Of a stretch of DNA of 52,754 nucleotides, positions 1-52,754 are shown piece by piece. The translations under genes and the position numbers were made by a program. Position 1 is the first letter of the stretch. Each line of letters opens with the position of its first letter. Below the pieces are notes generated by a model. The model ran no database searches. It had not been told where the DNA came from and saw only the letters and a program-made list of their open reading frames with translations. The stretch is from positions 1 to 52,754 of IMG/VR virus record IMGVR_UViG_3300020450_000032. One strand, 5' to 3'. This DNA comes from a virus.

Positions 1-1799
1 AACTCAACGCCAGTTCCCTGACCACCAGAAGCAGATATCCCTGTATATGTCTGGTTTGCTTGTCCAACAATTGTTGTACCACTTTCATAATCTTTATTAT
101 CTTTCTCTTTTGCTACAGTTTGAACTGCACCAAATGTATGAGTAAAGATATTATTAGTGTTAGTTGCATCTTCTATAAAAGTAAATGCACCTAAACCATC
201 TTTACCAGCAGTCCTATCAAAACCAAAGAATCCATGCTTGATTTGAGATCCATTATGATAAGAATACTGAATACCACGATCCATTCCGTCATTAGAACCC
301 TGTGTAACAGTAATAAAATCACCTATCTCCATTGTTGCAGAGATACCAGAGTTTAATGTTAGAACTGTAAGTTCAAAACATGTCTGATCAGTAGAATCTT
401 TGTTAATTGTTACTGTAGTAGGAGTACCAGTGTTACCATCTGCTAATTCAGTTTCTTCGTAGAATGATGATTCTCTAAGAGTCAATGAAGCACTTAATGT
501 AATTCTAACAGTAGATCCTGTTTGTGAAACAAAAGTACCTAACTGTTCATATACACCACCTTTCTTATGGTAAATAACATCTCCATTACTTGCTCCACTA
601 ATTGAACCAGAAGTATGGAATACTACATCAATACCAGTAATTGTTCTACCGCCACTACCAACGTTAGTACCAGTTACTAATCCACCAGTAGCAATACCAG
701 AAGGATTATCAACATTAAATGTTGTACCGTTTGCTAGTGTCTGTGCTGTTAATGCTTTTTCAGAAGTAGTATCACCTATGTTAAATACAGGATCATTTAC
801 TGTCATCTGAGTAGAATTAACAGTTGTAGTTGTACCAGCAACTTGAAGATTACCTCTAATAACAAGGTCACCTGCAGCATCTCCATTGACTGGATCTGGA
901 TCTAATATAATTTGTGAACCAGCAGTTGTGGATATGGTATTACCATCCATTCTAAGGTTATCAACGTTTAACTGACCTGTTAAACTAGTAGTACCACTGT
1001 ATACGTTAGTTCCGTTGAAGGTAACAGCAGCATTAAATGTTGTCGTAGATTCAACAGTTAATGTATCCGTGCTTGATGTACCAACAGTAGCATCGTCATC
1101 AACTTTAAGTTCTTTAATCCATGCAACTTTATCAACACCTAAACCACCAGAGATTGCTACAGCAGCATTGGTTCTGTTTGTTGCCTCAGTTGTATCAGCA
1201 AATGTAACAGCAACGCCATTATCATATTGCCAATCAGCACCATCTACTCTTACCTTATCAAGTTGTGATTCATCATATCTAATTCCACTATCTCCATCAG
1301 AACCAAACTGAATCTTAAGATCATCATCAAGTCGAAGCTCAGGTGTGTTAGCACCAACTCGATCTAACCTTAAAACGTTTGCTACTTCATCAAACTTAAA
1401 TTCGATATCTCCAGTAGTACCAAATTCAAATTCTTGACCATCTTCTACTACAATCTTTCCTGCACCATTGGCACGAAAAATCATATCTTGGTCTGTAGTA
1501 TCAGTTTCAACTACATTACCATCTATATTAATATCATCTACTCTAAATCTATCTACTTTACTGTTGCTATCAACAATAACTCCAGAATCTGCAGTAAGAG
1601 TTCCATGAACATGATCTAACATGTCAGTGAAATACTTACCTCCAATTACTTGAACTGTAGTATTATTGTCACCAATGAAGATTCTATCTCCTCGGTTGAC
1701 CTGTGTACCAGTACCAACCGTTAAAGCTAATTCACCAAATTCTAAGGAACTAGGTACGGTTGTGCCAGTACTTCTTTTTACTAGGATGGTTGATGCCAT
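1..1799 (-). CDS. Tail-fibre-like virion protein, C-terminus beyond left edge
   Basis: The frame opens with ATG at 1799 and stays open to base 3, so 599 residues are visible and the C-terminus is outside the window. The N-terminus starts MASTILVKRSTGTTVPSS and continues with LEFGELAL and an IGDN segment. This layout (short basic strand, ELAL, then a GD/GN turn) is typical of phage tail-fibre and structural proteins that build trimeric beta stalks. Further on it is rich in Asp, Gly, Thr and Asn with repeated LDDDLKI, VDDINIDGN and LRMDGNTI type units, consistent with a fibrous beta protein. The start overlaps the stop of the upstream 69-aa gene as TGATG, so the two are translationally coupled. 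It is the last visible gene of the late structural operon. Exact role (fibre, whisker or adhesin) is not resolved; virion protein is likely. Confidence 0.75.
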   Translation of the reverse strand, partial: MASTILVKRSTGTTVPSSLEFGELALTVGTGTQVNRGDRIFIGDNNTTVQVIGGKYFTDMLDHVHGTLTADSGVIVDSNSKVDRFRVDDINIDGNVVETDTTDQDMIFRANGAGKIVVEDGQEFEFGTTGDIEFKFDEVANVLRLDRVGANTPELRLDDDLKIQFGSDGDSGIRYDESQLDKVRVDGADWQYDNGVAVTFADTTEATNRTNAAVAISGGLGVDKVAWIKELKVDDDATVGTSSTDTLTVESTTTFNAAVTFNGTNVYSGTTSLTGQLNVDNLRMDGNTISTTAGSQIILDPDPVNGDAAGDLVIRGNLQVAGTTTTVNSTQMTVNDPVFNIGDTTSEKALTAQTLANGTTFNVDNPSGIATGGLVTGTNVGSGGRTITGIDVVFHTSGSISGASNGDVIYHKKGGVYEQLGTFVSQTGSTVRITLSASLTLRESSFYEETELADGNTGTPTTVTINKDSTDQTCFELTVLTLNSGISATMEIGDFITVTQGSNDGMDRGIQYSYHNGSQIKHGFFGFDRTAGKDGLGAFTFIEDATNTNNIFTHTFGAVQTVAKEKDNKDYESGTTIVGQANQTYTGISASGGQGTGVE

Positions 1800-2008
1800 C
1801 AGAAGCTACCCCCGTTGACTGTTACGTGATTAAGAACATTTGTTGTTTGAAATTTCTGACTCGCAGAGTCATATACTAAAACATAACCATTAGCAAGTCC
1901 AACTGTACTTGTATCAACGTCAGCAAGGTTTTGTAGGGTTGCTGCACCACCTATGGCGATTCGAGATACCTGTGGAGATACCTGATCTCCAAACCTAACT
2001 CTAGTCAT
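1799..2008 (-). CDS. Small virion-associated protein (69 aa)
   Basis: A 69-residue protein beginning MTRVRFGDQVSP. The centre has LADVDTSTVGLANGYVLVYD, a pattern often found as a linker in marine T4-like phage structural proteins (L-x-DVD-T...G.VLVYD). It is coupled to both neighbours: its start overlaps the end of the 112-aa gene by four bases (ATGA type) and its stop overlaps the next ATG. Being in the middle of the late operon, it is probably a small structural or fibre-attachment protein. No catalytic motif is visible. Confidence 0.65.
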   Translation of the reverse strand: MTRVRFGDQVSPQVSRIAIGGAATLQNLADVDTSTVGLANGYVLVYDSASQKFQTTNVLNHVTVNGGSF

Positions 2009-2343
2009 ACTGTTACTCCTTCTACGATAGTTATTACACCCTCCAGAATTCTGGATTTTACATTCTGAGCTGATGTTACCACAACGTCATAAACATATTT
2101 ACCAGGAGTCATTGCTGCTGTTGTAGCATTACCTAAAGATATAGTAATAGCACCAGAAGTTACTGGAGGTACAATTAGTACTCCAAAATCTGTTGAGGTA
2201 TTACTTGTATAGTGCTTTTTTATCTTTCCTGCAGCTGAGAAACCAGTCAAGTCAAAACTTGATCCGTTATCTTCAGTTACATAGAAAGTATTTGTAAAAT
2301 CAGCACCTTGATAAGCAATTAAATTAGTTACTGCAGCTAGCAT
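2005..2343 (-). CDS. BppU-like/Ig-like baseplate or fibre-associated protein (112 aa)
   Basis: A 112-residue all-beta protein. It contains the sequence order YQGADFTNTFYVTEDNG, then FDLTGFSAAGKIKK, then MTPGKYVYDVVVT and a final EGVITIVEGVTV. This order (QGADF, F-x-LTG, A-x-I-R/K-K, P-G-x-Y-x-Y-D-V) matches the immunoglobulin-like N-terminal domain of BppU-type baseplate proteins and a common small virion protein of marine myoviruses. A T4-type late promoter box (TATAAATA, 2366-2373) and an AGGA Shine-Dalgarno lie directly upstream, so it may start a separate late transcript with the two genes that follow. Role in the particle is inferred from family resemblance only. Confidence 0.7.
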   Translation of the reverse strand: MLAAVTNLIAYQGADFTNTFYVTEDNGSSFDLTGFSAAGKIKKHYTSNTSTDFGVLIVPPVTSGAITISLGNATTAAMTPGKYVYDVVVTSAQNVKSRILEGVITIVEGVTV

Positions 2344-2357
2344 TACTTATTCCTACA

Positions 2358-2579
2358 TCATTTTGTATTTATACCAGTTGTCAATTTAACTAACAACTGT
2401 TTAATTTCTGAAATTTCTGACTCCAATTGAGATAATCTATCTCTATCTAATTGTCTTTGATTACGTTGAGATATGTATTTGTCATATTCACTACGATCAG
2501 TATTTACTATTGCTCCTGTAATAGGATCACGTGCTAGATTTGGATTACCATCTACTGGTATTAAGCGAGAGCTATGCAT
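2358..2579 (-). CDS. Small coiled-coil virion-associated protein (73 aa)
   Basis: A 73-residue protein. The N-terminal half has SRLIPVDGNPNLARDPITGA, and the C-terminal half is a predicted coiled coil (RDRLSQLESEISEIKQLLVK) with heptad-spaced Leu/Ile. The combination of a V-x-GNPNL-x-RD segment and a short C-terminal coiled coil is a recurring small protein in the structural operon of T4-like marine phages. It overlaps the end of the 2137-aa gene by 19 bases. A late promoter for the next gene lies just inside the gap after it. Function not known; a trimerising or attachment role is inference. Confidence 0.65.
   Translation of the reverse strand: MHSSRLIPVDGNPNLARDPITGAIVNTDRSEYDKYISQRNQRQLDRDRLSQLESEISEIKQLLVKLTTGINTK
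2366..2373 (-). promoter_or_regulatory. T4-type late promoter for the 112-aa virion gene
   Basis: The minus strand reads TATAAATA, an exact match to the T4-type late box, ending 23 bases before the ATG at 2343. It lies at the end of the 73-aa gene and could start an internal transcript for the last virion genes of the operon. Confidence 0.6.
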
Positions 2580-5500
2580 CTTAAATCTTTAATAATAGGT
2601 ACAATAGCAGCATTACGAGATCTCATTCTAATTTTAATTTGATACTGTGTAAATTGTTGAACTGAATCTTTTTGATAAGTATAATCAATAAAATTAAATT
2701 CATTTTTACTATTACTATAATTGGTAGAAGTTACATTCTCCCATTGTTGATCCTCTGGACTAGTTTCATCACCTGTTAGTAATTTAACATAAAGATCAAT
2801 ATCAGTTTCTGATGAATTATATGCAGCAAAATCTACTCTTAGTGCAGTGCATTCATTAGCAACTGTTATTAATTTAGTGATATAATTTGCACCATTAAAA
2901 TCTTGCTTTGGACTTGAACCAATATCATAATCACTATCATCATTAAAGAAGAACTCTTTATCAAAAGTTCCATCAAAATCAGTGACCCTATTTCCAGTAG
3001 TCACAATACTCATTCTGTCTTGATCTATTACAGGACTTAAATTATCTTTTGAACTAGAAAGTGTAAATTGTAATTGTCCAGATTTAGAACCAACCATCTG
3101 CTTTTCTTCATTAATAGCAGATGCAATAAGTTTAGGTACAATATAGTAATTATGTTCATTTAATGCAACAGGACTAAATTCAGAATCTCTTTTATAAGAT
3201 CTCTCGGTTGGAACAGCAGCTGCTGCAGGTTTACTGTAATTAGATGTTCCTATTGATGATCCACTAGTGCTTCTAAATGTAGCATCTACAGCAGTGCCAG
3301 GTAACTCTCTATAACCTATTAAAGGCATCATTTGATGATATGCAACATTCTTACTTGCAAATACTTGATTACCACCAAATGTAGTATTAGTAGTAGAAAG
3401 AGTCCTTGGTAAGGAACTTAAATCAATTTGATAACTATCAAGAGTTATATACTCTAATTGATTATGGACTTTATTGATTTCTGTTAATGGTATTCCATTA
3501 ACTACATAATGTTCTACTTGCCATCCAGAATCTTTTTTAAATCCACTACTTGGTGCTTCACCTTCTACCAATGCAATAGTAGAAATTGTATATTGATTAT
3601 TAAGTTGATTACTAACACCAGTTAATGGATTATAACTATAAACACAATCTCCTATTTTTACAAAAGCAGGATTTGAATTTGATGGTAATAATCCTTTAAT
3701 AGGATTAGTAAACGTTACGGTTACAGTATCAGAAGTGAGAGCTGCTGCACTTATGGTGATTGTTGTTCCGTTAATATCTGTTACTCTAGTATTGGCAGCA
3801 AAATCATTACCACTAGCAGTAGTAACAATATCTCCAACTTTTAAATTAGCGTTACTAGTAACGCTAAACGTGGTTGAGGCACCTAACACTACACCTGATT
3901 GGTCTGTTGCTAAGTATTTAAATCCGTCATATGATCCTGTTAAAGTTATTGCTGATCCTGCAGCACCATTATAATCAGCGTCTAAATCAGCAAGAATCTC
4001 ACTACTTACACCCTTTAACTGCACATAAGATGCTGAATCATACATTCCATGATTCTTATGATAGACCTTCATTCTACCATTATTAACAGTCAGTTCAATA
4101 GGATCTCTTCTTAATTTACTATAAAATAGATTTCCACTAGTATCTACATTCATAGTAATACTAGGAGTTTCATTTATATTGAATTTTGCTCTAAATATCT
4201 TAAATTTCATATCTTGCATTTCTGCAGTTGTCCATGTAGATGCGTTTTGTGATTTAAATAAAACACCTGCATATGGTTGTTTAGATATTCTCTCTCCAGT
4301 TAAATCATCTTTACCCATTTCAGATAACCAAACTTTATATTCAACTGAAGATGTCAATAAAGCAAAACAGTATTCTTTTCTTTCTGTTAAGTAGACAGGA
4401 GTTTTAAATACAAAACTAGTTGCAGTTAGAGCATCATCTGATATACTAACATTAGATGGATCTAAGTTTACAGTACCTAATATTGTAGGAGAAGGATAAC
4501 CATTAACCATCTCTCTAATTTGCATTGTCACAGGTAATGCAGTATCTTTTGTATTGAAGAAAACATCAATCTTAGATATAAAACATCCACCTGCCTCTTC
4601 AATCAAGAATGACTGTGCAAGAGGATCATACCAACCACCTGCTCTAGTTTGAGTTGATGAAGTTGTTATTGTTCTAGTATCAGATACTGTATCATGTACA
4701 ATATCAGCATTTCTTACTAAAAGTACATCACTTTGTTTAGTTAATATAGTACCATTTGCACTATATGTTCCTTCAGCAGAACTGTCAGCATCGCCAGGAA
4801 CTAATGAATTAGATGGACTATCAGTTAATCTAACAATAGATTCTCCAGTTTTCCATCTTGGATTAGCATCATCGTTTGGATCAGGGATATAAATACTTGC
4901 TCTTAAATTACCTTTATCGTCAGCAATAAGATGTTTTTTAGTTACAGTAGCAGTAGCACCACTAGTTACACCAGAAATAATATCTCCTTCTAAAAGATAA
5001 CCACCCCTTAAATCTCCATCTAATTTTTGCATAGATGATATATTTAAGTTAAGGAAAGTAGATGTAGTGCTATATGCAGTAGCTGTAATTGTATTACCAG
5101 TATATGGGTCTACAGTATACTTCTTACCAAGACCATCAATTTCTTCTTGAGGTTCTCTTAACTGACATCTAAATTTTCTATTAACATTACCAGTTACTAC
5201 TATATCTTCATTAGTAGAAAATGCTACTGATCCAGCAGTCATAGAAATTTCAATTATTTTAGGTGTTGTGAATGAAGAAATATCTTTTCCATCTAAAAAT
5301 GGATACACTCTAATATTTGGTTTCAATCTATATCCAGTAATAGAGAAGTTTCTAGATCTCTTAAAATGAGCATATTTTGTATCAACAACTCTATCTCCAA
5401 GTACTTTTCTATCAACACGTGGTGTTACAAATGCTCTTACACCACTTCTAGATTGATCAGAAATTGTTGTAGTTGTTGTTTCAGTAACTTTTCTAATATA

Positions 5501-8500
5501 TGGATGTTGATTACGTCTCTCTGTACGTGTATTGCTACTTGAAGAACTACTTGTCCATTGTGTTTCCCATGAGTTCCATTCTGTAGGACCAAAACCAGTA
5601 TTAGGATCTATATTTAAATTACGTTGTACAGCAGCAAAATCTCCTTCTACATCTGTTAATGATTCTGGTAAACGTTCTTCATCTATCCAGTCATCAGATG
5701 CTGGAAATACATTCATTAAACCAACCCATGATACCACCGCAAATGGGTTAACATTTTCTAATACACAAGCGTATGGTTGCTCAACTAATAATTGATCAGT
5801 ATAATTAAGCATTAACAAATCACCTTTCATGTAATTTGTAGGTTCAGTATCATAAACTAAAGTGCTATTAGTAGTATAATGTTGTGGTCTTAATTCACCC
5901 AAAGATGTATCCATAGAACACTTATAGTTTGGATGAATAGGATTACCAATCATATGTGAAGAGAAGTTATCTACTAAGAAACCATTCTTCAATCTATTGT
6001 TACCACTACCATCATCAACAAATAAGTTTTTAGTATCAGTTTCTAATAAACTTAATTGTGTATAATATTCTATATTTTGAATTCTATTTTCAAGACCACC
6101 AATATCTTTCATGGTGTATCTTCTTTGGAAATGTCTCTTTATTTTAACGTCATTTAAATCTCTGATATATGGAGGCATTTGAATAGTCAAAACCTTCATT
6201 GCATTAGCAAGTGAATCTGAAGGTTTTTCTGGATTTAAACTAGGAATACCTTTTTTATTAATAAAATCACCATTTTTATCAAGATATAAATCATCAGTTC
6301 TTGCTAAGTAATATTCAAGATCACCATCAGTAGTACCACTAGGTAATAAAAATATACCAGTTTGAGTGAAGTCAGTATTTGCAAAAGTGCCACTAGGAGA
6401 TGTCAAAGATGTTCCAGAAACAATAGTTCCTGTATTGATAGTGTATACAGCATCAATCTCACCATTCCCATTTAAGATAGGGTCAGCATCAATTCTCCAA
6501 TCAAGAACATCACTTAAATAACAAGTTTCACCACCATACTCATAACTAGGAATATTATCAAAATCAGCATCATAATAGGATTCTCTACTAGCAAATACTC
6601 CATCATTATTAACTGTCTCAAAATGATCAAAAATAACTACAAGTTTACTAGTTTCTGATATAGAACTATCAGGAGAAACTTTTACCAACCTACCATAATT
6701 AAATGCTTGATCTCTTTGACCATCATCTAAAACATATCTGTCTTTAATATTTGGTAAACCATGATTATTAATTGTGTTTATAGATCTTTCTGCAGAACTA
6801 TTATATCCAAATAAAGTTTCATTAGCAATAAAGTTTGTATTACTTAAATAAACGAAAAATAATTCATTACCTGATTGTTTAATTACTCTTCCCTTTGACC
6901 CACTAGTTCTACCAACTATTACTTCTCCAACTTCAAAAGAAGTTGTTGCTGAAGATGATTGTAAAGTAACTTTAGGTACAACAGATGTTGATACTGTAGT
7001 GCTAACAGGTGTATTGTAGATTGCATGTATTTTAGAAACTTTAGTAGTACCAAGAGATAATATCTCATTATTAAGTGGATATACAGCATTATTAGTTAAT
7101 TCAATACATCTCATTTTCTTGTGTGAAATAAGATGTTGAGTTGGCGTATCAATTTTTTGAGGTCCTATTACTACAAATTGCTGACCTGCATTACCTACTT
7201 GTGCTGTTAATGTTCCACCAGTAACACCTATAGAAGACATAGAAACACTTACACCAGCAGCACCTTGTATTGCCACTGTATAATCATCTTGATTAGTAGA
7301 GAAATAATTTCCAGAACTTGAAAGTATACCACTACCATCAATGGAACCAGTTTTAATAGTTTGAACTGATTGAACTTTAGTATCAGTAACTGTTTTTATA
7401 CTACGACCTTCACTAACCTTAAAGAATAAAGGTTTTGGCGTACCCATAATTTTATTAATAGGATAGTTACTACCACCAGAAACAGTATCATTAGTCCAAT
7501 TTATAACACCACCAATGTTTATTTTACCATTTACTAAAGTTTGAATGCTTTTATCAGCAGAAATAAATGTAATATTTACTAATCTAATTAATGTTTTCTG
7601 ACTAGTTCCACCTATTTTAACATCTTCATGAGCAACAAATACTGCATATCCAACTACATTATTACCAGAATCTAGTAAAGCAACTTTAGTTGCTCCAGTT
7701 AAATTATCTTGAATTTGAGATCTTGTTAAGAATCCATTATTAGTTGTAGTACTTAATACAAATTCTGTACCTCTACCATCTGTTGGAATTGTTGAGTTAT
7801 TTACTAACTCAGTAGTTCTTGGTTTTTCTATGTCTACATGAGTTGTTTGTAAATTCTCTAACTCATAACCACGAACATATGATTTACCTGGTGATACTGA
7901 TATTTCAAATAAATCTTTAGTTGGTGTATTATCATCATCTGTTGTAGTATTAACTTCAAATATACCATTGTTTACACCGTTATTTAAACACTCATTTTTA
8001 GTGAAATCATAAGGTCGTACTTCATAATCTCCAGATTCATCATATGTTCTTCTTGCAAGAATGTCCTCTATATTTGATGTTTGTCTATCTTGTCCTAAAT
8101 TTTTAGTATATCCTTCATCTAAACGTAAAAGTTCAATAAAATCAGTAGCAGATGTATCAGTTAAAGATTTCTTAGATAAAATTGCCTTTAATTTTAATCT
8201 ATGTGCACCAGGTGCAGAATAGTTAGAATATCCTTGAGATGGATCTGTTAGTGATGTATCTTCCTCTGGAGTTACAATTTCTTCTAGAATTTGTAGTCCA
8301 ACTTTGTATGAAGGAGTTGTACCAAATTGATCAAGTACAATTTCTTGCTCTTCGACTTTTACAAAATGACCTTTAGTAAAATATACACCTTCAGTAATTT
8401 TAGCAGAAGAACCTGTATAGTTAGAACTAGTACTAACACACTTAGCAAAGTCAGTATTTTCCTGTATAACTGTAGTTCCAATGCTAAAAGAATCTTGTGC

Positions 8501-8974
8501 TAGTAAAATTTCATCATCAGCAAATGATCCACTAGTATTAGAATTACCAGCAGATGTATATTTTACATATAAAGTTGTCTTACTCTTTTCTGACTGTTCA
8601 GATGTTAATGCATTAACTACTTTTGCCTTAACCCCTGTTGTATTACCAATAATAGTTTGTCCTACAATGTAAGGTGTAGATGAACCTGTAGGTGTAGCAA
8701 CCAAAGCATTACTTGGTATACCAAAATATTCTTCCTCTATTAATATTGCAGTATATTGTAAATCAAAACCTACTTGACCAGGTACTACCTGATCTCCTTC
8801 TTTATAAACACTCTTTCCAAACTTTTCTATCTGATCTTGTAAAATAGATTGTGCTTGTGTAAGTTCTCTAGCCTGAAGTGGGTATCCAGGACGAAATAGT
8901 ACCCTATAAAAATTTTTATCAGGGTCAAAATCCTCAAAGTATGGAGGTGTATTAAGATCTGTTGACTGAGGCAT
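2561..8974 (-). CDS. DUF4815-type giant virion structural protein (2137 aa)
   Basis: A 2137-residue protein. The N-terminus (about residues 10-70) reads NTPPYFEDFDPDKNFYRVLF, then RPGYPLQARELTQAQSILQDQ, then a KFGKSVYKEGDQVVPG segment. This is the hallmark of DUF4815 virion proteins in cyanophages and related myoviruses, thought to be part of the baseplate or proximal fibre apparatus. Later parts carry repeated TSGA-type units (for example VGEVIVGRTSGSKGRV and LEGDIISGVTSGATATV), found in several fibre-like proteins, and a long beta-rich C-terminus. It follows the gp8-like gene with a single base between stop and start (TAAAATG). Large size fits the family. The precise position in the virion is not determined. 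Confidence 0.85.
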   Translation of the reverse strand: MPQSTDLNTPPYFEDFDPDKNFYRVLFRPGYPLQARELTQAQSILQDQIEKFGKSVYKEGDQVVPGQVGFDLQYTAILIEEEYFGIPSNALVATPTGSSTPYIVGQTIIGNTTGVKAKVVNALTSEQSEKSKTTLYVKYTSAGNSNTSGSFADDEILLAQDSFSIGTTVIQENTDFAKCVSTSSNYTGSSAKITEGVYFTKGHFVKVEEQEIVLDQFGTTPSYKVGLQILEEIVTPEEDTSLTDPSQGYSNYSAPGAHRLKLKAILSKKSLTDTSATDFIELLRLDEGYTKNLGQDRQTSNIEDILARRTYDESGDYEVRPYDFTKNECLNNGVNNGIFEVNTTTDDDNTPTKDLFEISVSPGKSYVRGYELENLQTTHVDIEKPRTTELVNNSTIPTDGRGTEFVLSTTTNNGFLTRSQIQDNLTGATKVALLDSGNNVVGYAVFVAHEDVKIGGTSQKTLIRLVNITFISADKSIQTLVNGKINIGGVINWTNDTVSGGSNYPINKIMGTPKPLFFKVSEGRSIKTVTDTKVQSVQTIKTGSIDGSGILSSSGNYFSTNQDDYTVAIQGAAGVSVSMSSIGVTGGTLTAQVGNAGQQFVVIGPQKIDTPTQHLISHKKMRCIELTNNAVYPLNNEILSLGTTKVSKIHAIYNTPVSTTVSTSVVPKVTLQSSSATTSFEVGEVIVGRTSGSKGRVIKQSGNELFFVYLSNTNFIANETLFGYNSSAERSINTINNHGLPNIKDRYVLDDGQRDQAFNYGRLVKVSPDSSISETSKLVVIFDHFETVNNDGVFASRESYYDADFDNIPSYEYGGETCYLSDVLDWRIDADPILNGNGEIDAVYTINTGTIVSGTSLTSPSGTFANTDFTQTGIFLLPSGTTDGDLEYYLARTDDLYLDKNGDFINKKGIPSLNPEKPSDSLANAMKVLTIQMPPYIRDLNDVKIKRHFQRRYTMKDIGGLENRIQNIEYYTQLSLLETDTKNLFVDDGSGNNRLKNGFLVDNFSSHMIGNPIHPNYKCSMDTSLGELRPQHYTTNSTLVYDTEPTNYMKGDLLMLNYTDQLLVEQPYACVLENVNPFAVVSWVGLMNVFPASDDWIDEERLPESLTDVEGDFAAVQRNLNIDPNTGFGPTEWNSWETQWTSSSSSSNTRTERRNQHPYIRKVTETTTTTISDQSRSGVRAFVTPRVDRKVLGDRVVDTKYAHFKRSRNFSITGYRLKPNIRVYPFLDGKDISSFTTPKIIEISMTAGSVAFSTNEDIVVTGNVNRKFRCQLREPQEEIDGLGKKYTVDPYTGNTITATAYSTTSTFLNLNISSMQKLDGDLRGGYLLEGDIISGVTSGATATVTKKHLIADDKGNLRASIYIPDPNDDANPRWKTGESIVRLTDSPSNSLVPGDADSSAEGTYSANGTILTKQSDVLLVRNADIVHDTVSDTRTITTSSTQTRAGGWYDPLAQSFLIEEAGGCFISKIDVFFNTKDTALPVTMQIREMVNGYPSPTILGTVNLDPSNVSISDDALTATSFVFKTPVYLTERKEYCFALLTSSVEYKVWLSEMGKDDLTGERISKQPYAGVLFKSQNASTWTTAEMQDMKFKIFRAKFNINETPSITMNVDTSGNLFYSKLRRDPIELTVNNGRMKVYHKNHGMYDSASYVQLKGVSSEILADLDADYNGAAGSAITLTGSYDGFKYLATDQSGVVLGASTTFSVTSNANLKVGDIVTTASGNDFAANTRVTDINGTTITISAAALTSDTVTVTFTNPIKGLLPSNSNPAFVKIGDCVYSYNPLTGVSNQLNNQYTISTIALVEGEAPSSGFKKDSGWQVEHYVVNGIPLTEINKVHNQLEYITLDSYQIDLSSLPRTLSTTNTTFGGNQVFASKNVAYHQMMPLIGYRELPGTAVDATFRSTSGSSIGTSNYSKPAAAAVPTERSYKRDSEFSPVALNEHNYYIVPKLIASAINEEKQMVGSKSGQLQFTLSSSKDNLSPVIDQDRMSIVTTGNRVTDFDGTFDKEFFFNDDSDYDIGSSPKQDFNGANYITKLITVANECTALRVDFAAYNSSETDIDLYVKLLTGDETSPEDQQWENVTSTNYSNSKNEFNFIDYTYQKDSVQQFTQYQIKIRMRSRNAAIVPIIKDLRCIALA

Positions 8975-8975
8975 T

Positions 8976-10436
8976 TTAGAACTCTAGGATAATCTTAAAA
9001 TCTTCTGTTTGGTCTTCGGCTCTCGAAATTGTAGCCCTATTATCTATGTAGATGACTTCACCAGAACCTCTTGTTAGTTCTGAATCTTTTACTGCTGTTG
9101 AAGCATCAGAGTCAATAGTTTTTTGCTCTACACTTCCACCTGCAGGAACAATATTAATATTCTCACCAGCAGCAAAATTAGGTTTTGTACCTGTACTAGT
9201 TAGACCATATTCTAATTCGTTTTCTTGTGAATAATATATTGTATGAATAGTACCAGAAGTTTCATAATGTATAATTCTTCCACCAGCACCACTAGTAATA
9301 CCAGTTATTTTGGCATCATCATAATAACCATCAGTAGATGTAGATAATGCTGAAGTTATCTTAAGTTGCTTTGTACCAACTGCAATACCAGAAGATGTAC
9401 TTACAATTGGATTATAAAGTAATCCAACAACACGAAAATCATTACCAAAGAGGAAATCATCCTTTTCCAATTTGGCATGCATTGCTATTCTATATGCACC
9501 TAATTCTCTACCTATCTGTTGTCCTAGTCCTTCTTTACCTGTAATGATTGGTTTTAATATTCCATTTGAACCAGTAGATAAATTAACTTGACCAAATGTA
9601 TAACCCTGACCAGGATTAACTACCTTAACTCCAGTTATACCACCACTTTGATTAGTAGATGTAATTCTAATTTTACCATTAGTACCATCACCTACAATAT
9701 CAAACTCAGTGTTTGCTAAGTATCCTGTACCTGCAGCATCTATTAATACATTATAAATTGAACCACCATAGTTAGCAGCTGGTGCTATTACATTTGATTG
9801 ATCTATTGCACTATCCTCTGGAATAGGAACATACTCATCAGTTTTAAACTTTTCAAAATCATTTGCATTTACAGTGAACATATACTTCCAAATATACCCA
9901 TCAGGTAAAGTAAAGGGTGCACTAGAAGTAGATGTTGGTTCTGAAGTAGATTCTCCGTTACCATTATTATCTAAACACTTATAAACTTTATATTCTGAAG
10001 TTACAACATAAAAATTAGTTTCATATAAATGTTGTTCAAAATTATTTGATTGAACATATGTTTTCACATTACCAACAACATTAGTGACATCACCATAATC
10101 ATGACGATATATGTCATAAACTGATCCAGATGACCATTTATTATTTCTAATAACTGAACGCATCTCAGCAGAAGTAACTCTTTTTAAACCAATTATTTGA
10201 TCATATATCTTAAATTGTTGACTCTGATTATCAACAGGATCATTTGCTACATTAGTCGGAGTACCATCAAACTCCGTCCAAGTAGTTGCTTTCGCAAAAA
10301 ACAACCATACCTCTGCTAATGCAGATGCAGGAAGTGCTGAAACACCTGTTATACCAGGTATCTCTTTAAGAGCAATAGCATCTTTGAACTTCTCAGCAAA
10401 TACTACTCTAAATTTATCAGTTAAAATCGCTGCCAT
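8976..10436 (-). CDS. 8: Baseplate wedge protein, gp8-like (486 aa)
   Basis: Residues 1-200 follow the layout of gp8 baseplate wedge proteins of marine T4-like phages: MAAILTDKFRVVFAEKF at the start, a WTEFDGTPTNV-type segment, then RSVIRNNKWSSGSVYDIYRHDYG, then YVVTSEYKVYKCLDNNGNG, then DGYIWKYMFTVNANDFEKF and DEYVPIP. The C-terminal half adds G-x-GY units (AGTGYLANTEFDI, NPGQGYTFGQ) like those in the neighbouring giant proteins, so this copy is longer than T4 gp8 (about 330 aa). gp8 dimers form part of each baseplate wedge together with gp6, gp7 and gp10. A TATAAATA late promoter lies 20 bases before the start. Identification rests on the conserved N-terminal layout. Confidence 0.82.
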   Translation of the reverse strand: MAAILTDKFRVVFAEKFKDAIALKEIPGITGVSALPASALAEVWLFFAKATTWTEFDGTPTNVANDPVDNQSQQFKIYDQIIGLKRVTSAEMRSVIRNNKWSSGSVYDIYRHDYGDVTNVVGNVKTYVQSNNFEQHLYETNFYVVTSEYKVYKCLDNNGNGESTSEPTSTSSAPFTLPDGYIWKYMFTVNANDFEKFKTDEYVPIPEDSAIDQSNVIAPAANYGGSIYNVLIDAAGTGYLANTEFDIVGDGTNGKIRITSTNQSGGITGVKVVNPGQGYTFGQVNLSTGSNGILKPIITGKEGLGQQIGRELGAYRIAMHAKLEKDDFLFGNDFRVVGLLYNPIVSTSSGIAVGTKQLKITSALSTSTDGYYDDAKITGITSGAGGRIIHYETSGTIHTIYYSQENELEYGLTSTGTKPNFAAGENINIVPAGGSVEQKTIDSDASTAVKDSELTRGSGEVIYIDNRATISRAEDQTEDFKIILEF

Positions 10437-10455
10437 TGTCTGACGGTTTTCTTTT

Positions 10456-10463
10456 TATTTATA
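10456..10463 (-). promoter_or_regulatory. T4-type late promoter for the gp8-like gene
   Basis: The minus strand reads TATAAATA, exactly the late consensus, 20 bases before the start of gp8. It lies in the short gap between the 3240-aa giant and gp8, the only gap in this part of the operon. Confidence 0.65.
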
Positions 10464-10466
10464 GGA

Positions 10467-13400
10467 CTAGAAATTATAAATAAACCCTACTTTTAAGAGC
10501 AAATGCTCAGTACCAGCAGCACCACTGGTTAGGGAAATAAAGTTATCAGATTCTAAATCATCTTTAGATTCTGCTAATTTTATAGTATTATCATCAATTT
10601 TCTCTACATGATATTGAGTTGCATCAGTTAAACCACCAATTGCTGTACCACCATCACTTGTATATGAAATAACATCACCTTGCACAAAACCATGATTTGC
10701 AATAGTTATAGTGTTATCTGTTGTATTTACAACTGAACCGCTTGTAGCATCAAATATATGTGTTGCTACAGTTTGATATTCATTAATTAAATCATCATCA
10801 TCTACTGCATGAGAATTTATAGTAGATGATGTAGTTATAGGAAATGCAGTATCATTTAATTTAACATACAATAACCTATTTGTTTGATCCCATCTCACTA
10901 AACTAGCAGTTCTAGTAGTATCATAAGTTATAGTAGTACTATCAATAGTTTCAATACTACCATCACCATTTGTACCACCTGCAGTTGATGATAAAAATGT
11001 TTCACCAGCTGCAGTAGCATTTAATTTAACAATTTGATCAAATGTAATATCATGTCCAATTACAACACCTTGCAACTCATCAACTGTACTAGAGGTTCTT
11101 GGAACAAACTGAGTATATTTACAATTAATTTTTCTTATACCAAAGTTTGTTGTAGCTGGTAGAATTAATGTAAATTCATTATTATCACTATCAGGAGATG
11201 GTGGAAGATCATCTGAAATATTATTCAGTGTCAATCTAGTTATAGGAGTTGTATATAAAACTTTACCAGTTAGTGGATATGGAGAATTTGACGATCCAAA
11301 TCCATTAACTGTTGTTGTTAAAGTTCTTCTAGCACGTAAAGATTCTCTTATTCTTGCCTTTTTAATAAGATCTGCTTTAAACCAATCAGTTCCGTTAGGT
11401 TCTGCATTTATACTTTTAGCACCTAATACTTCACCTGCAGAATCATCTACAGATAATGTAGTAGAACTAGTAACATTATTAATAATTCTTGGTTCTACTT
11501 CGTTTGATTGAATAATAACGTCATCTGATTCAACAATAGCATCAATATCAATACTGTCAAAATCATTTGGAGAACCAACAAATATATATCCTTCAAAATC
11601 AGATCCTGCTCTTGGTGTAGAAGTAAATTCAACTACACTACCAAGTAAATTAAATGCTGTAATTAAATCAGGATATGCCTGAGGTCTTCCAAACTGTTTA
11701 GAAGATGGTATCTGTAATACTCCATCAATAAACAATAATAAATTAGCACTTATATTTGTTTCTGGTTTTGCTTTATGAATTAAACTGAATATTTCTCCAT
11801 TAGAACTTCTTAAATCAAATACTGTATCAATTCCATTAAAGAATGGTGACATATCTTGAATAGCTTCTAATTCACCAACATAGAAAGAATTAAATGATAC
11901 TCCGTCCTCTGGTGCTTCAGTAAATTCAATTACAGTATATTCATCTCCACTGCTAGGATTACTTGGTGTAGGATCTATACTTTGGAGTGTATATGATGGA
12001 CCTCTTTTTTGAAGTATACCATTAATAATTATAAACAAATCAACACCAGTATTAATATTTACTCTTTCACCATCTTTCTTTAACTCAAATATTTTCTTAT
12101 CTCCATCAAATCCACGATAAAAATTAGATACCGTAAGATTTCTTGGAATTATTTTCTCAACAGTAGTATTATTAGCAAATACTCTATCATTACTGCTAGT
12201 TAATTGTGCTCTAGTTACAGTTAGATCATTTGTTGATACATTAGTAACTTTAACTACCTCATAGTTATCAAGAACCAAATAATCATTAGTAGTAATTCCA
12301 GTTGCATCTGCTACTGTAAATACAGTTTCATTAGTCAATACTCCAAATGGTTCATTTAATAAAGTATTAGTAGTTGTTTCTATAGCAGATACAACACCAC
12401 TCTCTAAAATATCACTTGAAGCAAAAGCGAGATCTCTATTAGCATTAGTTGTTTCTAATTCTTCTAACCATAATTCAAAATGATTAATTCTTATACCACT
12501 AAGATCTAAAACTTCAATAGTTAAATTGCCACCACTAATATTGGTAAATGTTACTTGTAAATAAGTTCCAGAGTTTGGATCATTATCTATTGCAGTTATT
12601 TCTAATTCATCATCATCAGGACTTGTTAATCCTATGGAAGCATTATATTTAACTCTATCACCTACATTTATTCCTATTATATCTGCTAAAGTTAAATTAA
12701 ATGTAGCATTATTAGCAACAACAGTTGAAACTAATCCTGTATTTACTATTTTACGATTAGCTTCTCTAACTACCCTAGCAATTCTTCCAGAAGATGTAGA
12801 TGTCACAACATAGTCACCAACAACAAAATCTATAGGATCTTGCTTGACCATAACAACGTTTTTACTAACATCATCAAATTGATAATTTTTTGGATCTGGA
12901 GGAGTAATAGATTGACCATTAATAATTGTTTGATCACCTATACCCCTTCTTCTATAAAGTATACCAACAAATTGTCTACCAACTGTATTATCAGAACCTA
13001 CAAATCGTTGTGGTGCCTCAAAGAAGTTAATTTTCCTAACACCACTTGTTATTGTTTTATATGCAATATCTGGTGTTTGAACTACGCCTGCAATATCAAC
13101 TAGATACTCTTTTGAATTAATTACAGTTCCAGTTGGAATAACAAGTTGCCCATCTTCAATTTTATATGAATATTGGTTGTTAATAATTCCATGTGTAGAT
13201 GTTTCTAGAGATACACCTAAAGGATCAATCATAACAACTAAACTTTCATAAGAGAATCCATAATCAAATACTATATCTTTACTTGCATCTACCTCATAAT
13301 CATCAGTTGACTGTAATACACCATCAACCCAAATAAAGTAACTTTCTTTGGAAGTTGGAAGAGATGGTTTTTGGGAAATTAATATTGCTTGACTTGCTAT

Positions 13401-16400
13401 TACAGTACCATTAGTGAACTCATTTTTTAAGAAACCGTTTAAAAACCGAACATTTATTTGAGACCCACCTTCAAGGTCTTGAGTAAATGAAATCTCTCCA
13501 TTATTACTAGATGCAACAGCAAAACTACTCTTTAACTGACAAACACCATCAATAAGAACTAACCATTTATCTTCATCAATAGATGTGTATATTGATGATG
13601 GGAAAGGATTACCATCAATGTCTACTAATTGAATAGGACTGCCTGCACTTAATGCAGTAGTTTGTGTAGTACTATGATTATGAATAACCATATCTTCATT
13701 AAACTGTCTATAAGTCAATGTTTCATTTGCAGGCATCAATTCGCCATTATCCTTAACAGATTCAGTAAAATCAAGAGTTTTATCTGAGTCAGTTATAATC
13801 CATGATGTTCCATATGTTTGAACAATGTTATCAAGGATAATAACCATTTGATCTACATTATATCCTTCAATATAATTGATATCACCAGTTACTGCATCAG
13901 TAGGATTAGTTGGATTTACTGCTTTAAGTTCAAATGCAGTTTTTACACCATCAAACTGATCTGATATATCATCAAATACAGCAACAACAGATGTCTTTAT
14001 ATCTTTAACGTCAGTAAGTAATTTATTAAGAATATTAACCTCATCAAATCCTTTATTTCTACTAACAAAGTAATTATATTTTTGATTCATTCTAACGATG
14101 CTATTAACATCAGTAGATACTTTTAAAGTTGTTGAAGCACTAATAGTTTCTTTACTACTATTTTTTATTTCAGTGTTTGCAAATATTCTATATCCTGCAG
14201 GATGTGCTGCTCTTTGATATCCTTCTTTCCATGTGAGGAAAGGTGTTTGAGAAGATATTTCATATGCAAATTTTTGATATCTTAAACTATCCTGTATTTT
14301 ATAAACACCAAATCCAAGATGTGATTTAGTATCTAAGAATTGTTTTGGTGTTTCTACTACAGAATCTAAAATTACTTCAGTAGTAGCAGCATATGCTTCG
14401 TCTACAAAACCATATGCACCTGAGTTCACACCAACCAATACATTTCCTACCTCAACTTCTTTATTAGAATTTTCCAATCTAACTATAGAACTATTAGGTT
14501 GCCATCCTTGATTTGTAGCAATAAATCCAAAATATTGATCTGTTATATTAGTTGGTGATTGTCCTATTATAACTTTCTCGTTAGTAATAAATGTAGATTT
14601 TTTAATAGAGACAACTGCAGTTGCTTTTCTTTCTAATAATATTACTTGATAGTATAGAACACTTTGACCTGCAGGCATTACAATTGCTTTATCAAATGCA
14701 CCACCACTACTAACAGCATTACTGCTTGTAGGATCAACATAATCTGTTCCATTACTTGTATATCTGTTTTTCATAGTGATAGTATCAATAAATGCAAAGA
14801 AAATACCACTTTCTACAAATTTAATTTGTTGGTCTACTGTATCTTGATAATATGCTCTTATTCTATAAGAATCATCATCTCTAAAATATTCTTTAAAATT
14901 AAATTTAAATTGTAAATCACCACTTGTATTAAGTGTTGCAAAATAATATTTCTCAATATCTAATGTAGGTGCAGAGGAATATCTAATACCCTCAAATGTA
15001 ATATCTAAATCTAATAATTGACCATTTACTACTGTTGGAGATAATCTAACATGACTAGGATCTCCAACAGGTAATCCACCACCACTAACAACAACTCTTG
15101 GTGTAAATACGTATCCTTCACCTGGATCTGTAACAGTTACATCAGTAACTACAAAGTTTTGAGATATTTTTGATATTTGTGGAAATCTTAATTTAGGTTT
15201 ATTATCTGATGCAGGATTATATCCATAACCAGAACTAATTGCTTGAACTGTTTGAATAGTACCTACACTATCAGATTTTGGTTCTAATATAGCATTTACA
15301 CCTGTATCACTAGTTACACCACTAATACCTGGCAATATATCATAATCAAATCCACCAGATGTCATAGTAGCAACCTCTATAGGTCCTGATGCATTAGGAG
15401 ATATTGTTGTATATCTAAAAGTATTACCATTATATCCACTAAGAAATGCACTAGGATCTTCTGGAGTGTATATTTCAAAATCAGATGTACTTGAATTAAC
15501 TACCTTATATTCACCATTGACTGGTTCTGGAAGAGTAGATACATGTACATCAATAATGTTTGGATCTGTTAAATTAGTAAATCTTAAAACATATTCTGTT
15601 AAATCGGAAGAATCTGGACGTATTGTAAATGATAATAATTCATTAGTTTGGGGATTTATTTCTTTACTAACATTAACATCAAAATATTCTTTTTGTTTAC
15701 CACTTGCACCAGGCGTGAAGAAAGATATTAAATATGAATCACTATTATTATTTTTAGTGTATTTGTAAGTTGATCCTTCATAAAGTGTCTTAAAGTAATT
15801 TCCATTTGTTAAAGTAAAATTACCTGCACTAAATGTAGTACCAGATAGAGTTAAATTGATATTTTCTACTTGTGCAGTTGCTGCTTTAATAGTTACATTA
15901 TCACTTATTGTTAATCCATTATTTTGAGCATTAATTTTAGTTAATATTCTATTTTCTTCATATTTTCCAACTTTAGCAAAAACTCTACCCAATCTACTTA
16001 CTGTAGTTCTAGGATAATGTTGCCCAACAGTAGTTTCAAAGGTTCCTCTCTCTACAATCAATAAATGTTTATATGTAGAAGTTTGTATATTAATATTTTC
16101 ACTAACAACTGCAGTTGGGTCGTATGTTGTAACACCTGCAACTATTTCTGCTATTGGACTAGCATCAAATGTTCCTTGATCAAATACTAAATCTTGTATA
16201 TTACTATCACCATCTAAATCTACAACAGCAGCATTAGGATTAGGTGCTCCACCTGTTAAACTTTGCAATATCTGATTAAAATATAGGTAATATTGTGTAC
16301 CAGATTGAGTACCAGTTCCATCTACAATTCTAGTTCTTACGAAATTTTCTTCTTTAGTAATTTGTATATCAACAATAGTAGCATTTTCACTATTAATTTG

Positions 16401-19400
16401 TATAACATCTCCAACAATAAAAGGAGAACTATCAAACACCTCAATAGCATCAATTAATGTTATTGCAGAATTTGTTGTATGTGATGCAGCTAATGTTCCT
16501 GATTGTCCTCTATTAACAAATATATGCCCAGTACCTAATTTAACTACTTTCATATACTCATCATCAATTTTAATATATTTTACTTGTGAGTTTGAATATA
16601 AATCTGATATAGTTCCATTATTAAAACTTCCTACAGAAAAATAAGTATCAACACTACTAATATTTTGTGTTAACAATGCTGTAACTACATTAGCACCAAC
16701 AGATATGCCATTTATATCATCACCTGATAATTCACTTACTTTACTATTATCTACTGCTAAAGATGTATCAAATATTTCATCATTAATTGTTGGTGTACCA
16801 GTTACATTACTCAAATACATTCTTCTAGTAAGTTGATCAATACTGTGTACAGTTGCTTGGAATCCAGAACCATTTTTTATAGTAATGCCAGATACAAAAT
16901 GTTGTGCTTCATCGTAATATTCAAGATAATCATATTGTGTAGCAGTAACACTAGATACTAATTTACCAGATAATACACTAACAAATCCACCAGCTCCAAA
17001 CCCAGATGTACCACTATTATCAAACTTAACAACATCACCAATTTTATATCCATCACCACCACTTACAATATCAATAGAATCAAGAGATGCAAGTGCTGAT
17101 GTAGGAACTGATTTTATACTAAAAGCACCTCTATCAATAGATTTTGATACTGAGGTAGAATCAGCAGTAACATATCTCTTAACGCCAGTTATAGCATCAA
17201 TATTAACAACTTCTAAATCATTAAAGTCCTGATATGTTACTCCTGCAAATTTAGGACCGACAAAGAAAGGAAATCCACTTTCTATAATATTATTGATAGA
17301 TAAATCAAATGTCATAAAATATGCATATACACCATCAGGATATTCTGGTGTAACACAAAATCTACCATTCTGTTCATCTAAATCAGAACCTGCAGCAGAC
17401 CAAACATAATCTTCTGCAAAAGAACCATAACCATAGATACCAAGACCATCGTAAGTTGCACTATTATTTCTAATAGCATTATTATTACTAGAATGTTCTG
17501 TTGCTGTTAATGTATTATAACCACTCTCCATTTTTTTAATTTGAGTGTTATCTGCTTTAAGTGCATTTCTATATCCATAAGGACCATATATTGGAGCACC
17601 ATCTAACGCCCAACCTATAATTGGTGAATGTACTGTGGGATCATTAAAATTAATAGAAGTTACAACACCATCTATTTTTAATTGTAGATTTCTTGGAGGT
17701 CCTAATGCTGTTAATGTTTTAGCAATTTTAGTTTCACCATCTTCCTGTATTACTCTATCTCCTGTTAAAAACAACCCTGAGTCATTATCATAAAATTCAA
17801 TTTGATTTTGATCAAAATTATTAATTAAATTCCATTTAGTTGCATTTGGAAGTAATATATCTCCAGAACCTGGTTCTGCAATACTTAATGTAACTCCTAG
17901 ATCTGAATAGTTTATACCACTGTTTATAACCTTTAACTCAGTAATTGAACCAGCAGATAATTTAGGAACAATAACACCACCACTTCCAGTTTGTGCATTA
18001 TCTTTAATTGTTATGATTGGTGGACTATTATAGTTGTTACCACCATTAATAACTGTTGCATCTATAATTCTACCATTAGATATTGTCACAAAACCAGTAG
18101 CACTAGTTCCTTTTATAAGTTCATAAGTAGGATCTTGTTTATATCTTCTACCTGGTTCTGTAACATTGACTTTAGTAATAGCACCTGTCACAAAGGCAGA
18201 TAATATAGCATTTTCAGTAACACCAGCTTGTTCACCAAGAACTGGAGTAACTCTTACTGTAGGTTGTTTGGTATAACCCTTTCCAGCATCTATAATTCTT
18301 ATTTTTGTAATTGCACCAGCAACAACAATTGGTTGTACTATAGCTGGTGAAAAATCATTACCTGTAAACTCAGTATCAGTAGGATCTTTAACAACGTCAA
18401 TAACAATATTTTTAGGATAACCTAAACCACGTTTTTCAATAAAGATTTCTTTTAATGATCCATTTACTATTAATTCTGCTTCGGCACGTATTCCTTCAAA
18501 ACCAGTTGCTCCAGAAGTTGGTGCTAATGTAAGGTCTTCTCCTATATCTCCTCTTGGTACATCAATACGAATTGCTGGTGGATTATTAACATTAAAATGA
18601 TCTCCACCAGATTCTATATCAATACTTTCTATTTTACCTCTAGTAAATGTTATAGCACTTTTCCAACTAAGTATGGCAGTTCCATCTCTTAAAAATCCTA
18701 CTGGTTCATTTATTGGTATATTTTGTTTACTTCCCTCTGGACTACGTTGAAATGTTCTAGGAAACTGTCTGATATATTTTCCATCTTCTAAAAGGACATT
18801 AGGTGGTATAGAAAATGTTTCATAGAAAGGAATACTAGAAGTATATACATATGCAGAAAGATCGTTATACCATACAGTATTAACTCCAGATAAGAATCCA
18901 TTTCTAGTAGTACAAGGTATAAGATCATTAAAATACCAACTATTGATAATTTTATCATTTACCTCTATAATATCCTTTACTTGACCAATATCTCCAACTT
19001 GATATGATGTAAGTGTAGAATCTATTGAAAATCCAGAAACACCTGCATATATTACAAAAAATATGTCAGGTCTGGTTTTTACAGTAGTTAAAGAGTCAAA
19101 ATCGTAAATTACTTGACCAATCTTATATTTTGTACTATTAAAGTCCTTTACTTTGAAATAATTCAAAGTTTTTTCTGTATATTCAACTAATTGCTGTCCA
19201 ATACGCAAAAACCCCTTTGTAGGGAATTCATACGTAGAATCTACAAATAATTTGTCATCAATTAACGTAGAAGTGATTTTTGTGAATCTTGTCGGATTTA
19301 AAAGAGATCCATTTGATAATTCTACCTCATATACCTGACTAGAGGTAGAAAAGGTGTTTTCTACAGTTTGAACTGGAAATTCATTGCTTCCTTGTATTAA

Positions 19401-20189
19401 ACAATCACCATCAAGTGATCTTGTGTCATAATCGTCTAATGATTCAATTCTAACTATCTCTTTACTCTGATAAGTTGCATTTGAGGCATCTATTAGAGAT
19501 TCATTGTAATTTTTAAGTTCTGGTTTCTCTTGAAAGAGAAATTTGAAATAATAGTCAATACCTTGAGGTGTTCCTTTAGCAAGATAGAAATCTTTTGCTT
19601 TTTTTAGAAGAAAATCAACATTTACAAGATCTAAATTATCAAGTAAGACATTTTTGGGAAAATCAATTAAATATTGCTCTCTAATTTGTTCTAAGAAATA
19701 TAAAACGTAATTATAGGATTGATTAAGAACAATTGAAGCATCTGAGTGAGATTCAGCGACTGTTACGTTATTTGCCTTAAATCCATTCTCAACAGATAAG
19801 GTATTGTAAGTCCATCCTCTACTACACTCATTAAAAACGGTTTTATCTACACCACCGTCGGTTATACTCTGTTTTCTCTTGTAAAATATGACCTCAGAAT
19901 CAATTTTAAGGAGTCCGTTGTTTAATGGGAAGTCAACATGTCCTAATACTGTAATAGACGTGTCTGAGGCGGTTATAGCACCGTCTAGAGTTGTTTGTGC
20001 GTCTGCTGCAGTATATGTATCAATATCAATGAGATCTGTGATGCCATTTAATATATCAAGAGCATTTCCATTAGTTTCTAAGAACCTATAATAGTCCTTA
20101 AAGAAATTAATGAAATTTGGATACTCATTGGACAGGTAACTTGGAACCTGTTGCTCAATAGCATTCGATACTTGCAAAGAATTGAACAT
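10467..20189 (-). CDS. Giant fibre-like virion protein with YHYH-like domain (3240 aa)
   Basis: The largest gene in the window. The N-terminus (MFNSLQVSNAIEQQVPSYLS, then NFINFFKDYYRFLE) is of the type found in very large structural proteins of marine T4-like phages that follow gp6. Residues about 530-790 carry at least six G-x-x-Y repeats spaced by roughly 40 residues (DAGKGYTKQPTVRV, NGGNNYNSPPIITI and others), with more near 1040 and 1650-1735. Residues about 850-960 match the YHYH family (GWALDGAPIYGPYGY, then DEQNGRFCVTPEYP and GVYAYFMTFD). Residues about 2100-2850 hold six or more DGV-Q units (IDGVCQLK, VDGVLQST, INGILQKR, IDGVLQIP). The start codon shares its A with the gp6 stop (TAATG). 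It is probably a trimeric fibre or baseplate-periphery protein; receptor contact is inference. Confidence 0.8.
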   Translation of the reverse strand: MFNSLQVSNAIEQQVPSYLSNEYPNFINFFKDYYRFLETNGNALDILNGITDLIDIDTYTAADAQTTLDGAITASDTSITVLGHVDFPLNNGLLKIDSEVIFYKRKQSITDGGVDKTVFNECSRGWTYNTLSVENGFKANNVTVAESHSDASIVLNQSYNYVLYFLEQIREQYLIDFPKNVLLDNLDLVNVDFLLKKAKDFYLAKGTPQGIDYYFKFLFQEKPELKNYNESLIDASNATYQSKEIVRIESLDDYDTRSLDGDCLIQGSNEFPVQTVENTFSTSSQVYEVELSNGSLLNPTRFTKITSTLIDDKLFVDSTYEFPTKGFLRIGQQLVEYTEKTLNYFKVKDFNSTKYKIGQVIYDFDSLTTVKTRPDIFFVIYAGVSGFSIDSTLTSYQVGDIGQVKDIIEVNDKIINSWYFNDLIPCTTRNGFLSGVNTVWYNDLSAYVYTSSIPFYETFSIPPNVLLEDGKYIRQFPRTFQRSPEGSKQNIPINEPVGFLRDGTAILSWKSAITFTRGKIESIDIESGGDHFNVNNPPAIRIDVPRGDIGEDLTLAPTSGATGFEGIRAEAELIVNGSLKEIFIEKRGLGYPKNIVIDVVKDPTDTEFTGNDFSPAIVQPIVVAGAITKIRIIDAGKGYTKQPTVRVTPVLGEQAGVTENAILSAFVTGAITKVNVTEPGRRYKQDPTYELIKGTSATGFVTISNGRIIDATVINGGNNYNSPPIITIKDNAQTGSGGVIVPKLSAGSITELKVINSGINYSDLGVTLSIAEPGSGDILLPNATKWNLINNFDQNQIEFYDNDSGLFLTGDRVIQEDGETKIAKTLTALGPPRNLQLKIDGVVTSINFNDPTVHSPIIGWALDGAPIYGPYGYRNALKADNTQIKKMESGYNTLTATEHSSNNNAIRNNSATYDGLGIYGYGSFAEDYVWSAAGSDLDEQNGRFCVTPEYPDGVYAYFMTFDLSINNIIESGFPFFVGPKFAGVTYQDFNDLEVVNIDAITGVKRYVTADSTSVSKSIDRGAFSIKSVPTSALASLDSIDIVSGGDGYKIGDVVKFDNSGTSGFGAGGFVSVLSGKLVSSVTATQYDYLEYYDEAQHFVSGITIKNGSGFQATVHSIDQLTRRMYLSNVTGTPTINDEIFDTSLAVDNSKVSELSGDDINGISVGANVVTALLTQNISSVDTYFSVGSFNNGTISDLYSNSQVKYIKIDDEYMKVVKLGTGHIFVNRGQSGTLAASHTTNSAITLIDAIEVFDSSPFIVGDVIQINSENATIVDIQITKEENFVRTRIVDGTGTQSGTQYYLYFNQILQSLTGGAPNPNAAVVDLDGDSNIQDLVFDQGTFDASPIAEIVAGVTTYDPTAVVSENINIQTSTYKHLLIVERGTFETTVGQHYPRTTVSRLGRVFAKVGKYEENRILTKINAQNNGLTISDNVTIKAATAQVENINLTLSGTTFSAGNFTLTNGNYFKTLYEGSTYKYTKNNNSDSYLISFFTPGASGKQKEYFDVNVSKEINPQTNELLSFTIRPDSSDLTEYVLRFTNLTDPNIIDVHVSTLPEPVNGEYKVVNSSTSDFEIYTPEDPSAFLSGYNGNTFRYTTISPNASGPIEVATMTSGGFDYDILPGISGVTSDTGVNAILEPKSDSVGTIQTVQAISSGYGYNPASDNKPKLRFPQISKISQNFVVTDVTVTDPGEGYVFTPRVVVSGGGLPVGDPSHVRLSPTVVNGQLLDLDITFEGIRYSSAPTLDIEKYYFATLNTSGDLQFKFNFKEYFRDDDSYRIRAYYQDTVDQQIKFVESGIFFAFIDTITMKNRYTSNGTDYVDPTSSNAVSSGGAFDKAIVMPAGQSVLYYQVILLERKATAVVSIKKSTFITNEKVIIGQSPTNITDQYFGFIATNQGWQPNSSIVRLENSNKEVEVGNVLVGVNSGAYGFVDEAYAATTEVILDSVVETPKQFLDTKSHLGFGVYKIQDSLRYQKFAYEISSQTPFLTWKEGYQRAAHPAGYRIFANTEIKNSSKETISASTTLKVSTDVNSIVRMNQKYNYFVSRNKGFDEVNILNKLLTDVKDIKTSVVAVFDDISDQFDGVKTAFELKAVNPTNPTDAVTGDINYIEGYNVDQMVIILDNIVQTYGTSWIITDSDKTLDFTESVKDNGELMPANETLTYRQFNEDMVIHNHSTTQTTALSAGSPIQLVDIDGNPFPSSIYTSIDEDKWLVLIDGVCQLKSSFAVASSNNGEISFTQDLEGGSQINVRFLNGFLKNEFTNGTVIASQAILISQKPSLPTSKESYFIWVDGVLQSTDDYEVDASKDIVFDYGFSYESLVVMIDPLGVSLETSTHGIINNQYSYKIEDGQLVIPTGTVINSKEYLVDIAGVVQTPDIAYKTITSGVRKINFFEAPQRFVGSDNTVGRQFVGILYRRRGIGDQTIINGQSITPPDPKNYQFDDVSKNVVMVKQDPIDFVVGDYVVTSTSSGRIARVVREANRKIVNTGLVSTVVANNATFNLTLADIIGINVGDRVKYNASIGLTSPDDDELEITAIDNDPNSGTYLQVTFTNISGGNLTIEVLDLSGIRINHFELWLEELETTNANRDLAFASSDILESGVVSAIETTTNTLLNEPFGVLTNETVFTVADATGITTNDYLVLDNYEVVKVTNVSTNDLTVTRAQLTSSNDRVFANNTTVEKIIPRNLTVSNFYRGFDGDKKIFELKKDGERVNINTGVDLFIIINGILQKRGPSYTLQSIDPTPSNPSSGDEYTVIEFTEAPEDGVSFNSFYVGELEAIQDMSPFFNGIDTVFDLRSSNGEIFSLIHKAKPETNISANLLLFIDGVLQIPSSKQFGRPQAYPDLITAFNLLGSVVEFTSTPRAGSDFEGYIFVGSPNDFDSIDIDAIVESDDVIIQSNEVEPRIINNVTSSTTLSVDDSAGEVLGAKSINAEPNGTDWFKADLIKKARIRESLRARRTLTTTVNGFGSSNSPYPLTGKVLYTTPITRLTLNNISDDLPPSPDSDNNEFTLILPATTNFGIRKINCKYTQFVPRTSSTVDELQGVVIGHDITFDQIVKLNATAAGETFLSSTAGGTNGDGSIETIDSTTITYDTTRTASLVRWDQTNRLLYVKLNDTAFPITTSSTINSHAVDDDDLINEYQTVATHIFDATSGSVVNTTDNTITIANHGFVQGDVISYTSDGGTAIGGLTDATQYHVEKIDDNTIKLAESKDDLESDNFISLTSGAAGTEHLLLKVGFIYNF

Positions 20190-22033
20190 TAGCTATAAAC
20201 TGGTGTTTGACCTACTCCTGATGTTCTAGATGAGGATGAAATATCATCTAAAATTGTTGTAACTGTAATATCTGCATCTGATATTGTTAAATACAGATCT
20301 CGTAAAGCAATAATGTCATTTGAGGCAGGAATCATTGATAAAGAAATGAATGGGGTTCCTCCTACAGTAGAACTTATATTAATACCATTAATATTTATTT
20401 CACCCATCATATAATCAATAGTTCCAATGTTTTGACTATAATATTTTTTCTCATTTCCCTCTACACGGTAAATTGCAATATTATTTGTTCCAAATTTTTC
20501 CAAATACCAAATATATGATTGATCTTCACCTGTTAGTTTGAATCCACTGGATATAATATCAGTATTTTGTGAAATTACGTTACCATAGCAAATTTTGTAA
20601 GATGCAAATACATTAGTAAGTGCCTCAATGTTCTTTTTCATCCTAATACGTGTAATATTAGATGTTATACCAATATCTGCATCATCAATAAGTGATACTA
20701 AATTAGAATACTTAAATTTACCGTTAAAACGTTCTAAATCTTTAGTATTACCAAAATTCTGAATAGTTGACCTTACTACGTTTGTAATATCTGGTGCTTT
20801 TCTGCGTGTGTTGTTACTATTGTAATAAACAAAGGAAGATATCTCTAAAAACAAGAAAGATGGATCTTGTATCTCAGGTATAACGCTCAAAATAGTGTAT
20901 TTCTTAATTGACTTCTGTAATTCCTTTTTAGCAGTAGTTGTAAGTGTATTTGCACCATTAGGTTTTGCCACAATATACACTTTTCCATATTGCGGAGGAC
21001 TTGCTTCTTCTCCACCGTAAACTGACAAGGATTGTAAATTAGGATACAATTCCGCAACTAAAGTTTCATAGTCCCGTACAGTTACAGCTCTTCGCTGAGA
21101 AGAATAATATCTTGGAGCTAGATATTTGATAGATGTAACATCCTCTGGATCAGCACCACCAACAGAATTGGTAGTTACGGTAATTGTAGGTTGTAAATCC
21201 GTAATTGTAGTAGAACCACTGATAATAGTACCTACAAATTCAAAAGTACTACACTCATTTCCTAATGCTTTATTAGTATTAAGGTACTCTATAGAAATTT
21301 GATCGTTATTTTGTATCTTACGTCCAAATACTCCGTCTCCAAATATAATTTCATACTGTTCACTCTTATTTTCCTGTATAAAGTATACTCTATCAGTTGC
21401 AGAGATCTCAGTAATGTCTTTTACTGCTCTATATGACAAAGGAACAGTAGTATCAAAGTGATCTACAATTACTGTGAGTAAATCTACGTCTGCATCAGCA
21501 CTTGGTATGATAAATGACTGTTTTGTAGTTGTATCTACTGTATAATTGAGTTGTAAAAGATTTCCTTGGTAAATGTCAATATCTGTAAAGGTGATACGAC
21601 GTACTCCATTACCATCAATATATGATTCTCTTGTAATATCTGATAAAACACTAAAAACAAAAGTTCCCTCTCCATTTTTACCTACAAAGGCAGTTCCTTT
21701 TTTTAAGGTAAGTGATTCTTGAGAAGGTGTTACAACAAAGTCCATTGTAATGGTTGCCTTTGCTGCTTTTGCTGACCTTGGGGTATATCCAACTAACTTA
21801 GCAAGTGATACTACATTCTCTCTTATAGAGGCACTATCAAAAAAGACCTCATTCGCCACCAGGTTGGCGTTTAAGGCACTGTAATAGGTGTTATAGGATA
21901 ATACATCCAATAACTGTGATAATACCGATCCCTCGAAGTTATAATCACTAAAAGTATCCGAAGATCTCATGAACTCCTTCAAACTTGTTTTTACCTCTTC
22001 AAAGTCGAGATTAGTTATTTGATTAAATGCCAT
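20189..22033 (-). CDS. 6: Baseplate wedge protein gp6 (J-like, 614 aa)
   Basis: The N-terminus MAFNQITNLDFEEVKTSLKE, followed by DYNFEGSVLSQLLDVLSYNT and YYSALNANLVANEVFFDSAS, is the classic gp6/baseplate-J signature, including IRENVVSLAKLVGYTPRSA. The middle has a DPEDV...IKYLAPRYYSSQRRAVT segment followed by V-RDYETLV, also conserved in gp6/J proteins. In T4, gp6 forms the ring of the baseplate inner wedges around the hub and links to gp25 and gp53. Length (614 aa) is close to T4 gp6 (660 aa). It directly follows gp25 (stop and start share a base), the usual 25-6 order of T4-like phages. High confidence. Confidence 0.95.
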   Translation of the reverse strand: MAFNQITNLDFEEVKTSLKEFMRSSDTFSDYNFEGSVLSQLLDVLSYNTYYSALNANLVANEVFFDSASIRENVVSLAKLVGYTPRSAKAAKATITMDFVVTPSQESLTLKKGTAFVGKNGEGTFVFSVLSDITRESYIDGNGVRRITFTDIDIYQGNLLQLNYTVDTTTKQSFIIPSADADVDLLTVIVDHFDTTVPLSYRAVKDITEISATDRVYFIQENKSEQYEIIFGDGVFGRKIQNNDQISIEYLNTNKALGNECSTFEFVGTIISGSTTITDLQPTITVTTNSVGGADPEDVTSIKYLAPRYYSSQRRAVTVRDYETLVAELYPNLQSLSVYGGEEASPPQYGKVYIVAKPNGANTLTTTAKKELQKSIKKYTILSVIPEIQDPSFLFLEISSFVYYNSNNTRRKAPDITNVVRSTIQNFGNTKDLERFNGKFKYSNLVSLIDDADIGITSNITRIRMKKNIEALTNVFASYKICYGNVISQNTDIISSGFKLTGEDQSYIWYLEKFGTNNIAIYRVEGNEKKYYSQNIGTIDYMMGEININGINISSTVGGTPFISLSMIPASNDIIALRDLYLTISDADITVTTILDDISSSSRTSGVGQTPVYS

Positions 22034-22425
22034 TATACTCTTTCTAGTATTAAATTAAGAGATTGTGGATCTAGTGGTATGCCTATAATCCTATAAAATA
22101 TTGTTATATCCAAAGAATTTCCATCAATATCATCAATTACGTCAACATCTAGTAATTTTATCCTTGGTTCATATGCTGTTAAGGCATCTTCTATAGCAAT
22201 TCTTATATCATCTGCTGTTGCCATGCTAAAATTCTCAAATAAAGACCCAACAACAGTGCTTCCGAAGTATGGACGAAACGCTCTATCACCCCTAGTGGTC
22301 AAAACGATGTTTTTTACTGCAAATTTGATCGCTTCAGCGTTCTTCAGCAGTGGTAAATCCGAAGTAATAGGATTTTTCTCAAAATTGGGGTTTAAATCGA
22401 CGAATTTTTTCGAGACAGTCGCCAT
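22033..22425 (-). CDS. 25: Baseplate wedge protein gp25 (130 aa)
   Basis: A 130-residue gp25-like protein. Key parts are the N-terminal DLNPNFEKNP segment, FAVKNIVLTTRGDRAFRPYFG, SLFENFSM, and the signature YEPRI followed by a DV...SLDITIFYRI strand. The E-P-R triplet is the family hallmark. gp25 sits in the inner baseplate and starts sheath polymerisation; the same fold occurs in R-type pyocins and type VI secretion. It is followed immediately by gp6. An A-rich stretch AAAGGTAAA lies before the start and can act as a ribosome site. Its likely promoter is the late box near 22594. Confidence 0.95.
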   Translation of the reverse strand: MATVSKKFVDLNPNFEKNPITSDLPLLKNAEAIKFAVKNIVLTTRGDRAFRPYFGSTVVGSLFENFSMATADDIRIAIEDALTAYEPRIKLLDVDVIDDIDGNSLDITIFYRIIGIPLDPQSLNLILERV

Positions 22426-22452
22426 TTTTTAGTTGACTTTACCTTTTATATA

Positions 22453-22569
22453 TCAAGGTTTTGGAGAATCTTCCTTTTTTTCCGTTTTTGGCGGTTGTGA
22501 AGGGTATTCACTGATCAATTTCTTGCCAGATTTGATAAATTCTTCACTTTTATCGACTCTAATTGTCAT
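22453..22569 (-). CDS. Small ORF before gp25 (38 aa)
   Basis: A 38-residue ORF, MTIRVDKSEEFIKSGKKLIS followed by a Pro/Lys-rich tail (PSQPPKTEKKEDSPKP). It fills the space between the terminator at 22611-22633 and gp25, 27 bases before the gp25 start. A late-type box TATAGATA (22594-22601) lies 25 bases before its ATG, the same distance seen for other late promoters here, which supports it as the first gene of the late operon. No clear Shine-Dalgarno and no family recognised, so it could also be untranslated leader. Confidence 0.4.
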   Translation of the reverse strand: MTIRVDKSEEFIKSGKKLISEYPSQPPKTEKKEDSPKP

Positions 22570-22593
22570 TTTTTCATTATTTTACGCTAACAC

Positions 22594-22601
22594 TATCTAT
22601 A
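22594..22601 (-). promoter_or_regulatory. Candidate late promoter for the gp25-gp6 operon
   Basis: The minus strand reads TATAGATA, one base from the late consensus, placed 25 bases before the 38-aa ORF and directly after the terminator of the preceding gene. Position matches that of the exact late boxes in this window. Confidence 0.45.
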
Positions 22602-22605
22602 AGCA

Positions 22606-22633
22606 TAAAAAAAAGGGTCAAAATGACCCTTTT
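22606..22633 (-). terminator. Intrinsic terminator after the 50-aa basic protein
   Basis: Perfect 10-bp stem AAAAGGGTCA/TGACCCTTTT with a 3-base loop, followed on the minus strand by further T residues. It separates the PAAR operon from the gp25 operon. The stem has A residues before and T residues after, so it could also work on the plus strand. Confidence 0.8.
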
Positions 22634-22669
22634 CTCAACGATAATTTTTATTTTTATAAGATTAATCCA

Positions 22670-22822
22670 TTATTTTCCTTGTCCTCGGTACTTTTTACGT
22701 TTGCCATTCCTTGATGTAGCATTATATTTTGTATTTTTACTTGTCCCTTGTCGGGTTTTCTTTTGATTCTTCTCTTCTTGTACAGAAGTTCCAAATCCAC
22801 CCATCTTAGTTCTGACTACCAT
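22670..22822 (-). CDS. Small basic conserved phage protein (50 aa)
   Basis: A 50-residue, strongly basic protein: MVVRTKMGGFGTSVQEEKNQ, then KKTRQGTSKNTKYNATSRNG and KRKKYRGQGK. The MGGFGTS opening and RQG-x-SKNTKY...RNGKRKKYRGQG pattern matches, from memory, a small protein found in many marine T4-like phages; function unknown. The second ATG (MGGFGTS, 18 bases downstream) is an alternative start. It is followed at once by a perfect intrinsic terminator and preceded by the structured gene-free segment, which would be its 5' leader. Basic charge suggests nucleic-acid or ribosome binding, an inference only. Confidence 0.65.
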   Translation of the reverse strand: MVVRTKMGGFGTSVQEEKNQKKTRQGTSKNTKYNATSRNGKRKKYRGQGK

Positions 22823-22854
22823 GTTCCGATTAAAAAAGAATATATTATGAATTA

Positions 22855-22993
22855 GGTGAGGAGGGAGGTAGGATTCCTGTGTACCTACAAAAGACGGGCA
22901 TTTCTACAGTTAGAAATACGTCTTTGCATAAGACCCGTTTGGTAAAACGATTCTGTTGTTCCCAACAGCGAGCACCACCTCTGTCTTATCACC
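22855..22993 (-). ncRNA. Candidate structured RNA or 5' leader upstream of the 50-aa gene
   Basis: A GC-richer, gene-free segment folding into several stems. Listed by plus-strand position: outer pair GGTGA (22855-22859) with TCACC (22989-22993); 7-bp ATAAGAC (22928-22934) with GTCTTAT (22983-22989); hairpin CTGTTG/CAACAG (22953-22968) which on the minus strand closes a GGAA (GNRA-type) tetraloop; hairpin CGTTT/AAACG (22936-22949); and a long stem AAAGACG...ATTTCTA with TAGAAAT...CGTCTTT (22890-22925, 14 bp, one 3/1 internal loop). A further GTAGG/CCTAC pair closes 22868-22888. It lies between two minus-strand genes. The GNRA loop favours minus-strand RNA. No known riboswitch or tRNA was recognised. 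Confidence 0.55.
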
Positions 22994-23030
22994 TTAACTA
23001 GCAAAATGCCAGTAAGTTTATTCAGTCACT

Positions 23031-23056
23031 CCCGTGTTGAGCGATCAACTCAACAA
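23031..23056 (-). terminator. Stem-loop after the 2OG oxygenase gene
   Basis: An inverted repeat TGTTGAG/CTCAACA lies 10-30 bases past the oxygenase stop. No U tract follows on the minus strand, so it is a weak terminator or an RNA end-protecting hairpin. It marks the boundary between the operon and the folded segment. Confidence 0.4.
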
Positions 23057-23066
23057 ATATAGTATA

Positions 23067-23636
23067 TCACTTACTCTCAGGTTTGTCAAGCTCTGGTAAA
23101 AACCAATTGAAATTTATCACAAAACGTTCTTTTGTATTGGTTTGAGTTACTCCTCTGTGCTTTATATTGCTTGGAAACGTCACCATACGGTTAGCAAGCG
23201 AGTTTATACACTCCCCTGTCTCAAATTCTGTGTATCCGTTGTTGCTATTTACGTAAAATATAGCAGTTTGCATATTCTTACAAGGGATTTTTTCGTCATG
23301 GTACGCAGGTTGAAACTGCCAATCCCAATGGAACTCCCCTTCGTACTTCTTACTTCCGCTATATTTCTCTAAATTTGCCTTAATTCTGTATATTCCCAAA
23401 GGTTTTGCCTTATTGAGTATTGGAAAGAGTTTTGGGAGGTGCTCTGACTTGTGTAACGTAGTACTCAAAAAGAATCCATGGTTAAATTGACCATCTCTAA
23501 GGTCATCTTCCTCTATGTCGCTGTAGCGGACTTTAAAGGGATCATAAGACCAAAAACCAGGTTGATACATCAGATCGTGTATTTCCTTCAATTCTTCTGG
23601 TTTCAGATAGTCATTAATAACTTGGAGTTTCGTCAT
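23067..23636 (-). CDS. 2-oxoglutarate/Fe(II)-dependent oxygenase (189 aa)
   Basis: Starts at ATG 23636 (MTKLQVINDYLKPEELKEIH); a longer frame upstream overlaps the 54-aa gene and is unlikely. The metal site is visible: H-x-D in GEFHWDWQFQPAYHDE (about residues 98-100), the distal His in FPSNIKHRGV (about residue 159), and the 2OG-binding Arg in TKERFVINFNWF. This is a compact double-stranded beta-helix oxygenase of the type widespread in marine T4-like phages; substrates are unknown, with proposals ranging from protein or nucleic acid hydroxylation to nitrogen-stress signalling. It overlaps the 54-aa gene by 23 bases at the end of the late-type operon that contains PAAR. Confidence 0.85.
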   Translation of the reverse strand: MTKLQVINDYLKPEELKEIHDLMYQPGFWSYDPFKVRYSDIEEDDLRDGQFNHGFFLSTTLHKSEHLPKLFPILNKAKPLGIYRIKANLEKYSGSKKYEGEFHWDWQFQPAYHDEKIPCKNMQTAIFYVNSNNGYTEFETGECINSLANRMVTFPSNIKHRGVTQTNTKERFVINFNWFLPELDKPESK

Positions 23637-23778
23637 ATTCATCAATAGGTTCATAAACAATCTGGATATCGTGCTTAAGCACATCCACTTCACCTTTTTT
23701 TAATAATTTTTCTAACTTTTCCACAGACACACAGTGTTTAACACATTCATCATCCTTATAGATGTGGAACTCTAACAT
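23614..23778 (-). CDS. Hypothetical 54-aa protein between PAAR and oxygenase
   Basis: A 54-residue protein (MLEFHIYKDDECVKHCVSVE, then KLEKLLKKGEVDVLKHDIQI) ending with an acidic tail. Its ATG follows the PAAR stop directly (TAAATG) and its stop lies 20 bases inside the oxygenase gene, so it fits exactly between two well-supported genes. Composition and helix pattern look like a real folded protein with two Cys (DECVKHC). No family recognised. Confidence 0.65.
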   Translation of the reverse strand: MLEFHIYKDDECVKHCVSVEKLEKLLKKGEVDVLKHDIQIVYEPIDEYDETPSY

Positions 23779-24066
23779 TTAACCTCCAGCAAAAACATTA
23801 CTACTACCACCTGATACTGACGTACAGGTAGGATCTCCAACTCTACCACATGCTTTGCCATTAACAAAGACGGTAGAACTACCACTACTTATAACAGTAG
23901 AGTGTGCAGGACATTTATTACCTGCAGGAAAGGTATGTACTGTATTTTTATCTCCTTGTCTACTTACTGAGATACTATTACAAAATACATTACCGCTACC
24001 AACGGCTCGTACCATACCTGAGCAATGAGATACTTCACTGTCTCCTACTCTTGTAACTGCTGGCAT
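23779..24066 (-). CDS. PAAR-repeat baseplate tip protein (95 aa)
   Basis: A 95-residue PAAR-type protein: MPAVTRVGDSEVSHCSGMVR, ...NVFCNSISVSRQGDK..H.FP.GNKCPAHSTVI.SGSSTVFVNGKACGRVGDPTCTSV..., ending GGSSNVFAGG. The V-x-R-x-GD units, paired Cys/His (C-P-A-H, the family P-x-AH motif) and GSSTVFVNG beta repeats are diagnostic. PAAR proteins (T4 gp5.4) form the sharp metal-binding cone at the tip of the central spike. The start lies within the end of the upstream 71-aa gene (22-base overlap). Confidence 0.93.
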   Translation of the reverse strand: MPAVTRVGDSEVSHCSGMVRAVGSGNVFCNSISVSRQGDKNTVHTFPAGNKCPAHSTVISSGSSTVFVNGKACGRVGDPTCTSVSGGSSNVFAGG

Positions 24067-24260
24067 TCTTCAGATCCTCCAATGTTTTCCTCTCCTTCAA
24101 CAGAGAAAGGATTATATTTTGATCTAGCGTTCCTATACATGGTCTCATGTAAGGTAACGGGTTCTTCTTTAACGTCCTCTAGTAGAGGTTTAATATCTTC
24201 TGGCATGTTTAAAAACCAAGGGTCATAGGGTAAAAAATAAGGTTTTGCGTAATGGGTCAT
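24045..24260 (-). CDS. Hypothetical late protein before PAAR (71 aa)
   Basis: Start chosen at ATG 24260, which shares a base with the stop of the upstream gene (TAATG); a longer frame would overlap that gene by 42 bases. The protein reads MTHYAKPYFLPYDPWFLNMP, then EDIKPLLEDVKEEPVTLHET and a segment with RNARSKYNPF. It ends 22 bases inside the PAAR gene. The aromatic, Pro-rich N-terminus suggests a peptide that packs on another protein. Coupled to PAAR, it could be a baseplate tip chaperone or adaptor; this is inference. Confidence 0.65.
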   Translation of the reverse strand: MTHYAKPYFLPYDPWFLNMPEDIKPLLEDVKEEPVTLHETMYRNARSKYNPFSVEGEENIGGSEECQQLQE

Positions 24261-24784
24261 TAATCGTAATACGTATCTACAAATGATCGTATTCCTTCCC
24301 ACTCATTATTTACCTGCATTGTAGCAGTTAAATTTGCAGAACTAGAATCAGTTACTACACTGATACTGAAACTTATTATAACATAGTTTCGGGTATCTTG
24401 GTCAAGTTCATAATATTCCTTTCCAGTTGGCATATTGGATACACCAACAACTGTAGAAGGAGTTTGTATCTTATTAGATGAACCTCCCTCCACATAAGTA
24501 AAGGTATCGGAAAACGGATCAATAAAAGTTCCTGTTATAGTACAAGTATTAACACCACTAGTCAAAGTTAACTGATTAGTAATATCAACAGAACTTCCTT
24601 CTATACCATCACTTGCATTATAATAAGAGTACGATACTGCAGTACATGTTGTACTAGTTATCGTTTCTCCTTCATCATCAGTAGAAGAAGTGACACTCAG
24701 GTTTACTGTATAGTTGGGTCTCTCCTGTTCTGCAAATTCATCGTCAGTGTTACCTTGTGGTGAACAACTTATACTTATAGTCAT
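24260..24784 (-). CDS. Ser/Thr-rich beta protein, probable virion protein (174 aa)
   Basis: A 174-residue protein very rich in Ser, Thr, Val and Asp: MTISISCSPQGNTDDEFAEQ, multiple short strands (NYTVNLSVTSS, VDITNQLTLTSG, VNTCTITGTFI), and a C-terminus with NYVIISFSISVV and NEWEGIRSFVDTYYD. It is predicted all-beta without signal peptide. Coupled with its neighbours by four-base ATGA overlaps, in the operon leading to PAAR. I do not recognise the family. A tail or baseplate component is the likely class. Confidence 0.65.
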   Translation of the reverse strand: MTISISCSPQGNTDDEFAEQERPNYTVNLSVTSSTDDEGETITSTTCTAVSYSYYNASDGIEGSSVDITNQLTLTSGVNTCTITGTFIDPFSDTFTYVEGGSSNKIQTPSTVVGVSNMPTGKEYYELDQDTRNYVIISFSISVVTDSSSANLTATMQVNNEWEGIRSFVDTYYD

Positions 24785-24987
24785 TTTATCTCTCTACTCA
24801 TTATCTGTTGAAGATACCAAGAGTACTTAGCATATTCTTCATGTTGTTCCTCTGTATGAGGACCATCAGGTATATCTGGTTGAAACTTTATAACATTATC
24901 TATTATTAGGGGGATGTCACCTATCCTAGTATACGTCTTTAGGTTACCATCCACTAATATTTCAAAATGACCTGTTACGTCATTCAT
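24781..24987 (-). CDS. Hypothetical late protein (68 aa)
   Basis: A 68-residue protein: MNDVTGHFEILVDGNLKTYT, RIGDIPLIIDNVIKFQPDIP, then an EQHEEYAKYSWYLQQIMSRE helix. It shows a beta half (residues 1-40) followed by a helix with aromatic positions. Start and stop both overlap neighbours as ATGA, so it belongs to a tightly coupled operon. Family not recognised. Confidence 0.65.
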   Translation of the reverse strand: MNDVTGHFEILVDGNLKTYTRIGDIPLIIDNVIKFQPDIPDGPHTEEQHEEYAKYSWYLQQIMSREIK

Positions 24988-25154
24988 GATTCTACAGTAT
25001 CTAACTCATCCTCAAAGTTGAGAAGTAAGAAATCCTCTGCTCCTTCATAATCTCTAAAGTAGTATGTTTCACCATTAGGTGCCTCTACTATAAATTTGTC
25101 GATGTATCTGTTGAACTCTATAGGTAACTTGTTTCCATCACTATCTTCATACAT
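24984..25154 (-). CDS. Hypothetical late protein, first gene of the PAAR operon (56 aa)
   Basis: Start placed at ATG 25154 (MYEDSDGNKLPIEFNRYIDK), giving 56 residues; a longer frame extends into AT-rich leader and encodes a low-complexity basic stretch, so it is less likely. The protein has a beta strand pair (FIVEAPNGETYYFRDYEG) and a helical acidic end (AEDFLLLNFEDELDTVES). Upstream lie TATATAAA (about 25175-25182) and the folded GC-rich element at 25276-25320. Function unknown. Confidence 0.6.
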   Translation of the reverse strand: MYEDSDGNKLPIEFNRYIDKFIVEAPNGETYYFRDYEGAEDFLLLNFEDELDTVES

Positions 25155-25275
25155 AATTTTTCTGTGTGAATTTTTTTTATATAGTATTTTCGGTTTCTGG
25201 CAATTTTTTCTCTGCGAAATTTTTCTCACTCGTTGGGATACTTTTGTAGGTTAGATGGTACCTATGCATTTTAAA

Positions 25276-25320
25276 CGCACGGCCCGACCCCATAAAATCG
25301 GGCGAACCCGACGAAGTGCG
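25276..25320 (-). promoter_or_regulatory. GC-rich switching hairpin element in the leader of the 56-aa gene
   Basis: A GC-rich island in an AT-rich gap. Outer arms CGCAC (25276-25280) and GTGCG (25316-25320) enclose GCCCGA (25282-25287), TCGGGC (25298-25303) and CCCGA (25307-25311). The middle arm can pair with either side, giving two exclusive hairpins, one with a TTCG loop on the minus strand. Located in the gap between the early cassette terminator and the late gene at 25154. Confidence 0.45.
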
Positions 25321-25335
25321 ATTTTGGTGCTAAAG

Positions 25336-25361
25336 AAAAAAGGGGGTGTTATTCCCCTTTT
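25336..25361 (-). terminator. Intrinsic terminator with stop codon in the loop
   Basis: The minus strand reads AAAAGGGG, a loop holding the TAA stop of the 88-aa gene, CCCCTTTT and further T residues. Strong rho-independent terminator that ends the early region before the late PAAR operon. Confidence 0.8.
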
Positions 25362-25615
25362 CCGATTTCTGCGATTAGTTCCCCCATTTCGGTTAGATTT
25401 GCTTCGCCCCAGTCGGCACCGTCAGGTGTAAAGAAAGAACCGATCATCGCCTGCATTTCGTAAAGAAATTCGTTGTAAGTTTCGCACTCCTTAGCGATTG
25501 AGTTATAGCACTGGTCGTTGTTGATCCATAGTGCTACATTCCAAGTTGTCCAATCTGACCAACCGTTATACTGTGTTGGTGTGTCTGAGAAATTGAAACT
25601 TGTTTGTGCGATCAT
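25349..25615 (-). CDS. Hypothetical early protein (88 aa)
   Basis: Start at ATG 25615 because AAGGAG lies 8-13 bases upstream. The protein begins MIAQTSFNFSDTPTQYNGWS and contains DWTTWNVALWINNDQ, a Trp-rich segment found in several small phage proteins, followed by YNEFLYEMQAMIGSFFTPDG and an acidic C-terminus. It has its own -10 box (25647-25652) and an intrinsic terminator whose loop holds the stop codon. The leader is a near copy of that of the next gene (23 of 24 bases), marking a regulatory cassette. Function unknown. Confidence 0.65.
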   Translation of the reverse strand: MIAQTSFNFSDTPTQYNGWSDWTTWNVALWINNDQCYNSIAKECETYNEFLYEMQAMIGSFFTPDGADWGEANLTEMGELIAEIGKGE

Positions 25616-25635
25616 TTGGATTTGCTCCTTTGTTT
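25612..25635 (-). repeat. Leader repeat copy 1 (SD-ATG module)
   Basis: A 24-base block that spans the Shine-Dalgarno and ATG of the 88-aa gene. It is identical at 23 of 24 positions to 25878-25901 in front of the 61-aa gene. Duplicate leader modules point to cassette exchange. Confidence 0.75.
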
Positions 25636-25646
25636 GGTATATACTT

Positions 25647-25652
25647 ATTATA
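25647..25652 (-). promoter_or_regulatory. -10 box for the 88-aa early gene
   Basis: Minus strand TGCTATAATA: an extended -10 (TG-n-TATAAT) 32 bases before the ATG, directly after the stem-loop of the preceding gene. No good -35 is seen. Confidence 0.6.
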
Positions 25653-25658
25653 GCATAA

Positions 25659-25679
25659 GGGGGGCATATGCAACCCCCC
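25659..25679 (-). terminator. G/C stem-loop after the 61-aa basic gene
   Basis: GGGGGG and CCCCCC separated by nine bases, just past the stop of the 61-aa gene and just before the next -10 box. Only two U residues follow, so termination may be partial. Confidence 0.5.
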
Positions 25680-25695
25680 AAATGTTAAGAAAGTG

Positions 25696-25881
25696 TTAAA
25701 TGCAACTCTTTCCTTTTGTTGCCCATAACGCAAGACGCATAGTAGATGCCTTGTAAACCGCTTCGGCAGATCTGCCAGTAGCACGTGCCGCTCTCTGTAG
25801 AGTTTTACGGTTTGCTTTCTCTCTTTTAACTGTTGGGACTAATACGTCTCTCGCAGTTTGGAAGATGTCTTTTTGAGTCAT
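25696..25881 (-). CDS. Small basic early protein (61 aa)
   Basis: Start at ATG 25881, preceded by AGGAG; the longer frame would place coding sequence in the promoter. The protein is rich in Arg, Lys and Ala: MTQKDIFQTARDVLVPTVKR, EKANRKTLQRAARATGRSAE, AVYKASTMRLALWATKGKSC. The central part could form two helices of a helix-turn-helix type, so DNA or RNA binding is possible, but no family was recognised. It carries its own TATAAT box (25914-25919) and is followed by a GGGGGG/CCCCCC stem-loop. Confidence 0.6.
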   Translation of the reverse strand: MTQKDIFQTARDVLVPTVKREKANRKTLQRAARATGRSAEAVYKASTMRLALWATKGKSCI

Positions 25882-25901
25882 TTGGATTTGCTCCTGTGTT
25901 T
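25878..25901 (-). repeat. Leader repeat copy 2 (SD-ATG module)
   Basis: Second copy of the 24-base SD-ATG block, in front of the 61-aa gene; one mismatch to the copy at 25612-25635. Confidence 0.75.
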
Positions 25902-25913
25902 GTTTATACTTCA

Positions 25914-25919
25914 ATTATA
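25914..25919 (-). promoter_or_regulatory. -10 box for the 61-aa early gene
   Basis: Minus strand CACTATAATTG; TATAAT 33 bases before the ATG at 25881. It lies right after a GGGGT/ACCCC stem-loop. Confidence 0.55.
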
Positions 25920-25948
25920 GTGGGTGGGGGTGCTGTATGCAACCCCTA

Positions 25949-25971
25949 GTGGACAGTTTGTTAACTGTCAC
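25949..25971 (-). repeat. Stop-codon palindrome, copy 1
   Basis: GACAGTT and AACTGTC arms separated by four bases; overlaps the stop codon of the acidic 62-aa gene. First of eight related copies in 25.9-33.7 kb. Confidence 0.75.
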
Positions 25972-26149
25972 ATCCGAGGATTTCTTCCATGTAGATTTCT
26001 GTCATTGACTTTTCAAAATCAATATCCGCTAGGATGTCTCTCTCTTCGGTTTCATATAGATCCTCTATATAAAAATCTTCGGTATCTAGATCCTGCTCTA
26101 TTTCGATTAGTTCAGATTCTAGAGGCAGTGTTTCAAGTTTTGAAGTCAT
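25961..26149 (-). CDS. Very acidic small early protein (62 aa)
   Basis: A 62-residue protein with 22 Asp/Glu and only three Lys/Arg (net about -19): MTSKLETLPLESELIEIEQD, LDTEDFYIEDLYETEERDIL, ADIDFEKSMTEIYMEEILGC. An AAGGAG site lies just before the ATG. The last residues (GCDS and stop) are encoded by the 22-nt palindrome. Size and charge resemble DNA-mimic inhibitors of host nucleases or nucleoid proteins, but no specific family is visible, so this is inference only. Confidence 0.65.
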   Translation of the reverse strand: MTSKLETLPLESELIEIEQDLDTEDFYIEDLYETEERDILADIDFEKSMTEIYMEEILGCDS

Positions 26150-26188
26150 AGTGCTCCTTGTTTGTTTGATTTAATCTTAATGCATAGG

Positions 26189-26208
26189 GGGGACTATATC
26201 AAGTCCCC
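26189..26208 (-). terminator. Stem-loop after the 42-aa gene
   Basis: Perfect 7-bp stem GGGGACT/AGTCCCC with a six-base loop, just past the palindrome that ends the 42-aa gene. No U tract, so it may stabilise mRNA ends rather than terminate. Confidence 0.5.
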
Positions 26209-26210
26209 AT

Positions 26211-26232
26211 GTGCCACTTTGTCTACTGGCAC
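26211..26232 (-). repeat. Stop-codon palindrome, copy 2
   Basis: GTGCCA and TGGCAC arms; holds the TAG stop of the 42-aa gene. Same size and end bases as the other copies. Confidence 0.65.
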
Positions 26233-26351
26233 TGTTCCTCAAATCGTTTGTTTGCTATCTCGATTTGTTTCTCTTCGTCGTAGTATGGGAACGCTTCCTG
26301 CACTTCGTCGAATATTTGAAGTAGTAAATCTTCATGATGTAGAGTTGACAT
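26223..26351 (-). CDS. Small early protein (42 aa)
   Basis: A 42-residue protein, MSTLHHEDLLLQIFDEVQEA then FPYYDEEKQIEIANKRFEEQ and CQ. It has a strong AAGGAG site 7-12 bases before the ATG and a TATAAT box at 26380-26385. Mostly helical and acidic with a Phe-Pro-Tyr-Tyr centre. The stop TAG lies inside the 22-nt palindrome. It resembles short conserved proteins of marine T4-like phages, function unknown. Confidence 0.6.
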   Translation of the reverse strand: MSTLHHEDLLLQIFDEVQEAFPYYDEEKQIEIANKRFEEQCQ

Positions 26352-26379
26352 TTTTGTCTCCTTAGTTGCTTATGTCTTT

Positions 26380-26385
26380 ATTATA
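26380..26385 (-). promoter_or_regulatory. -10 box for the 42-aa gene
   Basis: TATAAT on the minus strand 29 bases before the ATG; lies directly after the terminator of the upstream 46-aa gene. Confidence 0.55.
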
Positions 26386-26391
26386 ATAGAA

Positions 26392-26411
26392 AACCCCCAG
26401 TGATGGGGGTT
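26392..26411 (-). terminator. Intrinsic terminator after the 46-aa membrane protein
   Basis: Seven-bp stem AACCCCC/GGGGGTT with a six-base loop followed by T residues on the minus strand. It lies between the stop-codon palindrome (26416-26437) and the next -10 box. Confidence 0.65.
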
Positions 26412-26415
26412 GTAT

Positions 26416-26437
26416 GTGACACTATTTGGACTGGCAC
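26416..26437 (-). repeat. Stop-codon palindrome, copy 3
   Basis: GTGACA and TGGCAC ends, weaker pairing than copy 1; contains the TAG of the 46-aa membrane protein gene. Confidence 0.6.
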
Positions 26438-26562
26438 AGTGTGGGGTCGATTTTACAAATTTGAGCGTTTCTTTCGTTTGTAACTTCGGTTATATTCTTA
26501 ATTGCTGTAGATCCTAAGACGTAGGCACATAGAATAGTAATTAGAATTAGAGCGTATCTCAT
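26422..26562 (-). CDS. Small single-pass membrane or secreted protein (46 aa)
   Basis: A 46-residue protein with an N-terminal hydrophobic segment (RYALILITILCAYVLGSTA, residues 2-20) after a single positive residue, followed by a polar tail ending in KIDPTLCQSK. This is a signal-anchor or short membrane protein. Its ATG lies 2 bases after the upstream stop, so it is probably translated by coupling. The stop TAG overlaps the 22-nt palindrome and a perfect 7-bp CCCCC/GGGGG terminator follows. A role in the host envelope (lysis timing, superinfection exclusion) is possible but not shown. Confidence 0.55.
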   Translation of the reverse strand: MRYALILITILCAYVLGSTAIKNITEVTNERNAQICKIDPTLCQSK

Positions 26563-26564
26563 AA

Positions 26565-26741
26565 TTAATGTCTGTCTGAGATGTACCATGTACCGTTGTT
26601 TGGTGTTGGTCTATCCTTAAAATCCCTTAGTGCCATTTCGTCAAGTACTGCTATTAGCACTGGGTCATTTGCTGCCTTGTCATTCATTAATACTCTACCT
26701 TGATAGTAGGGTTTTAAGTTGTCGTCGAACATAGTAGTCAT
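26565..26741 (-). CDS. Hypothetical early protein (58 aa)
   Basis: Start placed at ATG 26741 (MTTMFDDNLKPYYQGRVLMN); the upstream ATG at 26759 would fall on the expected transcription start of the TATAAT box at 26766-26771. The protein continues with DKAANDPVLIAVLDEMALRD and ends with NNGTWYISDRH. It resembles small conserved phage proteins of unknown role. It is coupled to the 46-aa membrane protein two bases downstream. Confidence 0.6.
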   Translation of the reverse strand: MTTMFDDNLKPYYQGRVLMNDKAANDPVLIAVLDEMALRDFKDRPTPNNGTWYISDRH

Positions 26742-26765
26742 AATGCTGTTTTGTTTCATACCTTT

Positions 26766-26771
26766 ATTATA
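26766..26771 (-). promoter_or_regulatory. -10 box for the 58-aa gene
   Basis: Minus strand CCCCTATAATAAAG. The predicted transcription start is near 26759, which argues against the ATG there and for the one at 26741. Confidence 0.55.
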
Positions 26772-26799
26772 GGGGATAAATTGGTGCTGTGTGGGTGTG

Positions 26800-26964
26800 T
26801 TAATAATTCTTAACAATTCGGTTTGCTAGTCGTCGTTGATATCGGATCACTTTTTTGTGGATCCGTTGTTTGATTGCTCTAATAAACCCTAGCGTATAGT
26901 CAAGTACTAGGGTTAGAACATACAACGTTAGCAGATATAGTACAAGTGTACTAAGCGACTTCAT
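26800..26964 (-). CDS. Small membrane protein with basic tail (54 aa)
   Basis: A 54-residue protein with one strongly hydrophobic segment at residues 5-30 (STLVLYLLTLYVLTLVLDYT) followed by a basic amphipathic tail (IKQRIHKKVIRYQRRLANRI). Topology: short N-terminus, one membrane helix, positively charged cytoplasmic tail. Its ATG lies within the last codons of the 202-aa gene (14-base overlap), so expression is coupled. Inside the gene is an 8-bp inverted repeat, AACCCTAG/CTAGGGTT (26885-26914). Function unknown. Confidence 0.6.
   Translation of the reverse strand: MKSLSTLVLYLLTLYVLTLVLDYTLGFIRAIKQRIHKKVIRYQRRLANRIVKNY
26938..26953 (-). repeat. Perfect 7-bp inverted repeat at the end of the 202-aa gene
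   Basis: TAGTACA and TGTACTA separated by two bases. It contains the TAG stop of the 202-aa gene but has a different sequence from the GTGnCAGTT family. Confidence 0.5.
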
Positions 26965-27559
26965 GAACTCGCCTCCAACATACCCACGTTATTGCTTGAA
27001 CTTGATTAGGAGAATAGTCAGTCCCTTCTGTATCATTGATCACATCAGTTGCTTCCTTGTATGCTTTGGTGATTTCTGCATATAGTTTGTCTGATATGTT
27101 AGGGACTTGATTAAGTGGGGTGTATGCTCCATTCCAAATATTAAATGCATGCCCATCAACTGTAATTTCATCACATTTTCCATTAGTAGCAATACCTCTA
27201 TAGAATGCAATTGTCTTGTTACCCCTAAGTAATGTTTTAATATTTTTGGGGTTGTCGTATTGATTCTCTAATATAGTAATTGCTTTATCCTTTTGCCCTC
27301 CAAAGGTACATACCTTAGGATACTCTATATCGTAACAATATGCTCTAATCATATTCTCAGCATCTATCAAGTTACGATCCCATTTGTTGTTTGGTGATAG
27401 AGCAGAAACAACTCCTACAACTGTGTCAAGTGGGATATTATATTCTTCAGATAATACCTTGCACATTGAGTATCCTTTAGAATACCATATCTCACCTTCT
27501 ATTTTATCTTGAGCATTAGATTGAAAGTAAGTTGAGAGAATGTTCTTTGTTAAAGTCAT
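26951..27559 (-). CDS. Conserved phage protein, possible HhH-glycosylase-like fold (202 aa)
   Basis: A 202-residue protein. Conserved-looking pieces are VVGVVSALSPNNKWDRNLID (about residues 46-65), CTFGGQKDKAITILE, LLRGNKTIAFYRGI and EITVDGHAFNIWNGAY (about residues 128-143). The S-A-L-S-P-x-x-x-W-x-RN start and the V-D-x-H-A motif late in the protein recall the layout of helix-hairpin-helix DNA glycosylases (V-D-x-H aspartate region), but no clear HhH loop is seen, so the link is weak. The family occurs in many phages and bacteria as an uncharacterised protein. It has its own promoter and a 9-bp hairpin upstream. Confidence 0.65.
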   Translation of the reverse strand: MTLTKNILSTYFQSNAQDKIEGEIWYSKGYSMCKVLSEEYNIPLDTVVGVVSALSPNNKWDRNLIDAENMIRAYCYDIEYPKVCTFGGQKDKAITILENQYDNPKNIKTLLRGNKTIAFYRGIATNGKCDEITVDGHAFNIWNGAYTPLNQVPNISDKLYAEITKAYKEATDVINDTEGTDYSPNQVQAITWVCWRRVHEVA

Positions 27560-27591
27560 GTTTGCTTTAATTGCTTAATAATATAATAACA

Positions 27592-27615
27592 GTACTAGCG
27601 AGTTAACGCTAGTAC
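27592..27615 (-). terminator. Perfect 9-bp hairpin before the 202-aa gene
   Basis: GTACTAGCG and CGCTAGTAC with a six-base loop, between the end of the Api92-like gene and the promoter of the 202-aa gene. It adjoins the GTACATATGATACATT element. T residues follow on the minus strand (TGTTATTATATT), so it can act as a terminator. Confidence 0.55.
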
Positions 27616-27627
27616 ATATGATACATT
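27612..27627 (-). repeat. GTACATATGATACATT element, copy 1
   Basis: A 16-base element at the 3' end of the Api92-like gene; it reaches its stop codon. Identical copies lie at 28466 and 30202. Confidence 0.75.
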
Positions 27628-28064
27628 TACAGGTAACCTGCAACTTCCATTCCTGGTTCATCAAAGAACCATGAAACACTTAAATCATCATTCTCATATT
27701 TGTCTCTTATTGCATATCTGATATTTTCGGGGGGAGACCATGCAGTATCAAATGTTACAGTGAAACTATTATCACCCTCTTCGTCAATATCTACTTCGTA
27801 GCAGTCCCACTTAGTTCCCCAGTTTTCAAGTCGCCAGTTATACCATCTGTCATCAGTTGTACCATCTGGAAACTTAGGGGGGAATAGGTCATTAAGTGGA
27901 TCTTTTTTACTGAATTCGCCCGCTTCGTTTGGTGTTGTCTTCCAATCTGGTTCGGGAACGAAATTAGTGAATACATTTTCCATTTTGAAAATGTCGAGTA
28001 ACTCTTTAATTACTGTTTCTTTATCACAATAAAATGATACTCGATTGTGGCAATGATTAGGCAT
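27627..28064 (-). CDS. Api92-like/DUF1281 ferredoxin-fold protein (145 aa)
   Basis: The start MPNHCHNRVSFYCDKETVIK is typical of the Api92/YubB (DUF1281) group, usually M-P-N-W/H-C-x-N-x-V. The second diagnostic block is RWYNWRLENWGTKWDCYEVD (about residues 73-92), followed by FTVTFDTAWSPPENIRYAI: the NWGTKWD and F-x-TAWSPP motifs. These proteins have a ferredoxin-like domain, are found on plasmids and phages, and their biochemical role is not established. A good promoter is visible (TTGACT, 17 bases, TACAAT; 28092-28120). The stop codon overlaps the end of a GTACATATGATACATT element. Confidence 0.8.
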   Translation of the reverse strand: MPNHCHNRVSFYCDKETVIKELLDIFKMENVFTNFVPEPDWKTTPNEAGEFSKKDPLNDLFPPKFPDGTTDDRWYNWRLENWGTKWDCYEVDIDEEGDNSFTVTFDTAWSPPENIRYAIRDKYENDDLSVSWFFDEPGMEVAGYL

Positions 28065-28091
28065 AAATCTTTTGATGTATGTTATATTTGT

Positions 28092-28120
28092 ATTGTATTA
28101 GAAATAATGATGATAGTCAA
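28092..28120 (-). promoter_or_regulatory. Sigma-70-type promoter for the Api92-like gene
   Basis: Minus strand TTGACT, 17 bases, TACAAT, ending 28 bases before the ATG at 28064. The only early promoter here with a convincing -35. Confidence 0.55.
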
Positions 28121-28128
28121 CATTACTT

Positions 28129-28150
28129 GTGCCAGTTTGTGAATTGTCAC
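28129..28150 (-). repeat. Stop-codon palindrome, copy 4
   Basis: GTGCCAGTT and AATTGTCAC arms around four bases; contains the TGA of the zinc-ribbon gene. Confidence 0.7.
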
Positions 28151-28410
28151 TCCCACCCCCTCTTTTGTAGTTTACCTTGTCTGTCATGGTAATCTCCTAA
28201 TATGAATACTTCAAAGTCATACTTATTTGTTGACTTCTTACAATACTCACATTCTAATGATGACCAACTAAAATGAAATACTCTTAAGCATTCATCACAG
28301 TGTGGACAAATAATTAATCGTCCATTCTTACCTGATCTAGTATAAGAATTGACTTTAGGGAACGTTAGGGGGGATCTCCCATAATCCAATCTGCAAAGTG
28401 TGTGATTCAT
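28147..28410 (-). CDS. Zinc-ribbon-like small protein (87 aa)
   Basis: An 87-residue protein with two Cys pairs: CPHCDEC (about residues 35-41) and CEYC (about residues 54-57), with an RVFHFSWSSLE link between them, followed by NKYDFEVFILGD. Two CxxC knuckles about 16 residues apart make a zinc ribbon. Such proteins are common in T4-like marine phages and likely bind nucleic acid or RNA polymerase, an inference. A TATAAT box lies at 28437-28442. The stop lies in a 22-nt palindrome. Confidence 0.65.
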   Translation of the reverse strand: MNHTLCRLDYGRSPLTFPKVNSYTRSGKNGRLIICPHCDECLRVFHFSWSSLECEYCKKSTNKYDFEVFILGDYHDRQGKLQKRGWE

Positions 28411-28436
28411 TTGTGAAAACTTTAATTGCTAATAAT

Positions 28437-28442
28437 ATTATA
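28437..28442 (-). promoter_or_regulatory. -10 box for the zinc-ribbon gene
   Basis: TATAAT on the minus strand 27 bases before the ATG. The leader TATTATTAGCAATTAAAG is close to that of the 202-aa gene. Confidence 0.5.
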
Positions 28443-28444
28443 AA

Positions 28445-28469
28445 GTACCACACGGTATTTGTGTAGTAC
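28445..28469 (-). terminator. Hairpin after the 91-aa gene
   Basis: GTACcACAC and GTGTaGTAC form a nine-position stem with one mismatch. Same position and outer GTAC as the hairpin at 27592, and also adjoins a GTACATATGATACATT copy. Confidence 0.5.
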
Positions 28470-28481
28470 ATATGATACATT
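28466..28481 (-). repeat. GTACATATGATACATT element, copy 2
   Basis: Identical 16-base element overlapping the stop codon of the 91-aa helical protein. Confidence 0.75.
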
Positions 28482-28755
28482 ACTCAGTATCAGGAATTCG
28501 TCTCTCCTCTATTGGTTTCTTGAATTTACATTTAGTATAATCTTTAATATCATTAACAACATCATTAAAATGATCCTTCCAGTAATTCTCTGCTCTATCC
28601 ATAAACTCTACCTCTGGTAAATCATTAAATAGATCCATATACATATCAAATGCAATTTGTAACAATTGATGTCTATCAAAACTATCTGTTATTCTATCTG
28701 CCAAATGGTACTTTAATTCATCTAATTCAAGTTTTGTAAGTTTTTGGTCAGTCAT
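28480..28755 (-). CDS. Hypothetical helical early protein (91 aa)
   Basis: Start placed at ATG 28755 (MTDQKLTKLELDELKYHLAD); the ATG at 28770 is only about 7 bases from the expected transcription start of the TATAAT box at 28784-28789. The protein is mostly helical and charged: RITDSFDRHQLLQIAFDMYM, DLFNDLPEVEFMDRAENYWK, then a basic end. No domain recognised; it may bind another protein. The stop overlaps the last bases of a GTACATATGATACATT element. Confidence 0.6.
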   Translation of the reverse strand: MTDQKLTKLELDELKYHLADRITDSFDRHQLLQIAFDMYMDLFNDLPEVEFMDRAENYWKDHFNDVVNDIKDYTKCKFKKPIEERRIPDTE

Positions 28756-28783
28756 GATACTTTTGTTCATTTTGCTTACTTTT

Positions 28784-28789
28784 ATTATA
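28784..28789 (-). promoter_or_regulatory. -10 box for the 91-aa gene
   Basis: TATAAT on the minus strand, directly after the terminator of the GTRSRIG gene; favours the ATG at 28755 over that at 28770. Confidence 0.55.
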
Positions 28790-28793
28790 AATG

Positions 28794-28820
28794 AAAAAAA
28801 GGGGTATGTCTACCCCTTTT
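28794..28820 (-). terminator. Intrinsic terminator after the GTRSRIG gene
   Basis: Perfect 10-bp stem AAAAGGGGTA/TACCCCTTTT with a four-base loop, followed by T residues on the minus strand. Confidence 0.85.
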
Positions 28821-28842
28821 GTGACAGTTATGCAACTGCCAC
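28821..28842 (-). repeat. Stop-codon palindrome, copy 5
   Basis: GTGACAGTT and AACTGCCAC arms around four bases; encodes the last codons and the TAA stop of the GTRSRIG protein. Confidence 0.75.
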
Positions 28843-29268
28843 ATCTTCCTCAGGAATTGTACGAGGTTCGACTATAGTGCCAGTAACGTTGTACTCTTCA
28901 TCATACTTTTTGTTTATCTCAAAGCATAACCATTCATGGTCTAGTGTGAATATGTAACAATATTCCTCCCATGAATTAGCGTTGTTGAAATACTCATCAA
29001 ATGAAGAGTTAAGACGAGGTGGGCAATCTTCCCCTCTCTCCTTATAATAACATGGTTGTGGATCTCTTTTGTCTTCATAATCCCAACCCGTGTCTGAATA
29101 GCAAGAGGACATGTCTCCTCCATCTATTAATTTAGCGATAGCATCTCTGGTGTTGTAGTGCTGTTTAAGGATTCTACCTAACCACTCAGGATATCCATCC
29201 CAATGGTGATAAACAGAAAGTACATTTCCATTTGCTAGTTCTAGTCCAATACGTGATCTAGTTCCCAA
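28828..29268 (-). CDS. GTRSRIG-family conserved phage protein, TTG start (146 aa)
   Basis: The start codon is TTG at 29268, supported by AGGAG seven bases upstream and no nearer ATG. The N-terminus is (M)GTRSRIGLELANGNVLSVYH, then HWDGYPEWLGRILKQHYNTR. The GTRS-x-IG and YHHWDGYP motifs define a family widespread in tailed phages of many hosts; no function is known. The middle is acidic with Cys-rich spots (MSSCYSDTGW, QPCYYKERGEDCPP) and there is a beta C-terminus (FTLDHEWLCFEIN). The gene has a 90-base structured leader with a small upstream ORF. The stop overlaps a 22-nt palindrome followed by a strong terminator. Confidence 0.75.
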   Translation of the reverse strand: MGTRSRIGLELANGNVLSVYHHWDGYPEWLGRILKQHYNTRDAIAKLIDGGDMSSCYSDTGWDYEDKRDPQPCYYKERGEDCPPRLNSSFDEYFNNANSWEEYCYIFTLDHEWLCFEINKKYDEEYNVTGTIVEPRTIPEEDVAVA

Positions 29269-29372
29269 AATTAATCTCCTAGTAAATGTTTAATAGGGGT
29301 GGACTTACAGGACGTAATTTCTCTGCTGAACAAAGACAACCATAGATCCTTGCCCCCTATACATCTATTATA
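29269..29372 (-). promoter_or_regulatory. Promoter and structured leader of the GTRSRIG gene, with a 12-codon upstream ORF
   Basis: TATAAT lies at 29367-29372; the expected transcript begins near 29360. The first bases ATAGGGG (29360-29354) can pair with CCCCTAT (29299-29293), enclosing 54 bases. Inside is a short ORF from ATG 29343 to TAA 29305 (MVVFVQQRNYVL) with AAGGA four bases before it. The real gene starts at TTG 29268 after AGGAG, beyond the stem. Confidence 0.45.
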
Positions 29373-29402
29373 CTGCATCAATGATGTTATTCAATAGATG
29401 TT

Positions 29403-29424
29403 GTGCCAGTTTGTCAACTGGACT
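29403..29424 (-). repeat. Stop-codon palindrome, copy 6
   Basis: GTGCCAGTT and AACTGGAC arms; overlaps the TAG of the 60-aa gene. The right end has diverged from the consensus. Confidence 0.65.
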
Positions 29425-29605
29425 ACTCCCATGAGTAGTCGCTAGGTTCTGGTTCGGATATCTTCTCACACAGTGAGTCGTATGCATCCTGAGTAGATTC
29501 ATCAATCCAACCCATATCATTAAAGAACATCATCATTTGAACGATTACTTCCTCTTCGTCCATAGTCATGTCTAGATGTCTGATTTCTTTTACATCATTT
29601 GTCAT
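29423..29605 (-). CDS. Hypothetical acidic early protein (60 aa)
   Basis: A 60-residue acidic helical protein: MTNDVKEIRHLDMTMDEEEV, then a methionine-rich helix IVQMMMFFNDMGWIDE and a C-terminal EKISEPEPSDYSWE. Its ATG lies within the end of the upstream gene (11-base overlap). The stop sits in the right end of a 22-nt palindrome. Similar small proteins occur in marine T4-like phages but no function is known. Confidence 0.55.
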   Translation of the reverse strand: MTNDVKEIRHLDMTMDEEEVIVQMMMFFNDMGWIDESTQDAYDSLCEKISEPEPSDYSWE

Positions 29606-29831
29606 TTGTGAGTCCCTCGATGAATGATTGTTTTACTAACTGAACCTTGTTAACATCTTGTAGAAAAGAATTAACATGTTTTGTAGTGGTCTTAGAATAG
29701 AACTGCTCAGTTTTGAAATAACCTTCATCAGGTAAATAACCTGCAACTGGTGTCTCATAACTGAATAGTACTTGTGCACCGTTGTTGAAACTAACCAAAG
29801 ATTGATTGTTTCCGATCTGTTTTAAATTCAT
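29595..29831 (-). CDS. Conserved early phage protein (DUF8033-like, 78 aa)
   Basis: A 78-residue protein: MNLKQIGNNQSLVSFNNGAQ, then VLFSYETPVAGYLPDEGYFK and EQFYSKTTTKHVNSFLQDVN. The order S-F-NNG-x-VLFSY-x-TPVA followed by F-x-TTTKHVN resembles the small DUF8033-type family of phage proteins. The TATAAT box at 29855-29860 precedes it. It overlaps the next gene by 11 bases. Role unknown; match is from memory and moderately certain. Confidence 0.6.
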   Translation of the reverse strand: MNLKQIGNNQSLVSFNNGAQVLFSYETPVAGYLPDEGYFKTEQFYSKTTTKHVNSFLQDVNKVQLVKQSFIEGLTNDK

Positions 29832-29854
29832 GTGATTTGAATGTTTACTCTTCT

Positions 29855-29860
29855 ATTATA
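29855..29860 (-). promoter_or_regulatory. -10 box for the DUF8033-like gene
   Basis: TATAAT on the minus strand 24 bases before the ATG, directly after the terminator of the 76-aa gene. Confidence 0.55.
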
Positions 29861-29862
29861 CA

Positions 29863-29888
29863 ATAAAAAAAGGGACTGTAAAGTCCCC
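29863..29888 (-). terminator. Intrinsic terminator after the 76-aa gene
   Basis: Stem GGGACT/AGTCCC with a four-base loop and a run of seven T residues on the minus strand. Confidence 0.8.
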
Positions 29889-29890
29889 GT

Positions 29891-29912
29891 GTGACACTAA
29901 TCCAACTGTCAC
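29891..29912 (-). repeat. Stop-codon palindrome, copy 7
   Basis: GTGACACTA and AACTGTCAC arms; last base overlaps the TAG of the 76-aa gene. Confidence 0.65.
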
Positions 29913-30142
29913 TATGCTGTCTGTTGCTTCAGTGCACCTCTCTTACGAGCAAGAGCAATAAATTTACCAACTGACTCACCTCTAGTTGCTGTGACATCCA
30001 AGTCAGCAACTAATTCACTTTCAGTAATATCAAAGCGATACGCCTTGTCCCTGTTAGTGGTGTATGTAATGTCCATAGTGTTGTCGTCGTTGACTGTAAT
30101 AGGTGATACTACAGCACTTGACTTTTCAAATGAGATTTGCAT
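29912..30142 (-). CDS. Hypothetical early protein (76 aa)
   Basis: Start placed at ATG 30142 (MQISFEKSSAVVSPITVNDD); a TTG six bases upstream is less likely. The protein has three strands in sequence (AVVSPITV, TMDITYTTN, AYRFDITESE) and a helical basic C-terminus (VGKFIALARKRGALKQQ). A TATAAT box lies at 30169-30174. The stop TAG overlaps the 22-nt palindrome and is followed by a strong terminator. Family not recognised; a small alpha-beta domain is likely. Confidence 0.55.
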   Translation of the reverse strand: MQISFEKSSAVVSPITVNDDNTMDITYTTNRDKAYRFDITESELVADLDVTATRGESVGKFIALARKRGALKQQTA

Positions 30143-30168
30143 AATCAATCATTGTAACGTTTGTCTCT

Positions 30169-30174
30169 ATTATA
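30169..30174 (-). promoter_or_regulatory. -10 box for the 76-aa gene
   Basis: TATAAT on the minus strand 27 bases before the ATG at 30142. Confidence 0.55.
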
Positions 30175-30201
30175 ATAACACAACTGCATATAGGTGTCAA
30201 C

Positions 30202-30217
30202 GTACATATGATACATT
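30202..30217 (-). repeat. GTACATATGATACATT element, copy 3
   Basis: Identical 16-base element, ten bases past the stop of the 133-aa gene. Confidence 0.75.
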
Positions 30218-30226
30218 AAGTTGTAA

Positions 30227-30628
30227 TTATCTTGATGGTCTTTTCTCTATGTCTATGGTATTATTATTGTATAACTTATCAGTATATTTCATCCATCCAA
30301 TCTCACCAACTTCAGTATGTCCCCTATCGTTATAATTAGCACCACGTATCTCTCCTTTATCATTGTGGTTCTCACCTCTAATTATCCCTCTACCATATGA
30401 AGGTTTTGGTTTGAATATAAAATCTTGACACAATTTCTCAAATGTCTCCACTTTCACTATTTTTACAAAGTTTGAATTATATCTCCTCTGGTCAGAAACT
30501 AACCTTCTCCATATTTTATACACTAATTTATAAGAATGGTAGGGACTGACATTTTCTTCAACAAAGTACCTTTTTGCAGGATTCCACAGCTTTAGGTGAT
30601 TTCCTTCAAGTTTTAGAATATAGTACAT
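30227..30628 (-). CDS. Hypothetical basic protein (133 aa)
   Basis: A 133-residue basic protein: MYYILKLEGNHLKLWNPAKR, then WRRLVSDQRRYNSNFVKIVK, and a C-terminal Gly/Asn-rich low-complexity part with repeated R-G-E-NHNDKGEIRG-ANYNDRGH units (about residues 83-103). The repeat looks like a short tandem duplication of a decapeptide. The ATG is preceded by GGAGGGTTTTAGTAAAA, which contains a possible ribosome site. Function unknown. The 283-base gap upstream holds the candidate origin-like element. Confidence 0.5.
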   Translation of the reverse strand: MYYILKLEGNHLKLWNPAKRYFVEENVSPYHSYKLVYKIWRRLVSDQRRYNSNFVKIVKVETFEKLCQDFIFKPKPSYGRGIIRGENHNDKGEIRGANYNDRGHTEVGEIGWMKYTDKLYNNNTIDIEKRPSR

Positions 30629-30911
30629 TTTTACTAAAACCCTCCACTTTCGTTATTATTTAGAGAAACCCGCACTTTCTCACAGAACTGTCGTTTTCCA
30701 CAGGTTCTATCAGTTTTCCACAATTTCACAGTTTCCTGTGGAAAACACCATTGTCAAGTACATTTGATACATTTGGCAGTATCTGAGAAACCTTGACAGA
30801 TGGGTGCTTACGTGCTAAGACAACAATAAAATCATAGATTTAACAAAGTTTCTAAAACCCATACTAATATTTAATTTAACCTTTTTAAATAATAGTACAT
30901 TTGTACGGAAA
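30629..30911. other. Gene-free gap with DnaA-box-like sites and AT-rich stretch
   Basis: No ORF of use on either strand. It holds TTTTCCACA at 30694-30702 and 30714-30722 and its reverse TGTGGAAAA at 30737-30745. The last two form a 10-bp inverted repeat with flanking G/C. A degenerate GTACAT(T)TGATACATT copy is at 30758-30773. An AT-rich tract follows (about 30861-30898). This could be an origin-like element, an operator, or an mRNA hairpin of the 133-aa gene leader. Confidence 0.45.
30758..30773 (-). repeat. GTACATATGATACATT element, degenerate copy 4
   Basis: One mismatch to the other three copies. It is not next to a gene end; it may mark a lost or decayed cassette in this gap. Confidence 0.55.
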
Positions 30912-31103
30912 TCAAGATAGATCCCTCTCTTCTACCCATACATCCCTATGAGGTTGTCTTCCTCCTGACTGCATCTCTAACCAATCAAACATGTGTTGTA
31001 GTTCTTCTACTCTACGTTCCGCTTCCCATCTCTCAGTATATAATTCATCAAGATTGGGAGTTCTCTCTCCTCGTCTGAATAATACAGCATACTTTGTTGT
31101 CAC
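30912..31103 (-). CDS. Hypothetical early protein, GTG start (63 aa)
   Basis: The start codon is GTG at 31103, preceded by GGAGG ten bases upstream. The protein begins (M)TTKYAVLFRRGERTPNLDEL, then YTERWEAERRVEELQHMFDW, and ends with RQPHRDVWVEERDLS. It is a charged helical protein with a KYAVLFRRGE strand that resembles the first strand of several small phage proteins. It is the last gene of the nine-gene operon. Family not recognised. Confidence 0.6.
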   Translation of the reverse strand: MTTKYAVLFRRGERTPNLDELYTERWEAERRVEELQHMFDWLEMQSGGRQPHRDVWVEERDLS

Positions 31104-31110
31104 TGGGTTC

Positions 31111-31335
31111 TTACCTCCAAAATGTTCTCTTTAGTATAGCATTCCCATTCTTTATTTGGTATTCATATGTGACACCCTTGCTACTGGTCGCTATTATTGC
31201 TTGACCTTGTACAATAGCAGTTTCAATATTTGAACCAAACGTCTGTATTATACCAGTCCTAGCAGACGAGCGAAGTTGTGCACGTCCATTTTGGACAGTA
31301 ACATAGTATGATGGTGTTTCGTTAGGATGGGACAT
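31111..31335 (-). CDS. Hypothetical early protein (74 aa)
   Basis: Start at ATG 31335 (MSHPNETPSYYVTVQNGRAQ), inside the upstream gene's last codons (14-base overlap). It continues with LRSSARTGIIQTFGSNIETA and a C-terminal strand-rich part (IIATSSKGVTYEYQIKNGNA). It has two YxVxxxNGxAxL-type strands (YYVTVQNGRAQL, YEYQIKNGNAIL), an internal repeat. It sits in the middle of the overlapping operon. Function unknown. Confidence 0.55.
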   Translation of the reverse strand: MSHPNETPSYYVTVQNGRAQLRSSARTGIIQTFGSNIETAIVQGQAIIATSSKGVTYEYQIKNGNAILKRTFWR

Positions 31336-31585
31336 AATAGCAGAATCCTTCTTGTACAAAATAATTACAATACTTCTCCATCTCAGGATATCTCGTTTTA
31401 TGGTAGTCAGCATCTAATAACGTCTGACATACTATCTCATGATATTTAGGGTCGATTAAACCATCTAATAACTGTTGGACACATTCATCCAATTGAGTCA
31501 AATATTGAGATGACTCTGATACATGAGAGATCTTGTTCGTAGATACAAACTCCATATCTGGATCCATCGAGTTGTATTGTGACAT
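31322..31585 (-). CDS. Hypothetical early protein (87 aa), long overlap with next gene upstream
   Basis: The longest sensible start is ATG 31585 (MSQYNSMDPDMEFVSTNKIS). That gives a 101-base overlap with the upstream gene, which is unusual. A TTG start near LDECVQQLLDGL would remove nearly all the overlap. The C-terminal part (LLDGLIDPKYHEIVCQTLLD, then TRYPEMEKYCNYFVQEGFCY) looks like a compact helical protein with conserved aromatic and Cys residues. Which start is used cannot be told from sequence alone. Confidence 0.5.
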   Translation of the reverse strand: MSQYNSMDPDMEFVSTNKISHVSESSQYLTQLDECVQQLLDGLIDPKYHEIVCQTLLDADYHKTRYPEMEKYCNYFVQEGFCYYVPS

Positions 31586-31760
31586 GTGAGGGGAAGGTTT
31601 TGTTGTGTGTTTTGACTTTAATAGCATCTGTAAAAAAAACTACTGTGCCGAGTGTACGACCCTCGTATAACACTCGTGTACCAACTTTAAGATCCTTCAA
31701 TCTTTTGGGGATTACCCATTTGGGTGAGGGTGGATTCGAGGAGTTGATAGAGGACTCCAT
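31485..31760 (-). CDS. SH3-like small early protein (91 aa)
   Basis: The core (about residues 22-70) is beta-rich: LKDLKVGTRVLYEGRTLGTV, VFFTDAIKVKTHNKTFPSHV, TIQLDGSRYGVCIYEQDL. The G-x-RVLYEGR-x-G-TV opening resembles SH3-like/KOW folds. The N-terminal 21 residues (MESSINSSNPPSPKWVIPKR) overlap the upstream gene by 74 bases and may not be translated; a TTG at LKDLKVG is an alternative start. The reading frame itself is well supported by its regular beta pattern. Function unknown. Confidence 0.55.
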   Translation of the reverse strand: MESSINSSNPPSPKWVIPKRLKDLKVGTRVLYEGRTLGTVVFFTDAIKVKTHNKTFPSHVTIQLDGSRYGVCIYEQDLSCIRVISIFDSIG

Positions 31761-31896
31761 CTACTGAATGTTCGACATGTTTATACTCTAGTAGTTCTTT
31801 GTTGATTAGGGTTGATACTAGTTTTGCTTGTTCACGTGATAAATTATACATTTCTTTAATACTGTTCGGCATCTGAACTATCTGGGTGATCGTCAT
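31687..31896 (-). CDS. Hypothetical early protein (69 aa)
   Basis: A helical protein: MTITQIVQMPNSIKEMYNLS, then REQAKLVSTLINKELLEYKH and a C-terminal VDGVLYQLLESTLTQMG. The ATG at 31872 (MPNSIKEMY) is an alternative start that shortens the overlap with the upstream 58-aa gene from 41 to 17 bases. It ends inside the SH3-like gene. No domain recognised. Confidence 0.5.
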   Translation of the reverse strand: MTITQIVQMPNSIKEMYNLSREQAKLVSTLINKELLEYKHVEHSVDGVLYQLLESTLTQMGNPQKIEGS

Positions 31897-32032
31897 AGAG
31901 CATGTCTTCGTAATCTAAACTATCCTCAAAATGATCGCCAGGAAATGGTGTTACTACCTTACTCCAGTACTCAGCATCTGCTTTGAGTTCCTTCCTAAGG
32001 TCGTCATATGATATATTGGTATAAGAGTCCAT
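31856..32032 (-). CDS. Acidic early protein (58 aa)
   Basis: A 58-residue acidic protein: MDSYTNISYDDLRKELKADA, then EYWSKVVTPFPGDHFEDSLD and YEDMLYDDHPDSSDAEQY. The ATG lies 20 bases after the stop of the 64-aa gene. The last third is nearly all acidic, a tail that might bind a basic partner. It overlaps the next gene by 41 bases if that gene uses its first ATG. Function unknown. Confidence 0.6.
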   Translation of the reverse strand: MDSYTNISYDDLRKELKADAEYWSKVVTPFPGDHFEDSLDYEDMLYDDHPDSSDAEQY

Positions 32033-32051
32033 TGTAGGATGTGATAGTTGA

Positions 32052-32246
32052 TTATACGTCCATAAACCCTAATCCTGTTTGATTAGGTTCTGAACGCTCG
32101 TTTCTTAGTTGTGTTAACCTTGATTTAAGTTTCCTTAATTCGTCGGTATCATACAATTGAGGTTTCTTTAATGCCTCTTTAAGATACGTCATCTCTTGAC
32201 GAGGGTTATACAAATGAATTTTGTCAGGTCTGAGTTTCATGTTCAT
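32052..32246 (-). CDS. Hypothetical early protein (64 aa)
   Basis: A 64-residue basic helical protein: MNMKLRPDKIHLYNPRQEMT, YLKEALKKPQLYDTDELRKL, KSRLTQLRNERSEPNQTGLG. Two amphipathic helices with Lys/Arg suggest a nucleic-acid or protein binding role, unproven. Its ATG overlaps the upstream stop as ATGA; a second ATG (MKLRPDK) six bases on is equally possible. Confidence 0.6.
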   Translation of the reverse strand: MNMKLRPDKIHLYNPRQEMTYLKEALKKPQLYDTDELRKLKSRLTQLRNERSEPNQTGLGFMDV

Positions 32247-32407
32247 ATGTCACATTCGTAATTGTAGGAACGTCTAGTTCTGTAATATGCTTCCTCTATT
32301 TTATTATAGAGTTCACTTACATCAGTATCTAATGTGCACTCTGTCTCTCTTGTAAGGGAGTTGAGTCCTGTTAGAAGTGCTAGAAGTTCGTGTTCATTCA
32401 ATCTCAT
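32243..32407 (-). CDS. Hypothetical early protein (54 aa)
   Basis: Start at ATG 32407 (MRLNEHELLALLTGLNSLTR), inside the end of the upstream gene (14-base overlap); the longer frame would run through that whole gene. It continues ETECTLDTDVSELYNKIEEA and ends YYRTRRSYNYECDI. The LLALLTGLNSL-x-R-ETECTLDTD pattern resembles short conserved proteins of marine T4-like phages. All-helical; function unknown. Confidence 0.6.
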   Translation of the reverse strand: MRLNEHELLALLTGLNSLTRETECTLDTDVSELYNKIEEAYYRTRRSYNYECDI

Positions 32408-32564
32408 TGACTTGACCCACATCATGGAACTCTTCAAGATAGTAATCGACAGTAACCTCAAGTTCTGATGCTAATGCCTCTATCCTATCAGCAAAAGCAT
32501 ATGCAAATGCTGTTAATTCATCCTCATCTGGATTGCAGAAAAGGTCTAATGATGATTCACTCAT
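32394..32564 (-). CDS. Acidic early protein, first gene of nine-gene operon (56 aa)
   Basis: A 56-residue acidic helical protein: MSESSLDLFCNPDEDELTAF, then AYAFADRIEALASELEVTVD and YYLEEFHDVGQVNEIE. A clear GGAG site precedes the ATG by 5 bases. It begins a run of nine overlapping genes to 30912. A perfect 7-bp inverted repeat (ATGGTTG/CAACCAT, 32605-32619) lies upstream, as a possible operator or terminator of the nuclease gene. Confidence 0.62.
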   Translation of the reverse strand: MSESSLDLFCNPDEDELTAFAYAFADRIEALASELEVTVDYYLEEFHDVGQVNEIE

Positions 32565-32604
32565 GGTGTCTCCAGTTGATGTGTTTATTCTACCATACTA
32601 TAAG

Positions 32605-32619
32605 ATGGTTGGCAACCAT
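32605..32619 (-). repeat. Inverted repeat between endonuclease VII gene and next operon
   Basis: ATGGTTG and CAACCAT separated by one base, between the end of the nuclease gene and the promoter region of the nine-gene operon. Near-perfect symmetry with one central base suits a protein-binding operator; no U tract. Confidence 0.4.
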
Positions 32620-32634
32620 GCTATATTTAGTTGT

Positions 32635-33090
32635 TTACTTACTTAAATACTTGATTGCTCTTGACAATTCTGTGACATTATCACCTAATAGACCTAATCC
32701 TGTGTTGCATTTCTTACATAACCAACCACGAAAATCTCCTGTTTCATGGCAATGATCCAACTGCCATACAAATGCTCCGTCTATGCCCTCTGGAATCGTC
32801 TCCTTGGACGCATAAACTGGTTTACAACACAATTCACATGGTGTGCCATATGGTGGTGCTTTCATGCCTTTAAACTTCTTCCGTATGGCACTACGTTCTG
32901 CTGCCTTCACTTTAGTGCAAGCATAGCAATTAGTATTCACTCTCTTACGTTTACCAGTCCATGGATGCTCTAAACCCTTGTTATAGAACTGATTTAAGTA
33001 ATACGGAAATTCAGTATTTGGTTTCGTAACAAAACAGATGGAGCATTTGCATACCCCATCTGGAATGTTATATAAATTTCTTGATCTCAT
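32635..33090 (-). CDS. 49: Endonuclease VII-like HNH nuclease (151 aa)
   Basis: The C-terminal half holds the recombination endonuclease VII signature: WQLDHCHETGDFRGWLCKKC, then NTGLGLLGDNVTELSRAIKY. The D-H-C-H core gives the active-site His and metal site; the flanking CELCCKPV and CKKC pairs form the structural zinc site expected for the T4 gp49 family (157 aa). The N-terminal part has another Cys set (CKCSICFVTKPNTEFPYYL and CYACTKVK), an added knuckle. T4 gp49 resolves Holliday junctions and branched DNA before packaging; homologues near other phage genes may act as homing-type nickases. It begins immediately after the stop of the 155-aa gene. Confidence 0.85.
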   Translation of the reverse strand: MRSRNLYNIPDGVCKCSICFVTKPNTEFPYYLNQFYNKGLEHPWTGKRKRVNTNCYACTKVKAAERSAIRKKFKGMKAPPYGTPCELCCKPVYASKETIPEGIDGAFVWQLDHCHETGDFRGWLCKKCNTGLGLLGDNVTELSRAIKYLSK

Positions 33091-33558
33091 TTACCTCATA
33101 TAAAGATAACCACCTGCCCAGTCACATTTGTTCTGAAGCAATGCTCTGTCTCTGATCAATCTAAGATCGTAACGAACATGCTTGGCAGGACCTCTCCATG
33201 AAGCAGGTTTGTATACTTGACCAGTTTTCTTGTCAACAAATGCATGTACACTTGTCTGATGTCTGGTGTTGTCTGAATTGACTGGTGACTGCATCATGAT
33301 CTTGAAGTACTTACGACCACTCTCAACAAAGAATCTGTTTGATGGAAGGAAACTATCAGACATAACATCTTCTAATTTCTTTTGGTAGTAACCTTGCTCC
33401 CATGAATCATCTTCTGCTTCTGCTAGACCTCTCTTGACATATCTGATGTCATTCTGCTTCATGTCTTCTTGTAACCATGAACATAAATCGAGAGTCCATT
33501 GCTCAATGTTTTGTGCAAGAACGTCAAGTGCTTGTTGTTGTTCAATAGTTGTTGTCAT
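33091..33558 (-). CDS. Conserved phage protein (155 aa)
   Basis: A 155-residue protein. The C-terminal third has VHAFVDKKTGQVYKPASWRG, PAKHVRYDLRLIRDRALLQN and CDWAGGYLYMR, a block recognised in many marine T4-like phages (FVDK-TGDVYKPASW...DWAGGYLY). The N-terminal part is helical with a Trp-rich segment (QWTLDLCSWLQEDM). A TATAAT box (33585-33590) and AAAGG before ATG support the start. Function unknown. It runs directly into the endonuclease gene, suggesting joint expression. Confidence 0.7.
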   Translation of the reverse strand: MTTTIEQQQALDVLAQNIEQWTLDLCSWLQEDMKQNDIRYVKRGLAEAEDDSWEQGYYQKKLEDVMSDSFLPSNRFFVESGRKYFKIMMQSPVNSDNTRHQTSVHAFVDKKTGQVYKPASWRGPAKHVRYDLRLIRDRALLQNKCDWAGGYLYMR

Positions 33559-33584
33559 GATTAATACCTTTGTTGTATGTACTT

Positions 33585-33590
33585 ATTATA
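33585..33590 (-). promoter_or_regulatory. -10 box for the 155-aa gene and endonuclease
   Basis: TATAAT on the minus strand 27 bases before the ATG at 33558; the AAAGG ribosome site lies between. Confidence 0.55.
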
Positions 33591-33621
33591 GTAGTATAAT
33601 AGGTGCTAGTCAATGTAGTAT

Positions 33622-33643
33622 GTGACAGTTATTCAACTGTCCT
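33622..33643 (-). repeat. Stop-codon palindrome, copy 8
   Basis: GTGACAGTT and AACTGTC arms around four bases; contains the TGA of the 55-aa gene. Confidence 0.7.
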
Positions 33644-33800
33644 TCTTCTCTAAATGTGTCTCTAAAGTTGCAAGTATCCGACCTGCTTGACGATTCAAAA
33701 AATCTAATCCTTTACCATTATTCTGTTTCATAAGAAATACATCAAATGCTTCTTCAATTAATTCAAATTGGTCTGTTGTAAGTGTTTTTGGTGTTGTCAT
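33633..33800 (-). CDS. Hypothetical early protein (55 aa)
   Basis: A 55-residue helical protein: MTTPKTLTTDQFELIEEAFD, VFLMKQNNGKGLDFLNRQAG, RILATLETHLEKKDS. The ATG overlaps the stop of the coiled-coil gene as ATGA. The stop TGA sits inside a 22-nt palindrome of the same family found at the ends of other genes here. The regular helix pattern supports it as real. Function unknown. Confidence 0.6.
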   Translation of the reverse strand: MTTPKTLTTDQFELIEEAFDVFLMKQNNGKGLDFLNRQAGRILATLETHLEKKDS

Positions 33801-34060
33801 AATGAGTCCATGTCTTTGCCTATTCTAGTACGTGGTGATTTGGCACCTACTAGTTCTTCAATGTCTGATTGAATTTGTTTTTGTACTGACTGAGGTTTCT
33901 CTGGTGCATCTTGCTCTAGTTGATCTAATACTTCAAGACCACCACGTACACGTGCACGTAGTTCCTTCAATTGTGACAGTGCATCTTCATGATCCACAAT
34001 ATCACTATTGATCTTAACAAGTTGTCCAGTCAGATTTTCTCTATACTGTTTAAAATCCAT
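33797..34060 (-). CDS. Coiled-coil early protein (87 aa)
   Basis: Start placed at ATG 34060 (MDFKQYRENLTGQLVKINSD). The longer frame upstream runs antisense to the plus-strand fibre gene and encodes an unrelated hydrophobic stretch, so it is rejected. The protein is a clear coiled coil: IVDHEDALSQLKELRARVRG, then GLEVLDQLEQDAPEKPQSVQ and KQIQSDIEELVGAKSPRTR. It lies head to head with the plus-strand gene, sharing a 61-base divergent promoter region. Confidence 0.6.
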   Translation of the reverse strand: MDFKQYRENLTGQLVKINSDIVDHEDALSQLKELRARVRGGLEVLDQLEQDAPEKPQSVQKQIQSDIEELVGAKSPRTRIGKDMDSL

Positions 34061-34067
34061 ATAAATA
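34060..34067 (+). promoter_or_regulatory. Late promoter box 1 for the plus-strand fibre gene
   Basis: Plus strand TATAAATA, exact late consensus, 62 bases before the ATG at 34122. It overlaps the start codon of the divergent coiled-coil gene. Confidence 0.5.
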
Positions 34068-34088
34068 TGATATTTGATTATACAATAG

Positions 34089-34096
34089 CATAAATA
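34089..34096 (+). promoter_or_regulatory. Late promoter box 2 for the plus-strand fibre gene
   Basis: Plus strand CATAAATA, one base from consensus, ending 26 bases before the ATG. Its spacing is the same as that of the late boxes upstream of gp8 and the 112-aa gene, so it is the better candidate of the two. Confidence 0.5.
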
Positions 34097-34121
34097 CAAG
34101 AAAAAGGCAACCCCTAGTGGC

Positions 34122-37100
34122 ATGGCATTAAAGGCATTTTCAAGAGAAGGTTTAAGGAGAGATAAGAATTTAGCAGATCTACCCTCACCAGCGACATCTT
34201 TAAATAATATATTGGCAACTCCAACGATGATAGGAACTAACGATTCCTTCACTATTGCCGATCTTGCACCTATACAGAACATATATATCACCAACATTAC
34301 AGCATCAACATTTGCCACATTGAATGGTGTTACACTAGAGTTTACAGTTATAAAACCTGGACCTCCTCCTGAGATTGATAATGCTAGTAATCCTTTGCCT
34401 TTTAAACCATTAGTTAAGATAAAGAATAGATTAGATACAGCATATTTCTCAACTGGTGAACCATTCTTCTTTGGTGGTGATGGTCCTGATGCATCATATT
34501 ATGATTCTAGTAGAATTATAAGAAATCCTGCAACACTACAGTTTGATATAACATATGGTGTTAATGAAGGTGTCGATGCAATACAAATAGTAAGATCAGG
34601 TAATAATCTATACAGAACGTCAGATGGTGCTATCAGGTCATCTGCAGATGGCAATTTGACACATGTGGCAAGTGGTGGTAACGTTGATGGTTTTGTATGG
34701 GTGGCAGAGTATAAGGAATATGAACCATATCTATTCCCTGAGTTAGATAAATTAACACTTGAAGATAAGAATATAAGAGATAACTTTTGGGAACAAGGTC
34801 AATTTGTATATGGTAGTAAGGTACAGGCATCATTCGTATCATTATTTGGTGGTGTTAACTGGCAAGGTATGTTTAAGGCAACAGAACCAGGTTATGCTAG
34901 GTTCTACTTAAGAACTACAGGTTCTACTGTATTCAAGTTTCAACATCCTTTATATCCATCATATTCACAATTTAAGTATGGTAAGATAGACCTTACATAT
35001 GAACAGAATAATGGTACATTCTCTGCTGGTGGACAATATCTATCTAATTTACAGACAATATTATCAGATACTAGTAGAAAATGGATTAAGGTAGTATGTG
35101 AAGATAACGTGCAATTACAAACTGGAGATATTATATTCTTAGAGATTAATGAAGGTCCTTTAAAAGCAAGACAATATGAGATATATGGTTTGAGTGAGAG
35201 AGATATAGATGCTACACCACAAGATCCTACATTAGTATCAGGTCAAACTATATTCTTTGTTGAAGCAACATCTGATTTCAATTTAAACAATGTTGATTAT
35301 GGTGCTATACCTACAGTAAATGATCCTACTAATACTACTAATGGTTATCGTGGTATTGCTAGATACTTCCCATGGGAACGTAGACCATATAAAACATACT
35401 TCAACTCTACTAAGCATAAGTTTGCAATAGACAAATCAGATTTCACCATTAGTGGTGATAGTATTACATTCTCTGATGAGAACATATATCGTTCAATATT
35501 TGTTAATGATTATATCTATGACTATAGAAGGAGAAGCACTGATATAATAAATGATCCAGATCCTCTAGCAACACCAGGATCTACAATACCAGTGTATCCT
35601 GTTAGAAGATATAAGGTAATTAGTTGTAATGATGCTAATAAGTCACTTCAAGTAGAATTAGATGATAATTACTCTTCAGTAAATCCATCTAGTAGTACTA
35701 ACGATCAGTATGGATATGTTGACTCACTCAGTGGTCAATTAAAATTTACTCCATCAAATATTCCTGCAACAGAAGAAGCAGAAAGAATAGAAAATGTGTT
35801 TAATAGTGGTAATATAAATGATACTATTGATACAGGCACTGGCACATTTGCAGATCCATTATTCCCTAATACACCAACAGAGACATTATATTATGTGGCA
35901 AGATATGGTGAAGCAGTACCAAGATTTAGATACTTTACTATTGAACAGTTCTTAGAGAGAGCAATTGACTATGCTATTGATTGGACATACTTTACTAAAG
36001 ATGAAGACGTGTCACCAACAGCAACAGAAAAAGCATGGGTGTTGTGGTATAGATCTGAAACTGCAGGTGAATATGGTCCTCTTAACTACAAACATTTGTA
36101 TGCTAAAGATTATAAGTTCTATGAGATAGGTGATTTCAAACGATTCTTAGATAACTCTGTATTAGCATATGGTACAAGTAGAGAAGAAGGAATAGATCAA
36201 AGAGCATTTGGTAAACCTAAGTTAATTAACAAAGGTGATCAATATAATTTAATGTACTCACTATTACCTATTAAATCTGAATACAGTCCTCCTGTAAATT
36301 GGAATAATGTTGTTAATAGTATTACTGCTAGTATAGTAGAAGGTTCAAGAGCAATAAATGTAGATAATTCTACAGCATTAGTATCAGAGGGAAACTATGT
36401 AGTTGATAATTCAAGTGCTGATGCATGGATTAATGGTACTCCTGAGTTTCCATATAGAGGTAGAATAATTGAAAAACTATTTGGTACTGGTACTGTTATA
36501 ATAAGTCAAAGAGCAGAAGCAGATGTTACTAGTAGACCATTATATATTGTAGATCATCAAGGATTTATTACTACACTTAAAATAACAAGTGGTAGTGGTA
36601 ATAACTGGAACTTTACAGGTGATGCATCAGAGGTTAAGATAGGTCATGTTATAGTTACACCAGAGGATGCTACACGTAGTACATATGTACGTATAGTTAA
36701 GATAGATTATGATAGTGCTTCTAAAACTGGTACTATAATACTAGATACGTCAATGCCTCTTGGTGCTGATAAATTAGTAGTAGTATATTATGATAGAGGT
36801 ATAGACATAACAAGACCACTAGAAGCATTCTGTACTGATAGTGGATGTGGTCAGCATGCTTATAGTGGTGAGACAACAGATACACAATACATCGCTATTA
36901 GAGCAACATTTAATAGTGGTGCTGATAGTCAATTAGATAATTTCTTTAGTAATAACCAAGGTAATATACAAACTATCAATAACAATAATGCACAGGTTCA
37001 ATGGTTATTAGAGAGTAATATGGGTGATGTTGATGAAACTAATTACAATAATAATATATTTAATAACAGTGTAGTCAAAGTACAATGGGACACTGGTTTA

Positions 37101-38327
37101 GATGCACGTGGTAGTGCTGCTGAAGAGGGTGTAACATCTGTCTCTACTAGTACATACTTACCAATAGGTTGGGTTAAGGGTATGGTTAGATTGAAAGGTA
37201 AAATATGGGATGGCACAGATGCTGGTAATGAATATGAATACTATTATATTGTTAGATTAGGAAGTAATTGGCAATCTAATGTAGATAAATCACCAGTGCC
37301 AGAATCAGTGCCTGGTGCTGGTGATGCTAATGGTTTAGATCGTAATGTATCATTTAATCCTAGAGCATTTCCAGGATCAGTGTGGGATATACAATCATAT
37401 ACATTACAGATAGGTACTAGTAACAATAACTGGCCAAAAGATGGTAATATTAGTAGTTCTGCTGATTTAGATAATACTCAAAATGCAGGTCAAGAGAATA
37501 ATGGTTATCAAGGATTTCTAAGTGTTGGAGTCGATATTAATTTAACTGCTACACAACAAGGATACTTTGAGAATCTTGATAGTATAGCTCCTGACTCACC
37601 TAGTACAACATATGTGTTAAAGCAAGGTAGTTACCTTAGAAGAATGTCATCTGGTGGTACATTCTTTATCTTTAAAGATTTCAATGATTTCCAAGATGTA
37701 CATACAGTATGGGGTAATACTGATGGTAGTAATAATCCTACTGGTAGTGGTAACACTGGTATATCAAATGGTAGTGGTAGAGTACAACAGTTAATATACC
37801 TACAAGAACAACAAGGACCAGTAAAGGTAACTGGTAGTTCATTAAGTGACAACTTCAAGTACGTGCACTATAGAAGAAAACAATATGAAGTAGTACCAAT
37901 GAATTCAAATGTAGAGAATGCTACTACTGGTCATCTTAGATTGATTAATGTCAATGCTAATACATCAGCATTAGTAAATAATATACTACAAAATGGTACT
38001 AATAGATTATCAGTATTCACCTTTGCTAATACTACAGATAATAGAGAGTTATGCTGTCCACCATTGGATACATCTCCACCATTTGATAGTTCACCAATAG
38101 GATTATCTTCTACTTCATTAGAACCAGATATTAGTATTGGTGGTCTTGTTAATGTAAGAAGTATAAATGGTAATCATCCAGACGAAAAGATATATCCTCT
38201 TACTACAACATCAACACCATTTAATTCAACAAATATTAATAGTGCTCCTGTTAATAAAAAATTTACAATTATGTTTAATGGTATTAAATATGATCTATTG
38301 ATGTCTGATTTAAAACTAGTTAATTAA
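34122..38327 (+). CDS. Tail-fibre/virion structural protein on opposite strand (1401 aa)
   Basis: The only large plus-strand gene in the window. The N-terminus MALKAFSREGLRRDKNLADL then SPATSLNNIL is of the marine T4-like structural-protein type (KNLADLPSP-x-T-x-LNNIL). Much of the protein is beta-rich and Asn/Asp/Ser-rich, with FWEQGQFVYGSKVQASFVSL and YFPWERRPYKTYFNSTKHKF-type segments. The C-terminus (KKFTIMFNGIKYDLL) resembles that of the convergent 806-aa gene (YKLKILINGETFYLM). Two late promoter boxes (34060-34067 and 34089-34096) precede it. Its 3' end overlaps the convergent gene by four bases. It is likely a fibre or distal baseplate protein; the exact position is unknown. Confidence 0.7.
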   Translation: MALKAFSREGLRRDKNLADLPSPATSLNNILATPTMIGTNDSFTIADLAPIQNIYITNITASTFATLNGVTLEFTVIKPGPPPEIDNASNPLPFKPLVKIKNRLDTAYFSTGEPFFFGGDGPDASYYDSSRIIRNPATLQFDITYGVNEGVDAIQIVRSGNNLYRTSDGAIRSSADGNLTHVASGGNVDGFVWVAEYKEYEPYLFPELDKLTLEDKNIRDNFWEQGQFVYGSKVQASFVSLFGGVNWQGMFKATEPGYARFYLRTTGSTVFKFQHPLYPSYSQFKYGKIDLTYEQNNGTFSAGGQYLSNLQTILSDTSRKWIKVVCEDNVQLQTGDIIFLEINEGPLKARQYEIYGLSERDIDATPQDPTLVSGQTIFFVEATSDFNLNNVDYGAIPTVNDPTNTTNGYRGIARYFPWERRPYKTYFNSTKHKFAIDKSDFTISGDSITFSDENIYRSIFVNDYIYDYRRRSTDIINDPDPLATPGSTIPVYPVRRYKVISCNDANKSLQVELDDNYSSVNPSSSTNDQYGYVDSLSGQLKFTPSNIPATEEAERIENVFNSGNINDTIDTGTGTFADPLFPNTPTETLYYVARYGEAVPRFRYFTIEQFLERAIDYAIDWTYFTKDEDVSPTATEKAWVLWYRSETAGEYGPLNYKHLYAKDYKFYEIGDFKRFLDNSVLAYGTSREEGIDQRAFGKPKLINKGDQYNLMYSLLPIKSEYSPPVNWNNVVNSITASIVEGSRAINVDNSTALVSEGNYVVDNSSADAWINGTPEFPYRGRIIEKLFGTGTVIISQRAEADVTSRPLYIVDHQGFITTLKITSGSGNNWNFTGDASEVKIGHVIVTPEDATRSTYVRIVKIDYDSASKTGTIILDTSMPLGADKLVVVYYDRGIDITRPLEAFCTDSGCGQHAYSGETTDTQYIAIRATFNSGADSQLDNFFSNNQGNIQTINNNNAQVQWLLESNMGDVDETNYNNNIFNNSVVKVQWDTGLDARGSAAEEGVTSVSTSTYLPIGWVKGMVRLKGKIWDGTDAGNEYEYYYIVRLGSNWQSNVDKSPVPESVPGAGDANGLDRNVSFNPRAFPGSVWDIQSYTLQIGTSNNNWPKDGNISSSADLDNTQNAGQENNGYQGFLSVGVDINLTATQQGYFENLDSIAPDSPSTTYVLKQGSYLRRMSSGGTFFIFKDFNDFQDVHTVWGNTDGSNNPTGSGNTGISNGSGRVQQLIYLQEQQGPVKVTGSSLSDNFKYVHYRRKQYEVVPMNSNVENATTGHLRLINVNANTSALVNNILQNGTNRLSVFTFANTTDNRELCCPPLDTSPPFDSSPIGLSSTSLEPDISIGGLVNVRSINGNHPDEKIYPLTTTSTPFNSTNINSAPVNKKFTIMFNGIKYDLLMSDLKLVN

Positions 38328-40744
38328 ACCTTATTCATCATAAGATAAAAAGTTTCTCCGTTTATGAGTATCTTTAATTTATATGATGTAGGATTTGATT
38401 CACTAACTACAAAATTATCTCCTAAAGTTTGTACTGGAGTACCAGTATTAGGATCTGAATAACTAAACCTATTTGATGGTGTACCAATATCTAATCCTAT
38501 TTCTGTTGTCCATACTAAATCATTGATAGTAACATTTAATGATTCTGTTTTTAACTCACTGTTAGGAGTATTTGCTGACCAAGGGTTAAAATCACTAGAA
38601 AATGATCTTGTCTTATTAGCATAATCAGACGCTAGTGGGTTAGTTATTTGTGATAATGAACTACTAATGTATATTCCTGGTGATAGATCAGTAAGTAAAT
38701 CTGTTTGTGTTAAGTTTAATTGATCAGGGTCAAATGATGTAATAAATCCATTAAACTTAATCTCTTTCATATAATATAAGTTTCTATCAATTCTATATTT
38801 GGTAGTTCTAAGATAAAGTGATTCATCAACATTATCAGTTACTCTAGCAAGTGTTGATGCATATCCATCTGTAGTTACAGAACCATATGTAAATGCATCT
38901 TGATTTGCAGAATAAGTGCTTTGACCATCATCTATAATTTCTGGTGACTCTAAATTTTGAATGTTGGTTAATGTTAAAGAGTCATCTCTTTTGAATACTA
39001 AATCAGGTATTAATGTTAATGTTGGTACAGTTGTATTAGTATATTGTGTGCTTTCAGATGAATATAAAGTATAAGATGTAGAGAATAAGACCATCTCTTT
39101 CAAAGATTCTACTGAAGATCTAGGGTTAGTTCTAATATAAAATTTACCCTTTCCATCTGAATCAAACACACCATATTCTGAGTTTTTATTAAATACTGGT
39201 ACACCAATAGCAGGATTTAACGTTGGATTATTACCAAAATCATTGCCAGGTACAAATCCAAATCCACTAGCAACTATCTTCACAAAATAATTGTTCTGTG
39301 TTCCATCAAATACAACAAATTTATCTACAATTCTATATTCTGTTGTACCAAGAGCACCAATATCTGATTTTAATACACCTATACTAGTATTAATATAATC
39401 TGACTCTGAGGTTGTGCATGTTTGTATAGTTCCATATTTATCAAAATTATCATATATATTTTTCCATTCTTGTCCTACATACTCTTCAATAAAAAAGTAT
39501 GGTGGGTCATAATCTGCTAAAACCTTATCATTAATTTCAGTAATAGAACCTGGACTAGCAGGTATTTTACATGTAACACTAATTGCATGTTTAAGTGTAG
39601 AACTATATGTTTGTCTTCCAGATGCTAATTGTACTGCAGTACGTCTTTCATAAATTGATTTTGGTGTGGTAGTACTACTTACATAAGAATTTAATAAAGA
39701 TACATCAACAGCATTAGCATCACCAGTGCCATCTAAATCTAATACAGATGGTGCTAATCCATCAATATATCTGTATATTGCTGCTCCTGATTGTCTAATA
39801 GATCCTGCATTTACTGGATTATTCTGAATATATGATATAAATGCATTTTCATCATCACCATTAATATACATTTGAATATATGTTTTATCTTGTGCAGTAA
39901 TACTACCATCACCATCAATATCATATAATTCTAAATTATTATTAATCTTTTCCTGTACAGTTATTTGTCTATTAATATCATATGCTAATGTTCCTGAGTT
40001 ATTTGGCACTCCCCAAATATTTCTATTAGATGATGCTTGTTGTACTTGAAAAGTTCCATCTAATGTTGTACTGACATTATCAAATGTAACTCGTAATTGC
40101 CTTGTATCAAGATCCTCTATAGGCCAAGCAAAATTTCCTACTGCTGTTGCTTCCCAAGGAAATGCTGTTATTCTAAGAACAAATCCAACACCATCACCAC
40201 CACTACCATCACCAATTAATAATTTATTACCAAATGAATATCCATTTCCATTATCTACTACTTGCACAGATGATATTGTACCATCTGATGCAACAACAAT
40301 ATTTAATTTAGCACCTGTTCCATCACCACCTGTTGTTGCAACATTATTATATGTGCCTGGTGTGTATCCTTCACCAATATCAAAGTTAAAATCATTAGCA
40401 CCTATTGGGTTAGATATAACAGCACCATCCTCATCAAATCCAATATAATTTGCAGTAAAATCTCTCAACAAATTAACTGGTTCAATAAAAACAAAATCAT
40501 CATCAGTATATGTGTAATTGGTATCCCAACAAAATTGTGTACCACTTTTTAATGATGCTATTGATTGATTAATCTCTGTTGTATTTTTAAATCTATTCCA
40601 AACTAATTTTGATTTCTCTGAAGAAAGACCAGCAAATACTCTCAGGTCAGCATCAACAGTACCACCTGCTAAGTTCTGAATAACTTTAGAACCATCAGTT
40701 ATTTCGTCTAAATTAAGTGTTCTTACAAAACCTTGGTTTACCAT
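38324..40744 (-). CDS. Virion protein with two EF-hand/dockerin-like loops (806 aa)
   Basis: An 806-residue protein starting MVNQGFVRTLNLDEITDGSK, a fibre-type N-terminus. Residues about 275-286 form a textbook calcium loop, DIDGDGSITAQD, with acidic or oxygen-bearing residues at positions 1, 3, 5, 7, 9 and 12. A second loop, DLDGTGDANAVD, lies at about 336-347. Both are followed by a short helix-like stretch (KTYIQMYI, VSLLNSYV), as in dockerin F-hands. A G-x-GY unit (NGNGYSFGN) links it to the neighbouring virion proteins. It is coupled to the upstream 1178-aa gene (stop and start share a base). Ca2+-stabilised fibre or adhesin is the inferred role. Confidence 0.72.
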   Translation of the reverse strand: MVNQGFVRTLNLDEITDGSKVIQNLAGGTVDADLRVFAGLSSEKSKLVWNRFKNTTEINQSIASLKSGTQFCWDTNYTYTDDDFVFIEPVNLLRDFTANYIGFDEDGAVISNPIGANDFNFDIGEGYTPGTYNNVATTGGDGTGAKLNIVVASDGTISSVQVVDNGNGYSFGNKLLIGDGSGGDGVGFVLRITAFPWEATAVGNFAWPIEDLDTRQLRVTFDNVSTTLDGTFQVQQASSNRNIWGVPNNSGTLAYDINRQITVQEKINNNLELYDIDGDGSITAQDKTYIQMYINGDDENAFISYIQNNPVNAGSIRQSGAAIYRYIDGLAPSVLDLDGTGDANAVDVSLLNSYVSSTTTPKSIYERRTAVQLASGRQTYSSTLKHAISVTCKIPASPGSITEINDKVLADYDPPYFFIEEYVGQEWKNIYDNFDKYGTIQTCTTSESDYINTSIGVLKSDIGALGTTEYRIVDKFVVFDGTQNNYFVKIVASGFGFVPGNDFGNNPTLNPAIGVPVFNKNSEYGVFDSDGKGKFYIRTNPRSSVESLKEMVLFSTSYTLYSSESTQYTNTTVPTLTLIPDLVFKRDDSLTLTNIQNLESPEIIDDGQSTYSANQDAFTYGSVTTDGYASTLARVTDNVDESLYLRTTKYRIDRNLYYMKEIKFNGFITSFDPDQLNLTQTDLLTDLSPGIYISSSLSQITNPLASDYANKTRSFSSDFNPWSANTPNSELKTESLNVTINDLVWTTEIGLDIGTPSNRFSYSDPNTGTPVQTLGDNFVVSESNPTSYKLKILINGETFYLMMNKV

Positions 40745-43700
40745 TAATCTGTCCTAACTGTCCAACCTCTTGCTGTAAGATAAGTTACCAATGTAACACC
40801 ACCTTCTATTTCAGTCCTAAAACCAAATACAGTTTTCCATCTTTCAATTCTTAATTGAGAGTTGTGTGGTGGATATTGTGTAACATTACCAGGACTATTA
40901 CCTAAAAATGTAATAGTATCAGTTGCATAATCAATAGATATCGTATCACTATTTAGTTCTACATTGTTTAAATATACTCTTGTTTCATACTGTGTTCCAA
41001 CAGATTGTGTTCCTACTAAATCGTTCCTTAAATTTATTTGAACTTCATGCTCAGGAGCTCTTGTACCTGTTCCAATAGATCCAAATATATACTCAGCATC
41101 TAATGGATTTGGGATAAAGGTTGTTGTAGTAGTTGTTACATCATCACTAGGATCATCAGGAGTATTATTAGGATCTGTAGTTACTGTATTTGTAACTACA
41201 GTTCCATTATCAAGATATTGTGATTGATTTACAGTTATAGTTTGTGATACATCTAACGAAGTGTTTACTGTAGGAACTTGTACCAACACAACTGTTGGAG
41301 ATGAGTTTTCTTTTAAATTGACTATTACACCACTACGAGGTGCATTATTGTAATTAGAAATTAAATCAGTTAAAATAGTATCAATTGCAGATGAATTAAA
41401 ATTATTATTAGATAGATCTAAAACTCTTAATCTAGTAGCACCTGCAAATGTTCCTGCAATATAATTTGTAAAATTACAATTATTTAATGCTAAATTTCTA
41501 ATATTAGGAGATCCAACACCAAAGTTTGGTAAATCAGGACCTAAATTAGGGTTACTAGAAACAGAAAGATATTCTAATTTTGGTAGTGATGACCATCCAG
41601 TAATAGCATCTAATTGATTGGATGATATATAAAATTCTTCTAATTGAGGTAAATTAGTTAATGCTAAATTACCACTAAAAGCATTATCTCTCAAATCTAC
41701 ATATTTAATATTTGGATTACCTGCAAATGATGGACAAGTTGTTCCTCCTGTTACATCTAATCCCCATCCTGTAGAATATGATCTTAAATCAGATAATGAT
41801 GGTGCTTGAGAAGGATCAAAAAATTCACCTCTAATTCTTTTCTCTGGACATAGTATTTCTAAAATACTTAATAAAGGTAAATTAAATGTAGAACCTTCAA
41901 ATGATGCTTTACTAAATGTTTGAGTTGCAGAATCATACTCACCTATATTTCGACCAAGCACATTACTCTGTATTCTAATTGTGTTTATGTTTTGAGCATC
42001 CTCAAATGTATCATTCCACATAATATATCTTCTACCATGCAAGTTATTATTTTCTGATAGATTTGCAGGTCTACCACCTTCTATACTTGTACCACGTAAA
42101 TCAATACTACTTAAACTACTATTACCAACCAATTTAGGGAAAAATCCATCCATTGCTGAGGAATAAAATGAGAATGAACTTAATCCTGTACATCCTTTAA
42201 ATACATAAGTTCCAAAATCTGTAGGATTCTTAGTTGTATAAAAGTGATTATTAGCACCTGACCAGTTACCATCACCTGTACCAGTATCTTTTATTGGAGC
42301 ACCAGGTCTAGTAGGAAATCTTGAGTAAGAACAATTAACACTATTTAAAGTAGTTTTATCTTGTAATCCTTTTGGTATTTCTAAACCTGTATCACCAATG
42401 TTAATAGCACTAATTTTAGTCATTCTACTAAAATCAGGTTGTCCACTTAAATTATCATTATCATATACATTAAAAGAAGTTAAATCACTGTCTTCACCAA
42501 CGTCTAAGTAATCTGCTGGAAACATAAACTCATCTGATAATAATCTAAAACCATTATATGAAACATTATAACTTACAATATTTTTAATATTGACTCTAGG
42601 AGTTTGTTCTACTCCATTAACATAAGAATATGGTGATGAATAATTAACATATTTTGAATTAGATGTTTGATATAAAACTTGAGTACCGACTCTATTAAGA
42701 GTTATATTTCGTAACTCAGGAGTTCTAGTCCTAAAATCTAATGGTCTTAATATACCAGTTTTACCAATTAAATCAAGATATGATGATTGATTTGTCTCAT
42801 CAATTAAAACTCCATTTACTTTAACTTCTGGTTCATCTACATATACATATTTCTCATCTCCTGATTGGAATTTATCATAAAATATACCTTTAACTGTCAT
42901 ACCATTTTTTAAACTATCAAATGGATATGTTTGTTTTGCTTTTGGATCACATTTTATATAAAGAAAATCATTTGGATTGGATATAAACTTATCAACAATA
43001 ACTAGTGATTGATCTGCAGTTAAAAATGTTGTATTCTCTCTATATGTTCCACTTATATTAATTGATTGTGTATCGCTTGGTAATCTTTCTACAATATTTG
43101 TGCCAAGATACTGTAGATCCTCTTCTTCAGATAAGTATAATGGGTTCTCGTGTATTTCTATATTTCTTAATGTTTGTACAGGTGCACTATAATTACTTGC
43201 ACCATCACTTAAACTTTGTTGATATTCTAGAGGAGTTCCTCCACCTGGCACATTACCTTTAAAATAAGTATAATTAATTGTCCTCCAATCAGGCATTTCA
43301 CCTAATAAATTACCTTGTACCTTTATAGTTACTAAATTTAAAAATTTAGCAGAAGGAAGATATCTAAGATTAATACCAACTCCAACTATTTCAGTAATAT
43401 TGCCTGGTGGAAAATATACTTTAACATCTCTTTCTTTATATGATTGAGCACTAAATCTTAATCTACTAAAATTTCCAGATGCAGTAGGTTTTGATGTTAA
43501 TTCTGGTTCAGAATCATCAGTTGCTTTTACCGTATATATGGGTGATTGTGTTGCACCATTAGCATCAAACGGATTGAATCTAAAATCCATTGCAATGGAT
43601 TTAAATGCAGTAGTAAATGTAAATGGTATACCACGCATTGTAAACAAGTATTGTGGTGTTCCATTAACATTCAATTCAATTATATCTGTAGGAACTTCAG

Positions 43701-44280
43701 TTGGAAATCTAATAGGTTCTGGTGTATCTAATACATTAAGTAAACACTCACTAACTGTAGGTGTAAATCCAGAATTTTGACCTATTTTTAAATCACCTTT
43801 TACTTGAACTGATCCACCATATGATATTGCTTGTGTTAAATTAGTTTCATCACTAGTAGCACTACTCCATGAACTCACTCGTGATGTTGATATATCACCA
43901 AATTTAAGATTACTAGCATTTTGATTAACACCACCATCATTAGGAATATATTTGTATCTTACTGCACCTCCAGAAACAGGACCAAATGCTTCTAAATTAC
44001 CTTTAGTTGGATAATTATAACCTGCTAAATTATCTACTAAACCTTTATATCTACTAGTATCTGCACTTAATCTATCAAGATACCTAGTCAAATTAACATC
44101 AAGACCAGATACATTTTGAAGATCTACCTTATCAATGCTACCAGAGATACCTCTAATAACATCAAGATCTCTTAAATCTAATCCTAGATTTTGTAAAGAA
44201 GTCGTTTTTGACTCAATATCAGAAAAATTAAATGATACTTTGAGTCCAAATAATACTTTATTGGTTACTGTTGTTGACAT
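40744..44280 (-). CDS. Virion/adhesin-like protein with leucine-rich-repeat-like region (1178 aa)
   Basis: A 1178-residue protein starting MSTTVTNKVLFGLKVSFNFS. Residues about 630-970 show leucine-rich-repeat spacing: SLSSIDLRGTSIEGG, NIKYVDLRDNAFSGNLALTN, LPQLEEFYISSNQLDAITGW, LPKLEYLSVSSNPNLGP, NIRNLALNNCNFTN and LRVLDLSNNNFNSSAID, each with an L-x-x-L-x-(L/V)-x-x-N core. Such repeats form curved binding surfaces and are rare in phage structural proteins. The N-terminal 600 residues are beta-rich virion-like sequence, and the C-terminal 170 are Thr/Asp-rich. It lies one base downstream of the 1597-aa gene. Ligand or receptor binding is inference. Confidence 0.75.
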   Translation of the reverse strand: MSTTVTNKVLFGLKVSFNFSDIESKTTSLQNLGLDLRDLDVIRGISGSIDKVDLQNVSGLDVNLTRYLDRLSADTSRYKGLVDNLAGYNYPTKGNLEAFGPVSGGAVRYKYIPNDGGVNQNASNLKFGDISTSRVSSWSSATSDETNLTQAISYGGSVQVKGDLKIGQNSGFTPTVSECLLNVLDTPEPIRFPTEVPTDIIELNVNGTPQYLFTMRGIPFTFTTAFKSIAMDFRFNPFDANGATQSPIYTVKATDDSEPELTSKPTASGNFSRLRFSAQSYKERDVKVYFPPGNITEIVGVGINLRYLPSAKFLNLVTIKVQGNLLGEMPDWRTINYTYFKGNVPGGGTPLEYQQSLSDGASNYSAPVQTLRNIEIHENPLYLSEEEDLQYLGTNIVERLPSDTQSINISGTYRENTTFLTADQSLVIVDKFISNPNDFLYIKCDPKAKQTYPFDSLKNGMTVKGIFYDKFQSGDEKYVYVDEPEVKVNGVLIDETNQSSYLDLIGKTGILRPLDFRTRTPELRNITLNRVGTQVLYQTSNSKYVNYSSPYSYVNGVEQTPRVNIKNIVSYNVSYNGFRLLSDEFMFPADYLDVGEDSDLTSFNVYDNDNLSGQPDFSRMTKISAINIGDTGLEIPKGLQDKTTLNSVNCSYSRFPTRPGAPIKDTGTGDGNWSGANNHFYTTKNPTDFGTYVFKGCTGLSSFSFYSSAMDGFFPKLVGNSSLSSIDLRGTSIEGGRPANLSENNNLHGRRYIMWNDTFEDAQNINTIRIQSNVLGRNIGEYDSATQTFSKASFEGSTFNLPLLSILEILCPEKRIRGEFFDPSQAPSLSDLRSYSTGWGLDVTGGTTCPSFAGNPNIKYVDLRDNAFSGNLALTNLPQLEEFYISSNQLDAITGWSSLPKLEYLSVSSNPNLGPDLPNFGVGSPNIRNLALNNCNFTNYIAGTFAGATRLRVLDLSNNNFNSSAIDTILTDLISNYNNAPRSGVIVNLKENSSPTVVLVQVPTVNTSLDVSQTITVNQSQYLDNGTVVTNTVTTDPNNTPDDPSDDVTTTTTTFIPNPLDAEYIFGSIGTGTRAPEHEVQINLRNDLVGTQSVGTQYETRVYLNNVELNSDTISIDYATDTITFLGNSPGNVTQYPPHNSQLRIERWKTVFGFRTEIEGGVTLVTYLTARGWTVRTD

Positions 44281-44281
44281 G

Positions 44282-47200
44282 TTATAGTTGTTCTACGTAA
44301 GTGATATTCATAGTTACATCAATACTAGTATTGTCTAGTGATCTCCCTGTTATAAACACTGCCTCAGTATTAACTATATCAGGAGTAATAACCTTTCTAT
44401 CAAATCCAAAAATGTCACTCAAATCAAACATTTTTGTCTCATCATTAATATATAGAGTCGTCATTGTTTGTCCTGGTCTTAACAATGACTCTGATTGTCT
44501 ATCAATTTGAGATGAGGATAATCTATCTACTTGTGTAAATGCAGGTGGAGTTAATTCATCTGCAATACCTGGTGTTTGATTTATATTACCAACACCATCA
44601 ATATTTAATTCACCTGTTTGAGCGTTAGCACCAGCATCATATACACCAGTATCCACACCATCAATTTGATTTATTTTCCACTGTGGATTCATAGTTGATA
44701 TATCACCTAATAAATTAACATCATGTATTTCTGCACCTCTGATCTCTGAATTATCATACATCTCTATGAATGGATATAATGGAAATGCATCAAATTCAAA
44801 TACTCCTGTTGATAAAGGAGCACTAGTATAACTGTTAGGTGTATCATATCTACCATCTCTATTTGGATCAGAGAACCATGCTCTCATAGTTACACTGTTG
44901 TATCCAATATTAAATGGATCAGATATTGATGCAGCAATTGAAATTGTACCAGCAGCATCTAAGAAAGAATTTGCTAAACTTGCACCAGTTACTTCGGTAC
45001 CATCACTTGCTTTAAATAATTTAATAGGTATAACATTAAATGTAATTATCTGTGAACCTTGACCAGTAGAAACTTGATCAACAAATGTTTCTCCCCTACC
45101 TCCAAATCTTATAACACACTCAGTTAATGTTCCACTAATATCTACATATATTATTTTGTTAAACACATTATTAAATCTAATTGCTAATTGACCACCTTCT
45201 GGACTTTTACTTCCAGAATATATTGTTGCTTGTGATTGTATATACAAATCACTTGCTGTTAAATAACTATTTACTTCTGTTGTTGTAGAAAAATTAGTCC
45301 ATCTTGGATAAGTTCCAGAATTACTAACACCATAACTACTTAATGTTGTTGTATTAGTTTCTGTTACTTCAACAGCAGTAGGATCATTCTTTTCTAATAT
45401 TAACTCTGAACATGTACCACTGTAACTACCTTTTGGATTAGGTATTCTAAAATCTTGAGTAAACGGATGTATTCTTGCAAACCAATCTTCACCTTGCTCT
45501 AATCCTGTAAAACTTATTGATTGATTATATTGATGATAATCTAAAGCAACATATTGACTTTCTGACAATGAAACTACATTTCTAGTATTAAGACCCTCTG
45601 TTTCAACTAGAAAATTTTGGAAGTTTGTAGTAGCATCTTTCCATCCAATTAATTTTCCTTGATTATCAAATTCTGGTCTATTAGGAGTAAATCCCATTCT
45701 CCAATTACATCTTTGTCCTGTAGATTCTGTTGGTATTGGATTTAAAAACTTAATAAAAGATATAGGTCCTGTTACTGCATTAGGTGATCCTACAATACAG
45801 TTTCTTTGTGAAAATCTAACATCAAATGTTTCAGTACTAGGATTACCAAAGAAATCTGCTGGTGGAAAAGGTACTGTATCCTGATTAGCAATAATTTTAG
45901 ATGGATCTAATCTTCTCTCATATTCTAAATTATATCTATCACCTTGTTTATACATTACTAAATCAGATGTCTCATTATATGTTCCTGTATAACTTTCACC
46001 AATGTAAGTATTCCATAATTTAGGATAAATTAATTTAGCATAAGTATCTCCCTTAACCTGATTGTATGTTATTACATCAGTGCTATTTGTGTTTAAAAAG
46101 GTTGGTTGAAATGTTAATACTGTGTTATCTGGTATTCCATTTCCAGCAGCATCACCTTGTGGTCCTATAAGAACTAAATCAAAATTATTTCCATTAGCAG
46201 TAATGGATAAAATACGTGACTGTATTACATTATTACCAATATCTTCAAGTAAGTAATCACCAGATCTTAGATAATTAACATTATCAGCAGTTACAGTAAC
46301 AGTAGTTGATTGATCTGCAGTAACAGTTGCTGTTGTTGCAGTAATTGTTGCTAAAGTTATTTCCGTTGATTCTCCTGTGGTAGGTAATTTCTTTACCTTA
46401 CGTATAATACCATTTTGATTTGCCTTTACATTAGGCATATACACAAATCCATTACCTCTACATGCTGTACATTTAGTGAAGTTAAGTTCACAGAATCCGT
46501 CTGCAGTAATTGAAACTTGCTTAGGTATTATAATTTTCTTATTAGGTATAGCAACACCACCACCACTAACAATACTAGTTTTAGGATATATACCCATTAA
46601 TGTTGTATATGCTCCACTAGATGATAATGCTTTAGTGTCTGATGTTTCAGAATATACATTGACAGTACCTTCATCACCACCATCAATATACATTGATGTA
46701 CCATACTTATATAATACTTGTGGTGATTGTAAATCTGGTGCTTGTCCGTCACCTATTCTAACCTCATATTTAAATCTAAAGAATGGATCACCCATGGATG
46801 GTACATCCAATTTATTTTCAATGACAAATGTATGAACCACAACCCATCTTGCTTTACCATGCTCAACTGGAATATATGCATACATTCTTAATCCAATAGC
46901 ACCATACCAACCAAACTCAATCTTATACATGGTAATCTCATCTGTATTCAATAGATAACCACTAGGTCCGTTACCATTTAAACTATCACCATTAAACTTC
47001 TCTTTACCTAATTTTACTTCTTGTATAGTGTAATTTTTACCTGATATAGTTTTCTGATATGTTCTAACAAAACTAGGATCAATATTTCCCTCTTCATCTG
47101 CTACACCTAATTCCTGTAACATATTAACATCATATGCTATGTTAGATCTTCTTACAATAAAGAAGTTAGCACCTTCTCTTCTAAATACATATTCATCAAA

Positions 47201-49075
47201 ATCATTAAATATTCCCCACTCTCCATAGTTAGAACCTTCTGTTTTATCCATGAATGCTCTAGTACCATAAGTATACCCACTAATACGTCCTGGTTGGTAC
47301 CTAAATGCCTGTCTGGACTGCAGTAAAGCATACTGACCCCCAACTGCACCATAACCAGGTACAAAGTCATCTATGTTAGGTGTACTACCGTCTTGTGATG
47401 CACTATTGATAATTGCATTTAACCAATCCTCTTCAAATGGATTAAAAAATGTTGTATTGCCATTAGCATTAGATTGTGTTGCAACACTACCTGCACCTAA
47501 TCTTAAATCTTTTCCTGTTCCTCTTAAAGGTAAACCAGTAATTGTAAATGTGCCTTCTGGATCATATACTATTTCATTATTAGGATCAGATGGATCTAAT
47601 GTACACTTAACCTCAAGAATAGAAAGTAACTGTAATGAATCTGCAAACGTTAAGAAATCACCTGTTATAGGATTTACTAATACATTACCTTTAACAAGAT
47701 TTTGATATGTTCTTGTCCAAATATCTATTTTTAAATAATATCTATCTGAACTATTATTATAGTTTATTCCACCATAATATGTTGAGTCATCCCAAAGAGT
47801 AAGTGCAGGTAAGAATCTACTTAGTAAATTATCATATTTTACATAATTTGATGATTCATTATCTGATTTTGGTTCACCATCTCTTTTTATCAAATAATAT
47901 TCATATAATGCTTTACCTAATTTTAAAAAATTCTGCCATTTAACCCATGCTGCAGCATTATATAATCCTAAAGTATCATTACCATTAGAATCGAAACTTT
48001 GTGTTAATGGTGGATATGGAAAACCATATGGAACAGGATATGTAGATATTCTTAATGCTCCTTCATTCTTCTCTTCTGTAATAGTTGTTGGGTATCGACG
48101 TGTTCCTTCCTCTGTTAATCTAAGAGACCATTCATTTGGTCCTGTTGCAGGATTATCTTGGAAAAATACAAATTCATCACTATTAAATCCATATGTAGAT
48201 ACATTAGAAAATAATGATAACTGTGTTTCTGCTCTATCAATACCTAGTAATGTACTACTAACCTCAGAGGTAGACGCAAATACCTCTTCTACTTTTAATG
48301 TTCCACTTCTTTCTTTAATAATTAATCGTCTAAGATATGTAAAGAGACGACTACTACTATCATTTGATGGATCTTGTCCTATATTAAATTGTATTTCAAA
48401 ATTTCCACTTTCATTATCGTCAACGTAATCATATATTATAGCTCCAGTACCATCTCTTTTAACACTCTTACCTGCAACTGGAGGTATTTCATGCACACTA
48501 TCAACTATAAATGTTTCAAATGTATTACCATCTGGTGCAGTTGGTCGTGCAGGAAGATTATAAATGGGTCCAGTTTTACCTTCACTTACTACTTTTCTAT
48601 ACTCAGTATCTGGTATATTTTCAGTTACTAATGAACCTGATGCTATTTGTATTCTAGCACCCTTTGATATTGCTTGCCATGTAGGATCTGGATTTTTAAT
48701 CTTAACATGTGCAGATTGTTTAAACAATGCAACATTACCTAAATTATCAGTTCTACTAGAATCTGCTTTGTTTACAATAAATTCATTACCAAAAACTGCC
48801 GTGAAGAAATTATTTACAGTTCTAGTTTCAGTTGGCATTACAACTGACACTGCTTTCTCTGAGGTTAATTCACTAGTAACAAAACCCTCTATTTCACTAA
48901 TAAGTTCATTACCAGCAGCATCTGTTAATTGAGAACCCTCAACATCTTGAAGAACAACTGCTAGATCTCTCTTAGCAGCTGCTCTTTTATCGTATCCAAT
49001 TTTAACATCAAGCGAATTGCCTTTTAGAGTTTCACCTGATGAAGATTGCTCTTGATCAACGTTGTAATCTGGCAC
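44282..49075 (-). CDS. Giant virion protein with shared MYKIEF-WYGA domain, GTG start (1597 aa)
   Basis: The start is placed at GTG 49075 because GGGAGGAA lies eight bases before it and the upstream gene's stop is two bases away; a TTG at 49093 would overlap that gene. It begins (M)PDYNVDQEQSSSGETLKG. A block near residues 720-830 (ITMYKIEFGWYGAIGLRMYA, then YIPVEHGKARWVVVHTF, then YKYGTSMYIDGGDEGTV) is shared with the next protein upstream. A single C-x-x-C-x-G-x-G motif (KCTACRGNGFVY, near residue 870) is seen. Otherwise beta-rich without catalytic signature. Probably a long structural or fibre protein, one of a paralogous pair. Confidence 0.72.
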   Translation of the reverse strand: MPDYNVDQEQSSSGETLKGNSLDVKIGYDKRAAAKRDLAVVLQDVEGSQLTDAAGNELISEIEGFVTSELTSEKAVSVVMPTETRTVNNFFTAVFGNEFIVNKADSSRTDNLGNVALFKQSAHVKIKNPDPTWQAISKGARIQIASGSLVTENIPDTEYRKVVSEGKTGPIYNLPARPTAPDGNTFETFIVDSVHEIPPVAGKSVKRDGTGAIIYDYVDDNESGNFEIQFNIGQDPSNDSSSRLFTYLRRLIIKERSGTLKVEEVFASTSEVSSTLLGIDRAETQLSLFSNVSTYGFNSDEFVFFQDNPATGPNEWSLRLTEEGTRRYPTTITEEKNEGALRISTYPVPYGFPYPPLTQSFDSNGNDTLGLYNAAAWVKWQNFLKLGKALYEYYLIKRDGEPKSDNESSNYVKYDNLLSRFLPALTLWDDSTYYGGINYNNSSDRYYLKIDIWTRTYQNLVKGNVLVNPITGDFLTFADSLQLLSILEVKCTLDPSDPNNEIVYDPEGTFTITGLPLRGTGKDLRLGAGSVATQSNANGNTTFFNPFEEDWLNAIINSASQDGSTPNIDDFVPGYGAVGGQYALLQSRQAFRYQPGRISGYTYGTRAFMDKTEGSNYGEWGIFNDFDEYVFRREGANFFIVRRSNIAYDVNMLQELGVADEEGNIDPSFVRTYQKTISGKNYTIQEVKLGKEKFNGDSLNGNGPSGYLLNTDEITMYKIEFGWYGAIGLRMYAYIPVEHGKARWVVVHTFVIENKLDVPSMGDPFFRFKYEVRIGDGQAPDLQSPQVLYKYGTSMYIDGGDEGTVNVYSETSDTKALSSSGAYTTLMGIYPKTSIVSGGGVAIPNKKIIIPKQVSITADGFCELNFTKCTACRGNGFVYMPNVKANQNGIIRKVKKLPTTGESTEITLATITATTATVTADQSTTVTVTADNVNYLRSGDYLLEDIGNNVIQSRILSITANGNNFDLVLIGPQGDAAGNGIPDNTVLTFQPTFLNTNSTDVITYNQVKGDTYAKLIYPKLWNTYIGESYTGTYNETSDLVMYKQGDRYNLEYERRLDPSKIIANQDTVPFPPADFFGNPSTETFDVRFSQRNCIVGSPNAVTGPISFIKFLNPIPTESTGQRCNWRMGFTPNRPEFDNQGKLIGWKDATTNFQNFLVETEGLNTRNVVSLSESQYVALDYHQYNQSISFTGLEQGEDWFARIHPFTQDFRIPNPKGSYSGTCSELILEKNDPTAVEVTETNTTTLSSYGVSNSGTYPRWTNFSTTTEVNSYLTASDLYIQSQATIYSGSKSPEGGQLAIRFNNVFNKIIYVDISGTLTECVIRFGGRGETFVDQVSTGQGSQIITFNVIPIKLFKASDGTEVTGASLANSFLDAAGTISIAASISDPFNIGYNSVTMRAWFSDPNRDGRYDTPNSYTSAPLSTGVFEFDAFPLYPFIEMYDNSEIRGAEIHDVNLLGDISTMNPQWKINQIDGVDTGVYDAGANAQTGELNIDGVGNINQTPGIADELTPPAFTQVDRLSSSQIDRQSESLLRPGQTMTTLYINDETKMFDLSDIFGFDRKVITPDIVNTEAVFITGRSLDNTSIDVTMNITYVEQL

Positions 49076-49077
49076 AA

Positions 49078-52000
49078 TTACTGTTCCTCCCAAGTAAGAG
49101 CAGCTGTTAGAGTTGTAGCAGCAGTACCATTGTATGTGCTAGATTGACTTGCAACAACAAATAATGTTTCAACATCATCTGTCAATGGGAATGATAGATA
49201 ATCTTTATTATAGTCAAAGAATTGTTGAAGTGGGAACTGTTCGCCACTATTAGCTGGAGTAAATAAGGTTGTAATTTGTTGACCTGTACCAGGTATAGGT
49301 GTTCTTTGCTCAGTACTAATTGATATAGCAGAGAGTGCAGTTAAAGGTGTATCAGAAGGATTGAAACCACTAGCATCTAATGATGTTGAGTTTGGTTCGT
49401 AATATTCTCCTGCTCTTAAGAAATCACCAAATATCAGCAAGTTGATATTTGTCTTTTCGTATGCATTGAACAAGTATGAACCACCTGCAGAACGTTGAAG
49501 TAATCCAAAAACAGTTATGATATTAGAACTATCACCATCATAGAATCCTTGGAAATATCCAAATGTTGAACTACCTGCATTTAAGTAAATAACATTATTA
49601 AGATTATTACTTATGAGTTCTGTTGGTTTACCAATTGAACCTATGTTAAGTGCATTACCAACATCATATGTTGTTGTAAATGTACCATTAATAGCATCTT
49701 TTGTTTGGAACACTGGACTCTTAAGAAGTTTAACAGTTGCATAAGTTCCAGAATTACCAAGTGATAACCTAGTAGGATAAACCTGTACTCTGTTTCTAAC
49801 ACTGTTAATTTCTTCTCTACACTTAAGACCAAGAAGTATCTTAGGTCTGTCTACTATAAATTTAAAGTTTCCAGAAGCACTATCATCAATAACTTTGTTT
49901 AGATATACTTTATTAGAAGCATTATCTACCCAACAAACTTTTACACCTGGTTCTCTATTAGGAGTAATTACAGTAGCGTTCATTAAGAATGTCAGATCAG
50001 TTATTGACAAACCAGACATTGAATTTGAAACTATAAGATATGGTATCTCAGTTGCTGTACCTGCACCATAGTTATTTGATGATGAAATTGAATCTACAAA
50101 TGTATCTCCAAATACTTCAGCGACTGCAGGAGTTGCATAGTTGAATAAACGAACTGTACCACGGTCACCTCCATCAATATAGTATGAAGCACCATACTTA
50201 ACTAAGTATTCAGATCTTGATGATGAACCTGCAATATAATTTAAATCTCTAAGTTCATTTCTATATCCATAACCAAACTGTGTACCACCACCATACACAT
50301 AATAGGTAATAGGTAGAGTTGGGTTTCCAAGTGAAGCAACCTTTAATTGGTTAGATGCTCTTAAATGATGAACACGTACCCAACGTGCCTCTCCAGAATC
50401 TAATGGAACATATGCTAAGAACAGAGCACCAACAGCACCATACCATGAGAACTCAATCTTATACATGGTTACGTTCTCTGGATTTAAGTTCCAGTTTGAC
50501 GTTCTAGTTGTGGCAGAATCTGTTGCTACATCTATAACTTTTTCGCCAGGAAATCTATTAGATCCATTAGCATAAACTACATCAGAATATAGTACATTTG
50601 AACTAGGTTGACCATCAACCTTTTCTCCACTAAATCTAGAACGTGGAACTCTATACTCATATACAGTCCAGAATTCTGGTTTAACATGGTTATATACCCA
50701 CTCAGATAGTAATTTATCATTTACATAATCAATACCAGTTTTAAGTGTATTAGCACCATCAGCAGTATTAGCAGCAACATCAGTTGTTATATAACCTACC
50801 TTATCTGCAGCTGAATCACCATATGAATATTTGTATGGGAAACATCCGTATGGGTTTAATGCATCAATAATATCAGGATCAACAGCGTTAGGTGTACCTC
50901 TATAAGATCCTTGAGTAGTATTAGGTAATGTAAATGGTGCAGGTGTGACGATACATGGTAAGTTTTTAACTTTTATAACTGCACCTGTTGATGTACCACC
51001 AGCCCATGTATGAGTTGATGTATCAGTAGTATCACCTTGACCACCGTTTACGTTTATAGTAATGGTGTCATTCGTGACCTCTATAATGGGAATTTCTTTA
51101 TTAAACACATAATCAGCACCGTTAGCAGTACCTGCATTTACAGCACGTGGATAAGTTTTATTAGTTGTATTACCATCATTAGCAAAATCACAAGTAAATG
51201 TCAATGAGTTTTCTTTTAATTTAATCTTATCAGCAGTAGTTAATCCATGACCAGCACCAACAGTAAGAACTAGAGCACCTACACCTGTAGGAGTATAAGT
51301 TGCATCAGTAACATCTAATGCATTATTACCATCAGTATAATCCTGAGAACCAAAATCTATTGGAGTAATGTCTGTAAATACACTGGTATCACCATTAAGA
51401 CCATTGGTTGGGTTTCTAGTTAATTTAACTCTCTTTCCTAGTACATCATCTACAAAGTAAATACCGCCATTTACAATAGCATCATTACCTGTACCACCCA
51501 CAGTATTTAAAGCACCAGCACCATCTTTCTTCTTATAGATGTATACTGAAGCACCTCTTCTAAGTCCTTGATGTACAACTCTACCAGTAAATTGTTGATG
51601 ACTATGTACAACAGTAGATTTCTCTAATTCAAATGTAAATGAGTTATTAGTTACATTTGATATTGGATATACATCTTCATCATCTTTTGCAGGATATTTC
51701 TTATTTCCATAAGAACATTTTGTTAATACATCTGTTATTTTGATTCTATCACCATCAGCAATGCTAGAAGTATTACCAGCATCTATAGCAACAAAACCTG
51801 TTGTTACGTTGTAATTAAATCCTGTGATGTTTAATGCAGAATCATACGCTGGTGTAACTGGTGTTGCTGTACCATCAGCAGTCCAATTGTTAATAATTCT
51901 AATTGCACCTGTAGCAGTACCACCAACATACGTATGAGCAGCTCCGTTTGATATTGCACCTGCAGCATTTCCTTGATCATCAATTGCTACTGAAGCATCA

Positions 52001-52754
52001 CCTGATACTTTAACAGTAATAGTTCCAGCTGCTGAATCTGCAGCAGCTATTGGAATTACTCTATTATAAACATAATCTTGTCCTTCAAATTCAACTTTAG
52101 TAACTGGATGATATTTACCTGTTGTATTTGCACCTGTAGCACGAGGATAATATTTGGTCTGAGGACCATTTCCATCTCCAATGTCACATTCAAATCCTAA
52201 TGATTCTGGTTTGATTTTAATAAAATCATTTGTAGTTAATGAATGACCAACACCAATGGTTAATACCATATCACCTGTAGTGACATTATATGTGGCATTA
52301 GTAACGTCTTCTGTAGTATCACTTAATTCTGAAACTGCAGGTTTTCCTACAAATACCTCAAATACTTTATCACCTACTGTACGTCTTACTTGGAATATAT
52401 CAGGTTTATCTGTTTGTGGGAAATTAGCAGTTCCTGTAAATCCTGATAAAGTTAAACCATCAAGTTTAACACTATCTCCCTCTAATAATCCATGATTAGT
52501 AGAAGTTGTGACTCTAGCAACACCAATATTATCAGGTGCCATTGATCCATATTCAAAACCTGTTATAGTAAGAACACTACCTGCATTTTCACCAGTAAGT
52601 TTTGCTACCTTACCACCACTAACATATTCTTGTAAAAATGGAGTAGAACCTGGATATGCTGTTGAGTTGTATAATGATTTACCTATAAAAATATTTAATG
52701 TATTTCCTGTTTTGGACTCAACATAAAAGGTCTTTTGAGAAAATTTGTTGGGAT
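49078..52754 (-). CDS. Giant virion protein, paralogue of previous, N-terminus beyond right edge
   Basis: The frame is open from the right edge (52754) to the stop at 49078; the Met at 52542 is internal, because in-frame sequence continues upstream to the edge (KTFYVESKTGN, then GKSLYN, then GFEYGSM). At least 1224 residues are visible. It has repeated GHSL/GHGLTT-type beta units (for example LTIGVGHSLTTNDFIKIKPE and LTVGAGHGLTTADKIKLKEN). The block MYKIEFSWYGAVGALFLAYV, ARWVRVHHL, YGASYYIDGGDRGTV pairs with that in the downstream 1597-aa protein. No enzyme motif. It is likely a fibre or large baseplate-associated protein. Confidence 0.72.
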   Translation of the reverse strand, partial: PNKFSQKTFYVESKTGNTLNIFIGKSLYNSTAYPGSTPFLQEYVSGGKVAKLTGENAGSVLTITGFEYGSMAPDNIGVARVTTSTNHGLLEGDSVKLDGLTLSGFTGTANFPQTDKPDIFQVRRTVGDKVFEVFVGKPAVSELSDTTEDVTNATYNVTTGDMVLTIGVGHSLTTNDFIKIKPESLGFECDIGDGNGPQTKYYPRATGANTTGKYHPVTKVEFEGQDYVYNRVIPIAAADSAAGTITVKVSGDASVAIDDQGNAAGAISNGAAHTYVGGTATGAIRIINNWTADGTATPVTPAYDSALNITGFNYNVTTGFVAIDAGNTSSIADGDRIKITDVLTKCSYGNKKYPAKDDEDVYPISNVTNNSFTFELEKSTVVHSHQQFTGRVVHQGLRRGASVYIYKKKDGAGALNTVGGTGNDAIVNGGIYFVDDVLGKRVKLTRNPTNGLNGDTSVFTDITPIDFGSQDYTDGNNALDVTDATYTPTGVGALVLTVGAGHGLTTADKIKLKENSLTFTCDFANDGNTTNKTYPRAVNAGTANGADYVFNKEIPIIEVTNDTITINVNGGQGDTTDTSTHTWAGGTSTGAVIKVKNLPCIVTPAPFTLPNTTQGSYRGTPNAVDPDIIDALNPYGCFPYKYSYGDSAADKVGYITTDVAANTADGANTLKTGIDYVNDKLLSEWVYNHVKPEFWTVYEYRVPRSRFSGEKVDGQPSSNVLYSDVVYANGSNRFPGEKVIDVATDSATTRTSNWNLNPENVTMYKIEFSWYGAVGALFLAYVPLDSGEARWVRVHHLRASNQLKVASLGNPTLPITYYVYGGGTQFGYGYRNELRDLNYIAGSSSRSEYLVKYGASYYIDGGDRGTVRLFNYATPAVAEVFGDTFVDSISSSNNYGAGTATEIPYLIVSNSMSGLSITDLTFLMNATVITPNREPGVKVCWVDNASNKVYLNKVIDDSASGNFKFIVDRPKILLGLKCREEINSVRNRVQVYPTRLSLGNSGTYATVKLLKSPVFQTKDAINGTFTTTYDVGNALNIGSIGKPTELISNNLNNVIYLNAGSSTFGYFQGFYDGDSSNIITVFGLLQRSAGGSYLFNAYEKTNINLLIFGDFLRAGEYYEPNSTSLDASGFNPSDTPLTALSAISISTEQRTPIPGTGQQITTLFTPANSGEQFPLQQFFDYNKDYLSFPLTDDVETLFVVASQSSTYNGTAATTLTAALTWEEQ

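Follow-up and report, generated by a model that had tools for sequence, protein, structure and literature searches.

Related regulatory systems

Early promoters of T4-type phages can occur together with a stem-loop in the so-called PeSL cassettes. Dyad-symmetric activator sites centred near position -55 are found at the late promoters of phages P2 and P4, where activators of the Ogr/delta type act and the -35 region is weak or absent. For the T4-like cyanophages Syn9 and P-TIM40, an early-gene regulatory element was reportedly described by Doron and co-workers in 2016. On the side of the host, the GntR-family protein PMM1637 binds the CGRE1-bearing yfr2 promoters and mediates the induction of Yfr2, according to a passage in PMC6778093 that cites Lambrecht et al. 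(2018, DNA Res.). In Prochlorococcus MED4, PMM1637 is PlmA (PMC6243067).

The window, a viral DNA stretch of 52,754 nt analysed at its full length, carries a family of palindromes that appears to connect the cyanophage element with the host regulator. To judge from sequence, the palindromes are quite probably operators at early promoters of a T4-like cyanophage, serving a host activator that is most likely PlmA (PMM1637). The element itself has probably been described before, as CGRE1 and as the early element of Syn9; the gain is an explicit link between phage and host together with the geometry of the promoter, and not a new system.

Eight palindromes in a block of small genes

The whole window was scanned for the consensus GTGnCAGTT-n4-AACTGnCAC with at most three mismatches. 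Eight matches of 22 bp each were found between positions 25950 and 33643, and thus all eight palindromes that had been predicted at 25949-33643 were recovered. A chance repeat is ruled out, since 100 dinucleotide shuffles gave a mean of 0.28 palindromes and a maximum of three, and a joint scan for operator and -10 box returned seven sites in the window versus 0.03 in shuffles. The description of the copies as near-identical holds in the sense that none exceeds three mismatches, but the consensus is perfect only at 28821, and three mismatches are present at 26416 and 29403. The copies and their surroundings are as follows.

20189-22425, minus strand: baseplate wedge genes gp25 (22033-22425) and gp6 (20189-22033), bordering the small-gene block as in P-SSM2, P-HM2 and P-SSM4
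25349-33800, minus strand: small-gene block, putative early host-takeover region, mostly unknown families (DUF7178, DUF7717, DUF7326, phrog_1987)
25950-25971, minus strand: putative operator copy 1, GTGACAGTTAACAAACTGTCCA; -10 box TATAAT at 25914-25919, terminator-like hairpin between them at 25927-25946; predicted to drive ORF 25696-25914
26211-26232, minus strand: putative operator copy 2, GTGCCAGTAGACAAAGTGGCAC; weak -10 box TAAGAT at 26174-26179, hairpin at about 26188-26208; predicted to drive ORF 25961-26149
26416-26437, minus strand: putative operator copy 3, GTGCCAGTCCAAATAGTGTCAC; -10 box TATAAT at 26380-26385, hairpin at about 26392-26411; predicted to drive ORF 26223-26351
28129-28150, minus strand: putative operator copy 4, GTGACAATTCACAAACTGGCAC; -10 box TACAAT at 28092-28097, TTGACT 17 nt before the -10 box, no strong hairpin; predicted to drive ORF 27627-28064
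28821-28842, minus strand: putative operator copy 5, GTGGCAGTTGCATAACTGTCAC, perfect consensus; -10 box TATAAT at 28784-28789, terminator hairpin and T run at 28797-28820; predicted to drive ORF 28480-28770
29403-29424, minus strand: putative operator copy 6, AGTCCAGTTGACAAACTGGCAC; -10 box TATAAT at 29367-29372, -35-like hexamer TTGAAT; predicted to drive ORF 28828-29268 via a leader of ~90 nt
29891-29912, minus strand: putative operator copy 7, GTGACAGTTGGATTAGTGTCAC; -10 box TATAAT at 29855-29860, terminator hairpin at about 29872-29888; predicted to drive ORF 29595-29831
33622-33643, minus strand: putative operator copy 8, AGGACAGTTGAATAACTGTCAC; -10 box TATAAT at 33585-33590, -35-like hexamer TTGACT, no strong hairpin; predicted to drive ORF 33091-33558

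All copies lie within this block of small genes, next to gp25 and gp6 of a T4-like cyanophage, and synteny with the isolates suggests that the block is transcribed early. The module of operator and -10 box was also found in the isolates Syn9, P-SSM2, P-HM2, P-TIM40 and P-SSM4, where the next start usually follows 57-70 nt on, and the 22-mer of copy 7 (GTGACAGTTGGATTAGTGTCAC) is identical in P-TIM40. The module is absent from T4, Ma-LMM01 and P-SSP7. It is likely to be the early element of Doron and co-workers, a match made by phage group and by carriers (Syn9 and P-TIM40 have it in the small-gene block) and not by logo.

Fixed promoter geometry

All eight palindromes of the window are followed by a TATAAT-like box, which begins 30-31 nt downstream. 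Among the matches listed, 80 deduplicated IMG/VR sites displayed a TATAAT peak at offsets 29-32, and no conserved -35 was seen in them; these loci were fetched via the palindrome, so that the conservation of its fixed bases is partly by construction. The -10 boxes would place the start of phage transcription about 42 nt past the palindrome. For 112 homologous genes the palindrome was located before the start in 48 cases, versus 15 cases at the 3' end.

The original prediction had joined palindrome, stem-loop and TATAAT box into one repeated cassette. This is borne out for the TATAAT-like box, whereas a hairpin between palindrome and -10 box is clear in only five of the eight copies (25950, 26211, 26416, 28821 and 29891). 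It is weak or absent at 28129, 29403 and 33622, and the predicted fold at 29403 includes the -10 box itself. The comparison with PeSL cassettes that had been drawn is apt for the layout only: in both cases a stem-loop may stand beside an early promoter and the arrangement is repeated between small genes, but in the window an operator lies upstream, any stem-loop is enclosed by operator and -10 box, and three of the eight copies lack a clear one. The sites for activators of the Ogr/delta type offer an analogy in the way of working alone, as the protein family, the phages and the sequence are all different. The palindrome consensus, judged by eye, fits neither the NtcA box (GTA-N8-TAC) nor a CRP-type site (TGTGA-N6-TCACA).

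Position of the stop codons

As had been noticed, a stop codon of a minus-strand ORF, the strand of the genes, lies in or touches each of the eight palindromes of the window. The position of the stop is nevertheless not conserved. Counted from the first base of the palindrome, the offsets are +8, +7, +13, +1, +12, -1, -2 and +8 (copies 25950 to 33622), and the stops occur in all three frames. The proposal that different ORFs carry the same tail could therefore not be upheld, the tails being CDS*, CQ*, CQSK*, E*, VAVA*, E*, A* and DS*.

The scatter becomes larger in a set of 200 deduplicated viral sites (among the matches listed), chosen by their outer arms and by the presence of a -10 box at offsets 29-32. 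The narrow distribution of -10 offsets inside this set is a product of that choice, and the unselected peak is the one from the 80 IMG/VR sites. The offset controls were deduplicated under a less strict rule, and their counts do not bear direct comparison with the 200. Among the matches listed, the stops range from 60 nt upstream to past the -10 box (SD 27); where an upstream ORF is present (124 sites), 44 stops lie inside the palindrome, 46 precede it and 34 follow it. In five modules of P-SSM2 the upstream gene runs through the palindrome and stops within the -10 box. With stops that scatter over more than 100 nt in the viral sites, these five read-throughs, and host copies that precede non-coding RNA genes, the view of the stop codon as an extra conserved part is refuted and a stop-codon element is rejected. 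The overlap is incidental: the stop of the preceding gene lies in or near the operator because gene, terminator and promoter overlap so tightly. The arrangement shows how a stretch of about 60 bp can accommodate all three, stop codon, terminator and operator.

A counterpart in the host

A matching operator is present in front of the Cyano-1/Yfr2 sRNAs of the cyanobacterial hosts. At least 11 of the 16 phage-consensus bases were found in 36 of 48 distinct Cyano-1/Yfr2 promoters of small genomes, versus 0.27 expected from shuffles that preserve base composition only. The host operator ends 33-44 nt before the RNA start, which matches the distance in the phages as deduced from their -10 boxes, and six cyanobacteria with larger genomes likewise have the operator at a matching distance in their Cyano-1/Yfr2 promoters. 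The picocyanobacterial sites mostly have one strong arm, GTGACAGTT, and a weak second arm, whereas the phage sites are two-armed. Because the host copies keep mostly one arm, a near-exact search for the palindrome in picocyanobacterial genomes gave almost no matches; the host sites came to light by examining the sequence upstream of the Cyano-1 RNA. With CGRE1 at the yfr2/Cyano-1 promoters of marine picocyanobacteria the phage copies share the left arm GTGACAGTT, the region upstream of the RNA start and the hosts, a likeness judged on the promoter sequences and not letter by letter against the published motif. They differ in having two good arms and in preceding many protein genes, where the CGRE1 host copies are mostly one-armed and belong to one sRNA family.

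A genome as large as that of MED4 encodes one GntR-domain protein. In the proposed mechanism the 22-bp operator has its centre about 53 bp ahead of the start site of the early promoter, and a dimer of a host activator would bind it just upstream of the -35 region. This activator, most likely PlmA of the GntR family, would recruit the RNA polymerase of the host to the TATAAT box that follows 30-31 nt downstream, and the small takeover genes would thereby be transcribed once the phage DNA enters. At several copies the preceding gene has its terminator nested between operator and -10 box. Published binding concerns the yfr2 promoters only, and we infer binding and activation of the phage copies by PlmA from the likeness of the sites. 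That the phage operators are near-ideal sites for PlmA as the single host regulator, stronger than the Yfr2 sites of the host, is a tentative suggestion.

Alternative explanations

Since the phage operators are more symmetric than those of the host, as expected for a separate partner, they might instead serve a regulator encoded by the phage, injected or made early, whose site converged on or descended from that of the host GntR protein. No GntR domain is encoded in the window, but this is a 52.8-kb fragment of a phage genome, and the gene for a GntR protein or another regulator could lie elsewhere. The left arm and the distance match the host sites, however, and early genes need to be transcribed at a time when most phage proteins are still to be made, which makes a phage regulator improbable. 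The host GntR protein could also bind as a repressor and delay or tune the downstream genes, as most GntR-family proteins are repressors. This appears somewhat less probable still: at about -43 to -64 the site is located ahead of the core promoter, a position suited to activation, and Yfr2 induction is mediated by the GntR protein according to the same passage of PMC6778093.

Near-identical repeats between small and variable genes, in a PeSL-like layout, would suit recombination seams for the exchange of early-gene cassettes. We regard this function as very unlikely, since the promoter geometry explains the conservation and a matching operator stands at single-copy host RNA genes; exchange could be a side effect. 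Least probable of all is a hairpin at the 3' end of the mRNA, acting in stability, processing or stop-codon function, even though several copies and the next stem-loop fold well as RNA (z down to -6.3) and all eight window copies overlap stop codons. No covariation of the arms was detected in the 200 viral sites: among the matches listed, the pair 7-16 is Watson-Crick in 88 of 200 versus 101.9 in shuffles, and the pairs 8-15 and 9-14 are at shuffle level. The inner arm bases thus disfavour an RNA hairpin for the palindrome, and the wide scatter of the stops, the fixed -10 spacing and the host copies in front of RNA genes also speak against it. A protein site, one of the options of the original prediction, is supported by this lack of covariation, by the fixed spacing and by the matching operator at the host sRNA promoters.

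Consequences for phage and host

If the phage operators are indeed stronger sites for PlmA than those of Yfr2, the phage would recruit this activator for the takeover genes and at the same time titrate it away from Yfr2, and early phage transcription would be tied to the nitrogen/carbon and redox signals of the PII-PipX-PlmA system of the host. The analysis names, from sequence alone, a host protein that probably takes part in the early transcription of the T4-like cyanophages, which are very abundant ocean viruses, and predicts that a host GntR regulator binds and activates many phage promoters.

A second motif, ATGTATCATATGTAC, was considered as a candidate operator class; it had 86 viral matches, which is estimated to be about chance level.

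Palindromes and promoter geometry

A pattern scan at three or fewer mismatches finds GTGnCAGTT-n4-AACTGnCAC exactly eight times in the window, all within 25950-33643, where 0.28 copies would be expected. The copies lie on the minus strand, the gene strand around them, and each is overlapped by the stop codon of an ORF on that strand (offsets -2 to +13), so the predicted family of stop-codon palindromes is real. The stops fall in all three frames. The tail that the different ORFs were thought to share is not found, as the last codons differ between copies because the reading frame differs.

In all eight copies a TATAAT-like box starts 30 or 31 nt past the last base of the palindrome. Seven window copies pass a joint scan for the operator and TATAAT (at most one mismatch) 29-32 nt away, where shuffled versions of this region average 0.03; in the remaining copy, 26211, the box reads TAAGAT. 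An exact-pattern scan of IMG/VR gave at least 120 stretches, and in 80 deduplicated sites among the matches listed TATAAT peaks sharply at offsets 29-32; their offset-30 subset has no conserved -35 hexamer. For a transcription start with the usual spacing to the -10 box, the palindrome would span about -64 to -43, a common position for an activator dimer. The palindromes are almost certainly operators belonging to phage promoters of the putative early region.

Five of the eight copies have a further hairpin, between the palindrome and the -10 box, that looks like an ordinary terminator of the preceding gene. The three copies lacking it (28129, 29403 and 33622) have a TTGA-type -35-like hexamer.

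Protein site, RNA hairpin or stop-codon element

The original prediction left a recombination seam, an mRNA-end hairpin and a protein site as options. Since the good copies are predicted to fold as RNA, arm pairing was tested in 200 deduplicated viral sites, picked for a -10 box 29-32 nt away and for their outer arms. G or C predominates at arm position 7, and C or G at position 16; these two positions pair in 88 sites, where shuffled columns give 101.9, and the pairs further in are no different from shuffled columns (two pairs). An RNA hairpin does not explain this pattern and was rejected, whereas a protein that tolerates either base does. The pairing, not above that of shuffled columns, and the fixed distance to the -10 box favour the protein site.

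The stop codon had also been taken for a conserved part of the element. At 124 of the 200 sites an upstream ORF of 60 aa or more ends nearby: 44 of the stops fall within the palindrome, 46 ahead of it and 34 beyond it (SD 26.9 nt; the -10 offset has an SD of 0.71, an effect of the selection on 29-32 nt). Five P-SSM2 modules have an upstream gene that crosses the entire palindrome and stops within the -10 box (stop offset 54). This scatter and read-through contradict a conserved stop. In other phages, homologs of genes from the window carry the operator 50-95 nt before the start in 48 of 112 and at the 3' end in 15; the corresponding counts are 18 and 8 of 26 for ORF 28828-29268, and 9 and 1 of 11 for ORF 29595-29831. 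The palindrome belongs to the following gene, and it overlaps stop codons because intergenic gaps are only about promoter length.

Host counterparts of the operator

In bacterial genomes (257 billion bases scanned) the exact pattern occurs in 113 stretches, about 60 being expected by estimate, with a large excess in cyanobacteria of the order Nostocales. Forty-two extracted matches represent one conserved Nostocales locus, in which the palindrome is followed about 32 nt on by TATTCT and then by an sRNA-like stretch with terminator (GCAAGGAGTGATACC ... AGCGCTTGAG ... CTCAAGCGCTTTTT). Six other cyanobacteria have palindromes with one mismatch or none at a similar distance before Cyano-1 RNA (Rfam RF01701), which, judging by its GGAAACA loop motifs, corresponds to the Yfr2 sRNA family. 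Of the 48 distinct Cyano-1 promoters in 37 small cyanobacterial genomes, 36 match the operator at 11 or more of its 16 bases, 33-44 nt upstream of the RNA (0.27 in shuffles), most commonly as GTGACAGTT with a weak second arm. The phage operators show more symmetry than their host counterparts, a sign that they may be bound more tightly.

A conserved sRNA-like transcript of about 190 nt, which has a terminator of its own, comes after the operator at L198 (2201-2450), L167 (3357-3600; both plus strand) and about 40 Nostocales loci; eight loci scanned gave no Rfam match.

One 1,657,990-bp genome among the 37 encodes a single GntR-domain protein, and the window encodes none. According to a published study (PMC6778093), the GntR protein PMM1637 binds yfr2 promoters that contain the CGRE1 motif, and induction of Yfr2 is mediated by it. 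This protein is treated as PlmA and also joins the PII-PipX complex (PMC6243067). Judged from sequence, the binder of the phage palindromes is probably PlmA, a host activator. Its action there would likely be activation rather than repression, because of the operator position and the published Yfr2 induction. The palindrome-PlmA link is drawn here from sequence comparison and may well be already published. Doron 2016 (Syn9 transcriptome) reportedly described a new element by which T4-like cyanophages control their early genes.

The module in isolates and its gene neighbourhood

A search of related phage genomes (at most three mismatches) finds the consensus in cyanophage isolates, with 4-15 palindromes each: Syn9 8, P-SSM2 15, P-TIM40 6, S-PM2 9, P-HM2 9, P-SSM4 7, S-RSM4 9 and S-SM2 4; the control, a reversed pattern, gives 0-2. 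At this threshold there is no match in T4, Ma-LMM01 or P-SSP7, and pelagiphage HTVC008M has one three-mismatch match. Placed on published gene models, the modules of five isolates (Syn9, P-TIM40, P-HM2, P-SSM4 and P-SSM2) lie largely within a small-gene block ending at gp25-gp6. In these modules the -10 box is mostly at 30-31 nt, and a start codon mostly follows 57-70 nt downstream; Syn9 has poorer -10 boxes. The gene order in the window matches, with gp25 and gp6 adjoining the block.

Structural genes in the window
22033-22425, gp25
20189-22033, gp6
After gp6, 3240-aa ORF in the position of gp7 (gp7 by position only)
8976-10436, another baseplate wedge protein

Between gp25 and an endonuclease V gene lies a strong match to manA RNA (RF01745, 185.7 bits; 22858-23055, minus strand), of a cis-regulatory type known from cyanophages. 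The ORF at 24260-24784 (minus strand) matches PHROG 23903 ('toxin', host-takeover category) and has a relative in P-HM2.

Other elements near the promoters

Just after the copy 6 promoter, a 54-nt stretch (29301-29354, minus strand) recurs at 87-98% identity in P-SSM2, P-SSM5 and marine viruses from single cells, where it sits in non-coding leaders or gaps with differing flanks. It resembles a conserved RNA element, though without an Rfam match.

A second repeated motif, ATGTATCATATGTAC, is possibly another operator. Three copies directly follow a TAA stop, before promoter-like boxes of other genes, and at a few IMG/VR loci (L404, L419, L426, L473) it lies 23-28 nt before TATAAT.

Copies of ATGTATCATATGTAC in the window (three exact, one with one mismatch)
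27612-27626, minus strand
28466-28480, minus strand
30202-30216, minus strand
30758-30772, minus strand

A sub-family of IMG/VR sites (L006, L008, L019, L029, L042, L046, L049, L096 and L105) shares the context ctagtGTGCCAGTT...AACTGTCACaagg...ggttgacc, then cataatgtataaata; here the operator precedes apparent overlapping early and late (TATAAATA) promoter boxes.
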